A DNA stretch of 64,000 bases, taken from Zingiber officinale (taxonomy: Eukaryota; Streptophyta; Magnoliopsida; Zingiberales; Zingiberaceae). The notes beneath the pieces are model-generated. The model worked only from the letters and a program-made list of their open reading frames with translations. It ran no database searches and was not told the origin of the DNA. The position numbers were made by a program, and so were the translations under genes. Location: NCBI RefSeq assembly GCF_018446385.1, contig NC_055993.1, positions 43,893,645-43,957,644 on the forward strand, in the 5' to 3' direction. Shown piece after piece: positions 1-64,000 of this stretch (positions are counted from its first letter, which is position 1; each line of letters starts with the position of its first letter).

Positions 1-2260
1 GCTTGCCCTGCTACAAGCATTTAAAAGAGAAGAAACATGGTTAGAGACATTAGATAAATCATACTCCAACCGTTCCTTACCAATTACCAATGCCAACTTA
101 TGATTTTTAACATCAATAATTGCTCCAGCTGTAGCAAGGAATGATCTTCCTAATATGATAGGAATTTTGGGGTCCTCTTCCATGTCTAACACAACAAAAT
201 CTGTGGGAATAATACTCCCACCAACTTCTACTGGTACATCTTCAATAATACCCATAAGGTACCTACAGGAATGATCAGCAAGTTGAAGTGCTATAGTAGT
301 AAGTTTAATATTTTTGAGACCTAACTTATTACAAATTGAATAGGGAATGAGGCTAACACTTTCCCCCAAATCACAAAAAGTTTTTTCAATGAATTATGTT
401 CCTATATTGCAAGGAATATAAAAGCTCCCTAGATCATTCAACTTTGGGGAAGTGTTCTTCACCAAAAGAGCGCTGCATTCCTCAGTAAGTGCAATGGTCT
501 CTACATCTCCTCTCTTTCTTTTATTTGACATGATGTCCTTCAGGAACTTGGCAAACTTTGGCATTTGAAGAATAACATCTATAAGAGGAACTTCAACGCA
601 TATCTCTTTAACATTCTCCAAAAATTTGCCAAATTCTTCATCCTTTTTAAACATATTGAGTCTTTGGGGAAAAGGGATAACTTTACTCTGATGATTCAGT
701 GGGAGAGTCTCTTCAACCTCAATGGTATTCTCCTCATTATTAAAAATCTGATTAGGTGTAGGAGGAGAGAGCTCTTCTTCATTTTGCATCCCTTTTTGAG
801 CAGTCACTTGGGGATTTCCCAAGGTCCGTCCGCTCCTAAGCTCAATTATGTTGCAATGCTCCATAGGATTTACATCAGGTTTTCCAAGAAGTTGTCCTGG
901 TGCTCTAGAAGATGAGGAAGTTAGCTGGGCAATTTGGCTATCCTGAATCTTTTGATGCTTTTCAGAATTATCCATTCTCTGAGTAAGCTTCAATAGATCC
1001 TGCTTCATTTCATTTTGAGTGGAGATAATTTCTTCAAGCATCTTTTCAATTTTAGATGTAGGAAAGCCTTAAAAAGATTGTTGCTGGAAATTTTGTTGCC
1101 CAGATTGAAAATTTGGTCTTGCCCCCATAGATGGTCCTTGATCTTGATTATTTATGTAAGAGAAATTTGGATGATTTTTCCATCCAGGGTTGTAAGTATT
1201 TGAGTATGGGTTGTTCTGTCTTTGATTGAAACCCATGATTGCATCGCATTGTTCCAATTGATTAATTTGTGCAGTGATAGCTCCCAATGGACATGAGTCA
1301 TTTGAATGTTCTGAACTCCCACATACTTCACAAGATACAGCAATGACATTTACCATATTTGAACTAGTCCCCATATTCTCAAATTTCTTTGTAAGAGCAT
1401 CAAGTTTTGCAGCCAATAAAGTCACTGCATCAACATCAAACTCTCCTGATGCTTTTGTTATTGGGTTTATTGAAGAATGACCACCACTTCTTTCATTTGC
1501 CCATTGATGATGATTTTGTGCTACACTCTCTATGATTTCCTCAGCTTCATCCAAATTTTTATTCATGAGTGCCCCTCCAGCAGCTGAATCAAGGGACACT
1601 TTGGTATGATAATTAATACCATTATAGAAAGTGTGCAACACTAACCATCTTTCCAAACCGTGGTGAGGGCACTGTCTGAGCATACTATTGTATCTATCCC
1701 AAGCTTCAAATAGAGATTCCGAGTTATCTTGTTTGAAACTTGCAATCAAATTCCTCATATGAGCAGTTTTACTTGGGGGATAGAACTTATCAAGGAATTG
1801 TTGCTCACATTGTTCTCAGGTGGTGATACTGTTAGGAGCCAAAGAATTCAACCATTGTTTGGCCCTATCTCTCAAAGAAAACCCAAATAATAATAATCGC
1901 ACTGCTTCAGAAGGAACACCATTCATTTTCATTGTCCCACATATTTCATAAAAGACCTCTAAGTGCTTATTAGGGTCTTCATGTGGTCCTCCACCAAATT
2001 GATTTTGCTGCACCATGGAAATGATTGCAGGTTTGATCTCAAAATTATTTGCCTCCACTGAGGGTCTTGAAATACTAGATCTAAAACCCCTAGCATAAGG
2101 TGCTGCATAATCCTTTAGTGGTCTATTAGCCATGTTCAAATGCTCTTGTTCTTCAATTTGTCTCTGCAGAATTCTTCTTCTATGAAATGTTCTATCAATT
2201 TCAGGGTCAAGAGGAAAAAGTTCTCCTGCAAAGTTAGATCTTCGCATACACAAGAACAAG
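1..2260 (-). pseudogene. Athila-type gag and protease region (broken)
   Basis: Read on the minus strand from about 2260. The N-terminal part (2259-1816) shows a DPEIDRTFHRRR stretch followed by the retrotransposon-gag domain. The second block (1758-1069) continues gag and has a Cys-rich motif (CEVCGSSEHSNDSC). The third block (1041-394) continues toward a conserved RSGR motif near 820. From 390 to 1 the aspartic-protease region is readable: a DLGES version of the active site, then ILGRSFLAT near 150. Stops separate the blocks near 1816, 1069 and 394, so no intact polyprotein can be made. Known for the family: gag forms the particle, protease matures it. The family assignment is firm, the exact block limits approximate. 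Confidence 0.8.
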
Positions 2261-2498
2261 ATTGCAATAGAAACTAAATCGAATAAAGAAATTTAAAACA
2301 GAGAAAAGTAAGATTGGAATGTTAGAGAACAAAAGAAATGCAGAATTAAAATTGCTACAAAAGAGTTTCCAAGAAGTTAGAAAGTATACAGGAAAATGAA
2401 AACACAAAACTAGAGATTAGTTACAAATATGCAAATAAAAAAAATAGAAATGTTATGTTTAGTCTAACTCAATTGATAATTTCCAATGTTATTGCGCA

Positions 2499-2517
2499 GT
2501 CCCTGACAACAGCGCCA
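2499..2517 (-). other. Primer-binding site, tRNA-Asp type
   Basis: On the minus strand the bases read TGGCGCTGTTGTCAGGGAC, close to the 3' end complement of tRNA-Asp used by Athila elements. It lies a few bases inside the LTR end at 2524, as expected for a minus-strand DNA primer site. Confidence 0.8.
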
Positions 2518-2523
2518 AAAACT

Positions 2524-4296
2524 TGTTACGTTCCGTAAGTGTATGAAAATGTTGCAAGTAATATAAAAGATTATCGTATCCACAGGGACTGGAATAAGTA
2601 CTAGAAATATTTCAAAGCGAATTAGCTAAACAACTAATCAATTGGTTTCAAATGCTAAGGATGAAAAACAAATCTAAAATGAAAGACTAACAAATAAGAA
2701 TTTGGGGGTTTGAGTTATGATAAAGGGAGATTCTAGGAGTTTTGGTTTCTTTGTAACATCTCTTGAATGTATATGGTTTACCAATTATTATTTCTCAATT
2801 GTCTAATAATTGTAGAAGGTTGTCGGTTCTCTCTTGCAATAGATCACCGGCTTAGGACTGAAAAATGTACCTAAATGTAATCAATTAGGTATGAACCTAC
2901 GTTGTCCTTACACAGGATTGCACCTATTACTATGCTTCCCTCGGATATCAACATAGAAGTTCATAGCTTCTTAACCCATAAAGATACAAGGATTGAATCA
3001 TAAAATCTATCCTACCCCTCTTATATATTCTCATTTCCCCTTCAAGATTATCCCCCAAACGTCCTTACACGGGCTTGCACCTGCCACGTGGATCCCTCAA
3101 AAAATCGAGTGAGGGTTTATCCCTACAAATTCTATAAGATATCCAAACGATCAATCAAGAATGAGAATTAAGCCCTAATCACAATTAATCATTCAAGATC
3201 CAATCGATACAAACTAGGCAACATCATAGAAAACAAGAAATGACAAATCCACAAGAGTTTACATCAATTTATCTCACAAATACTCCCTCCATCCTAGAAC
3301 AACAAGATCTACTCCATAAAACGAAGGAAGAAGACCAAAGATAAGAAGATTACAAGTATTCTTCAATCCCAATCCAAGAAGAGGAAAGAAAGAAAACTTA
3401 TCCACAATATAGCTCCATCTTCGGGTCCAATCCTCGCTTTCGAAGTCGAATTCGCCAAGATCTCCCTTTAGATTGCCCAAAAATCCTCCCAAGAATGGGA
3501 GGAATCCACCAAATCTTGCTTTCTCCCAAAGGGGAGAAGATTCCCTTTCAAATCTCCAAGGAGGCCTTAAATAGAGGGAAGCTTTTGGGCGCCACACAGC
3601 CCCGAGGCATGGCCGTGTGAGGTTCACATGGCCAGAGCCTTTTCCCTCTCTACCATCTATACACGGCCGTGTGTGGTACACGGCCGTGTGTGGTACATGG
3701 CCGTGGACAACTCTCTTAAAGACCTCCAAGCATGGCCGTGTAGATCCACACGGCCTAGACTGTCCCAGCTTCTGGAAACTTGGCACGGTCATGTGGTGCA
3801 CACGGCCAGAACACTTTTAAGCTCTGGGAACCCTGTACGGCCGTGTGGTGCACACGGCTAGGGCCTTCTTAGTCTCTGGAAACCTTACACGGCCATGTAG
3901 ATCCACACGACCATGTAAGGATTGAACTCTGATTTGCTTCAAAACTTGACACGGTCGTGTGAGGTTCACACGGCCTGAACTTCTTCCTTTGCTGTTGCTG
4001 TCACATGACCTCTGAACTCCACACGGCCAGAGCTCCCTACCAATGCAAGGCCGTGTCTGGTACACGGCCAGGTGCTTTCTCGCTTGCTTAGCTCATAAGT
4101 TTTATCTAAGAATGCAGAATCTTCACCGAATTCGACTTCTGTGTATCGAAAATGCAAAAAAGCATATCTCCGAACAAAAAGAGTAAATATGCTAAAAGGA
4201 AGACTGGAAGTACAAAAATGCATAGATCAAGCATGTTCAAAGTATGTAAATGTGCATGAAAACATGAATAAAAGTATATAAAATCTACGCACATCA
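2524..4296 (-). repeat. Athila-type 5' LTR
   Basis: 1773 bp bounded by TG/CA. On the minus strand it begins TGATGTGCGTAGATTT at 4296, similar to TGATGTGTGTAAATTA at 44386, the start of the other Athila LTR here. It ends ...CGTAACA at 2524 beside the primer site. A TATA-like CTATTTAAGG (minus, about 3573-3564) follows the palindrome array, so the array lies upstream of the presumed transcription start. Long ORFs on either strand here (3274-3801, 3817-4065) are repeat artefacts. Confidence 0.8.
3595..4080. repeat. Array of GGCCGTGT hairpin units in Athila LTR
   Basis: At least nine irregularly spaced copies of an inverted repeat with arms GGCCGTGT(G) and (C)ACACGGCC and loops of roughly 3-8 bases, for example at 3610-3632, 3733-3756 and 3954-3976. 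Spacers between copies share gcct/tctctgg-like words, so units of roughly 60-70 bp have been duplicated and diverged. The same motif fills the matching part of the LTR at 44635-44935. Confidence 0.8.
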
Positions 4297-4785
4297 CCCA
4301 TCTTATCTGATTGACTGCTCTCTTGCTTTTAACTCTCTCCCACCACATACGAGGATCTCCTGATAGGCAGAAAAAGGCACACTTGACCTTCTCGACTTCT
4401 GGCCAGTCAAGAAGCTCCATGGTTCTCTCCAGTGTCTTGAACCAAGCCTGAGCATCCCAAGGCTCAATCGTGCCTGAGAAGTTTTCTGGTTTCAACTTCA
4501 GCCACTGGATGAGGTATGCTTCTTGCCTTTGAGGTGCTATGGTGACTTCCTGAGTAACTGGTGGGTCCTCAGTCACCAATGGAGTCCCCACATTTATGGT
4601 TAGAGGAGTGGGAGGAACTGGCTGCTGATTAGCCATCAGATTGACAATCACTTATTGCTGCTCTGCTACTTGTCTCTGGAATTGAGCAACAACTTCAAAA
4701 GATTGGTCTCAGTTGTTCTGGGCTCCTCGTTCTCCTGAGCTCGGTTCTCAGTACGAGTGGTACGGGGACACCCTCTTCTTGACAT
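4297..4785 (-). pseudogene. Tekay-like gag, truncated by insertion
   Basis: The probable start is the ATG complementary to 4783-4785 (MSRRGCPRTTRT...), which lies about 220 bp inside the primer site. The gag domain is readable to NQIRW at 4303-4297, where the Athila LTR begins. A stop near 4652 separates the first 45 or so codons from the main block, so it was already damaged. Known role: capsid protein of the retrotransposon particle. The product could not be functional, since the C-terminal half and zinc knuckle are missing from the window. Confidence 0.75.
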
Positions 4786-5001
4786 CTCATTATGCAGAGG
4801 GAAAACTTGAAATCATCACTATACTTTCTAGATATATCTTACTTAAGCATGATTCTTGACTTTAAACACATATGAGCAGGTACTTCTAAATATTTATCTA
4901 TACTGCAAGCACTAAAGGAAAAGCATAAAAGAAAGTATAAATGCATTCTTACTTGAAGACGGCAAGGCTGGTGCTGATGTGTGATGCTGGAGAATGGGAA
5001 C

Positions 5002-5014
5002 TACTCTGATACCA
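5002..5014 (-). other. Primer-binding site, initiator Met-tRNA type
   Basis: The minus strand reads TGGTATCAGAGTA, matching the plant initiator-Met-tRNA 3' end complement except the last bases. It lies 3 bases from the LTR edge at 5018. Confidence 0.85.
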
Positions 5015-5017
5015 ACT

Positions 5018-7708
5018 TGTAACGACCACCCTTCTCACTACTCTCTAAAGGTGTCTGTTACGTAACTACTATAGATTCTTACTTACTAATATAAAAATCT
5101 GTACTTAATTTTTTCCAGAAAACTTAAAATTTCGACAGAGTATATGCAGTTCAACAGGACTAAAGAACAATACAATACTGACATGCACATATAACACATA
5201 ATAGCAGAAACATATGAAACTATATCTCAATGCAACCACAAAGTACCTACTAACTAAACTGAACTCATCTTAGCATGCAATCTAAAACAAGAATAGACTC
5301 AAATGACATGGAGTATAAAGTACAATCTCAAATGACATGGAATATAAAGTACAATCTTAAACGTTTCTTATCCATTAAACCACAGAAACTCAATAATGTC
5401 CCAAGTCTCTCCCGTACTCCTGACATCACACACCATCCGCACCTCCTTGTCGCCTTCCTTTGCTATAGCTTTTCCTTTCCTTTATCTGCGGTAAGAGGAA
5501 ATGCAAACTATAAGCGAATGTTTAGTAAGCGCTGTCTAACTCACAAAAACTCGAATATGCATGTATACAAGAAGAAACTAGAATCTGAATGCTCTAAAAG
5601 AAAACATATATATAGCTGCTCCTGTTAATCTAATAGCAAAGGAAAGCTAAGAAATCTAGTCATGTGATTCTAATAGCAAAGAAATCTAGAAATCTGCTAA
5701 TTAAAAATTAATATATGCAATGCTTCATGAAAGTAGCAACCAAACTAAGGTTTGCAGCGCTAAAAGAAACCATCAGTTCTAACTTGCTGAACTTGGGAAT
5801 AAAGAAGCTAATTTGCTGAATTAAACTTTTATGACACTTGCTTTGCTAGTTCAAATACATATATAGTTTAATACTTTAGAATAATAATAAACTTTTCTTG
5901 GGCCCAGGCTTAGTACCAATGCGCGCTCCCTAATAGGGATTGTGGTAGCTAGTCACCAGTCCTACGAGGGTAAAGAGCTTGGTCTTACCAGGGCCAAGAC
6001 CTTGGAATTGGTCATCTGAATTTGTTTAACGACAACCTCGGAAGTCGGGTACTAGCCTTTCAAAGTAAAATATTTTAATTAATTCTTTTTTAAATGCCTC
6101 GGCATTTTAGCAAGTACCTTGTGTGCTAAAATCCCTAAAGTCTTGACTTTGGGGTCTATTTAAGGCCTTGACCTTTTTCTTTCTTTTCCTTATCTTTCTT
6201 ATACTTGTTAATACCTCTAATAAAAGGATACTTCTTCAAAAAAAAAAAAACTGAAATGTTTAAACAACTTCTAACATTGAAATGCTTAAACAAAAATCTG
6301 CTTATAAGCTTAATCGAAAATCTGCATTCAAGCTTAATAAAATTCTGCATTATAATCTTACACAGTCTGCACTATAAGCTTACAAAAATCTGCACTATGA
6401 TTGGAATTCTGCATACATAACTAACAAAATCTGCACTACATTATGCTAATCCAAATTCTGCACTATAAGCTCTAAAGCTGGTATAGAACTAATGAACTGT
6501 TCTTGTTCAATGTATAGCATAACCGAAACCAACGGTAAGGGCTGTTCGTGCCCACTTCATAGCGCAACAAACTATACCGCAGCTCTAAATCAACAGTAAG
6601 CAACAATAAGGTAACAACATAAAGGAAACTACATGCTAATCAACAAATCTATGCCTTCTCATGTTCAGCTAAATAGTCGAATTGCACAGCAACCCCAAGG
6701 AAGTTACTCGTGCCCCTTTTCCTTGCATAAGATCAAATTCAGCTTGCTGTAAAGTTAAAACAAACCTATGTAACAAATTCACAGCTTAAACCTTTTTGTA
6801 AAGCAACCAAAATCTCCAATCATGCTTTTAACAGATTAGCAAGAAAGCAAGCAAAATCTTGAATCTATTCTAAGATCTCTAAACATAATAATTCCCTACA
6901 ACTAAAATCCGAAAACCAAACGAAGCAATTCCTCCCGGAACTGTGGCACGGCAGGTGACCAAAAGGAACTAAATGCTCCTCACACTTATTTTTTTTCTCT
7001 CCATGTTCTTCCTTTCAACCTCACGGCAGAAACCCTTTAAACTCATTCCTCCTCACGGCATACCCAAAAACACAAAGAAAACGTCAAATCAAACTCGAAA
7101 CTACCCTTACTGTAGGTGAGTAGCAACTTACCGACTGTTCCTGAGCTTACAACCGAGGAAGGAAGGTTCTAGGGTTTCGGGTGAGCTCCAAATCTCGGCG
7201 CTTCCTCTGTGTCCGCGTGTTCTCTTCGACGAGAGGGCCTCTAATCGGAGAAGAGCTCGCGGAATCCCCATTGGTCGGCCGCCGGAAAGATGCTAGTTCC
7301 TTGGTCGTTTTCGCCCGAGAGGAGCCGGCGCCGTCGCGAGAGAGGAGAGGAAAAGGAGTTAGGGTTTGGGGAGAGAAAATGATTCCCTTTTTATAACCTA
7401 GGTTATTTCTATTATCAACTATTGCTTAAGAATATTTCGCACCTTACTCTTTCACGAAATACCTGCGGAACACTTGGTCAGCCGGATTCCGCCTAAGACT
7501 CGGTTCGGTCGAAGGCCGCGGTTCGAATCTCGGCTTGGACATTATTTTTGTCGAAACTTCTTTCGTTTAGTAAAAATACCAAATGACCTCCAAAAATTAC
7601 ATAAAAATACTCTAAAAATTTATAAAAATCTCTAGAATATTTTTATAGTATTTATAAATATTAATAAGGACTTTTAGAACTTAAGACAAGGAAATTTGGG
7701 TCGTTACA
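5018..7708 (-). repeat. Tekay-like 5' LTR
   Basis: 2691 bp, minus-strand start TGTAACGACCCAAAT at 7708 and end ...GGTCGTTACA at 5018. It contains a GC-rich transcribed part near 7130-7400 and a tRNA-like A/B-box segment (7478-7545) about 160-230 bp from its start. The ORFs at 5275, 6205 and 7181 have no recognisable domain and are treated as chance. Confidence 0.8.
7478..7545 (+). other. tRNA-like A-box/B-box segment in LTR, antisense to element
   Basis: The plus strand has an A-box-like TGGTCAGCCGG and, about 40 bases on, a B-box-like GGTTCGAATCTCGG. The T-arm stem is poor by hand pairing, so this is not called a tRNA gene. A comparable segment lies in the same relative place and same antisense orientation in the LTR at 45476. 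Confidence 0.4.
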
Positions 7709-8039
7709 ATTTCAACCATCCGGAATAGAACTCACCTGAACCAATTTTCTGGCCTTCTCGAGCAAACTTCTGCTCCGGCTTCTCGTCCCTCAGAACCGCC
7801 GCGCGCTTCCTTCTCGTCCGTCGGCGTACTCTTCTACAGCACCTCGTTCCTTGGAGATACCAAGCTCGTTGACTCTCTACCATGTTATCCTTCTTGCTAG
7901 TTGCATCTTTCACTCGACCTCTTGTGCTCCTAAGTTCTTGCACACTCGGACACAGGACATCAAAATATAACAGGACTTAACTTAACTTGGTTGATCACAT
8001 CAAACTATCACGGGATACTTACATAAATGACTCAAGCTA
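7709..8039. other. Unclassified repeat-like fragment
   Basis: About 330 bp directly outside the Tekay-like LTR. It has GC-rich then AT-rich character and a minus-strand ORF (7943-7704) without a recognisable domain. It reads like LTR or retrotransposon flank, but I cannot classify it. Confidence 0.3.
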
Positions 8040-8560
8040 TATGTGGAAGCAATTGAAAATTTGAGGGCAGGATTTCAAGAAGTTATTTTATAGAAGATTT
8101 CCCGAGAGGAAAATCAAAAAGCATATGAGTTAGCCAAATTGGCTAGCTCTCTAATCCCATAGACCTTGGATAAGTCGATAGAGCAAATGCTGTTGATAGC
8201 TCATATTAAAAGACAAGCTGAGCTTAAATTACAAATTGACTGGAGAGTGCTATTAATTTCATTCCTCCAGCAAAGAATCTTACCAACCTACCAGGAGTAA
8301 GCACGTATGATCAATAAAAAGACCGATCAGTTCACTTTGAACGGGGACAATCTATATAAGAGGATTTTTTTCTCACCCCTTTCTCAAGTCTGTTAAGTCG
8401 GATGATGTACAATACATTCTATGAGAAGTTCATCAGGGTTTGTGTGGAAGCCATTCAGGCGCTTTGTCACTTGCGTGGAAAAATTTACTGGTTGGGTACT
8501 TTTAGCCCACACTGCAAGTTGACTCCATGGAAAAATCAAATAATCCTTGGAATGAAGTTT
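8040..8560 (+). pseudogene. Ty3/gypsy RNase H-integrase relic
   Basis: Conceptual reading of the plus strand, with several stops, gives the end of a Tat-type RNase H (REENQKAYELAKLASSLIP) followed by the linker and start of integrase (IDWR near 8240, QFTLNGDNLYKR near 8330, then an HEG-like and GYFW-like region to 8500). Known role: RNA degradation and integration of the element. Too many stops and indels to be expressed. It is in opposite orientation to the gag relic next to it, so these are two elements. Confidence 0.55.
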
Positions 8561-8639
8561 GAGTGTACCTAAAAGGAAAAAAGTTAGCTTTCATTTTTTT
8601 TTCTTCATCTTCTTTCAATCCTTGATCTTGGATTTTCCC

Positions 8640-9145
8640 TGTGTGTTTCGTGAGAGCGGTAAGTGCTCCCACCATGCCAATGCTCGACTCTTGAATCCGA
8701 TGGCAATCAACTTCACCTTCATTTGATTCGTAACTTGCTTATAGTCGAAGATTGACTCAACTTTGTTGATTTAATCAACAAAATTCTCTGTTTGTGATGT
8801 AACAAAAAATTTGGGTAGATCAACTTATCATCCGAGATATCCATATCGATCCTCTCGATTACATACTTCACGATCTTCAAGATTTCACATCGCTATCGCT
8901 ATCACTACACGCTGAGTTAAATCTATGACTTATCTTTGTAAATCCTTAATCTTCATACGTTGGTTTAAATTTGTAACTTGTCTTTGTAAATTCTTTAATC
9001 ACGTCTTGTGTGCAACGACCACGGTGTGATGCTTCCTTAGTCAAAACCTGCCTAGCACGACCACAGTCACAATCGTAATGATCTTCCATTGGATTTGACG
9101 CTCGATTTCCTAAATCGGAACCTACTAACTCTGATACCAATTGAC
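8640..9145 (-). pseudogene. Ty3/gypsy gag start with primer site, relic
   Basis: The minus strand shows TGGTATCAGAGTTAGTAGG near 9144-9126, an initiator-Met-tRNA primer site, then gag-like sequence. Between about 8800 and 8665 it reads (with stops) IFDYKQVTNQMKVKLIAIGF and then SRALAWW, the gag signature. The LTR that should lie at higher coordinates is not recognisable. The short ORF at 9140-8946 is the leader of this gag. Confidence 0.55.
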
Positions 9146-10169
9146 GACGGATAAGATAATGGTTATTTTACGGGCTAATGAGAAGGAGAGTTTGAGAATA
9201 AGGCAATAAGAGATAATCATTTTCCTCTAGATTTTTTTGAAAATAGAAAATATTATTTAATAACTGAAGATTATTTTTCAAACAATTAAATACATGTTTA
9301 TACATACTCAAACCTTAAAACCCAAATAAAAGAAAGAAATCATAATATATAGATTATAATTAGTATCTTATAAAAAAAATGAAAGAAATTCTTGAAAAAA
9401 TTATTAACAGATTCATAATTTTAAAATTTCTAAACGGACTCAAATATAAAAGACAAAAATTATCAAAATTATCTTAAATATTAAAAAAATAAAAATCATT
9501 AAAAATAATTATAAAAATATTTGGATCTGCCTATACCATCTTTCATGGGTCTTTACATCGATTATGAAAACTATATTCATAGCTTTAGAAAGATACAAGA
9601 AGAATAAAAGATAGTTTGTTGTAATAATAAAATATTTAAAACATAAATAATAGCCTAAAATTAAATTTTAATAAAAATAGATATTTTAAAAATCAAATTT
9701 TGAACCAGTATAAAATATATTTCAGATTTATTCAATAAAATAATAAAAAATATTTGTTTTTACAATTAAATGGATGAAATTCGGATATTTATATTATAAA
9801 AAAATAAAACTCGAAGCTTAAATCGAATATTAAATGAAATAAATATTTTAAAGATTAAAATTTTAAATATAAATTATATTTTAAATTTATCTGATAAATA
9901 ATTAAAAAAATCCTATATCTTCAAAATTAATCAGCGGTCAAACAGCCAGCTAAAAGCCACAGAACACCAGTAATACAAAAAAAAAAATCCGCAAAGTTAG
10001 GGAATTGACAACATAGATATCGGTGTCTACTCATTTTCTAATATACCCATCTACTGTGCATTGGATCCCGAAATTGTTAGTTTAATGCAGCAAACAAGCT
10101 GTGAGAAAAATTGTTACGGAGTTATGGAGAAAGGCATCCCACAGAATTGTGAAATTTGTCACCGGCACG
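9146..10169. other. AT-rich intergenic DNA, no gene seen
   Basis: Mostly A/T runs from 9220 to 9930 with no ORF of interest, no domain and no clear repeat. Composition becomes more balanced after 9930, toward the kinase gene. Confidence 0.6.
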
Positions 10170-10254
10170 TGGCAAATATGAGCACTAGCTCCATCTAATT
10201 TATATTTTTGCCGGTGGCAAATATGAGCACTAGCTCCATCTAATTTATATTTTC
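10170..10254. repeat. 45-bp tandem duplication upstream of kinase gene
   Basis: The segment containing GGCAAATATGAGCACTAGCT starts at 10171 and again at 10216, a 45-bp period with nearly identical copies. It is about 300 bp upstream of the kinase start codon, so it may sit in the promoter; I see no known motif in it. Confidence 0.8.
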
Positions 10255-10550
10255 CCAGAGCGGCTTTGATTCGTGCACAACTTTCAAGTAGAGTAAAGCG
10301 ACAAGACCCACATGGAGTCTGAGACACGACGCGCCCCACTGGCCTACCCACATTTCAAATATCTTATCACCTCTTATAATTACTATCTTATCCTCCCCAC
10401 ATTTAACTAACTCGTCCCCGGCTCCGTGTCAAACTCGCGTCTACTATCGTCATTTTCATCCTCTGTATTGCGCACTGTACACACTTACTTCCTCTACCCT
10501 CCTATGCAGCCGTAATGGCAGTCTACTGCTGGTCGACTCCTGGAGAAATC

Positions 10551-12564
10551 ATGGCGACGATCGAGATACTCACCCTCTTGGTACTCTCCTCCTACGCAGC
10601 CGCGTTAACCACCGACGGCCTGGCCCTTCTCGCTCTTAAATCGGCCGTCTCCGTCGATCCCACCGGCGCCCTCGCCGCCTGGCTCGACTTCGATGACACC
10701 CCCTGCTCCTGGACCGGAGTCACCTGCAGCCTCGGCCGAGTATCTGCCCTCGCCCTTCCTGACCGGGAGCTCGCTGGCTACCTCCCTTCCGAGCTCTCTC
10801 TCCTCTCTGAACTTCAGATCCTGTCCCTCCCTGGGAACCGCCTTTCTGGCCCCCTTCCTGCCGCTCTCGCCGTCTTCCGTGGGCTCACTGATCTCGACCT
10901 GTCGCGAAACAACCTCTCTGGCGCTATCCCTACCGAGATCGGCCAGTTGACCTCCCTTGCCCACCTCGACCTCTCCTCCAACCTCCTCGCGGGGCCCCTT
11001 CCATCGTCCATTGCCGCCCTTCCGCATCTTTCAGGCGTGTTAAATCTCTCCTACAATCATCTCTCGGGCCCGATTCCACTTGCTTTTGGCAACATTCCAG
11101 TAGATGTGAGCCTCGACCTCCGCCAGAACAACTTTTCCGGCGAAATCCCACAGGTCGCTCCTCTCTTGAGCCAGGGCCCCACGGCCTTCTCCGGGAACCC
11201 TGACCTCTGCGGTTTTCCACTGAAGAACCCCTGTCCTGCTGCTAAGCAGGATCCTAAGATTCCCCAACCCAACCCTAGCCTCAATATGAACCCGAGTGAT
11301 GGAACCTTACGTCCTGTAGCATCGGAGAAGCAGAAAAGTCCTGTTGGTACTGTCGCAATCCTCGCCGTCGTCCTCCTTATCGCTCTCATCGCAATGTTTG
11401 TCCTGCAGTGGCAGCTCCGAAAGCGTCGCTCCGCTGGGCCATGCAAAGAGTCTAGTCACGAAAAGAGTTCCTCTCCTGGTTTCAGCACCACTATCACTGG
11501 TGGCTCGGTGACCGGTGAACGGCGTGAGGGGCACGCGTCGGAAGTGTACGCTGCTGTCGACGAGGGGTTCGGATTGGAGCTGGAGGAGCTACTCCGGGCG
11601 TCAGCGTACGTGGTGGGAAAGAGCCGGAGCGGGATCGTGTACAAGGTGGTCGTGGGGCGTGAGGGCTCTGCCGTCGCAGTGCGCCGCCTCAGTGAAAATG
11701 ATGATGGTGATGGCTCCAGCGGGGGAGATGAATGGAGGCGACGTCGTGCGTTCGAGACGGAGGCAATCGCTATTGGCCGGGCCAAGCATCCCAACGTGGT
11801 TCGCCTCCTTGCTTACTACTACGCTCCTGACGAGCGCCTCCTCATCTATGAGTACATTCCCAATGTCTCCCTCCATGCAGCTCTACACGGTAACCTCACT
11901 GCCCTCCGCACCGCATTTAGATAATTAATCTGCCCGTCGACGGCGCTTAATGTTTAGTGAACACGCAGGTGGACCCTTAAATCCGACGACTCCGCCGCTT
12001 CCATGGGCGGCGAGGCTCAGCATACTCCAAGGGGCAGCTCAGGGCTTAGCTTATCTGCACGAATTTAATCCCCGCAAGCACGCCCACGGAAGCATCGCAT
12101 CGTCAAAAATTCTCCTTGATGACGATTTGCGGCCGCACATCTCTGGATTCGGCCTCGCTCGGCTCGTCGCAGCTGGCTCGCAGGACAAGATGCCCCATTC
12201 GTCCAAAAATGTGGCGTCGCCCAGGGCGGCGGTAGGATACACGCCTCCGGAGATGCGGGATTCGACGGGCGCGTCCACATGGACTCAGAAGGGAGATGTG
12301 CACGCTTTCGGCGTGGTGGCGCTTGAGGTGGTTACGGGGCGTCCGGCGGATAGTGAGCTGGAAGGGTGGGTGCGGCAGGCTTTCAAGGAGGAGCGACCTC
12401 TGTCGGAGGTGGTGGACCCATCGCTGTTGCACGAGGTGCACGCCAAGCGGGAGGTGCTCGCCGTGTTCCATGTCGCGCTTGGGTGTACTGAGGCCGACTC
12501 CGAGCTGCGGCCCAGGATGCGGTCCGTAGCTGAAAACCTCGATCGAATTAGCGCATCTCGCTGA
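10551..12564 (+). CDS. Leucine-rich-repeat receptor-like (pseudo)kinase
   Basis: Two exons, 10551-11889 and 11969-12564, joined at a phase-1 GT-AG intron (codon G|GT), give 644 residues. An in-frame ATG at 10515 would add 12 residues; I prefer 10551 because a hydrophobic signal peptide (residues 1-18) follows directly. Next come an LRR N-terminal domain (20-62), about five LRRs (65-230), a proline/serine linker, a membrane span (265-287), a basic stop-transfer and a kinase domain from about 340. The layout matches the Arabidopsis At2g42290/At3g57830 group of plasma-membrane LRR-RLKs. Key catalytic positions are changed: the beta-3 Lys is Arg (AVRRL, about 377), HRD Asp is Ser (HGS, 486-488) and DFG is GFG (506-508). 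Some relatives also have GFG, so this is probably a signalling scaffold or co-receptor rather than an enzyme. Ligand and partner unknown. Confidence 0.92.
11890..11968 (+). other. Intron of LRR receptor-like kinase gene
   Basis: 79 bp, starting GTAACC and ending ACGCAG. Removing it restores the reading frame across LHAALHG|GPLNP, the usual motif of this family; unspliced, the frame ends at a TAG at 11922-11924. The position inside the kinase N-lobe/C-lobe hinge is where relatives commonly have an intron. Confidence 0.9.
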
Positions 12565-12583
12565 TCTGTTGGCCGGGAAACGG

Positions 12584-12589
12584 AATAAA
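12584..12589 (+). terminator. Possible polyadenylation signal of kinase gene
   Basis: AATAAA 20 bp after the stop codon. It is unusually close to the stop, so a later signal may be used instead. Confidence 0.35.
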
Positions 12590-13790
12590 ATTTTGTTGAG
12601 CAACTGATGGCAATCAATGTGATTGGCATGGTCCACTAGTCTTCGCAGCAATTATTAGCTTCTTTTGGTAAGTGTTTTTTTTAGTAGATTGGAGAGGAGT
12701 ACTCACTAGCTTCAGTGCTTGTCCATTTGTCTGATTCCAAATCACAACTCGTGAATTTATCTAGGACATGAATCCCTGAATATTAATAGGAATAGTTATG
12801 ATGATCCACATAATAGGAAGAGTTATGATGGTCCAATTCCTTAATCATTATAACTGCTTTTTCCACTCTAATAGCTAGTCATTTTTGATGCAATAGACTA
12901 ATGTGATGGTACTGTTACAATATATCAGATGCTCCTGTTTAGAGGGGCAGTTATCTTGAGATAACCATTTTAATTTAAATAGCTCTTGATTGATTAATTC
13001 CAAAGGTGATCATTCGGTTTCATAAAATTTGACCAATATTTAGATGATCGCGTCGTATTAGGGGTAAAAATTTTCTGCGGTGTGTCACAGTTACGGGAAA
13101 TCTTAGATCCCATTGAAATTAACTGTCTAGAAATATGTTGAATTAATTTAGTGTTTCATAGATTCAAATATACTCTAAAATTTGAAGAAAAGGATAAATG
13201 GGCTAGGACGTCTGCACATGGTCTGGATTGTTCTCGACCCAAATCGCTAGAAATTAGATTATGCCATGCTAAGATTAACTTGCGGTAGGAGTTCAAGCCT
13301 AGAAACACTTCCAAGCACGGTTCAGTCTAGAGCCGGGTATAACACAACTATTTGTGTGATTTGATTAAAAGACCTTTTAATTTAAACAATATCTACCTTA
13401 GTGGTAAATTTACTAAAATTTTAAAATATTCTTGTTGGTGTCCTTTCTCTTGCTCGAGTTCTTTCTTTCCAAAAGCAGCTAGGTTTGCTTTTTAACAATC
13501 CGAGATCCAATGGCATGAGAGACAAAGAATGTTAGGCTTGGTCGGCTCTACTGGCATGGCCAATCCGATGGCCAAATTAGTTAACTAGTAGAGGATGCAA
13601 AGGTTGCTCAAAATGTTAGAAGAAGAAGAAGAAAAAGTAAGTTTCGTGGAGAAGAGATGCCTCAGCACACGAGAAGAAAATTATACCTCCATCTTATCTT
13701 AGTGATTATATAACTGGTGGTAAAATATCTCCACGTAAGATGCCACATATTCCCTAGCTAGCCTTACAAATTCAGGTCGATTAGGTAATT
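12590..13790. other. Intergenic DNA, no gene seen
   Basis: Moderately AT-rich, with no ORF above background and no recognised element. A short near-duplication (taggaatagttatgatg / taggaagagttatgatg) lies at 12787-12831. Confidence 0.55.
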
Positions 13791-13935
13791 AGATCCAACA
13801 GTCGTTACAGACATCTCTGTTCATAAGGCATCATGTGTCTATCAGTTGACGATTAGGGGACCAGATCTGATAGCCGTTAAAAGCATCTCCATTCATAAAG
13901 ACGCCATGTCTCCATCAGTAGATGATTAGGGGACC
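13791..13935. repeat. Two tandem copies of a ~72-bp unit
   Basis: Each copy runs through CATCTC..TTCATAA, a CATCAGT..GATGATTAGGGGACC-like part and ends at GGGGACCA (near 13862 and 13935). Copies are about 80% alike by eye. Function unknown. Confidence 0.7.
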
Positions 13936-14067
13936 AAATCTGACTATTTACACACATCTCCACATAGGATGATGGGAATCATAAGTCGAGTACTTTGAGT
14001 GCTCATGTAGTTGGTCTGAAGATGATGCTTGGTACTCGGGATGATGATGACTCAAGAATCTAAAGTG

Positions 14068-14190
14068 CTCGAGGATACATATATGCATACGAACTTTGGG
14101 TGCTTGGATATAACGATTTGAAGTATTGAGAGATATTGTTGACTCGGGAATATATAGTACTCGGGATACATATATGCATACGAACTGTAG
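14068..14190. repeat. Direct repeat around GATACATATATGCATACGAA
   Basis: The 20-mer GATACATATATGCATACGAA occurs near 14073 and again near 14165, each followed by GGTGCTTG. The stretch between also repeats ACTCGGGA words. It abuts the broken end of the LINE. Confidence 0.7.
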
Positions 14191-15807
14191 GTGCTTGATA
14201 GAAACACTCCATTCTTCCACTCCTTAGTCAAAAGAAACAACAAAAGGAGAGAAATAGTGGTTATTGAAAAAGAAGATGGGGTGTCTACCACTAGTCCTCA
14301 AGAAGTTGCTCAGGCTTTTGTCAAGCACTATCGAGAGCAGCTAGGGACACAGGTGGTACGTGGCACTTTCTAGGTCGAGTGTATGCAGTTTGGGAGAGTT
14401 TTGATGACTGATCATCAAGCCAATTAGCAAGGATCCCAACTGCCGAAAAGGTCAAGAATGCTCTTTTCAGTATAGGAGACCTTAAGGCACCGGGCCCAAA
14501 TGGATACAACTGTAAATTTTTTTAAGCAGATATGAGATACAATAAAGGATGACTTCACCTCCGCTGTGCTAGAGTTCTTCACTACTAAACAACTCCTAAA
14601 ATCATGGAATCACATTATGATTGACTTAGTGCCAAGAATAGCTCATGCAAGGAAGGTGCAAAATTACAGACCCATTTCCTGTTGTACGATGTTTTACAAG
14701 GTGATCTCCAAACTCTTGGCTTGCAGACTGGCAGAGATCTTAGATCATCTCCTACATCCTACTCAGATTGCCTTTGTCAACGGTCGTATTATTACTGATA
14801 ACATCCACTTGGCATAGGAACTACTCAGGAACTACACCAGAAAATGAATCTCACCGAGATGTACTTTGAAAGTGGATTTGCAGAACGCCTTTGACTCAGT
14901 GCATTGGGTTTCTTGCATGATGTCTTAGTATCATTACAGTTCCTAGCCGTTTATATCACATGGATAAGAGAATGCACCACCACCGCCTCCGTCTCTGTAG
15001 TGATTAACGACATCATGCATGGGGTTTTTAGAGGTGGTAGAGGACTCAGACAAGGGGATCTTCTCTCCCCTTACCTTTTTGGACTGTGCATGGAGTGTCT
15101 ATCCCAATCACTAGCATGACGCACCATCAGGTTAGATTTCCACTTTCAGCCTTTGAGGATAGCACATTTGGTGTATGTAGATGATCTGTTATTGTTTTCC
15201 AGGAGGATGTCCCTTCGTTACACAGCTAGTTGAGTGCTTATCACAGTTTGCCCAGATGGCAGGTCTCACAACCAACTTAGCCAAGTCTAGCATTTACATG
15301 GCAGGGATAGACCCCCTCCCCCCACACGGGATCAATTACTCACTATCATAGGATTTCATATAGGGGAGATGCCCTTCAGATACCCGGGAATCCCCATAGC
15401 CTCCCAAAAGCTAAAAATCTCGAATTACAGCACACTCCTGGTTTCGCTTACCTACAGGATCAGTTGGCCGAAGCCACATTATCCTATGCCTGGAAAGCTC
15501 AACTCATATCATCAGTCCTACAGGGAGTGGAGTGCTACTAGATGTCAATTCTACCTCTACCCCAGGGAGTTATAGACTGCATCTACGGTATATACAGATC
15601 CTTCATGTGGACGACCAGGAGGCTCCCATTGTATGGTCAGAGTTAGTGAGGCCCAAGCAGGAAGGTGGTCTTGGCTTGAGAGATCTACGTGCATGGAACC
15701 TAGCGCTTCTGGCTAAGGTTCTATAGCGCGTATATGACAAGTAAGATACACTATAGATTTGCTAGGTACATCACACATACTTACAGCAAGTGGGGATATG
15801 GGGTTGG
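14191..15807 (+). pseudogene. LINE (L1-type) reverse transcriptase, 5' truncated
   Basis: Conceptual reading in several frames gives non-LTR retrotransposon ORF2: the pre-RT region (SPQEVAQAFVKHYREQLGT near 14300), KAPGP(N/D)GYN near 14490, NYRPIS near 14670, QIAFVNGR near 14770, LRQGD.LSPYLF near 15050 and the catalytic YVDD near 15175-15190. Further on, PLPQGV and GGLGLRDLRAWNLALLAKVL (about 15660-15720) mark the thumb and connection. The endonuclease domain is absent, a usual result of 5' truncation. Many stops and frameshifts. It continues at 17662 after an inserted LTR. Confidence 0.85.
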
Positions 15808-17661
15808 TGATAATGAGTATTTTGGTGCATTATTTTGGCTCTTATTCTTGACATTTTTACCTTCTCAGATGCTTAATTTTATGGTTATATTATATTTTGT
15901 GAGAAGAATATATTTTGGACTTAATTATAAATTTTCTACAAAATGTGAAATTTAGTTTCATATTTTTATGTGCTTTTGTAGGAAATTCAAAGAGCCATAG
16001 ATTAGGGTCGAGCTGGATCAAATTTGACCTGATTTGGAGGTCAAACGGAGGAGATCAAGCTGAATCAGTGTAAACCGTTGATCCAGATCAGGAGAAATCT
16101 TGCCCCTTTAGCCATATCATGTGATCCAGCCTTCCATCCTGATTTAAAGCGATCTGGATCGTCCATAGAGATCATTCTTATCTAAAGAAGTAGAGCTCCA
16201 ATTCAAACCCAATCCAAAAGCCCAACTCATCCAATTTGAAGCTCAATTTGAACTCTACTCTTAATGAAACGGATCTAAGCTCTAATGGATACCCTTTCCT
16301 TAACCCAAATCCGATCCACTAAGAAAACCTTACCTTCATGCGACGGCATAGTGCAGGTTGATCTCTATTTCACGTTCCTCTTCTCGCACGGGCTAGGGCT
16401 CGTGAAGCTTCCCTAGCGCACCTCGCCCTCTTCTTCCTTCCTTCTCTCCGACCTGTGGCCCGTCTCCTTATCTTCACCGTCGCCGGTCAGCCCTCTACAG
16501 TCCATCCATCTCTTCTTGATTCTAGTGGCGACGGCAGAAGTACACTCGAAAGGCGGTAGCAAGCTTCAGCATCGACCATCTTCACCTCGCCGGAGAGGGT
16601 TTTTTTCTAGCAAGACATTCACCTTCCGACAGTGTCTTCCGACTAGGGTTCAGGCGCCAGATTCCAGAGGAGCGATGGTTCTTCCATTTCACAGCAGTTC
16701 GTCTTCATCTCCGACCAACTTCCAGCGAAGGGGTTCTTCGGTGGAAGATCTGTTCACCATCATCGTGTCGAAGTGTGTAGCAACCGACAGTGAGCTACTG
16801 TCCACCGACTTTTGGGGTTTGATCGCCAGGTCTTTCGTGTGACGGCGAAGGGTAGTCGTTGGTACTTGAAGTTGAGGGTGAAATGTGGTTGGATTAGTTT
16901 AGTTTTATTCAAGTTAATGTTTATTAATTTTTTCAATTTGCTTGTGTTGATGCTTTTGATTGAATGCTTGTATCAAACTTAATTCCCCATGTTTAAATTG
17001 CACATATTATGCTTAATTAGTTTCATGCACGTAACATGTTCGATCAATTGCTTCAACTAATAGTTAGGTTTATTTTGATGCATTTTAGTTTGGTTAATTC
17101 TTACTTTGTCTTGTTTTTTTTCAATTTTGTTAACATCTAGTTTTGATTGAATGCAATTAGATTAGGTTAGATTATACTTATTTAATACTTTAGGGTTCGT
17201 GAATTGCTTACTTTATTTCATGTTGTCTTTTATTTTATGCAATTATAGTTAGGTTAGACTTAACTTTTATTACTTGCATTGTCTTTCATTTACTAAATTA
17301 GGTTTTATTTAATGTTTTGTCATTTCATTCCTTAGTTTAATTGTGTTGATAGTTAATTCATAGCGTAGTGTGACAATGTGTTGTGGATTAAATATTCGCA
17401 CTTAGTTATATTTCATTCCAGCACTAGATTAGTTTCCTACTTGCTTTGTTTTCCATTTGTTAGATTTATAATCAAAATCCAAAACCCCCATTTCCATATT
17501 AAAAATCTCAAAAATAGAAATAACATACGATTCTAGATTACCATCCTATCGTTGCTTTCGTTGGCGGGCGACCCGAGTCATTTCTATGCTATATTAGCGT
17601 AGGAGAGGTTTGGTAATTCATTGTTTGATGCCCAATTCACGATAAAATTGAGTCATAATCA
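15808..17661 (+). repeat. Solo LTR of a Ty3/gypsy (Tat/Ogre-like) element in LINE
   Basis: 1854 bp starting TGATAATGAGTATTTTGG and ending GAGTCATAATCA. The flanking five bases are GTTGG (15803-15807) and ATTGG (17662-17666), a target duplication with one change. The LINE reading resumes on the far side, so this is an insertion. No internal element sequence is present, hence solo LTR. The ORF at 16516-16842 is in the transcribed LTR part and has no domain. Lineage is by resemblance of the start only. The plus orientation is likewise inferred from the start. Confidence 0.65.
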
Positions 17662-18692
17662 ATTGGCAGAGCAGGCATATAGACTCTCCACTAATTAAGC
17701 AGCTGGTACACATCAGAGATAGTATCCTTGTTGTAGTAGGTAGCCTAGAGGCAGCAGGGTAGAAACTCTCATCCTAGTTCAATGGTAGGAGGGGTGGGGG
17801 TGTTAGTAGAGCATATGACCATTTCAGAGATACCAAAGCTAGGACGACCTGGGCTGCCACCGTATGGCAGAAGGACATCCAGCCAAGACATGCCTTCACG
17901 GTGTGCCTTTTGGCGCATGAGAGGCTACCGGTGCGAGCTAGACAGGATTACATAGAGGACAGAGTCTGCGCCTTCTGTAGACATGATGAGGAGGCGCTAG
18001 ATCATGTCTTTTTCATATGCCATCCGATCCAACAGTTATGAGGACGTATCAAAGGATGGTTATAGATGTGTCCACAGATGGCCACCTACCGATGCATGTT
18101 GCGGATTTTTAGGCGATAGTACCAGGGGACCTCCACCTTGGTCAGGGCTAGCCGCCTTACCATGTCGGTGATGATACATCATGTATGGATGGCAAGGAGC
18201 TATAACATGTTTGAGGGGAAACGATTTGATGGAGAGCTGGTCTTCAGGAAGACACAAATATATGTCTTCAGGACACTTGGGGCACTAGCGGATCAGGCAC
18301 TCGAGCATCATCAATACTTCATTCACTTCATTCATTCATTCATATCATACATGCATACACGACCCCATCTGAGGGCATCCATCATAACATTCATATAGAT
18401 TAGCATAGAGAGACCATGAGAGCATACATTTGAGGACATAGTCACCGCACATGTTGATAGGATACCGACATACCTACCAGGGAGTAGTTAGACTCATACT
18501 GCATTTGCATCAGAGTTTTGAGAAGAGATATCCATCCTCCTGGCCACCTTGGCCAATTTTGGCATTAGACACTGAGCTCTGTTGGTCATGCACATACTTC
18601 AATTACACATATTGAATTAAGGCATACTCTAGCTGATAGTCTATCAAGCCAAAGTACCGCCTTGGTAAAAAAAAAGAGAAAAAAAAGAGAGA
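17662..18692 (+). pseudogene. LINE 3' part: zf-RVT domain and A-rich tail
   Basis: From about 17840 it reads WAATVWQKDIQPRHAFTVCL, then C-x2-C..H (VCAFCRHDEEALDHVFFIC near 17965-18020), the zinc-binding domain at the C terminus of plant L1 ORF2. Coding resemblance continues to about 18330. An A-rich stretch at 18668-18692, after ACCGCCTTGGT, is the likely 3' tail. Several stops. Completes the LINE begun at 14191. Confidence 0.8.
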
Positions 18693-19199
18693 GAGTTTGA
18701 GTACCTGATCAGGAGCTAGTAGTGTCTGAGACTACACATGTAGGACCACGGACATTGACACTTCACGACACTACCATGGTGGCGGATACCTCCTTTCGGA
18801 TACACCCATCGGTGGATTGCCTAGACACAGAGACACCCTCTAGTTCCAGGTTGGAGGGATACGTTGACGTCTACTGGAGCAGGACGCTGATGGGATATTG
18901 GACACTTGCAGGAGTACACGGATGCCATGGATAGAGCTCACAGATAGTACCACAGTCTGAGTGTGAGATGAGGAGAGCAGCGAGGTGGCACCACAACGGA
19001 TGGAGTCATGCAGTAGAGCGTGAGGACTGCATGTGGGTTACTTTATGACATGAGGATGTTGTATGTGAGGAGAGATCACAACGGGTAGATTTATGTAGTA
19101 GAGCATGAGGACTGTATGTGGGAAAACATGTAGGGGATGACAGTGATGTACAGGTGCATAGATCAATCTGCAGCAAATGACTAACGGTAAAGATATGTC
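18693..19199. other. No gene seen; low-grade internal repeats
   Basis: Contains loosely repeated words (ACAACGG.TGGA, AGTAGAGC.TGAGGACT.ATGTGGG near 18990-19120, period about 75 bp). No domain or element signature found. Confidence 0.5.
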
Positions 19200-19378
19200 A
19201 AAGCCGTTTATGGCTGGGACTTTGCCAAAAAGCCTAAAAAGGTGAATACGCTCACTATAAAGGCTTATCTAGCCCACAACAAACGACTTGCGATAAGAAC
19301 AATACCAAATTCGTTTATGGCTGGGACTTTATCAAAAAGTCCAAGAGGGTGCATAAATCCATCATAAAAACTTATTTA
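19200..19378. repeat. 107-bp tandem repeat, interrupted by a MITE
   Basis: GTTTATGGCTGGGACTTT starts at 19206 and 19313 (period 107). The second unit is broken after TTA at 19378 and resumes at 19846 (GTGTTCAACAAACGACTCACGATAAAGA), equivalent to 19277 onward. The first unit contains AAAAAGGTGAATACGCTCAC (19236-19255), which recurs inverted at 35763-35782. Confidence 0.8.
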
Positions 19379-19842
19379 GGCTCTGTTTACTTGTGGAAAG
19401 CAAAATTAAGGAAAAATTTTCACGGTGGAAAAATTTCCGCCGTTTACTTCATTAAAATTTTCCGAAGGAAAAGTAACGCAATCCATCAGCGGATAATTTT
19501 GGAGCCAAAATTGATCACCTCAAAATCGGACGGAAAGCAGCGGATGGAAAAAAAAATGACGCATGTACCCCTTTTGCATTCACAAAATTACACCATATAC
19601 AAAAAAAAAATAACGCATGTAGCCTTTTTAACTCACAAAATTACACTAAGTACCAAAAAAATGACACATGCACCTTTTTTTATTTACAAAATTACATCAT
19701 AAGTATTCACCTTTCTCTATCAAGGTAAATAAGTGTGCAAAGGAAAAGATTTCTTCACCCTTTCTTTTCTCTTCCTCCAAAGATAACTTTCTATCGTTGA
19801 TTCCTTTCCTTTCCTCATCCACACTCTAAAGTAAACATAATA
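19379..19842. mobile_element. Harbinger/Tourist-like MITE, 464 bp
   Basis: The insertion splits the 107-bp repeat; removing it rejoins the unit. It is flanked by TTA on both sides (19376-19378 and 19843-19845), the duplication typical of PIF/Harbinger. Ends are imperfect inverted repeats around TGTTTACTT..GTGGA / TCCACACTCTAAAGTAAACA. It has no coding capacity. Inside are three tandem copies of a ~55-bp unit (about 19550-19700) containing TGACGCATGTA and ACAAAATTACA. Confidence 0.65.
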
Positions 19843-19899
19843 TTAGTGTTCAACAAACGACTCACGATAAAGACGAGCCAAATTCATTAATAATTGGTC

Positions 19900-20707
19900 A
19901 TTTACTGAAGTTATGACACAAGATTGAGATAAAGTTGCTGCGTCTAATCAATACAGATTATCTCTTAAAGCTGCGTCTAATCATCTAATAAAGTTGCTGC
20001 ACTAAACGGATGCTTAAGACGAAAGAATTGACTTTTCAAAAACAACACTCCACATGCTAAAAGCAGACAATGGATGACTATTTAATCACCAGCCAATGCC
20101 TGTTTCAGAATTTTTTAAAAAAAAAACATCATAAAAAAATCTTAAATAGCAAAGATGATAGCATTTAATTCAAGGCTCATGAAAGGTCAAAAAAAATATT
20201 TTTGTTTTTTTACTTCCACGACAAGCAAATAACTAAAACTAGTTGCCACAGTTGAGCAAAAAGTTCGTCATCTGCAGATTCAGCACCAATTTCATGGAAA
20301 TCAATTTTTTCTGAATCACTGAATAAACATACCCCCGACTAAGATCGCCCCAACGCCCCCACCCATATCAGATCTATATGGCAATGGAGAGACATCAGGA
20401 TGAAAGAGGGCGAAGAATAAAGTCAATTCCTATCCTAACATACATAATTCAACCCCAGTCAAAGTAATAAAGCCTTTAAGAGGTAGTTGCAGAGTTCTCA
20501 ATTTGTCAGCAGAATTCTTGAATCGCAAGAAACATTTTGCTGCCGCTGCCGCAAGTGCTGCGCACGAACGGTAATCCTGCAGCAAAGGCAGTCTGAATTG
20601 CTTCATGGTTGTGCTTCCTTGAGAGTGGAATACTCTGTTTGTGTCAGTGATGTAAAAGGCCGGTGGTGGTCGGTCTTATCTTACAAGGCCAAGATATGGA
20701 ATAGTGG
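19900..20707. other. Intergenic / 3' flank of minus-strand gene
   Basis: No ORF with a recognisable domain. The part next to 20707 should contain the 3' untranslated region of the gene on the minus strand; I could not place a clear poly(A) signal. Confidence 0.5.
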
Positions 20708-21953
20708 TCAGTTTTCAGAGGCGAGCCATTCATCTATATACTTGTTTTCATCTGCAACACCATGATAACATGAAATTAGACTAACTGATTTCATTATCTA
20801 TTATCCTTGATAGCTTACCATTCCAAAGCTAAAGAACTTAATCGAGACAAGGTGACAAAATTAATCACTAATAGTTGTCTATATCACAGGTAGAAATAGT
20901 TATCCATTGATTTATTAGTATCATTCTAGTTTAAAAGAATCCAGTTAAACAGAAAAGTATTTTCTGATAGAGGCTTCTTAGTTCCTAAAGGCTAAAAACA
21001 TAGAGATGGAAAATTTGACAATTAATGCAACGTAAGAAAACGACAGTTGCAAGGAGAAAAAACTTAGAGCAACAAGAGTACAGAAAACGAATGGAAAAAC
21101 AAGAAAGGACGCTTATAGAAGCCGTAGATGACTATGGATTGCTTGAAGTAGGTTGCTCAATTAAAAATAATCATTGTGAAATATGGATAAATATCAACAA
21201 AAATCAAATCAAGCTGGAAAAAATATTAATTGAGTTATACATGAAACGATAGCAAATGCTCTTGTGCTGCTTCTTTTCAGCGATTTCACTAAAACAAGAT
21301 GACGCAATAGCAGACGCAGTTTTAGCACTCTTAACGTCATGAATCAAATAATGGAACATCATTGTAAAATTAAGAGATAACGAAGATTCAACGAAAATTG
21401 GAGTTGGAACGAGAAGACTGCTTACCGATAGTTTAAGGCACATGTAGCGGATGAAAAAGACAAATTTCAAGGAAAGTATAATTTTTGCCAGTTTACCAGG
21501 GGAAATATCGTCCAAGTGTTCAAGTGCTCCCAAGGCGCGAGTTTTGGAACTCTCCGCCTGCTCACAACGGCCACGGCAATAGCAACGGACCAGGACAGAA
21601 AAACTGTTCTCTACTTCACTACTACTTTGGAAATCAGGCGCATGAGGTTCCAACCAACCAATAGACCAATCGGAATCCTCAGTCTCGGACCCCGACATGC
21701 AGACACCATCAGATGGCACAAGGACGATATCGTACTCCTTGTCGATCCGCCGCTCCTCACGGCTCTGCCATTTCTTCTTAATTTTTCTGGAGTTCGACCT
21801 AACCCTCGGCCCATCAACTGGCGGGAACTTCAAGTTATCCAGCTCCCTAAATCCAGCCGGGAAGTCGGGAGATGAACTCAGGGATGAATTGGGGGATTTA
21901 TGATCTTTCCCACCCCAAATCCAGCAAGAGAAACGCGTAAAAGCCACAGCCAT
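20708..21953 (-). CDS. Conserved plant protein of unknown function (At5g25360-like)
   Basis: Two exons on the minus strand: 21953-21497 (457 nt) and 20751-20708 (44 nt), with a 745-bp GT-AG intron in phase 1; 166 residues. Start chosen at MAVAFTRF (21953), the usual N terminus of the family, not the upstream in-frame MSSFFTRE (21977). Visible blocks: MAVAFTRFSCWIWGGK (1-16), SSPDFPAGFRELDNLKFP, a basic KIKKKWQSREERRIDKEYD stretch, then VLVPSDG and SDWSIGWLEPHAPDF, and the conserved tail KYIDEWLAS before the stop. Only splicing gives this tail; read-through gives unrelated residues. No signal peptide, membrane span or catalytic motif is seen. From memory the match is to an uncharacterised Arabidopsis family; function unknown. 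Confidence 0.85.
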
Positions 21954-22540
21954 TTCCCTTGTAAAAAAACTCGACAAGCGTGTCTCACCACCAAAAACTC
22001 CGGTTGGATTCTACCAGGGCATAAAATTATCACAAAGCACAAAAATGTTTTGGAATCTTCAGTAAAGGGTCAGACCGAGACTAACAGCCCATACTCACAC
22101 AATACCATTTTATAGACAAATCAAAACCACTACTTTTGCAACGAAATTACAAGTTCCATAAGGAAAGAGCAACTAATCTCAGTTTTGCTCTCGAAAATCA
22201 TCCACGGTGCAAACGTCTTCCCAAACAATACCACCCAAAACAAGCATAACTACAAACTCATCAAGATATTCCCTCATATCACTTGAAAAGCTGTTAGCAA
22301 ATGAAATATCGTCCTATAAGAAAGAACCCCAAAAACTCCGAAACGGAGGCGTAAGAAAAAAAAAAACAGCTTTTACAAGCTGATCAATATTCACAAGAAA
22401 ATCAATGATCTGATACGAGTGACTTCGGTGGTCGGCGGCCAAACCGTCGACTCGAAACGGAGAGGCAGAGAGGCAAAAGGTTAAGAAGCGAGGCGAAGAG
22501 AAACAGGCACTGAAACAGGAATGCTCTTTTCCGTCCTGAG

Positions 22541-22548
22541 ATTTATAG
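22541..22548 (-). promoter_or_regulatory. TATA box of the minus-strand gene
   Basis: The minus strand reads CTATAAAT at this position, about 590 bp upstream of the start codon at 21953. Such a long leader suggests a 5'-UTR intron, but I could not define its splice sites. Transcription probably starts near 22510. Confidence 0.5.
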
Positions 22549-22599
22549 CCCTTCTATGCGACGCTTAGGGCTTCGAACTACGTTGATGGACGAATGAGA

Positions 22600-24403
22600 T
22601 CAATTATGCCTCTCCTTGTGGATGATTGAAGCCGTCGGATTTGGCGATCAAGTCGCGACCTTCACGCGAGTGGACGTCAGCGTCTAAAATTTTATCCCGC
22701 ATAGTTCAACTGTATGCGACAATTAGTGGACCGTACGTTATCGAGATCAGCGGTCATAAATATCATTTGGGCATGTCTTTCCGGAGCCCAGATCCCCTGT
22801 CAATCGTAAGATCGATCACTAATAATTACGATTCGATCATCATCTAGTTATAATTTTTATTGAATTTATTATCCTCATATATTATAATTTAGATCGACAT
22901 GAATAATCGTCCTTTACTCAACGCCAAAGTATCTGATCACTTATTATTTATAATAATTTTTAATTATCCATCCACAATTAAATTATAATATTTAGGAGAC
23001 GATGAATAAAAAAAATGATCGCAATTTTATCACAGAATCGTCATCGTAAGTGACCCATCATCTCATTTATTTTCTGAACCCGTGTTTCCGGGCCGAATAA
23101 ATGTCCGTTCGATGTGAGGTTTGAGGTGCACAAAATGGACACGTATCGTCGGTATGGTAATCCAAAAGATGTACCTGTTTCCTTGCAAGAAACGACATGC
23201 TAGGGACCACGAGCAATTCCCAATAACGGATCAGGTATCGAATTTTACTAGTGATACAACAGAAAGCTAAAAGATATTTTTGTGTTTTTTTGTCACAAAA
23301 AATATTTTTTTACTGAATAATTAGTACAAGTATTAAATTAATATGATAACCTTCATATATTTCTTGTTCACGGTAGCAAACAGATGCAAGCCTCCTTGCA
23401 AACCGATTCACAACTAGAAACCAAATCTCGAATTTGCTATGCCATAACTTTTATACATTTAAACTCTTTCATATAATTAATTATAAAAGTAGTAGGTAGA
23501 TCTATCATTTTGCCTCGTATTGTCAAATAAAATAAATCAATCATTTAATCAGCCTGCAAGAAATTTTAATTTACTTCGCTAACAGTCTTGTGAAGCTTTA
23601 AAATTGAGTCGGTTAACAAATAACAAATTATAATTCATGACATGTAGTTTGATCGAAGGATTCACAACGGAGCACTTTAACATATTTCTACTCAGCAAAA
23701 TAGATCATTTATAATAATTTTTCCTAAAAGTAAAATCCTCATATAAATATTCTATTCCTTTATCTTTATGGTTCTAATACAGCTCCGGAGTAATTCAGTT
23801 GATAAGTGTATAGTGCATTAGGAGTCAAAATTTGACAGAGAATTTCATCTCATCACATCTGTGGGCCTCCATTCATATACTTGGCAATTTAGATTTATGT
23901 TGAATTAGTTGTAAAGGGGACCGCTAATATGACGTATCATTTTTTTTTTTTTATGATTCTAATACTTTTAGGTCTTCCTATAATGGGATAACAAACCTAT
24001 AAAATATCCACTCTGGACGGACATTTCATCCACTAAGTAAATCGAAGTGCTCGACTTAGAGATGCTAAAATAATTTGAGTAACTTAGGTCGAGGGGAAAC
24101 ATTAAGCTTACAGAGAAAAAAATCTCTAACTTGGGCTATTTTTGAGATAAAAATTTATTTTTTTAATTGAGAAAGCTTTACTAATGTTTTTTTAGTGAGC
24201 TGAAAAACTATGAGAACAGAAGGGTTTATTGGCAAAAATAAATGGCTGATAATCCTACTATTTTAGTTGATAATATGGATTACTGATTTAAAAATTTTAG
24301 CTTGACTGGACTTGATCAGTAATCCATAGTCAGTAAATATCATTCTTCAGTCATTAATTTTGCTATATTTTTTTTAAAAATAAAATGTTGATATAGAAAA
24401 TAT
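22600..24403. other. AT-rich intergenic DNA, no gene seen
   Basis: Only short ORFs without domains (for example 22626-22847). Several A/T runs and a poly-T at 23940-23952. No element ends that I could pair. Confidence 0.55.
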
Positions 24404-25321
24404 TGGATGATCGAATCTGTGTTTTGATAATAGCAAAGAGTTTCAAAGTTAAGTTATTTTTTTATCGAACAAATTGAACTAAGTGTGCAGGAAAGTCCTA
24501 AGTGATCTTAGGTAAAGGAAAGTCCTAGCTACGGTTAGGCAAGTGGAAAGTCCTAGATACGGTTAAACAATGAAGTCCTGGTCCGGGGGACTGGACGAAA
24601 TCTTAGCGCGTCGAAGACTTTGGATGAAATCCTAAAGTCGAGGACTGTAAGTGAAAATCCTAGGGGTCGCAGACACCAGATGGAAGTCTGGATGGGTCGT
24701 GGATCGGACATTCAACATGAAGTCCTGAAGTCTCGGGCGCTGAGTAAAAGTCTAGACGGTATGGAGGACCGGTCTGGTAAATTATAATTTCTCCTGAGAG
24801 AATTAGGTGAGGACGCGTTCCCTGAAAAGGAAACAGTAGGCGACATTCCTATCTAAATTTTCAGTGAAACTCAAAGTCATGACTCAAAGTCATGAGCGGA
24901 TAGTCCGAAGACTGTCAAAAGTTAATTTTTATATATTGTTTGATTGTTATTCTAACTCTATTTTGTAGAAAGATTAATATTTTGTAGGTTAGGATTTTAC
25001 CTTATTTGGTCGACCGAACATTGAGATCAGTCGACTGAACCCCAATGATCAGATCAGGGCACGGGCAGCCTCGACCAAGGGATCGATCGGACGTCGGGTC
25101 TAGTTTACCGAACGATGGATAAGAAGCGACTTCATTGGGCTGAGTTGATCTAACTAGATAAGCCAAGGATCATCGATGGATTGGTTGACCGAACGGCGGG
25201 ATCAGTCGACTGTGTTGGTGCGGTTAGCACTAACGGTCTAACTCAGGTTTTGATGAATGACAAATCAGGTTAAGTTAGGTTTGTTGTTGTCTGACACTTT
25301 TATCAAGTGTGCAGGAAAAGT

Positions 25322-25518
25322 CCAGCTAGGTCGACGGGCTGACCGGATAGCTGGCGAGAAGTCCAAGCGGGTCGACGGGCTGACCGGACGCTTGGCGAGA
25401 AGTCCAGCTAGGTCGACGGGCTGACCGGATAGCTGGCGAGAAGTCCAAGCGGGTCGACGGGCTGACCGGACGCTTGGCGAGAAGTCCAGACGGGTCGACG
25501 GGCTGACCGGACGTCTGG
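25322..25518 (+). repeat. Five tandem 41-bp hairpin units with covarying arms
   Basis: Each unit has a 5' arm of 7 bases, an inner GGTC, an 8-base loop, GACC, GGA, then a 3' arm complementary to the 5' arm. Arms: CCAGCTA/TAGCTGG (25322-25354 and 25404-25436), CCAAGCG/CGCTTGG (25363-25395 and 25445-25477), CCAGACG/CGTCTGG (25486-25518). Both arms change together, while the loop does not change. Confidence 0.9.
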
Positions 25519-25778
25519 CAGGTAAGTGAGGTAAGTCACTGGAGGGGAGTGACTGCGAGGACGCGTTCCCGGGTAGGGAACATTAGGCGTCGATCCGACT
25601 TAGATCCATTTCGGATATCTAAGTCGAGATCGTGACTAGATTCCGGTCTCGGAAAGACGGAATCTAAGTCATACTTTGCTCATCTATAAAACTGTGCTAA
25701 CATTCTTTTGCTGCAGGGTACATTTACCTCGGACTAACCTTTTTCTGCAGGAGAAGGACTTTCTGGAGAAGAGGGGTC

Positions 25779-25903
25779 CGGGCGCCCGGAAGGCAAATTT
25801 CATCCAGCCGAGTCGTCGTCACGTGGAGCATCATGGTTTGTGCAGCTACGTCACATTCCAGGCGCCCGGAAGGGATTCAGGCGCCCGGGACAGCATATAA
25901 AAG
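25779..25903 (+). promoter_or_regulatory. GC palindromes and TATA box of the copia LTR
   Basis: CCGGGCGCCCGG, a perfect palindrome, at 25779-25790, with GGCGCCCGG again at 25861-25869 and 25880-25888. TATAAAAG follows at 25896-25903. The palindromes sit just upstream of the core promoter. In the 3' LTR there is one extra copy near 34379-34408. Confidence 0.7.
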
Positions 25904-26270
25904 AAGCCCCAGGCAGGAGCTTCAGAATCAATCATCAACTGAGAACTTTCGACTGCTGGTCCCATTGCTCTACGTTCCTGCGACGCTAACAAAGCTCCGA
26001 CAAAGTGCTTCTTCGTTTTTGGTTAATTTTCTTGTCGGTATTACTTTGTTTCATTAAGCATTTCCTGTATTCATTCTGTAATTATATTCGAATTGCTAGT
26101 GATTGCCCAACGAAAGTGGTCAAGGACCACGGGCCTTCGAGTAGGAGTCGTCACAGGCTCCGAACGAAGTAAAAAACAACTGTGTCTACTTTACTTTTCC
26201 GCTGCGCTAATACTCTATATTTTCGAATCGATATTCACCCCCCCTCTATCGAATCTATCGGTCTTACAAG

Positions 26271-26282
26271 TGGTATCAGAGC
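26271..26282 (+). other. Primer-binding site, initiator Met-tRNA type
   Basis: TGGTATCAGAGC two bases after the LTR end, the standard plant copia primer site. Confidence 0.9.
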
Positions 26283-26456
26283 GGTACCGCTCTGATTTGG
26301 TGCAACCACCAATCAGACAAATGTTAATTCCAAACTGATATTATTATCTTTTGGAAGATTTTTTGTTACACTTAGAGTTTCTATTTTTTCCCGCACTGCT
26401 AATCCAAGACGAAGTCTTGGAATTTTTTCTAGTTAATTTAGTGTGTGCAGGATAAG

Positions 26457-28122
26457 ATGTCTCAACAAGAAGGCTTCAGCACAGTTCGTCCTCCCCTATT
26501 CAACGGGGATGACTTTTCGTACTGGAAGAGAAGAATGGAGGTCTACATGAAGACAGACTACGACCAATGGATGAGCGTCACAAAGGCTTATAAAATTCCA
26601 GTAGACAACTCCGGGAAAATAATAGACCCTGAAGAATGGACAAATGATTTAAAGAAAAAGGCATCAATGGAGAACAAAGCCATCAACACTCTACACTGCG
26701 GACTAACACGAGAAGAACTGAACCGGGTCGGACCGCATGAAAACGCTAAGGAGCTCGGGATAACCGATCGAGCTGCACGAAGGAACAAGCGACGCGAAGG
26801 TAACAAAAAGAGATTTGCTGTTAAATAAAATTTTTAATATAAAAATGCAGGAAGGAGAAACGGCAAGTCAGCTCCACGCGAGGATCAAGGATATCCTCAA
26901 CGGTCTCCACGCGATAGGACACCAAATGGAGAACCGAGACTTAATAAGGTACGCGTTAAATGCTTTTCCGCGAAATAATTTGTGGGCATCAATTGTAGAT
27001 GCTTACAAAATTTCAAAAAATCTATCTAAATTAAAATTGGATGAACTCTTTTGTGAATTAGAACTTCATGAGCAAACTAACGCCGGGGTCGAGAAAGGTG
27101 TAGCTTTAATTGCAGGTTCCTCTAAAGAAAGGAAGAACAAGCCCGAATCTGAAGAAGATTCCGATCAAGACTCTGAGGACGAAGAACACCTGGTGAACCT
27201 GGTAAGGAAGATGTTCACCAGGAAAAAGAGAAGCTTCAACAAACAGGATCTTCAGAAGATCAGTTCGCCAGCCGACTCAAGAAATGTCACATGTTTCGGG
27301 TGTAACAAAAAGGGGCACTACAAGAACGAATGCCCAAGATTGAAACTTGACAAACCAAAGTCAACAAAGAAGAAAGCCCTCAAAGCAACATGGGACGATT
27401 CCTCCTCAGACGAATCGGAGGGAGAAAGGCAAAAACACCAAAGTCACCTCGCGATCGATGCTGAAACGGAAGACGAATCAGAGGAATCGGAAGACGGGTC
27501 CGAACCCGAATCGAGCCACGAGTCCGCACTCGTTTCCGAAGGTTCCGAAGAGGTATACCGAAACTTAAATCATAAATTCTTTAGAATTATCTCGTGTTTA
27601 AATAAAAAATTAGTTAAATTGGAAAATGAAAATAAATCGCTTCTTGAGGAAAATCAAAACCTCAAGGAACAATTAAAAAATTCGAATTCAACTCAAGACC
27701 GAACACTTGAGGAGGAGAATTTATCATTAAAAAGTGAAATTAATAAGTTAAAAGAATTGTTGGAAAAATTCACAACAAGATCTAAAAATTTAGATTTAAT
27801 TCTAAATAACCAAAAGGCATGCTATAATAAAACCGGACTTGGATATAAGTCAAAATCAAACAAAACCTTTAAATCATTATTAACCCAACACAAAGCAACT
27901 AAACAAGCTTGGGTCCCGAAAGCGTGCTTAACCACGCAAGTAGGACTTAATCAATTCTATATACCTAAAGATAAAATACATTATATAAACTTGAATAAAT
28001 CAGATCAAAACCTAAAAAATAAATTTAACTTAAAATCAAAATTCAAAACTCAAAATTTGGACTATCACCAAGTTGATTATAACTATAAAAAGAATCGACA
28101 CAAACCCAAAAATCTAAATTAA
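26457..28122 (+). pseudogene. SIRE-like gag, one frameshift
   Basis: Starts MSQQEGFSTVRPPLFNGDDF at 26457. The capsid-like domain runs to about 26750, where small deletions shift the frame; it resumes as ELHEGTSDAKVTKRDLLLNK and is open from about 26775 to 28122. A CCHC zinc knuckle (CFGCNKKGHYKNEC, near 27292-27333) binds RNA in this family. An acidic Ser/Glu-rich stretch (about 27380-27550) is followed by a coiled coil (about 27560-27790: KLENENKSLLEENQNLKEQL) and a Lys/Asn-rich tail. Large gag with C-terminal coiled coil fits SIRE/Maximus. A decayed homologue is at 40971-42310. The frame ends at 28122 and does not lead into pol. Confidence 0.88.
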
Positions 28123-29591
28123 TGGCCAATAAGTCAGGGGGAGGCTCCAGAATAGCTGGCACCTCCAAAACTAACATAACCCGACAGGGTAATCAAGATT
28201 AGTTAAAAAGAGACCGAAGTTAACTTGACTCATGGTACTGGTGAAGTTTTTGGATGATAGTACGTTAGGGAAGCTTGGGCATCGCATGTCTAGAAAGATA
28301 TGGCTTCGATCTGGTGCATTTGGCCAAGTGGAACTGACCGAAGCTACCCTTAAACGAATCCTAACCAGTTAGACCAAGATTTAGTACTAAGTTCCGTGGA
28401 TAGGACTATTCGGAAAACTTCGAAAGGTTGGTTACTTCTAATGATGTCCCTGTGACTCACCAAGTTTAGAAGTTTATCCGAAGAATGCTTATTTGTGGAA
28501 ACCAAAACTAAATCTGAATCTAACACAAGTTAAACCAAAAGTCTGTAATCAAACCAATTTCATCTCACAAAATCATAGGATTCCCTGATTGATAATATAG
28601 ATCGGGTGAGATGAATAAGGCTTAACTTAATTTTAAATTTTCAAAATTTTAATTTTAAACTTAAAAATTATTTTCAAAATTTTAAACTTAAAAAATTATT
28701 TTCAAAATTTTAAACTTAAAAATTATTTTCTTAATTTTAAACTTAAAAATTATTTTCAAAATTTTAAACTTAAAAAATTATTTTCTTAATTTTAAACTTA
28801 AAAATTATTTTCAAAATTTTAAACTTAAAAAATTATTTTCTTAATTTTAAACTTAAAAATTATTTTCAAAATTTTAAACTTAAAAAATTATTTTCAAAAT
28901 TTTAAACTTAAAAATTATTTTCAAAATTTTAAACTTAAAAAATTATTTTCAAAATTTTAAATTTTAATTATTTTCAAAATTTAAATTTTAAACTTAAAAA
29001 TTATTTTCAAAATTTTAAACTTAAAAAATTATTTTCAAAATTTTAAATTTTAATTATTTTCAAAATTTAAATTTTAAACTTAAAAATTATTTTCAAAATT
29101 TTAAACTTAAAAATTATTTTCAACTTAAAAAATTATTTTCAAAATTTTAAACTTAAAAATTATTTTCAAAATTTTAAACTTAAAAATTATTTTCAAAATT
29201 TTAAACTTAAAAAATTATTTTCAAAATTTTAAATTTTAATTATTTTCAAAATTTAAATTTTAAACTTAAAAAAATTATTTTCAAAATTTTAAATTTTAAT
29301 TTTAATTTTAAACTTAAAAATTATTTTCAAAATTTTAAACTTAAAAATTATTTTCAACCTAAAAATTATTTTCAAAATTTTAAACTTAAAAATTATTTTC
29401 AAAATTTTAAACTTAAAAATTATTTTCAAAATTTTAATTTTAAACTTAAAAATTATTTTCAAAATTTTAAACTTAAAAATTATTTTCAAAAATTTTAATT
29501 TTAAAACTTAAATCAATTTCTTAAGTAATGATTGATTAAAAAATTGATAAACTAAGACTAACATAAATCCTACGTGTTGTAGGAAACCAAG
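28123..29591 (+). other. Non-coding spacer between gag and pol
   Basis: About 1.47 kb without a usable frame. It opens with a purine-rich TCAGGGGGAGGCTCC (28134-28148), continues with 480 bp of mixed sequence that is conserved in the second copy (42311-42785), then the AT-rich minisatellite. A TAG at 29580-29582 closes the pol frame just before the protease. Confidence 0.8.
28626..29515. repeat. AT-rich minisatellite, ~27-bp unit
   Basis: About 30 head-to-tail variants of a unit made of AAACTTAAAAATTATTTTC and AAAATTTT, some shortened or fused. Nearly pure A/T apart from single C/G per unit. The KIIFKFKI-repeat ORF on the minus strand (29489-29289) comes from this repetition. Confidence 0.9.
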
Positions 29592-32573
29592 TGGATTTTG
29601 GAGAGTGGTTGCTCCAAACATATGACTGGAGATCACACCAAGTTCACTCAATTAACCTACAAAAGCCTAGGAACAGTTGCCTTTGGAAACAACGGTAAAC
29701 TCAAGGTAATTGGTATAGGTAATATTGAATTAAACATAGATTTCATAATTTCAAATGTTCTACTTGTTGAAAATTTTAAATACAATCTTCTGAGTATAAG
29801 TCAATTGTGTGACACTAGGTATAAGGTAAAATTTCTATCCACAGAATGTTTAATCAAACATCTAGATAATCCAACTATAAGCCTAAAAGGCTTTAGGAAA
29901 GACAATATCTATGCCATCAACTTAACCACTTCTTCAGTCAAGTGTTATTTAACGCAAAAAGAAGAAACCTGGTTATGGCACAGAAGAATGTCACACACCC
30001 ATTTCAGAAACATAAGTAAATTAAACGGTCTAGTTAGAGGCTTACCAAAATTACCTAACTTAGATTCAACAATATGTAATGCTTGTCAACAAGGCAAACA
30101 AACAAAATCTACCCACAAACCAATTAATGAATCCCAAACCAACTCAGTCCTAGAACTTTTACACTTAGATTTATTTGACTCCCACGGGGTCAAATCAATA
30201 AATGGAAGTCTGTACTGTTTAGTTATAATAGACGACTATTCTAGGTTCACTTGGGTCAAATTCTTAAAACATAAAGATGAAACTTTTGAAATTTTTACGA
30301 ATTTCTGCAAACAAATTGAAAATGAAAAAGGCATAAAAATTAAAAGAATCAGAAGTGATAATGGAGGAGAATTTAAAAATCATAATTTTGATAAATTTTG
30401 CCTTGAAAATGGCTACCATCATGAATTTTCTTGCCCTAAAACTCCCCAACAAAACGGAATTGTAGAAAGGAAAAATAGAACCTTACTTGAAGCATCTAGA
30501 ACTATGCTAAATGAATACAACTTACCTAAATATTTTTGGGCAGACAGTCTGCTATGTACAAAACCGAACAACACTAAACAAAAACCACAATAAAACATTT
30601 TTTGAAATATTTTACAACAAGCAACCTAATATAAAATACTTTAAGGTATTTGGTTGCCCAGCCTTTATCCTAAATACTAGAGAACACTTAGGCAAATTCA
30701 CTTCCAAAATAGAGAATGGAATTTTTCTAGGTTACTCTCTGAATAGCAGAGGCTACAGAATTTATAATAAAGTCACTTTAAGAATTGAAGAAACCACCAA
30801 TGTAAAATTCAAAGAATCCAATCAAAACCTAGAACAAGCCCAACCTCAACCAGTTGACTCTGTTCACGAACATATCAATTCTGAGGGAACAAACCAAACC
30901 CAAAATAATGAAGAAGAAGAACAACTACAAGAAAGTCAACCTCCTAGAACCATAAGAGTCAACCCAAACCATCCTACTAATCAAATAATTGGTGACCCAG
31001 ACCTGAGGGTTCAAACTAGGTCATCTTTCAGAAACCTAAGTCAAATCTCGTTAATCTCAAATATTGAACCCAAAACTGTAGCTGAATCTCTACTTGACCC
31101 AGACTGGGTCATATCTATGCAAGAAGAATTAGCTCAATTTGAGCGCAATGAAGTTTGGGACCTAGTACCTCAACCTACCGATAAGAAAATAATAGAAACC
31201 AAATGGGTATTTCGAAACAAATTAAGTGGAACAAGGCCAGGTTAGTTGCCAAAGGGTTCAGTCAAGTTGAAGGACTTGACTACGATGAAACTTATGCCCC
31301 GGTAGCTAGACTAGAGTCCATTAGAATGTTACTAAGCTATGCAACCCATAAAGGATTCAAACTATACCAAATGGATGTCAAGTCTGCCTTTCTTAATGGA
31401 TTGATAAAAGAAGAAGTGTATGTAGGTCAGCCGCCAGGTTTTGAAAGCCTAGAACACCCTGATTATGTCTACAAATTAAAAAAGGCATTATATGGACTTA
31501 AACAGGCACCTAGGGCATGGTATGAAAGACTAACCTCTTACTTAACCTCTAAAGGGTTCAATCAAGGTCAAATTGACCCAACACTATTTGTGAAATCAAT
31601 AAAAGAAGATATTTTTATAGCTCAAATTTATGTAGATGATATCATCTTTGGTTCAACCAACTCAGAATTTTTAAACGAATTTACAAACCTAATGGAACAC
31701 GAATTCGAAATGAGTCTGGTAGGAAAATTAACTTATTTTCTAGGGTTACAAGTCAAACAAACAAATGAAGGAAATTATATTTATCAACAAAAATATACTA
31801 AGGAGTTACTTAGAAAATTTGGAATGGAAAATACTAAAGAAATAAAAACACCTATGGCCGTAAACACAATCCTAGATGATGATCCTAATGGAAAATCAGT
31901 AGACTTAAAACATTATCGGAGCGCGATAGGTAGTCTACTTTACTTAACTGCAAGCCGACCTGACATTTTATTTGCAGTTAGTATGTGTGCTCGATACCAA
32001 ACCTGTGCTAAAGAATCTCATTTGACTCAAGTCAAAAGAATCTTTAGATACCTCAAGGGAACCACAAATGTAGGTATTTGGTATCCTAGGACCAACAACT
32101 TTGAATTAATAGGATATTCTGATTCAGATTATGCCGGATGCAAATTAGACCGCAAAAGCACAAGTGGTGGATGCCAACTACTTGGTCCATCCCTTGTCAG
32201 CTGGTTTAGTAGAAAGCAACACTGTGTTGCACTATCTACAACTGAGTCAGAATACATAGCTATAGGCGAGTGTGTTGCACAAATATTATGGATGATGCAT
32301 ACTCTAAAAGATTTCAACTTAAATATCACAAATGTAAAAGTATTAATTGATAATATAAGTTCGATTAACTTAACCAAGAATCCTGTGCATCATTCAAGAA
32401 CCAAACATATTGAAGTTAGGCATCACTTCATCAGGGATCATGTTACTAAAGGTGATATTGAACTCAAGTACATTGAGTCTAAATCAAATTTAGCTGATAT
32501 TTTTACAAAACCACTCCCTGAAAGTGAATTTAGCAACTTACGACGACAATTAGGGATGTGCTCAATAGACTAG
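29592..32573 (+). pseudogene. SIRE-like pol: protease, integrase, RT, RNase H (two frameshifts)
   Basis: Order is copia-type. Protease begins WILESGCSKHMTGD (29592); the usual catalytic DSG is ESG. GAG-pre-integrase H/C motif WHRRMSH..CNACQQGK (29970-30105). Integrase core with IDDYSRFTW and SDNGGEF (30229-30375) and ERKNRTL (30465). A small deletion near 30550 shifts the frame; integrase C-terminus and linker run to about 31235, where a second deletion shifts it back. [25 protein letters not shown] (31480-31520), YVDDI (31629). RNase H: SDSDYAGC (32120), TTESEY. Tail [20 protein letters not shown]. The separate pol frame after a non-coding spacer is odd, since copia elements normally make one gag-pol frame. 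Confidence 0.9.
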
Positions 32574-33825
32574 GATCCTTCATAAATACTTTCAAAACTG
32601 ATTTTATCAACTTATAGGCTAAACTTGTTTGTTTTCAAAATTTCCACTTTTAAACTTTCAAAAACAGTTTTGGCCTTAGACTAGTCTTACATCCTTAGAA
32701 AGCATGTACCCATAGGTTTAGCTCTTGAGCATCTCACCAACACCTTAGGCTTACCTTGCTTGTGGTTGATAAACATAGAAAGGGGTGAGATGCATAGGCC
32801 ATCTGTCTGGACTTAAGATGCTTATTTCAGTGCATCAGTATAAGTCTGGACGTTAAATACAATTCAAATATTAATCAGATTAAAGTTCATCAGTCGAGTC
32901 AAACACTGACTGATTATAATTAACTTAATCTGACTAACCAAGTGAAAGCTACTATTTTCTAATAGTTAGTTAGTACCTAATTGGTTAGACAGCTGGTTGA
33001 AGTTAAATATCAAATTCAGGGGGAGAAATATAACTATTTATTTTTCCAAATTGAATTTTAAACTTAATTTTGAAAATCAAAGTTTAAAAATAAGTTGGTT
33101 AAAATTGTGAAATTTTTAAACTCACAAACTTTTTATCCTTTTTACCTATTCTTTGAAAACTGAACTTTTCAAGTATTTTAAACCATAGTTTTGAATCTAA
33201 TACTTTTAAACTTTGAAAAATTTGATTTTGAAAAGCAAACTTTACAAAAACATTCCAAAAATTTTTTTCTTAAAGATTTGACTTTACTTAATTTTGACAA
33301 TTTAATTTGAAGGATAAATTTTACAAAATTTAGTTTACAAACTAAGCTTCTCAAAGTTATTTTCCTTGTTTTGAAAATTGAATCTTGTACACTTAGTGTT
33401 GAAAAATAAACTTCAATTAGTTTTGAAAAATAGACTTTTCAAACTTAGCTTTGGGATTTTGGTTTTGAAAACTTATGTTTAAGTAGCATTTCAAAGTTGA
33501 AACTCAGTTAAAACTTATGTTTAAGTAGCTTTCAACAAATTTTCAAAACTTTATACCCCCCCAAGTCAATTTGATCTTCTCTTGGATTTAAAAACTCAGT
33601 TATTGTTCAAGGTATTATTGTTTTCAGTATTTCTCGCTATGATTGTTTACCCTTGTTGTTTGATGAATGTCAAAGGGGGAGAGTTAGGTTGGTTAAGTTA
33701 GAGCAAATAAATGCAAACTTAAAAAACTAACTTAAACCTTAAAAACCTCAAAAATCATGCTTGATTTTTGCATACTTTTTATCACTAACTTAACCAGGTT
33801 GTCATTCCATCAAAAAGGGGGAGAT
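32574..33825 (+). other. 3' non-coding region with polypurine tracts
   Basis: No env-like ORF is left, although SIRE/Maximus elements often have one here. The functional polypurine tract CAAAAAGGGGGAGAT (33811-33825) abuts the 3' LTR. Similar GGGGGAG tracts lie at about 33017-33024 (TTCAGGGGGAGAAA) and 33671-33681 (CAAAGGGGGAGAG). Composition is AT-rich with many TTTTGAAAA words. Confidence 0.8.
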
Positions 33826-34888
33826 TGTTGGTGCGGTTAGCACTAACGGTCTAACTCGGGTTTTGATGAATGACAAATCAGGTTAAGTTAGGTTTGTTGT
33901 TGTCTGACACTTTTATCAAGTGTGCAGGAAAAGTCCAGCTAGGTCGACGGGCTGACCGGATAGCTGGCGAGAAGTCCAAGCGGGTCGACGGGCTGACCGG
34001 ACGCTTGGCGAGAAGTCCAGCTAGGTCGACGGGCTGACCGGATAGCTGGCGAGAAGTCCAAGCGGGTCGACGGGCGGACCGGACGCTAAGACGGTCGACG
34101 GGCTGACCGGACGTCTGGCAGGTAAGTGAGGTAAGTCACTGGAGGGGAGTGACTGCGAGGACGCGTTCCCGGGTAGGGAACATTAGGCGTCGATCCGACT
34201 TAGATCCATTTCGGATATCTAAGTCGAGATCGTGACTAGATTTCGGTCTCGGAAAGACGGAATCTAAGTCATACTTTGCTCATCTATAAAACTGTGCTAA
34301 CATTCTTTTGCTGCAGGGTACATTTGCCTCGGACTAACCTTTTTCTGCAGGAGAAGGACTTTCTGGAGAAGAGGGGTCCGGGCGCCCGGAAGGGATCCGG
34401 GCGCCCGGAAGGCAAATTTCATCCAGCCGAGTCGTCGTCACGTGGAGCATCATGGTTTGTGCAGCTACGTCACATTCCAGGCGCCCGAAAGGGATTCAGG
34501 CGCCCGGGACAGCATATAAAAGAAGCCCCAGGCAGGAGCTTTAGAATCAATCATCAACTGAGAACTTTCGACTGCTGGTCCCATTGCTCTACGTTCCTGC
34601 GACGCTAACAAAGCTCCGACAAAGTGCTTCTTCATTTTTGGTTAATTTTCTTGTCGGTATTACTTTGTTTCATTAAGCATTTCCTGTATTCATTCTGTAA
34701 TTATATTCGAATTGCTAGTGATTGCCCAACGAAAGTGGTCAAGGACCACGGGCCTTCGAGTAGGAGTCGTCACAGGCTCCGAACGAAGTAAAAAACAACT
34801 GTGTCTACTTTACTTTTCCGCTGCGCTAATACTCTATATTTTCGAATCGATATTCACCCCCCCCTCTATCGAATCTATCGGTCTTACA
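33826..34888 (+). repeat. 3' LTR of the SIRE-like element
   Basis: 1063 bp, same ends as the 5' LTR. Differences by eye: a deletion near 34085 fusing hairpin units 4 and 5, one extra GC palindrome copy (34379-34408), and about eight base changes. TATA box at 34515-34522. Confidence 0.92.
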
Positions 34889-35657
34889 GACTGAACGAAG
34901 ACTCATCTGAAGTGGCAACATCTAGATGAAAAGCTAGGCTAATTCAGGCAGGATCAGTCAACCGATGAAGGGGATCAGTCGACCGATTAGCGTCGAGTCA
35001 AATACTAATCCCGAGATCAGTGGATCTGGATCATGTCCAACTCGACTATAAAAAGGGGTTTAACCAGCAGCATCGAAATCATCAATTGAAATGTCTTCTT
35101 CTCTTACGCACTGCTCAAAAGACAAGTCTACGAAGCCATAACTCTGCTCCGATGACCAAAAGTTTGAAACTCCAATTCTCTAAGTCGTCAGTATAACTTT
35201 CATTTATGACACTCAATTTTGTAATTGTATTTGTTTCTGTATTTATGCGGATTGATAGTGAATTGCCTAAAGTAAACACTCAACGAGTGTGAACCTTGGA
35301 GTACAAATCGTCATAGATTTCGAACCAAGTAAAACCAACTTGTGTCGGTGTTCTGTTTATTTCTTTATTTTCGCTACACGAACTCTTATGTGAAAGTTTT
35401 CTGAAAAGTATGAAAAAACCACGAGTTCTATTCATCCCCTCCTAGCATATCTCGATCCTATACCAAATACCGATCAAATAAATGACCATTAAACTTTTAA
35501 AAGTAAACATCACAATATATGAATTTCTAAGTAACATTTCTATATATGCAAAAAAAAAAAAATGTCAAGAAAGCATCAAAGGGTGCATAATGTTCAAGTC
35601 ACATGATTTCAATTTAATTAGGAACTCAAATCATATAAGCATTATACATTTGCATGA

Positions 35658-35785
35658 TTCCTGTAACCTGTGTAAACTCACCCCACCTGCACTTATCTTC
35701 TTAATCACCATGATTTACTTCCTCCATGTTGATCCTGGGGTGGGCTGGAGAGGGCAGTGGGGGTGAGCGTATTCACCTTTTTCCA
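35658..35785. mobile_element. Small SINE-like insertion (128 bp) with 18-bp duplication
   Basis: The 18-mer CATTATACATTTGCATGA flanks it at 35640-35657 and 35786-35803. Long duplications of this kind come from LINE-machinery retroposition. The insert ends GTGAGCGTATTCACCTTTTT..., whose inverse occurs in the 107-bp repeat at 19236. No poly(A) or clear pol III boxes seen, so the class is uncertain. Confidence 0.5.
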
Positions 35786-35803
35786 CATTATACATTTGCA
35801 TGA

Positions 35804-38800
35804 CAAGCATGATCAACCAATATATCATGAATATCAATCAAATATCTTAGTTATCTTATTCGGGGGTAATTAGAGAGTGTCACATCGATAAGAGATGTTT
35901 ATGGTTGATAAGCACCCATATGTTATACTACGGATGATTACAATTCAAAATGAATATCGAACCCCCTAACTACATTAATGTAGTATAGGGTATGGCCCAG
36001 ATCATTTCTCACAAGGAATATAGACAATGCATGATAAATCTAAGGATCAATTTATTTAAAACTAGGAGTTTGGGTTTTTGAATGTTAAACCTAAGGAATG
36101 AAAAACATTGCATGAAATTAAGCCTAAACTAGCTGAATTATAATTGCAATAGAATTGAAGAAAACATAAATGAAACTATTGATGTAATTGAGTCCAGAGT
36201 TTTGATATTTGTTTGACAATATGTTTAATGAAGTCTAGTCAGGTCAAGGTTGACTTGATGACTAGTAAGGGAAGGGTGAGAAGTCTACCAAGTAACTAGT
36301 CCTAACTGTGGTTAAATAAGGAAAGTCCTAGTCGCGACTAGACAAGGAAAATCTCGGTAGATCATGGAAACTATGTAGGATTCAGTAGGTCTGGAGGACC
36401 CGATATTGAATCCCTAGTGGCTTGATCCGATGCTGAGTCCTAGTGAGTGAAGCCAGGTGATAAAAACTCTAGAGGGAGGAAACCCTAGGTGAGTAAAGCT
36501 AGGTGGAGAAAACCCTAGGGGGAGGTAACCCTAAGTCTTGGTGAGTAAAGCCAGGTAATGAAAATCCTAGGGGAAGGTAATGTTAGGTAACGAGAAGTCT
36601 TGGATGAGTGAACTCCAAGCAAGGTTGATCGAAAGGTTTTCTAGTCGACAACGCGCGGTCGACCGGACCACCAGATCTTGGTAAATCTAAGTTTAGTTTT
36701 ACTATTGTATTTTGCATTAATATTATTGATGTTGGCTAATTTAGTATTGCAGGAAAAGTCTTAATGAATCATACGATCATACACTAAGCGAAAAAAGTCC
36801 AAATAGGTTTGGAGGACCAAATATTTGGCAGGTAGGTTGAGGTAATCAGCTGAAGTGGAGCAACGGGGAGTCGTGTCCCAGGAAGGGACAAACTCTAGGT
36901 CATTGATCCAACTGAAGAAATTAGGAGGTTTCCAAGTTGAGATCAAGGCAAGTCTTACTATCTTTTCTTACTTATGCAGCATTATACTACTGTGCTAACT
37001 TTGTGTTACAAGGATATTTTATATACTGGGTAAACTAACTTTGTTTTACAAAAATCAAGTGGATCGGTCGACTGGATAGGAGGTTCAGTCAACTGAACCA
37101 AGCTAATGTGGCAGAGTTCAGATCACGTAGAGCAGACTTGAAAGTCAGGTGGATCAGTCGACCGAATCCGTGGATCAGTTAACCAAACCTAATTTGGTAA
37201 CAGATAGTGGCATATTCAAATCTTAGCGAAGATAGAAAATGAGCGGATCAGTTGACCAATCAAGGTTATCTGTTGACCGAACATTTAATGGCATTAATGA
37301 CATGAAGATCGAATCTTGACGAAGAAGGAAAGCCGATTGATCAGTTGTCGGATAGGAAGATTGGTCGACCGAACTAATTAGTTGATTGAACGTCTTTTCA
37401 GTTGACTGAATGAAGCTTATAAAAACCTCGAGATCTGAGCAGAAAAAACAAATTTGCCGTGCAACCTTTTGATTTACTACTCTTCTGTTCGTGCTGCTAC
37501 TACGCTTCATTTTTGTGTACAAACTACTACGACTCTTCTCCGACGATCTACGCTTCAACTCTTCATCTATGTCGGTATATTTGTGCTTGCATTATTTCTG
37601 TAAAATAGTAGTTTGTTACTATCCTATACAACATTTGTGTTAGTTCTTCTCCAAAATTTTCGGAAAGAAGACTATTAGTGAATTGTCTAATTGTACGATC
37701 AAGTATCGCGGGTCTTGGAGTAGGAGTCGACATAGGCTCCGAACCAGGTAATCACCTGAGTCATCTATATTGCTTTTGCTTTTATATTCCGCTATTGCTT
37801 TGATATTTTTTTTATGAATCGATATGAAAAGAAAAGGTTTTTAATGAACGATATTCAACCCCCCTTTTATCGTGTTTCCGATCCTTCAAAAACATCCTAA
37901 GCTAACCTAATCTATTGCATCTAACCGAAGAGCACAAACATAAAGGAAATCATTTAATGAAGTCTATGCTAATATAACTAGATTGAATTAAATCAAACAA
38001 CAATTATCATTAACATTTAACCAAACAAATCATTGCAAGAAATTAAGAAGCTAAAATGTATTAAAAAAATTATCAAAGTTGTTTGGGGCATTACATCAAA
38101 CAACTTGTGGGCAACATTCATCTTAAGCCTAATGTAGGAATCTGGAACATGGGAACTTGAATTTAATTACAATCAATCATCAAGAACTCATTCAAACATA
38201 ACAACCAAAGAAGCAATCAACAATCAAAGAAATAGATCAATCTCGGTGATGAAGAGGTTGTTGTTGAATGCTTAAAGGACTGATTAGAGCCATAGAAGAT
38301 GGAGCTTGGATGTAGCTGATTGGTTCAATGTGTCTTCTATTGGAATTTGAAGATCATCGGATCTGACGGAGAAGCTGCTGTGATGAAGTCAGCTATGATG
38401 GGAAGCACTCATTAGAGTGGAGGTGAAGATCTAATCGGATGAGGGCTCGGTGGTGATGAGGCAGAGAAGAAACTGTTAGATGAAGGATGGCGTCGGCGAA
38501 GATCGGAAGAAGAGATGGTTAGATAAGGAAACTCCTTACCTTGTGGATGGAGATAGAGGATCATCAGAGAAAGGGCATCCCCTTGACCTCTACTGGCAAT
38601 GGGGTGGAGAAGAAGTTGAGCTCGCGGGAGGAAAAAGGTGATTGAAGAAGATGATACTCTTTGAAATCGTGATCTGGGCATCACTATAGCATTATCTTTT
38701 GAATCTCCACCATCCGATCTAGATCTAAATTCAACGGATGATATCACATATCTGATCCAAAGGTTGGGATGAGCTCAGATCTTGATCAAGTCTCCAAAAC

Positions 38801-39170
38801 TTGATCAATGGTTAGGATCTATTCTCCCTTAATTTGGATGGGCCCGATCTTTAATGGATGGTTCAGATTTCCTCATATATTGAATAGATGGCCCAGATAG
38901 ATTCAGAGCTTGATCTTCTCATTTAAACCCATATTTGAGCTCACTTTGGTCTGATCTGATTCAAGTCCACAATCCCTTGAGTGCCTATAAAGATTATATT
39001 CAAATATTAAAATCAAATATCACAAATTAAAGATAAATTACATAAAGCCCATAAATAAATATAACTCATGAAATATGATATAAACGTGAATTTATTACAG
39101 GAGTTGATCAAAAGATATGGATATGAGCTTAAAAAAATATAACAAAATAATGGTTATTAATTTCCACACA
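35804..39170 (-). repeat. Minus-strand Ty3/gypsy (Tat/Athila-like) LTR, interrupted
   Basis: Minus-strand reading from about 39165 (AATAACCATTATTTTG, compare AATGAGTATTTTG at 15813) down to about 35860. The transcript-like central part (38900 to 38250) has TGATCAA/GATCTGA words shared in style with 15960-16350. Interrupted by the copia LTR at 36180-37888. Ends not determined. Confidence 0.4.
36180..37888 (+). repeat. Copia-type solo LTR
   Basis: TGATGTAATTGAGTCC...TTTCCGATCCTTCA, about 1.7 kb. It has the layout of the other SIRE-type LTRs: a first repeat block with hairpins CTTGGA/TCCAAG (36599-36619) and CCAAATA/TATTTGG (36799-36828), a second block of GTCGACCGAA/CAGTTGACTGAA palindromes (37066-37405), TATAAAAA (37418-37425) and a CAACCCCCCTTTTATCG end. 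No matching 5-bp duplication found, so ends are tentative. Confidence 0.6.
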
Positions 39171-40584
39171 CTTATTCTTGCATGTTTTGGACAAGCAAAC
39201 AAAACTAAGAAACAAATTAAAAAAACATCTCCCTAACAACTTCCCTCACAATACCTTAAAATAGTAAAAAGTAAATTACCTAGGACCATCAAATTTACAA
39301 TGATCAAAACATTCATGAATCCAAACATTACACTAGTCAAGCATGGTGATATCAAACTACTTGAGTAGACTAAATATGAAAAGAGCCTTACAAGGAAGTA
39401 TTTCATCTCTAGCTCTCAAAAATATGTGCAAAGATGGAGTTCCACTCAAAGACTACTCACAACACTTTACTACCATAAGTTTGCTTATTTTCTATTCTCT
39501 ACCATTATAAATACATAGCATGCATGAATCAAAAGGACTTATTAAGAGTTGAAATAGAGTCATAAAGAACTAAATGAAGCAAGTAAAAAGGAAAAGAATC
39601 AATGAGGAAGTGAAAGTATTGGTTGAATAAACCTAATGAGTTAACCCATTTGATGTGAAAAGAGATGAATACATTTGTAAATGATGGAACAAGAGATCTA
39701 GCTCAACTATTCTTAAATTTGATAGTTACTTAAAGAACTTGGCCCTCTATCTCTACACTTGATACTCTCCTTGTACCTCTATTTTTAGTGAACCCACACT
39801 TAAGTAGACTCAGCTCTACAAATTCTAGAGTTACACATTAGAATCCTATCTCAGAATTCAAAATCTATGACTCCACATTTTTCCAACTCTGCATTCACAA
39901 TTTCTAGAGTTTAGATTCCCTTATTTCTTTTTTGCCATCAATTGACACTATTTCCTGCCTATCCTAAGGTTTGCATCTATCATGTATTAGCACGAGACCA
40001 AACAAAACTCAATTTATAGCAACTTTGTCTGAATTTCAGAATTCAGATTCTCAGCTAATTTACTCACTACCGCACTTATTTTTTTCAAGATTCAAATTCT
40101 GATTCAAGCTTGAGTACTCCTTTTGTTTCTTCAAATTCCAGTTCTAGGCATTGTAATTTGAAGACAATTCATACCTGAAGGAGGAGATTTGGCACTGAAT
40201 ATGATTACCAATTCAGAATCTCAAAATCTTGAATCAAGGATTTAATTGTGTTATTCAAATTCTTCATTTCCTACAATTTCAGTGTCACACTTTCATCAGA
40301 GAATCCCTACACTAGCTTGTAGACATACTCCCAATCTAGCACCCATATGAACTAACAACACATGTTTCAAATAAGTCTCATAAATTCAAAATTCAAGATT
40401 AAAACGCCATTCAGAATTTTTTGATTGAGAACCTAGTTCAAAATTACCAAACTTAGAGGCTTAAGTTTTAAAATTTAATTCAAGGAAATTCCAGCTTAAG
40501 TCAATGAAGAATTTAGTTCAGACAGAGGACTCATTTAACACTACAATAATAGGAGTTTGAATTCGAATCACTATTGGTCATAAT
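39171..40584. other. Non-coding DNA, possibly gypsy 3' untranslated region
   Basis: No domain-bearing ORF. On the minus strand it leads into the LTR at 39170 through a purine-rich AGAATAAGTGTGTGGAAAT stretch, which fits the region between pol and 3' LTR of a gypsy element. Low certainty. Confidence 0.35.
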
Positions 40585-40725
40585 TGTTGGTGCAATTTGT
40601 ACTAACAGTCTAACTCAGGTTTTGATGAATGATAAATGAGTTAAGTTAGATATTTTTGTGATCTAATGCATTTACCAAGCATGCAGAGATTGATGAATCT
40701 AGGGGAACTGACATTAGGATGAAAT

Positions 40726-40919
40726 CCAACTATGTCTAAGGATCTGATAGTTGGTGCGAAGCTTAGATAAGTCAAAGGGATGACTTGATATCTGGGTGGG
40801 AAGTCCAGCTGGGTTTGTAGGGACTGACAGATGGCTGAAGTTCAGTTGGATATGCGGACCTGATAATTGGCATGAAGACTTGGTGGGAAGTTCAGTTGGA
40901 TATGCGGACCTGACAACTG
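40726..40919 (+). repeat. Hairpin units in the decayed copia LTR
   Basis: CCAACTA (40726-40732) pairs with TAGTTGG (40748-40754); CAGTTG (40893-40898) pairs with CAACTG (40914-40919). Another unit near 40850-40875 pairs with two G-T wobbles. Same architecture as 25322-25518 but different arms. Confidence 0.75.
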
Positions 40920-40970
40920 GCGTGAAGACTCGGTGGGTTGATAGGCTAGTCAATGTACTATAAATCAGTT

Positions 40971-42310
40971 GCACTCAAGGATCAAGGATATCCTCAATGA
41001 GCTTCACACAATCGACCCCCAGATGGAAAATAAGATCTAATAAGGATATACTTTAAATGCATTTTCTTGAAATGCACTATGGGTATCCATCGTGGATGCC
41101 TAAATTTTGAGAAATTTATCTAAATTAAAATTAGATAAATTATTCTGTGAATTAGAGCAGCACAAACAGACCAAGGCCAACCCCATCGAGAAAGGTATTG
41201 CTCTTGTTGCAAGATCATCTAAAGTAAAGTCCAAAACCAAACCAAAACCAGAAGTTGAGTCTAACCTAGACTCAGACGATGAAGAACACCTAGTAAAACT
41301 GGTAAGAAAAATGTTCACTAGAAGAAAGAAGGGCTTCATCAAAAAGGAACTGCAGAAGATCAAGCCCACATCCAACAACAAGGTAAAATGTTACATGCTT
41401 TAGATGCAATAAGAAGAGACACTATAAGCACGATTGCCCGAATCTCAAAATGAAGAAAGCCCTCAAGGCAACCTGGGATGACTCATCCGCGGAAGAATCG
41501 AACAATGACGAACTAAAGCACGCCAACTACCTTGCGTTGATGGCATACAGATTAGAATCGGAAAGTGAATAGGAAGATGGGTCTGAACCTGAATCGAGCC
41601 ATAAGTCCGCACTCATTTATGAAGTTTCTGATGGGGTATAATCTATTTTAAGTAATTTTTTTTTCAAAATAATTGCATGTTTACATATGAAATTAACTAT
41701 TTCTGAAAATCAAATAAATGAACTAAGTATAGGAAATAAAATACTTAACGAACAACCAAAATTAATCTCAACGACCGAGCTGATTCAAGCTAAAATCCCA
41801 ACTCAAGTTGCAAAACTTGAGGAGGACAATTCTAGATTGAAAGGCGAATGGTTGAACTAAGATAACTTCTAGAAAAATTCACAACTAGATCCAAGTACCT
41901 TAATATGATACTTGGATCACAAAGAGCTGTGTACAATAAGTCCAGACTCGGATATAAGTCCAACTCCACTAACAAAACCTTTATATCTCTAGTCACTCAA
42001 AATAAAAACCAAACCAAAGCCTGAATTTCAAAAGCATGCCTAACCATATAAGTAGGACCTAATTAGTACCATGTACCTAAAAATAAAATACACTATCTAA
42101 ATCAAAATAAACCAAATAACTCACCCTTAATCTAAAAAATTAAACCTTTAAAACTAAATTTAAACCTAAAAATCAAATCAAATCAAATAAATAAAAACTA
42201 AACCTAAATTAAATACATATAAAATTAATCTAAACTATAACTATAACTAAGTCTATTATAACTATAAAACAAATCAACACAAACCCAAAACCTAAAACCA
42301 AAGTTCAATA
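40971..42310 (+). pseudogene. SIRE-like gag relic
   Basis: Homologous to 26875-28120: open frame 41107-41403 with LSKLKLDKLFCELEQHKQTKA and EEHLVKLVRKMFTRRKKGF, then frameshifts, a damaged zinc knuckle near 41390-41435, the acidic stretch and the coiled-coil part. Several stops. Diverged widely from the first copy, so it is a different, older subfamily. Confidence 0.8.
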
Positions 42311-42784
42311 ATTCAGGGGGAGACTTCAAATTAATTGACACCTCTAAAATAATAATTTACTCAGCTGGGTAATTAGGACTAGGATAAATAGGGATAAGTT
42401 TAACTTGATAAATGATACTGGAGAAGTTTTGGATGATAATAGGCTAGAGAAACTCTGTTTATGCATGCCTAGGGAGATATGACTTCGACCTGGTGCATTT
42501 GGCTTAGTGGAACTAACTGAAGCTACCCCTTACTAATCCTAATTGGTTAGATCAAAGTTTTGTACTAAGTTCAGCGGACAAGACTATTTAGAAAATTTTG
42601 AAGGTGTGGTTAATCTAATGATGTTTAGGTGACTCACCACAGTTTAGATGTTTATCTAAAAAATGCTTGTTTGTTGAACCCAAAGCTAAAATTGAATCTA
42701 ACACAAGTTAAACCAAACTCTAAAATTCAACTTAGCTGATCTCATGAAATTATAGGATTCTCTGATTGAAAATATAGATCGGAT

Positions 42785-43425
42785 GAGATGAATAAAATAA
42801 AATTAAATTAAAAATAATTAAAAATAAAATAAATTAAATTAAAAATAAATTAAATTAAATTAAATTTAAAATAATTAAAAATAAAATAAAATAAAATAAA
42901 TTAAATTAAAATGAATTAAAATAAATTAAATAAAATTAAAATAAATTAAATAAAATTAAAATAAATTAAAATAATTTAAATTAAATTAAAATACATAAAA
43001 TTAACTTTAAAATAAACTTAAAACTTAAACTTAAAATTAACATTAAAATCAACTAAAACTTAAACTTAAAATTAAGTTAAAATTAAACTTACCTTTAAAA
43101 TTAACTTGAAACTTAAAATTAACTTAAAACATAAACTTAAAATTAACTTAAAACATAAGATTAAACTTAACTTTAAAATTAACTTAAAACTTAAAATTGA
43201 AATTAACTTAAAACTTAAAATTAACTATTATATTAACTTAAAACTTAAATTAAAATTAACTTCAAAATTAATATAAAACTTAAAATTAAACTTAACTTAA
43301 AATTAATTCAAAAATTAAAATTAAAATGAAAATTAAGACTTAACTTAAATTAAATTTTAATTCAAATTTAAAACTTAAAATAAAAAAAATCTTAAATTAA
43401 ATTTTAAATCAAAATTAAATTTTTT
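42785..43425. repeat. AT-rich repeat at gag-pol spacer of second copy
   Basis: AAATTAAAATAAATT-type units in the first half, AACTTAAAATTAACTT-type units in the second. It follows the conserved GATGAGATGAATAA word, as does the minisatellite at 28626, but the units differ. Confidence 0.85.
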
Positions 43426-44385
43426 TGCTAGTCTGGGGGGGATATTTGGGTTTAGTTTAGTGTTGTTATATTTCTTAGTTTTTGCACATTTCTTTTTATA
43501 TAATAAAATTTTTGCTAGTTGCATTATTCATCACATCATGATTGTTTGTACCTTAATGCAAAATACTAGCATGCTTGTTCTAGATTTCATGTGATTTATT
43601 GGTTATTTATGGTGCTAGTATATTTAGTGAACTATGTATGATAGCATGAAGTGAGCAATGGTTTTACTATAGAAATATGAGTATTGGCTTTATTTTAGGA
43701 TCTCTTTACACTATGTCTAGTTTTGACAGTAGATAGCTCTGAAAATAGTCATGATTCATAGAACTGGACTAGTACTTGTATTTCTAAGGTGACCTCTTAA
43801 TTACATTTTGGTTACTAGATGATAGCGGATCATGGCAACTCACTTGGAAAACTCTAAATCCCTATATTTGTATTTATATATTTGCATTTGTATTAGTGCT
43901 TCACCTTTAAAGCACCAAAGGAAAAAAAAAAGAAGAGAAAAAAAATCATATGAATAAGGGATAAAAAATAGTTGCCATGAGTGGAAACTAATAATTTATC
44001 CTTTTGAGACCGAGTTAAGTTACTGGAGAAATAAATGTTATGTTTCTCTTAATTCCGAGTAGTTCTTTGAAACCTTGTGTAGTTTTAGAGATATGAACCA
44101 TACATATGGTAGGTAAGTTCCTATCGTTGAAAGCATAAGAAACATAATTATATGACGATTTGACTAAGCTTAGGGATTGATACTTGACAAATTTAGGTCA
44201 CTATTGCACTGAGTATAGAGAACTAATATTTAGGTCATACTCAAAAAACTTTTGTATTTTGCTCACCAATGAAATCATTTGATAGGATTAGATAGACTTG
44301 CTAGAGATTATGACGCATTATTTAATCACATGAGTTTAGATGCAATTTTTACTTAAGAACAAGCAAAGGTTTAAATTTAGGGGTG
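43426..44385 (+). other. Athila-type 3' internal region and polypurine tract
   Basis: Non-coding, with A/G-rich runs (43918-43945) and the polypurine tract AAATTTAGGGGTG (44373-44385) directly before the LTR start TGATGTGTG at 44386. No gene seen. The polyprotein of this element is missing here; the left junction with copia sequence near 43426 is a truncation or an insertion edge. Confidence 0.55.
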
Positions 44386-44634
44386 TGATGTGTGTAAATT
44401 ATATATGCATACATTAACACACATCTACTTATATTTTATAAGCATAATCTATGTTTATTGCACCATATTTCATTATAATGTCGTACTTCCATTATATTCT
44501 ATTTGGAGTTATGCTCTTTTCTTATTTTCATTGACAGGATATCATTTGGAGTGAAAATGGAACAAAAATGCACACTAGAGCGAAAATGGAACAAAAATGC
44601 ACATTGGAGCGAACATAGAGAAGATCAAGCTCAG

Positions 44635-44935
44635 GCCATGTGCAACCACATGGCCGTATGGCCTTGCCCGTGGCAAATCAAGCATCGTCCATATGAACTT
44701 ACACGGCCGTGCCACACTCTAGAAGAGAAGAGGACCACGACTATGTGAATCCACATAGCCGTGTGGACTTTCCAGAGCAAAAGCAGACCACGGCCGTGTG
44801 GAATTCCAGAGAACAAGAAGAGCATGGTCATGTGAATCCACACGGCTATGTCTCTTTGTCCAATACCATGCATGCCACGGTCATGTCTTTTGACACAGCC
44901 ATGTGGCAGAGAAGCTAAAGTTGTGCCACATCAAC
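44635..44935. repeat. GGCCGTGT hairpin array, second Athila LTR
   Basis: About six degraded copies of CACGGCCGTGTGG and its inverse (GAATCCACAC/ATAGCCGTGTGG etc.), including 44701-44712, 44756-44768 and 44788-44800. Located 250-550 bp from the LTR start, as in 2524-4296. ORFs here (44503, 44709, minus 44873) are repeat artefacts. Confidence 0.7.
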
Positions 44936-45470
44936 ATAGAGTCGTGCTGAATTCTGGACAGATTGCAGACCAATTGTAAAAGGGCCATAACTTCACACTT
45001 ATTTGGAGTTATAGGTTGTTCTTTATACCAAAATGTAGCTAACTTCAATATCTACAACTTTACTTCAGGTTAAACAAAGAGATAGTAGAGTCTAGCCGTG
45101 CCTCCCAACTATGGCTTCATTAGGACCTCCACCCAGACTGCAGATAAAACTTTGAGACACCATATCCTTCGGCTAGGTTTGAGCTAGCGATCAATATAAT
45201 TATCATATTATAAATAATTTCAAGAGCTACAACTTTGGTTTAGGGTAAATTACGAGAAAATTGACTTTAAGGGGTGAAAAACCCAGTTTACTAGACCTCT
45301 GTAATCCTGATTTTCTTTGAAAGTTTGGAGGAGGTATAAAAGGGTCAAGAATCTCATTCTTTGACTCATCTTGGGATTGAGGACTTCATCCCTCTCTTTG
45401 GGGGAGAGTTCTCCCATTAGGGGGAAACCCTAAAGCTCTTCTTCTTCAAAATCCGTCAATCTCTAGAGCA

Positions 45471-45475
45471 AGGAT
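45471..45475. other. Target-site duplication AGGAT (left)
   Basis: AGGAT just before the Tekay-like LTR at 45476; the matching copy is 54976-54980. The pair proves the insertion and shows no recombination with another element. Confidence 0.9.
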
Positions 45476-45605
45476 TGTAACGCCCGAAAATTCTCGAAAT
45501 TATTTTAGAAATATTCTATGATTTTTCTGGAATTTTAGGATATTTTTACAGAATTTTTAGAATAGCAGAAGTAGCAAAAATAAATAGAATCGTAAAATAT
45601 CTTAA

Positions 45606-45682
45606 GCAGGAATTGAACCCGAGACCTATTGGGTTCTATGACTTAAGGTGAACTCTAGTAACCAAGTGAACCCAGCAGGGCC
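45606..45682 (-). other. tRNA-like segment in LTR, antisense to element
   Basis: On the minus strand: A-box-like TTGGTTACTAGAG and B-box-like GGGTTCAATTCC about 45 bases apart, with a T-arm stem of four of five pairs. It lies 130-207 bp from the LTR start; repeated in the 3' LTR near 52785-52861. Not called a tRNA gene since acceptor and anticodon stems are not convincing. Confidence 0.4.
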
Positions 45683-47182
45683 GTGCTGAAAGGAAAGGGG
45701 AACAATTATATTTATATTTGAATTGGGACGAATTACCACTTAATATAAATAGGGGATTTAAGTGAGGAATTGTTATTTTCTTAAACGAGGAAACCCCTCT
45801 CCCTCAAAACCCTAGTCACGCCGCCCCCTTCTCCTCTTCTTTCTCTCGGCGCACCAAGCCCCAAGGGCTAGGGTTCCATCTCAAGGGTTCCAGGAGCACC
45901 TTCCGGCGATGACTCTGACACGAGGACGTTTCTCTCCGCAAGAAGAACGCGTGGGCGAAAGAAAATCGTCGAGAAGATCGTCTCCACCGGAAATCTAGCG
46001 ATCAGATCGTAAGGAAATCTAGCGCAGGATGTAAGAAACCCCTCACCTGCAGTATAAGTAGCTTCCGTGTGAATTTTATGCTTCAGTTAGCAGTATGTAG
46101 ATTTTTGGCACAAAGGATGCGAATTAGCGCACACCAAGTGTTCGATTAAATTATTAGCACGGTTAAAATGCAACTTAAGCATTTTACTAGCTTAGCTAAA
46201 TGCGATAGAAGCATTCATTCAGTATGTTTAACTTTAGTACAACTTACATGGGACTACGATCCAATGGGTGGGCTCCCACAGTCGCCTCTAGGTTCAGATA
46301 ACCTAGCTCTAGGTTCAGATAACCTAGAAATAGCAATATAAGAAGAACTCAGCTATAATCAGTATTTTATTTTAGCAGTGGCACTATACTGGATTAGATA
46401 TCCATTGGGTTGGACTCCCATAGTCGTCCCTAGGTTCAGCTAACCTAGTAAACCCTACTAGATTCGGGATTTGTAACCCCGGGTTTAGTTAGGGATGCAC
46501 GCATAGCAAGTACAGTTGTCGGGCCCAAACAGCAGCATGATTATGTATTTTAATCTATTTATGAAATAGTTTTCAAAACTTCACAAATAGTTATGTGAAT
46601 TCAGTACAGCTTTAGCATTAGTTTAGAATTAGCTCAGTACAGTTTGTTTGTATCAGTTTAGTTTTCTATTGATACCATATGATAGCATATGTTAGCACTT
46701 GTTGCCATGACTAGTTTGTTTGTATGCCATGCTATGCTTTTACATGTTCAGTATATATATTTCAAATAGCATGCTTTAAAAACATAAACCGCATCGTATG
46801 CATGTTTTAGTGAGGTAGATGGTTTCTTACTAAGCGAAAGCTTACAGATACTCTTTTCCTTATACTGCAGATAAAGGTAAAGGAAAGATGGACTAGCGGA
46901 GGCTGGGAGGGCAATGCGATGAAGATGTGTGTGGATGGAACCTGGAATAAAGACCTTGGAAGAGCTAGAACATTTAAGAATTTAGTGTTTCTTAACATGT
47001 TACTCTTGCTTATTTAGTTATCTAAGTGCATGGAATTATAAAAAATCTGCTTAGATTGTTAGTGATCATGTTTGGGGTCATAGTTATGTGTTATTAGTAT
47101 GTTTCCAGTTATTTTAGAACTTGTATATGTGAGTTTGGCACGAAACAGTGCTGAAATCAGAGTTTGTTGCGAAATCAGAAAC

Positions 47183-47540
47183 CCCAATCGATCAGTGGAT
47201 CGATTGGGAGCCTGGTTCCGCGAACAGTAAGCTTCTGGATCGATCAGCCGATCTATCCAGTCACATTCTGTCGCGAACAGTAAGTCTCTGGATCGATCAA
47301 CCGATCGATCCAGTCGCATTCTGTCGCGAACAGTAAGCTCCTGGATCGATCAGCCGATCGATCGGGGAAATCGCTCCCGCGAACAGAGAGCTCTGGAATC
47401 GATCAATGGATCGATTGACCAGTCTGGATTGATCAGCCGATCGATCCAGAATATTAACCCAAGCACAGTAGCCATCTGAATCGATCCATGGATCGATTCA
47501 ACAGCTTACAATCGATTGAGTTCAATCTAGATCGATTGGG
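47183..47540. repeat. ATCGAT hairpin array with covarying outer arms (5' LTR)
   Basis: Eight units with GATCGAT cores and complementary flanks: CCCAATCGATC/GATCGATTGGG (47183-47208), CTGGATCGAT/ATCGATCCAG (47235-47260 with one change, 47288-47313, 47424-47449 with one change), CTGGAATCGATC with GATCGATTGACCAG (47393-47422), TGAATCGATC/GATCGATTCA (47477-47500), and two looser ones. Spacers include TCGCGAACAGTAAG. Confidence 0.88.
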
Positions 47541-47792
47541 AAGCTGGGTTTCGACCAAGAGACCTTGTAGTTCAGCTCCTTGACCATAGGGGATGCAGGA
47601 TATGCCATGTATACCATAAATTGCATCCCTTAGCACATGTAGAATAAAGAAATGGTATTAGTTTAGCAAAGTTTTAAATTAATCCAGTTTTCCGCACCTA
47701 GACTTAGTGATGGTCATGGAGACATCTTAGCACAGCATAATGTGACGGTCCGGCCTCACAGCCTAGCCAGTAGAAGGCGGGTCATTACAGAG

Positions 47793-47804
47793 TGGTATCA
47801 GAGT
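47793..47804 (+). other. Primer-binding site, initiator Met-tRNA type
   Basis: TGGTATCAGAGT three bases after the LTR end. Confidence 0.85.
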
Positions 47805-47989
47805 AAAGTTCCATACTTCCTACACAAACATCAGCATTGAACCTGCAGCTTCCAAGTAAGAATACCTCTCACTTTGTTATGTTTATTGCTTTCATATTTG
47901 TAGATAACTAAAGTATGCTTATCTGTGATAGTGTTAGCTATGTAAACATGATGCTTTAGTTATGTACGTCCTTTGTTCCTTTAGAAATG

Positions 47990-49080
47990 ACATGAGGACG
48001 CCCAGCTAGAAGGGCACCAGCTATTGAGCCCCAGCATGAGGCAGGCAGTTCAGTGCCTCCCCCAGATCTTACAGCGGTAGTGGCTCAGTTACAGAAGCAG
48101 CTAGCAGAACAACAACAGGAGATAACCACCTTAAAGGCTAATCAGCAGAATACTCCCACTGTCACCCCGGAACCAAATATAGCCACCCTAGTAGTTATAG
48201 AGGTTCCACCAATCCAGCCTACAGTACCAGTAGCCCCAGCAGCAGAGGCAAAGAGAGAAGCTTATCTAATCCAGTGGCAGAGAGTCAAGCCCGACAACTT
48301 CTCAGGCACCAGTGAACCATGGGATGCTCAAGCCTGGTTCAAAACACTGGAGAGTACGATGGAGCTTCTGGACTGGCTAGAGCATGAAAAGGTGAAGTGC
48401 GCCTCCTTCTTCTTGACAGGAGATGCACGTATGTGGTGGGAGAGAATTAGAGCGAAGCGCCCAGTGAACCAGATGACATGGGATGACTTCGAGAAAGAAT
48501 TCTTCGAGGAGTTCTTTCACATGCGGGTCACAAACCGCCACTACGACGAGTTCACTGAGTTTCGTCAGGGCAACCTATCAGTTGAGGAAGCCGTGAAGAA
48601 ATTCAACAGACTGGCTCGTCTATGCCCTGAACTAGTAAGCACAGAAAAAGAACGAGTCCGGTTGATGCTCAAGATGCTGAGCCGGAAATAGCAATGAATG
48701 TGGCTGGCGGCGTTCATAGGCCGCAAACCACCGAATAACTAGTCGGCAGTGCTCTGACCACCGAGCACTACCAGAACAATATCAGACAGCAGAAGCAAGT
48801 CCTCTCAGAGTCCAAGGATCAGGGAGGCTCAGGTACTCAGAAACACTAGGGCCACAGCTCCCACGGCTCTAATTGGAAAGGGAACTCCAGCAACAAACGC
48901 AAACCAGGGAGTTACCCAAAAGGAGGACCAACCAACAAACAGCCTAGTTATCCCAAATGTGCTACTTGTGGGAAATTTCACCCAGGAGTTTGTCGTAAGG
49001 GCACACGAGGATGCTTTGAATGTGGACAGGAAGGGCATATTTCTAAGCAGTTCCCAAACAAGATAGTTCTTCCTCAACCA
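47990..49080 (+). pseudogene. Tekay-like gag (broken)
   Basis: The frame is readable from about 47998 (GRPARRAPAIEPQ), but the nearby ATG at 47993-47995 is out of frame with it, probably from a 2-nt loss. Main gag block 48053-48691: EAYLIQWQRVKPDNFSGT, RMWWERI, EEFFHMRVTNRHYDEF. A one-base loss near 48688 shifts the frame, then stops follow. The zinc knuckle (CFECGQEGH, near 49012) lacks its last Cys, which is Phe. Known role: particle formation and RNA packaging; this copy cannot do it. Confidence 0.85.
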
Positions 49081-49191
49081 CAGCCGATTCAGTACGGAGG
49101 CCAGCCAGCACAGCTACATCAGATACAGGCCATTCTAGATGGTCCACACATCAGCCAGGGCAGATTAGAGGCCCCTCCAGCTACGACCAAT

Positions 49192-52100
49192 GTGAGGATC
49201 TACTCCTTAACCAGAGAAGACGTAGCGAATGCCTCGACAGTTGTTACAGGTCAGATTAGTATTTTACAACAAAGTACAACTGTCTTATTCGATACTGGGG
49301 CAACCCATTCTTATGTATCTAGGGCATTTTCCGAAAAGTTAGCAATACCTCCAGAGGTACTTAGTAGTCAGTTTCTGACAACGCTACCTTCAGGAGAAAT
49401 TATGGTATCTACGCACTGGCTCAGAGCAGTGCAGTCATTATAGCAGACAGAGAACTCTTTTGTGATCTGATAGTGCTAGATATGACTGATTATGATGTCA
49501 TATTTGGAATGGACTTCCTAATCAGATACGGTGCCTCTATCGAGTGCCGTAAACAGAAAGTCATATTCCAACCTGAAGCAGGAGTACAATTTGAGTATAG
49601 TGGAGAACCAAAGAGAAAAGCGAAGAAATTTCTATCAGCTCTGAAGGCACAACAATTAATGGATTCGGGATGTACGGGATTCCTAGTACATGTAGTCAAT
49701 GTCAGTCAAGACAAGGGCCAACAGCTAGCAGAGGTCCAAGTCGTATGTGACTACCTAGCAGTCTTCCCTGAAGAGTTACCAGGCCTAGCACCAGATAGGG
49801 AGATCGAATTTGAGATAGAACTCATTCCCGGTACAAATCCTATCTCCAAAGCACCTTATCGCATGGCTCCAGAACTGAAGGAACTTCAGGAGCAATTACA
49901 GGAGCTGTTTAACAAAGGTTTCATACGCCCTAGTCACTCACCATGGGGAGCGCCTGTATTGTTCGTGAAGAAGAAGGACGGGAGCATGTGCCTGTGCATA
50001 GACTACCGGGCACTGAACCAAGTCACCATCAAGAATAGGTATCCTCTTCCCAGAATAGATGACCTGTTCGATCAGCTAAAGGGAGCAGCAGTGTTCTCTA
50101 AGATAGACCTCAGATCAGGTTATCATCAGGTGAAAGTTAAAGAAGGGGATATACCCAAGACAACATTCAGGACTAGATACGGACACTACGAGTTCGTAGT
50201 TATGCCCTTTGGTGTGACAAATGCTCCAGCTACTTTCATGGACCTCATGAACCGGGTATTCAGGGACTACCTAGATAGATTTGTTATTGTGTTTATCGAT
50301 GACATTCTTATCTATTCAGGAACTCAGGAAGAACACGCAGAGCACCTGAGAATAGTATTGCAGACCTTGCAGCAGAACCAGCTGTACGCCAAGTTCACGA
50401 AATGTGAATTTTGGTTAGATCAGGTGTCCTTCCTGGGTCACATCATCTCAAAGGATGGTATCATGGTAGACCCCAGTAAAATAGAAGCTGTGAGTAACTG
50501 GGAAAGACCCAAGAACACTAGTGAGATCAGGAGCTTTTTGGGACTAGCAGGTTATTACAGAAAGTTTGTAGAGGACTTCTCCAGAATAGCCTCCCCACTG
50601 ACAGCTCTTACCAGAAAGAACAGGAAATTTCAGTGGACAGAGGACTATGAGAACAGCTTCAGCGAGTTAAAGAGGAGATTGATCAGTGCTCTCATTTTGA
50701 CTCTACCAGCCAACACAGATAGCTTTGACATTTACAGTGACGCCTCTAAGTTGGGACTAGGAGCAGTACTGATGCAAGAAGGTAAGGTGATCACCTATGC
50801 CTCCAGACAACTCAAGGAATATGAGAAGAATTACCCTACTCATGACCTTGAGCTTGCAGAAGTAGTGTTCGCTCTCAAAATTTGGAGACATTACTTGTAT
50901 GGAGCTCAGTGCAGAGTGTATACAGATCATCAGAGTCTGAAGTACTTCTTCACTCAGAAGGATCTGAATATGGGACAGCGTAGATGGCTAGAGCTGGTCA
51001 AAGATTATGACATAGATATCCTCTACCACCCAAGAAAAGCTAATAAGGTAGCAGACGCACTTAGCAGAAAGTCTGATGCTACCTTACTATCCCTAGCAGC
51101 CATGTCACCACCCCTACAGAAGGAGATCACAGATTTCGGTCTCAAACTTATAGTGGGACAGCTCTCTACTATGGCATTAGCATCTACCCTGCTTGGTGAC
51201 ATCCAGACAGCTCAGGAACAGGATCCTGAAATTCAGAAAATCAAGCAAGGACTAGCAGAATCAGAAAGTGGAGAGTTTAGAGTGTCCGCTAGCGGGGTGT
51301 TGTATTTTGGTGCCAGACTCTGTGTTCCAGATCAGGAGGAACTACCGAGGAAGATTTTAGATGAGGCTCACAGGACTCCCTATGCGATGCATCCTGGCTC
51401 CACCAAGATGTACCAGGACTTGAAGAAATATTTTTGGTGGCCAGGGATAAAAAGAGACATCGCTAGATATGTTAGCACCTGTCTAACCTGTCAGAGGGTC
51501 AAGGCGGAACATCAGAGACCAGGAGGAGTTCTGCAGCCTATTCAGATTCCAGAATGGAAGTGGGAAGACATCTCTATGGATTTCATAGTGGGCTTACCCA
51601 GAACCACGAATGGTTTCGATGTCATCTGGGTAATAGTCGACAGATTGACTAAATCAGCCCACTTCTTAGCTATCAGGATATCCTACTCCATGGAGCAGTT
51701 AGCTTAGTTGTATCTCAAGGAGATCGTCAGACTACATAGAGTCCCACGGACCATTATATCAGATAGAGATAGTAGGTTCACCTCTCACTTCTGGGAGTGT
51801 GTACAGACAACATTGGGCACTAAGTTAAAGTTCAGCATAGCTTTCCATCCTCAGACAGATGGTCAGACGGAGCGAGTAAATCAGGTACTCGAAGATATGC
51901 TCTGAGCATGTGCCCTAGACTTCAAAGGAAGTTGGTGTAAATATCTGAGTTTAGCAGAATTTGCATACAACAACAGCTATCAGGCCACTATCGGTATGAC
52001 ACCTTACGAGGCTCTCTACGGGCGGAGGTGTAGATCTCCAATCTGCTGGTATGAGAGTGGTGAATAGAAAGAACTAGAACTTCAGATAGATCTAGTAGCA

Positions 52101-52619
52101 GATACCACAGCAGCTATACAGCAGATCCACCAGAGGATGGAGACAGCTCAGAGCCGCCAGAAAAGCTATGCTGATACACGGCGCAGACCCCTAGAGTTTT
52201 CAGTTGGGGATACAGTGTTCCTCAGAGTAGCTCCCATGAAGGGAGTAATGCGTTTTGGTAAAAAGGGCAAGTTAAGTCCCAGATATGTGGGACCATACCT
52301 TATCACTAGAAGAGTTGGCAAAGTAGCATATGAGCTAGAGCTACCACAGGAGATGTCAGCCATCCATAATGTATTTCATGTCTCTATGCTGAAGAAGCAT
52401 ATCCCAGATGCCACCCAAGTGATTGAGCCCCAGTCGGTACCAGTCCACGAAGACCTCAGTTATGATAGTTGGCCTATTCAGATAATAGACCGAGCAGTTA
52501 AGAAATTGCGGAACAAGGAGGTACCATTAGTAAAAGTTATTTGGCAAAATCACACCACAAAAGAGACAACGTGGGAGACAGAAGCTAGTATGAGACAGAA
52601 GTACCCAGAGTTATTCTAA
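49192..52619 (+). pseudogene. Tekay-like pol (frameshift and three in-frame stops)
   Basis: Protease with FDTGATHSYVS (49290-49322) ends at a frameshift/stop near 49441. The next frame (49473-51707) has the RT ([22 protein letters not shown] near 50297), RNase H ([24 protein letters not shown]) and the integrase zinc finger ([21 protein letters not shown], 51370-51500). An in-frame TAG at 51705-51707 interrupts integrase; TGA at 51903-51905 and a TAG near 52063 follow, all in the same frame. The C-terminal part (52137-52619) ends TTWETEASMRQKYPELF, a degenerate chromodomain-type tail. Apart from the stops the sequence is well kept, so decay is recent. Confidence 0.92.
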
Positions 52620-52640
52620 GTTCGAGGACGAACTTTTTAT

Positions 52641-52654
52641 AAGGTATGGGGGAT
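52641..52654 (+). other. Polypurine tract of the Tekay-like element
   Basis: AAGGTATGGGGGAT directly before the 3' LTR start; primes plus-strand synthesis in this class. Confidence 0.8.
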
Positions 52655-54975
52655 TGTAACACCCGAAAATTCTCGAAATTATTTTAGAAATATTCTATGA
52701 TTTTTCTGGAATTTTAGGATATTTTTACAGAATTTTTAGAATAGCAGAAGTAGCAAAAATAAATAGAATCGTAAAATAGCTTAAGCGGGAATTGAACCCG
52801 AGACCTATTAGGTTCTATGACTTAAGGTGAACTCTAGTAACCAAGTGAACCCAGCAGGGCCGTGCTGAAAGGAAAGGGGAACAATTATTTATATTTGAGT
52901 TGGGACGAATTACCACTTAATATAAATAGGGGATTTAAGTGAGGAATTGTTATTTTCTTAAACGAGAAAACTCCTCTCCCTCAAAACCCTAGTCACGCCG
53001 CCCCCTTCTCCTCTTCTTTCTCTCGGCGCACCAAGCCCCAAGGGCTAGGGTTCCATCTCAAGGGTTCTAGGAGTACCTTCCGGCGATGACTCCGACACGA
53101 GGACGTTTCTCTCCGCAAGAAGAACGCATGGACGTAAGAAAATCGTCGAGAAGATCGTCTCCACCGGAAATCTAGTGATCAGATCGTAAGAAAATCTAGC
53201 GCAGGATGTAAGAAACCCCTCACCTGCAGTATAAGTAGCTTCCGTGTGAATTTTATGCTTCAGTTAGCAGTATGTAGATTTTCGGCACAAAGGATGCGAA
53301 TTAGCGCACACCAAGTGTTCGATTAAATTATTAGCACGGTTAAAATGCAACTTAAGAATTTTACTAGCTTAGCTAAATGCGATAGAAGCATTCATTCAGT
53401 ATGTTTAACTTTAGTACAGCTTACATGGGACTACGGTCCAATGGGTGGGCTCCCACAGTCGCCTCTAGGTTCAGATAACCTAGAAATAGCAATATAAGAA
53501 GAACTCAGCTATAATCAGTATTTTATTTTAGCAGTGGCACTGTACTGGATTAGATATCCATTGGGTTGGACTCCCATAGTCGTCCCTAGGTTCAGCTAAC
53601 CTAGTAAACCCTACTAGATTCGGGATTTGCAACTCCGGGTTTAGTTAGGGATGCGCGCATAGCAAGTACAGTTGCCGGGCCCAAACAGCAGCATGATTAT
53701 GTATTTTAATCTATTTATGAAATAGTTTTCAAAACTTTACAAATAGTTATGTGAATTCAGTACAGCTTTAGCATTAGTTTAGAATTAGCTCAGTACAGTT
53801 TGTTTGTATCAGTTTAGTTTTCTATTGATACCATATGATAGCATATGTTAGCACTTGTTGCCATGACTAGTTTGTTTGTATGCCATGCTATGCTTTTACA
53901 TGTTCAGCATATATATTTCAAATAGCATGCTTTAAAAACATAAACCGCATCGTATGCATGTTTTAGTGAGGTAGATGATTTCTTACTAAGCGAAAGCTTA
54001 CAGATACTCTTTCCCTTATACTGCAGATAAAGGTAAAGGAAAGATGGATTTGCGGAGGCTGGGAGGGCAATGCGATGAAGATGTGTGTGGATGGAACCTG
54101 GAATAAAGACCTTGGAAGAGCTAGAACATTTAAGAATTTAGTGTTTCTTAACATGTTACTCTTGCTTATTTAGTTATCTAAGTGCATGGAATTATAGAAA
54201 ATCTGCTTAGATTGTTAGTGATCATGTTTGGGGTCATAGTTATGTGTTATTAGTATGTTTCCAGTTATTTTAGAACTTGTGTATGTGAGTTTGGCATGAA
54301 ACAGTGCTGAAATCAGAGTTTGTTGCGAAATCAGAAACCCCAATCGATTAGTGGATCGATTGGTGGCCCTCAATCGATCAGTGGATCGATTGGGAGCCTG
54401 GTTCCGCGAACAGTAAGCTTCTGGATCGATCAGCCGATCTATCCAGTCACATTCTGTCGCGAACAGTAAGTCTCTAGATCGATCAGCCGATCGATCCAGT
54501 CGCATTCTGTCTCGAACAGTAAGCTCCTGGATCGATCAGCCGATCGATCGGGGAAATCGCTCCCGCGAACAGAGAGCTCTGGAATCGATCAATGGATCGA
54601 TTGACCAGCCTGGATCGATCAGCCGATCGATCCAGAATATTAACCCGAGCACAGTAGCCATATGAATCGATCCATGGATCGATTCAACAGCTTGCAATCG
54701 ATTGAGTTCAATCTGGATCGATTGGGAAGCTGGGTTTCGACCAAGAGACCTTGTAGTTCAGCTCCTTGACCATAGGGGATGCTGGATATGCCATGTATAC
54801 CTTAGATTGCATCCCTTAGCACATGTAGAATAAAGAAATGGTATTAGTTTAGCAAAGTTTTAAATTAATCCAGTTTTCCGCACCTAGACTTAGTGATGGT
54901 CATGGAGACAGCTTAGCACAGGAAAATGTGACGGTCCGGCCTCACAGCCTAGCCAGTAGAAGACGGGTCGTTACA
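52655..54975 (+). repeat. 3' LTR of the Tekay-like element
   Basis: 2321 bp, TGTAACACCCGAAAATT...GTCGTTACA. Near-identical to the 5' LTR. It has one more hairpin unit (54342-54366, CAATCGATTAGTGGATCGAT) than the 5' LTR and lacks the 20-bp duplication. Hairpin array 54342-54730. TSD AGGAT follows at 54976-54980. Confidence 0.92.
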
Positions 54976-55600
54976 AGGATGCCCTTCTAGGGACACTACG
55001 CTTCAAAGATAAGCATCTCTTCTCTCTATCTCCATGTATTGAGTCATAGTTTACTTTTTTCTTCATCTTTGGATTGTGATCCCTTGTAATGGAGTAGATT
55101 ATCTAGATCTAGGATGTAGGAAGTAACTCTGATACGATATGATGTATGAACTATGTATTTGGACATCTTCTTATTCAATGAAGTGTTTATATTATGTTCT
55201 ATATGTGTTGTGCCTTATATGTGTTTGACGAAATGTGTGTGAGGTCAATTCATGTAGATATAAGGGATTTGTCTCTATGTTAAGGTTGCTATTAGAATGG
55301 ATAATTGGAGGATCCTTAGTAATAGAGGATACCCATTCAACTGGGCATATTATGCCTTTAGTGATAGAGGGCATCGATACTTACCCACATTCTAGAGTCA
55401 AAAGATAACATAGGAACTATTTCCTGTTAGAGCATTTTAATTGGAGTGGATACTCCAGTGTTATCGTTAGGAAGTACATTAGATAACTCTAGTGATTGTA
55501 TGACCGGGGAGCCTTGTGACAAAGGGTAATCTTTCAACTGAATTTTCTAGAGTTCTTTATTTAATGACGTTCGGACTCGGGTAGACTTTCTGGTGTGACT

Positions 55601-58206
55601 TGTTAGAGTGTATACTAAAAGCCTAGCTTTTTGTAAACATTTATTTTGAAATAAAGAATCACATTGGTCAAATGTCTACATTTATATGCTAAGTATAGTT
55701 GTTCAATTAATTTATATTGTAGATAACATGGTGTGTGGTGTCACACACAGAAGATCATGTTATTAATTCCTTATAAATTATAAACAGTAGCTCACAACTA
55801 AGATGGGTAGGAACAAACCATTGGAATAGTCGTAGTGTAATTTGCTATTAGTTTATCTTGACTATAAAATTACACTAGTACACTCTGAGTGTATTAAGCA
55901 GGACCATTTTAAGGTAAGTTCTTTTTATGCTGATTGCATAAAAGAACAAGACATTTGTTATTATGGAAGTATGTGCTCTTAATCCTGATATAATAACAAG
56001 CGCATATATTTAGTATTTATTTCTTTAATTTATCAAAGGGTGCGATTTAGTTCGATAAATCAATAGGCCCGATAAGTTGGGAAATAATATTATTTATAGT
56101 GTGTGTTGTTGATTATAGAAGAAAACTATGTCATCGAAATCTAGGTTGATGATGTCCCCAAGAGGAGCTCATAAGGATTGTCATGTAAATCCTACAGGTG
56201 GACTTAGTCCGACATGACGATGAAGTTGAGTTGTACTACTCTTGGAACTAGATATTAATTGAGTTATCAATAACTCATTTAATTAGTGGACATTCTATAT
56301 CTTAAACACAGGGAGATTAACACACCCATGATAAGAAGGAGCTCATATAGTAATATGGGATTGGTGAGATAGTTCAATAATTCTTTAGTGGAATGAGGTA
56401 TTATTAATGAACTCGAGTTGGGTGTTCGGGGCGAACACGAGAAGCTCAAGTTTATTAGGAGACCAAAACCAATTCCTCCTCTCGATCCCTGTCGTAGCCT
56501 CTTATTTATAAAGTCTTATACCCACCCATACCTACCTTCTTACCCACCTTAAGGTGGTCGTCCAATCTTAGATTGGAGTCCAAGCTAGGCCCGACCAAAC
56601 CAAGGTTAGATGGGTCAAGTAGGTGGCTGACCCTAGCTTGAACCCAAGCTTAGGTGGCCGGCCATAATTAAATTAAAAGGGATTTTAATTTTTAAAATCT
56701 TTCCTTATGTGGGAATCATGATTTTAAAAGAAAGTTTAAAATTTAAATATTTCCTTTTATAGCTTTCTACAAAAGATTAAGAGAAATGTTTGATATCTTT
56801 CCTTATTTGTAGTTAAAAGGAAGATTTTAATTTTTGATAAAACTTTTCTTTTTTGTAACCATCCTCATGATTTTAAAAGAGAGTTTTAAAATTAAATCTT
56901 TCCTTTTATAGTTTCTACAAAAGATTAAGAGAAATGTTTGATATCTTTCCTTATTTGTAGATAGAAAGGAAGATTTTAATTTTAGAGAAAACTTTCCTTA
57001 TTGTAATCATCCACATGTTTTAATAGAGAGATTTTAATTTATAAAAGTTTCCTTTTATAACCAACCATGAAGAGAATATTTAAAGAGAAATTTTTATTTT
57101 AAAAAATTCCGGAAACATATTAGAAAGTTTTAATTTTATGTTTAAAACTTTCCTTGTTTGGAAGAGTTGTAGGGGCCGACCACATTAATAAATAAAAGGA
57201 ATTTTTAATTAAATTTTCCTTTTCATTGGCAAGAAAATTAAAGAAGTTTTAATTAAAACTTTCCTTATTTGTCAAGACCAAGGAATATAAAAGAGAGGGT
57301 AGAGGTGCCTCACCTCATAACAATACATCTATTATTTCCTCTCCTCTCTTCCTTGGTGGTGGCCGACCCTCATCCTCTCCTCCTTTTCTTCTTCTTTGGC
57401 CGACGGAATCAACTCTCTAGGAGACTCTTGGTGGCCGAATTTTGCTTGGAGAAGAAGTAGAGAAAGGAGGATTTGTTTCTTTGCATCCCTTGAAGCTTGG
57501 TTGGTGTCCGAAGTTCTTCATTTCTAGGAGATTGTTGTTGGCCGAAAATTGCAAGGAGAAGAAGGAGGCTTGGGTGGATTCTCATCTCGGTAGATCATCG
57601 CTCACACGACGTCCGAGATAAGAAGAGGAATATGACAGAAGATCGTGAGGTCTATAAGCTATAAAAGGTATAACTAGTTATTAGTTTCCGTATCATAACT
57701 AGTTCATCCTTTTATTTAGATATTGAAATACCAAACACAAGAGGCTAATGAATCTAGGTAATTGAATTTATGTTTTCGATTTTGTGTTTCTTTTGTTTTT
57801 TGAACTTGTGATTAAATTGTTCTTTTTGGTTAAACCTAGGGTTACTATAAGGAAATTAAATATTGAATTTCGTTGAAAGACTTTGTCTAGGAAGTGGTGG
57901 ATGCTCCCATACCCAAGAAGGCCTAGTGCCTCACCATGTTTAACCTGGAAGCCGATCTCTGAAATTAATATTTAATTGAATTTGTAACATGGGTGGATTT
58001 GGATCAATAATATTAAACATCGTTTGCGATCCAAGTCTAAACCACTAAGAACAGATAAGTTGAATTTGAAATCAATAATGTTAAGTTCTATTTGCGATTC
58101 CAAATTTAATTTCTAAAGAACACAATAGGTTGTTAGGAATGGTTCAGGACTTGTACAAAATTTTTGTACAGGGGAACCGGTACAATATTCCGAATAGCAA
58201 CCAACA
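55601..58206 (+). repeat. Solo LTR, 2.6 kb, probably Ty1/copia
   Basis: TGTTAGAGTGTATACTAAAA...AATAGCAACCAACA flanked by TGACT on both sides (55596-55600, 58207-58211). No internal coding region. Contains two copies of an AAAAGATTAAGAGAAATGTT-type block (56772 and 56923) in an AT-rich zone 56660-57280, and a transcribed-looking section with TATAAAAGAGAGG (57287-57299). The ORF 57269-57460 has no domain. Copia assignment is by resemblance of the start to copia LTRs I recall. Confidence 0.75.
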
Positions 58207-58537
58207 TGACTTTCTTGGGGTTGTACTAGAATCTAGTTAGAAGCCCTACACGAGTATAAGCATGGAGTTAGGTAGATAAACAATGCATAAGGGCATTAAC
58301 TAGCATCATAATGAAACCGAAATCCTAGAATCTATCATCCATCCCATTCTAAGATCATCCCTTACTCCTCTCTCTCTTTCTCCTTAGACTTTCTCTTACT
58401 CTCTCTTTTCCAAACAACCTTTCATTTGTCTAGGGAATTTACTGTGTGAAGTTAACTAGTACTTAATCAACAGTCCTTATGGGTTCGATATCTTTTATAT
58501 TACTAACGACGTAACCATGCACTTGCAATTCATAACA

Positions 58538-59320
58538 CTAGTCATCTAGTCCTGACTAGACTTCTCTCTTCCAAACATCAAGTCTTATATGGATTAACCC
58601 TTAGTTAATCTGACCATACTTGGGTACGTTGTTAAAAATCGAAACCCTAGAGGCTGATTGCACCAACACCTCTGCTTGTCCAAGGCACCTCCACTGAGCT
58701 TCGAGGTACCTCCCCATAACTCCAAGGCACCTCAGACACTATTCATCCAAGGTGATATTTTGTCAACTAACTCCTGCAAGACACATTAGTCCAATAATAA
58801 AAAATAACCTATAAAACAGAGTTAACACATTTATAAAATGATTATTAATTAGATCCTATCTTACTAAGATCAAGATCTAATCATGGTCTCAACTTAGACT
58901 TCTAAAATGGCTTTAAGTTGGACTAACGCCTACAGTCTCACTGGGGCTTGTCCTCACTGGATCACTCTCCTCCAATGACTTACCTTTACTTATCATTTAT
59001 AGTCACTTGACTTGCCTCTTGACCCATCAAGTCTGTTTGCCAATTGTCAGGTCCGCAGACCCAACTAGACTTTAGCCAGTTGTCAGATCCTACTGACCCA
59101 GCTAGACTTCCTACTAGATATCAGGTCACGCCTTGACCTATCTGGATTTCATGATAGTTATCAGGTCCTCATACCTAATTGGGCTTCGACCTGGTGTCAG
59201 GTCCTCTAGACCTATCAATTCTAGCATACTTGGTAAAGAGGTTAGACAAGCATAACACATAACTTTAATCGATTTATTATTCATCAAAACATAAGTTTGA
59301 CCATTGGTGCTAACTACACT
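58538..59320 (-). repeat. Minus-strand SIRE-type copia LTR remnants
   Basis: The minus strand from about 59320 (GTAGTTAGCACCAATGGTCA) parallels the LTR start at 25213 (TTAGCACTAACGGTC). The 59215-59010 part holds hairpin units with GGTC/GACC-like inner pairs; 58990-58880 matches the segment after the array; GAGGTACCTC-type palindromes lie at 58690-58735. A second LTR start (TGTTGGTGCAATC) reads from 58669 downward and is cut at 58538 by the Athila LTR. Confidence 0.65.
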
Positions 59321-59557
59321 AATAGATACAAATAGAGATGAGTCTTGATAGCATGACTCAGTTGATGTCATTCCTACTCCATGTCATCCATCAGATATAC
59401 CTAGAATATATTCATAAAATTTTAATATGTTATGTCTTACACGTGTTGTATCCTGTATGCACGTATTATAATAATTAGCATAATTATTATTTTTCTTCTA
59501 CTGTGCATGTTTGTGAAATGTGTCAATGCGCGCAACATATCAGGCTCCACCTAATAA
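59321..59557. other. Probable copia LTR end, poorly defined
   Basis: Lies directly before a primer site, so at least its last part should be LTR. AT-rich; start not recognised. Confidence 0.35.
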
Positions 59558-59569
59558 TGGTATCAGAGC
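59558..59569 (+). other. Primer-binding site, initiator Met-tRNA type
   Basis: TGGTATCAGAGC, exact. Marks the start of the copia internal region that follows. Confidence 0.75.
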
Positions 59570-62500
59570 TGAATTGTATTAAGATATATTCATAAAATTA
59601 TTTTATGAGTAGTAGTTGATCGTAAATATAATTTTGGAAATATTATTATTTAATTAAGAAATTATAATTATGAAAATTTTCTGATCAGTTAGGAGTTTTC
59701 AATTAGAGAAATTATTTCCTAATTAATTAGAATTTCTTAATTAAAATTTATTTCCTAAATAATACATGTGATTAGATTTGGAAATTATTTCCTAATTTAA
59801 TTAAAGAATCTTGATTTTTGGGAATCAGATTCTTAAATCATATTTTATTCCAAATAAAATTTATAACCACTACTATATAGATTAAGCCATGATTGATTAC
59901 ATTAATTATGTCAAATCATTTTATGTTATGCCAGGTACATAATTTAATTATTTGCATGAAAAGAGAATGAGATTGGAAATCCCTTACAAAATAATTAAAG
60001 GCTACACCTTTTGTTAATGGTGAGAATCAGAGTTGGATTTCTTGTTTAGATTATTGGACTCACTCTAAGCTCAACCTAAAATTAGATATGTTCAAACCAT
60101 TGAGATATGATCTCATGATTAATGAGCCATAATTAACTTGAAGCATTGATTTGTTGAACTCACTCCATGGTCAATGTGGATAGAGGTGAAGTTGGATGAT
60201 ATACATATGATGTATGTGTGTTAATGTGTTAATAGCACAATATTTATGCAAATATTCAATTAGTTGATAGCATAAGTGATAGTTATATATACATGATACA
60301 TAATTAGTATTTTGATACCTACCACTATAGCTAAGAATAGTTTGTTGGACTCATTCCAAGGTTCTTCTTATCTATGGTGGATATCAATCCATTTAGAGAA
60401 AACCTATGATCTCCCGAATTTAAAGGGCTTTTGAATTCAATAAATGAATGAGATTCTTAAATATATGTAAATTATTTATAGATAAATTGTAAAATCATCT
60501 CTCTCATATTTGCTCGATTGTGTATTTCTAAGTAAATAGATAACACATAACGTCTTTAAACTTGAGCTCAATATTTGACATAAACAAATTGACCAGGCCA
60601 AACTTCTTGGATTGACTTCACAACTACAGAATTATTCTCATCACCAAAAAAGAACTAGCTCTAAAGGATCCATGTTACCATTGTGGTAAGATGGGATATT
60701 GGAGAAGCAATTGAAAAATTTATCTTGAGTCCTTGAAAAAGAAGGTGACATTTGATGCCCCATCTATTTCAGATATATTTGTTATCAAATGCCATACTAT
60801 TTCCTCTAACATCTCGATATTGGATACTGGTGTGACTCTCATATATGTAATGACATACAAAGGCTAAGAAATAGTAGAAGACTAGTCAAGGGATATTCAA
60901 ATTTGTGAGTTGATAACAGAGCAAAGGTTGCAACTGTAACCATCGGAACTTATTTATTGAATCTTCTTAATGGACTTGTCTTGGAATTGGATAACTATTA
61001 TTTTGTTCCTTCTTTGATAGAAAAAATATTATTTCTATTTCTTACTTAAATAGAAAAGGTTTCCATTTGACTTTTAGTAATAATTATTGTTACATAACTT
61101 TGAATGACATTCTTTATAAAACTAGAACATTATGTAATGGAATCTACGTGTTAGATACATCAAATGCAGCATTCAATATTGAAACCAGTAATAAGCGTGT
61201 TCAAATAGATGATCAATTAATCTCCTATTTGTGGCATTGTTGCCTTGGCCATATAAGCAAAAAATGCATGTTCAAACTACAAAAGATTGATAATTTGGGA
61301 TCATTTTAATTAAATTAATTTGATACATGTGAATCATACTTAAAAGGTAAGATGATAAAGTTGCCTTTTACTAGAAAAGGTGAACTAGTGTGAGAGTTGC
61401 TCGGCCTTGTACATATTGATGTATGCGAACCAATGTCAACTCAAGCATGAGGAGGCTATATCTACTTTATTATCTTTATCGATGATCACTCAGAAATTTA
61501 GTATATGTATTTAATGAAATACAAATATGAGGTATTTGAAAAGTTTAAAGAATTCAAAAATATAGTAGAGTCTACTGCTGAACTAGAAATAACTTGACAA
61601 AAGTGTTAAAATATTTTGATCTGATCGAGGTGGTGAATACTTAAATCAAGAGTTTCAAGATTATCTAATGGACAATGGTATATTGTCTCAATAAATTTCA
61701 CCGTACACACCACAACATAACAGTGTATCAGAGAGGAGAAACCAGACCTTATTGGACATGGTTAGGTCAATGATGAATCATACAAATCTTCCCAAATCCT
61801 TTTGGGATTATGCACTTGAGACAACTATTTGCTTGCTAAACAGAGTGTCAACCAAGGTACGTAGTCTCTACTACTCCATTTGAGAAATGAACTGGTAAGA
61901 AACCTCACGTATCTTACTTGAGGATATGAGGTTGTTGTGCTTATATGAAGAAGACAGTATAAAATAAGTTGAATGCTAAGTCTAATAAGTGTATATTTAT
62001 TGGCACCCCTAAGGAAACAAGGGGTTACCAATTCTATCATTCCTTGGAACAAAAAGTGTTTTTTCAAGGCATGTTATATTCCTAGAGAAAGAGTTTCTCT
62101 TGCAGGAAAATAGTAGGAGTAAAGTTAAACTTGTGGAAGTTCAAGAGACTCCAATAGACACTGATGAGACACTTAGTTAAGAACTACAACCAATTACTCG
62201 TAATGATGAGTCATCAACTGAACATATGGAGACACTACCTCTTTGTAGATCCAGTAGGATATGTAATATTCCTGAGAGATATGGATTTCATGTAAATAAA
62301 TTAAATGGCATGTTGTTCATTGATGACGAGAAACCTATTGATTATAAAGAAGTTCTAAAAAAAATTTAAAAAAAGAAACAAATGGCTAACTATAAAGTCA
62401 TAAATGGATTTGATGTACAAAAATCAAGTTTGGAACTTGGTTGACCCACCTGAAGGAATCAGGACTATTGGATGCAAGTGGATTTTCAAGGAAAAAAAAT

Positions 62501-63595
62501 CTAACATGGATGGTAATGTGATTACCTACAAAGTAAGATTAGTAGCAAAAGACTATTGTCAAAGGTAAGACATTGACTATGACCAAACCTTCTCACTCAT
62601 AACTATGCTTAAATCTATTTGGATACTCCTGGCCAAAATAGTTCATTATGATTATAAGATATGATAGATTGATGTGAAAATGATAATCCTTAATGGAAAT
62701 CTATTTAAGGATGTGTATATGATACATACAACTTGAGGGTTTTACATCTGTTGATAAAAATAAAGTATGCAAACTTTAATGATCTATTTATGGATTAAAA
62801 CAAGCATCCAAGAGTTGGAATATCCGTTTTAATGAGACAATCAATGAGTTTGATTTCTAATAGAATCCTAATGAACTTTGTGTATACAAGAATGTTAGTG
62901 AGAGTGCGGTCATATTCCAAATATTATATGTTAATAACATATTACTTATAGGAAATGATGTACTTGTTTTACGGTCAATTAAGGTTTGATTATCCAAAAA
63001 GTTCTCTATGAAAGATATGAGAAAAATAACACATATCCTCGGGATTAAGATCTATAGAGATAGATCAAAACGGTTGCTTGGTCTTTCTCAATCTACATAT
63101 ATAGACAAGGTGTTAAAGCAGTTTAACATGCTTGAATCCAAGAAAGGTTGTGTACCCATCAGGCATGGGATTTACCTTTTGAAGTCTATATACTTACACA
63201 CAGAAGACGAAAAGATTTGCATAAGTAAGATACCCTATGCTTTTGCGATAGGATCTATTATATATGCTATGATATGTACGAGACTCGATATATCATATGC
63301 TCTAAGTGTCATGAGTAGATACTAGTCAAATCTAAGAATGGATTATTGGACGGCTATCAAGACAATCCTTAAGTACTTGAGAAGGACTAAGGATGTATTC
63401 TTTGTATATAGAGATGATATATGGTTAACACGAGTATACTTATGCTAGCTTACAGACAGAAAAAGATGATTCCAAGTCTTAGTCTGGGTACATATTCACA
63501 TTGAATGGTGGCACAATAAATTAAAAGAGTTCCAAGAAAGACACCGTTGTTGATTCTACCACAGAGGCAGAATATGCTATAGCTTTTGAAGTCCT
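59558..63595 (+). pseudogene. Decayed Ty1/copia internal region (gag-pol)
   Basis: Readable in order with many stops and frameshifts: zinc knuckle near 60673 (CYHCGKMGYW, His and last Cys lost), protease-like region near 60820, GAG-pre-integrase (61067-61309, HCCLGHISKK), integrase core (IDDHSE near 61478, RGGEYLNQEF near 61625), RT from about 62440 (GCKWIFK, RLVAKDYCQ, DVKMIILNGNL), LLYG-equivalent near 62785, MKDMRKITHILGIKIYRDRS (63008) and RNase H (SGYIFTLNGG-like near 63490, TTEAEYA near 63560). It stops abruptly near 63595. Gag N-terminal part (59600-60650) is AT-rich and barely readable. An ancient, inactive copy; lineage within copia not resolved. Confidence 0.8.
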
Positions 63596-64000
63596 CCAGC
63601 TCGTCCCAGGACCACTACGAAGGAGGTAAATCACGATTACTAAAGAGGCAAATGGATGCGAGTTGAGTTATACGGGATGTAGGAATTTACGTTTCGTCAG
63701 CCCCGAGGTTTGACACCTCGACCTTAAATGATAAATTTTTATCTACTTACCATCTCAACTATGCCCGCGGGGCATTAAATTTCTTCCTCCAAGAAACAAG
63801 AAGAAAAAGACTCATGGGAAGGGTAGACTGAAAGTTAATCTGCCACATGTAGCTAGAAGGCCCTCCTCTCCCTTGCAACAGCCCACAAGTCGGTCAGCTA
63901 GTCCTTTAGAGCCCACAAGCCGGTCAAGTCATCCTATTTAAGGAACCCACGACCACCACTTAACGTTCTTTGTCATCACTACTGACTCATTCCTCCTTAT
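63596..64000. other. Unidentified sequence after copia break
   Basis: More GC-balanced than the copia relic. Contains an inverted repeat CGAGGTTTGACACCTCG (63703-63719) and a TATA-like CTATTTAAGGAA (63934-63945), so it may be the start of another LTR running off the window. Confidence 0.3.

Follow-up and report, generated by a model that had tools for sequence, protein, structure and literature searches.

Tandem units in the long terminal repeat (LTR) of a retrotransposon of Zingiber officinale have arms that differ from one unit to the next and remain complementary, which raises the question of whether it is the sequence or the pairing that is kept in these repeats and, if the pairing, whether it is kept in RNA or in DNA. 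The stretch analysed here, referred to as the window, comprises 64,000 nucleotides of contig NC_055993.1, and its features are collected in Table 1.

The tandem units and the element that carries them

The array lies in the 5' LTR of element E1, where five units occupy 25318-25522 with a start-to-start spacing of 41 and with perfect 7-bp outer arms of three types, which run a, b, a, b, c along the array. A first-pass annotation of the sequence had read five units of this period and the three arm types. In each unit AAGT is followed by a 7-nt arm and GGTC; a loop of 3-9 nt then leads to GACC, and a bulge of 3 nt separates GACC from the 7-nt partner arm. The result is a 7-bp outer helix and a 4-bp inner helix (GGTC/GACC) with a bulge, mostly NGA, on the 3' side. 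The E1 hairpin is 33 nt long. Types a and b differ at 4 positions per arm, a and c at 3, and b and c at 2, so that the annotated figure of three or more holds for the first two comparisons and fails for the third; every one of these differences is matched opposite. The bulge had been missed in that annotation, as had the further hairpins downstream in U3 and the compensation in the inner core, which reads AGTC/GACT at 40759 (E3) and GATC/GATC elsewhere in the genome.

E1 is considered a recent insertion because its LTR pair differs by just 7 substitutions over 1043 aligned positions (1036/1076 identical, 33 gap positions). The Ty1/copia gene set (gag, integrase, RVT_2) is present, with domain matches to rve (9.4e-15), SH3_retrovirus (1.4e-23), RVT_2 (1.9e-64) and Retrotran_gag_2, the last at 4.1e-05 and 23.5 bits, below its cut-off of 27. 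The main text of PMC2829016 defines the Sirevirus PPT as AGGGGGAG, 10 bp ahead of the 3' LTR with AT/TG next, and the Sirevirus PBS as TATCAGAGC preceded by CA and by ATTGG or AGTGG as a 5-nt spacer. In E1 the PPT AGGGGGAG stands at 33816, followed by AT and by the TG of the LTR at 33826, and the PBS context is CA-AGTGG-TATCAGAGC. The linker holds multiple identical PPT copies (33018, 33674 and 33816, all past the RT frame), as in Sireviruses, and one more copy lies at 28136. Judged by its sequence, E1 carries the marks of a Sirevirus as that text gives them. An inverted repeat also spans the PPT/3' LTR junction, with TTGTCATTCCATCAAAA before the PPT and TTTTGATGAATGACAA within the LTR and one unpaired C. 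Such a repeat is proposed in the main text of PMC2829016 to aid plus-strand priming in Sireviruses; it resembles the units in being a conserved stem at the edge of U3, found in E1 too, but it is a single long stem and forms no tandem array.

E1 is nested within an older LTR, E7 (24440-25212 and after 34894), which has palindromic units of its own, some of them simple 28-bp units such as CCTAAG-tgat-CTTAGG. Palindromes of the GGGCGCCCGG type occur late in the U3 of E1 (25778-25892; 34372-34412), and the 3' LTR has one more 19-bp copy than the 5' LTR. AT-rich tandem arrays are found at 28651-29510, where the array separates the gag frame of E1 from its pol frame, and at 42795-43421. The region directly before the latter (42171-42795) is 77% identical to E1 27994-28618, the stretch just ahead of E1's own AT-rich array, and because of this resemblance the array is possibly an old component of the E1 lineage.

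Table 1. Features of the window discussed in the text, in window coordinates
Feature	Coordinates	Strand	Remarks
E7, older LTR hit by the E1 insertion	24684..24781	+	units at 24684 and 24748
E1, complete Sirevirus-type Ty1/copia retrotransposon	25213..34888	+	LTR pair, TSD GACTG, PBS, PPT/attachment site, gag, integrase, RVT_2 domains
E1 5' LTR	25213..26268	+	aligned to E1 3' LTR
Unit 1, arm type a CCAGCTA/TAGCTGG	25318..25358	+	arms 25322-25354
Unit 2, arm type b CCAAGCG/CGCTTGG	25359..25399	+	arms 25363-25395
Unit 3, arm type a	25400..25440	+	arms 25404-25436
Unit 4, arm type b	25441..25481	+	arms 25445-25477
Unit 5, arm type c CCAGACG/CGTCTGG	25482..25522	+	arms 25486-25518
Downstream U3 hairpin AGTCACT/AGTGACT	25534..25554	+	fold of 25520-25700
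Downstream U3 hairpin GACGC-GTTCCC/GGGAAC-GCGTC	25560..25591	+	for the most part not conserved in E4, E2, E7 as aligned
H1, stem CGACTTAGAT/ATCTAAGTCG and GATC/GATC across a bulged A	25592..25631	+	two pairs compensated vs E4
H2, stem TAGATTCCG/CGGAATCTA, extended	25632..25672	+	two pairs compensated vs E4
Likely TATA box (ATATAAAA)	25895..25902	+	position read; putative promoter element
E1 3' LTR	33826..34888	+	first three units (a, b, a) intact; a deletion has fused 4 and 5 (33931-34121)
E2 LTR fragment	36231..36832	+	four units at 36231, 36377, 36756, 36795
E3 LTR fragment	40685..40924	+	six units at 40685, 40722, 40759, 40801, 40838, 40888
E4 LTR fragment	59036..59223	-	five units descending from 59223

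Pairing of the arms in the window and in the genome

The hairpin recurs in four further LTR fragments of the window (E2, E3, E4 and E7), with 2-6 units per LTR and a spacing of 37-50 in E3 and 37-40 in E4. The same design had been annotated in other LTRs, and units are indeed found there at 36795-36832, 40722-40758, 40888-40924 and, on the minus strand, 59036-59072. The core at up to 3 mismatches has 10 matches in the window and none in 100 shuffles. The other fragments pair less well than the young E1 copy, the only one that is dated: of 7 possible Watson-Crick pairs, own arms form 7.0 in E1, 6.5 in E2, 5.3 in E3, 4.6 in E4 and 4.5 in E7, and in E4 they barely exceed swapped arms (4.6 vs 4.25 pairs).

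Covariation was evaluated on an alignment of 20 window units (A1), three of which (40685, the register of 40801, and 24748) were placed by eye with the pairing in view, and which leaves out further E1 copies. In A1, 89.0% of cells are paired against 76.3% in column shuffles, and the covariation score of 0.539 (0.292 shuffled) is reached in none of 500 shuffles, while partner columns that have been slid pair at only 21-41%. RNAalifold predicts the outer 7-bp helix unaided, with all seven pairs changed on both sides; the inner helix is absent from its prediction on A1 and partial on A4, an alignment of 38 units made of A1 and 18 of the 29 structured-model rows from the genome sample described below. 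Given that these added rows came from structured-model hits, A4 is structure-informed, and the blind sequence-only test is the cleaner one.

The relatedness of the units called for stricter controls. Exchange of right arms within one LTR reached the observed pairing in 0 of 5,000 trials. A tree null, in which substitutions are re-placed on the tree (a simplified procedure of our own, used instead of R-scape), reached the observed covariation and pairing in 0/1,000 runs on A1 and 0/2,000 on the 38 units, and matched the count of pairs with two-sided change in 2/1,000 and 22/2,000, respectively. When the 633 column pairs of the 38 units are ordered by corrected mutual information, five of the seven outer pairs take places 1, 2, 3, 4 and 7; the other two stand at 175 and 286, and the four of the inner helix lie between 46 and 316. 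As a check on the placement by eye, units were also selected mechanically by anchor and core; this gave 34 hits with 28 distinct arm pairs, chance hits retained, and 143 of 196 arm pairs (G.U allowed), compared with at most 126 in 20,000 permutations.

A structured model built from the 20 units finds 26 window sites at E < 0.01, namely those 20 and six more E1 copies, among them the truncated unit 34054; having been trained on window units, it scores them favourably by construction. Against a pair-free version of the model, pairing is worth 13-20 bits at 21 of the 26 sites and just 0.1-9.7 bits at 59073, 34054, 59187, 40839 and 40685, in a comparison where filters differed between the searches and the sites are mostly training sequences. 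Viral contigs served as a null. A relaxed pattern returned 100 stretches from them, which were taken as chance; in 80 of these the best structured-model score was 22.3 bits (E 0.027). At 99 viral-contig sites with exact AAGTCCA, GGTC and GACC at unit spacing, at most 5 of 7 arm pairs are Watson-Crick, and with G.U allowed the maximum of 6/7 is reached in 3/99. The exact core has no match in the viral contigs, and an RT fragment gave two stretches that fit a pattern, neither of them confirmed. A search of the window with Rfam at gathering cut-offs returned a single match, far from the array, the plant snoRNA snoR71 at 1655-1760 (RF00097, 43.1 bits).

The blind sample consisted of 25 stretches of 10 kb (250 kb) from the 3.1-Gb genome to which the window belongs, 20 of them from contig C8 in the neighbourhood of the window and the other five from C1, C2, C3 and C5. 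A DNA search of this genome with the array as query gave 0 matches, a result of no weight since such a search skips very common words. The structured model has matches at E < 0.01 in nine of the 25 stretches, the sole match in one of them (L122) being a 33-nt sequence identical to one in another (L121). With a sequence-only model, which holds no pairing information and whose hits are not chosen for pairing, 36 of 41 rows were used, the five starting at model position 5 or later being dropped. These hits comprise 24 distinct arm pairs, in which 140 of 168 arm pairs are Watson-Crick; swapping right arms gives a mean of 91.2 and a maximum of 114, with 0/10,000 swaps reaching 140, and swaps confined to one stretch give a maximum of 131. 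Twelve different perfect arm sets occur among the blind hits, 4 of the 24 arm types have both sides of the inner core altered, to GATC/GATC, 20 of 24 have GA at the end of the bulge, and the loop again ranges over 3-9 nt. The gain in score from pairing is seen in the blind sample too: in one stretch (L104) the unit at 1180 scores 41.0 bits with pairing and 23.3 without.

It is clear that pairing is kept while the sequence drifts, across LTR subfamilies and chromosomes. The proposal of the first-pass annotation that it is the pairing itself which is kept stood up to column shuffles, slid partners, within-LTR swaps, the tree null and the blind genome sample.

Strand, folding and the rest of U3

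The array hairpins lie about 105-310 nt into the U3 of E1, and the likely TATA box comes after them, at 25895. From established LTR biology, a normal genomic transcript would for this reason carry them only at its 3' end. In the stems, G.U is more frequent than A.C on the sense strand, at 23:12 for the window units, 19:9 for the blind sample (P 0.09 for each set), 42:21 for the two together (P 0.011) and 29:17 in A4 (P 0.10). Unpaired columns lean in the opposite direction, with C to T counted 6 and 8 times against 11 and 12 for G to A, and 7 against 16 in A1 and 11 against 17 in A4; the contrast between stems and unpaired columns on A4 has P 0.057. The wobble excess gives a hint of sense RNA, in units that are related and with downstream hairpins that show no lean (G.U:A.C of 5:6 in E4 and 6:7 in E2). 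Wobbles were accordingly not accepted as proof of RNA. The loop-closing position (columns 16 and 24 of A4), a column pair that ranks 5 of 633 by corrected mutual information, is A-U in 11, U.G in 11 and G.U in 7 of the 38 units; wobbles in both directions would favour RNA, although these states largely track subfamilies.

The comparison of folding with shuffled controls that had been suggested for these units gave a mixed outcome. For the U3 at 25520-25700 the fold is much stronger than in shuffled controls (z -5.66 sense, -6.79 antisense), whereas the E1 array has a sense z of only -1.19, with 26/200 shuffles as low, and an antisense z of -4.85 (0/200). Sense values for the other array stretches are -2.67 and -2.10 in E2, -1.75 in E3, -3.31 in E4 and -1.94 in E7, and the fold of R-U5 is unexceptional (-0.77 sense, -0.43 antisense). 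Pairing of tandem copies with each other may blur this test on the arrays.

Of the hairpins downstream of the array, H1 keeps 12/16 pairs and H2 14/17 in E4, and between E1 and E4 two-sided changes that keep the pair are seen at 25593/25630 and 25597/25625 in H1 and at 25642/25661 and 25644/25659 in H2. E2 keeps 10/16 pairs of H1 and has mostly lost H2, and E7 loses most of both. An alignment of the downstream U3 from nine LTR stretches was too gapped for counting and was dropped.

Known Sirevirus repeats, rival explanations and meaning

The statement in the first-pass annotation that nothing of this kind is described for SIRE-type elements does not stand. Palindromic repeated motifs of Sirevirus LTRs, the RM boxes, were described by Bousios et al. 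2010 (PMC2829016), and the main text of PMC10760457, with reference to Bousios et al. 2016, reports folding and an excess of small RNAs for maize Sirevirus LTR regions. RM boxes and the present units are alike palindromic and repeated, and both precede the TATA box in the upper half of the LTR; according to the main text of PMC2829016 the elements with RM boxes share the PPT, attachment site and PBS of E1, with box sequence varying and symmetry staying. The boxes are presented there as plain palindromes of 10-20 nt, whereas the units are bulged hairpins (33 nt in E1) with a covarying outer helix and a variable loop. Boxes of one motif number at least 8 per element; E1 has five units in the 5' LTR and three and a fused pair in the 3' LTR. 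As for the CGG-CCG core of RM boxes, both triplets occur in 4/20 units (E1 a, b and c, and E7 24748), fall outside the paired core in E1, and are held together by none of the 15 units of E2, E3 and E4; the listed RM of Tnd-1 is also without this core (PMC2829016). The listed Vitis RM motif CGGTCGACCG (PMC2829016) is near to boxes of the type GGTCGACCGAAC, which at up to 2 mismatches has 15 matches in the window (1.15 expected), 13 of them in the E2 and E7 LTRs outside units. Because these Vitis-like boxes occur separately, the units are not RM boxes renamed. Boxes like GGTCGACCGAAC at 25004-25194, 34973 and 36653-37374 place both kinds of palindrome in one LTR (E7, E2).

With the maize Sirevirus hairpins of PMC10760457, as its main text describes them, the units share the clustering of palindromes in the cis region of the LTR and rapid sequence change there; the maize motif CACCGGACNNNGTCCGGTG is a different sequence. 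Neither the main text of PMC2829016 nor that of PMC10760457 mentions compensatory change or covariation, and a literature search, with most subscription papers outside it, returned no paper testing covariation in Sirevirus LTR palindromes. The main texts of these papers thus already cover the palindromic repeats of Sirevirus LTRs, their folding and their excess of small RNAs; what is new is the bulged hairpin, with arms that covary within and between arrays and with lower pairing in the fragments than in the young E1. A Ty3/gypsy-type element at 45472-54975 (RVT_1, RNase H, integrase zinc domain) also has palindromes in its LTRs (47183-47500, 54340-54686), whose core is ATCGATC/GATCGAT and whose outer arms show paired change (CTGG/CCAG, CCCA/TGGG, TGA/TCA), and these are a second, unrelated family of similar design.

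We hold with moderate confidence that the units represent Sirevirus U3 hairpins with a bulge, situated beside the classical boxes and kept by selection for pairing in a lineage that is still transposing. A more detailed proposal, which is tentative, is that they are structured RNA elements with an NGA bulge, a GGTC/GACC core and covarying arms, arrayed in the 3' U3 of the sense RNA, read by Gag or a host protein, selected for pairing and driven apart by small RNAs. The paired form would act in the single-stranded state, and its likeliest setting is the 3' U3 of the genomic transcript, as sense RNA. A protein would read the near-constant bulge and the GGTC core, with the arms needing only to pair, and arm sequence would thereby be free to drift, perhaps pressed by small RNAs derived from the arms themselves.

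Matched arms could also arise with no selection if one arm were copied onto the other, by template switching in reverse transcription or by correction of near-palindromes in a cruciform. This would fit the block-wise changes of E1, where 2-4 pairs differ at once between arm types, the perfect arms of a young copy, as continual copying would leave them, and the richness of U3 in near-palindromes. Nonetheless, copying through the whole hairpin would remove the bulge, which in A1 has A last in 19/20 and G in the middle in 18/20 units and which ends in GA in most blind arm types, and the single pairs compensated in H1 and H2 are isolated, with neighbours unchanged. The argument from the bulge and the variable loop bears on copying of the whole hairpin and not on copying limited to the outer helix, and arm-copying is considered unlikely.

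It is likewise improbable that each unit is a DNA-level dyad, serving as promoter site for a dimeric transcription factor. The location of the units upstream of the likely TATA box agrees with such a role, and with the usual helix pitch the 41-bp period of E1 amounts to about four helical turns. Binding of such a factor to the Sirevirus boxes is proposed in PMC2829016. The spacing of the half-sites varies, however, with the loop of 3-9 nt, as does the spacing of units in E3 and E4, and the arms are free in sequence with pairing kept, whereas a factor reads sequence; the GGTC/GACC core alone could serve as a factor site. Helical phasing as the cause of the 41-bp period was rejected because unit spacing varies in other LTRs.

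That the structure is useless to the element, the arms being templates of host small RNAs and the covariation mere drift in related copies, is very unlikely: maize Sirevirus palindromes are described as small-RNA hotspots in PMC10760457 and PMC5311732, but within-LTR swaps and the tree null both fall short of the observed pairing, and a purely harmful template should lose it. Heavy C-to-T decay on both arms, turning G-C into A-T, is hardly credible as the source of the compensation, for although 25/37 two-sided Watson-Crick cells (cells, not events) are transitions and the step from E1 type c to the unit at 36795 requires such changes only, the other 12/37 are double transversions, which largely refute it, and neighbouring C's are intact in the same units.

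Why elements retain folded regions that invite silencing is a question raised in the main text of PMC10760457, where a functional cost of their loss is conjectured. With selection for pairing as the preferred reading, the covariation described here means that the fold is what is kept, and makes that conjecture testable by compensatory mutants, while the covariance model provides a means of locating arrays of this kind in other plant genomes and of dating them.
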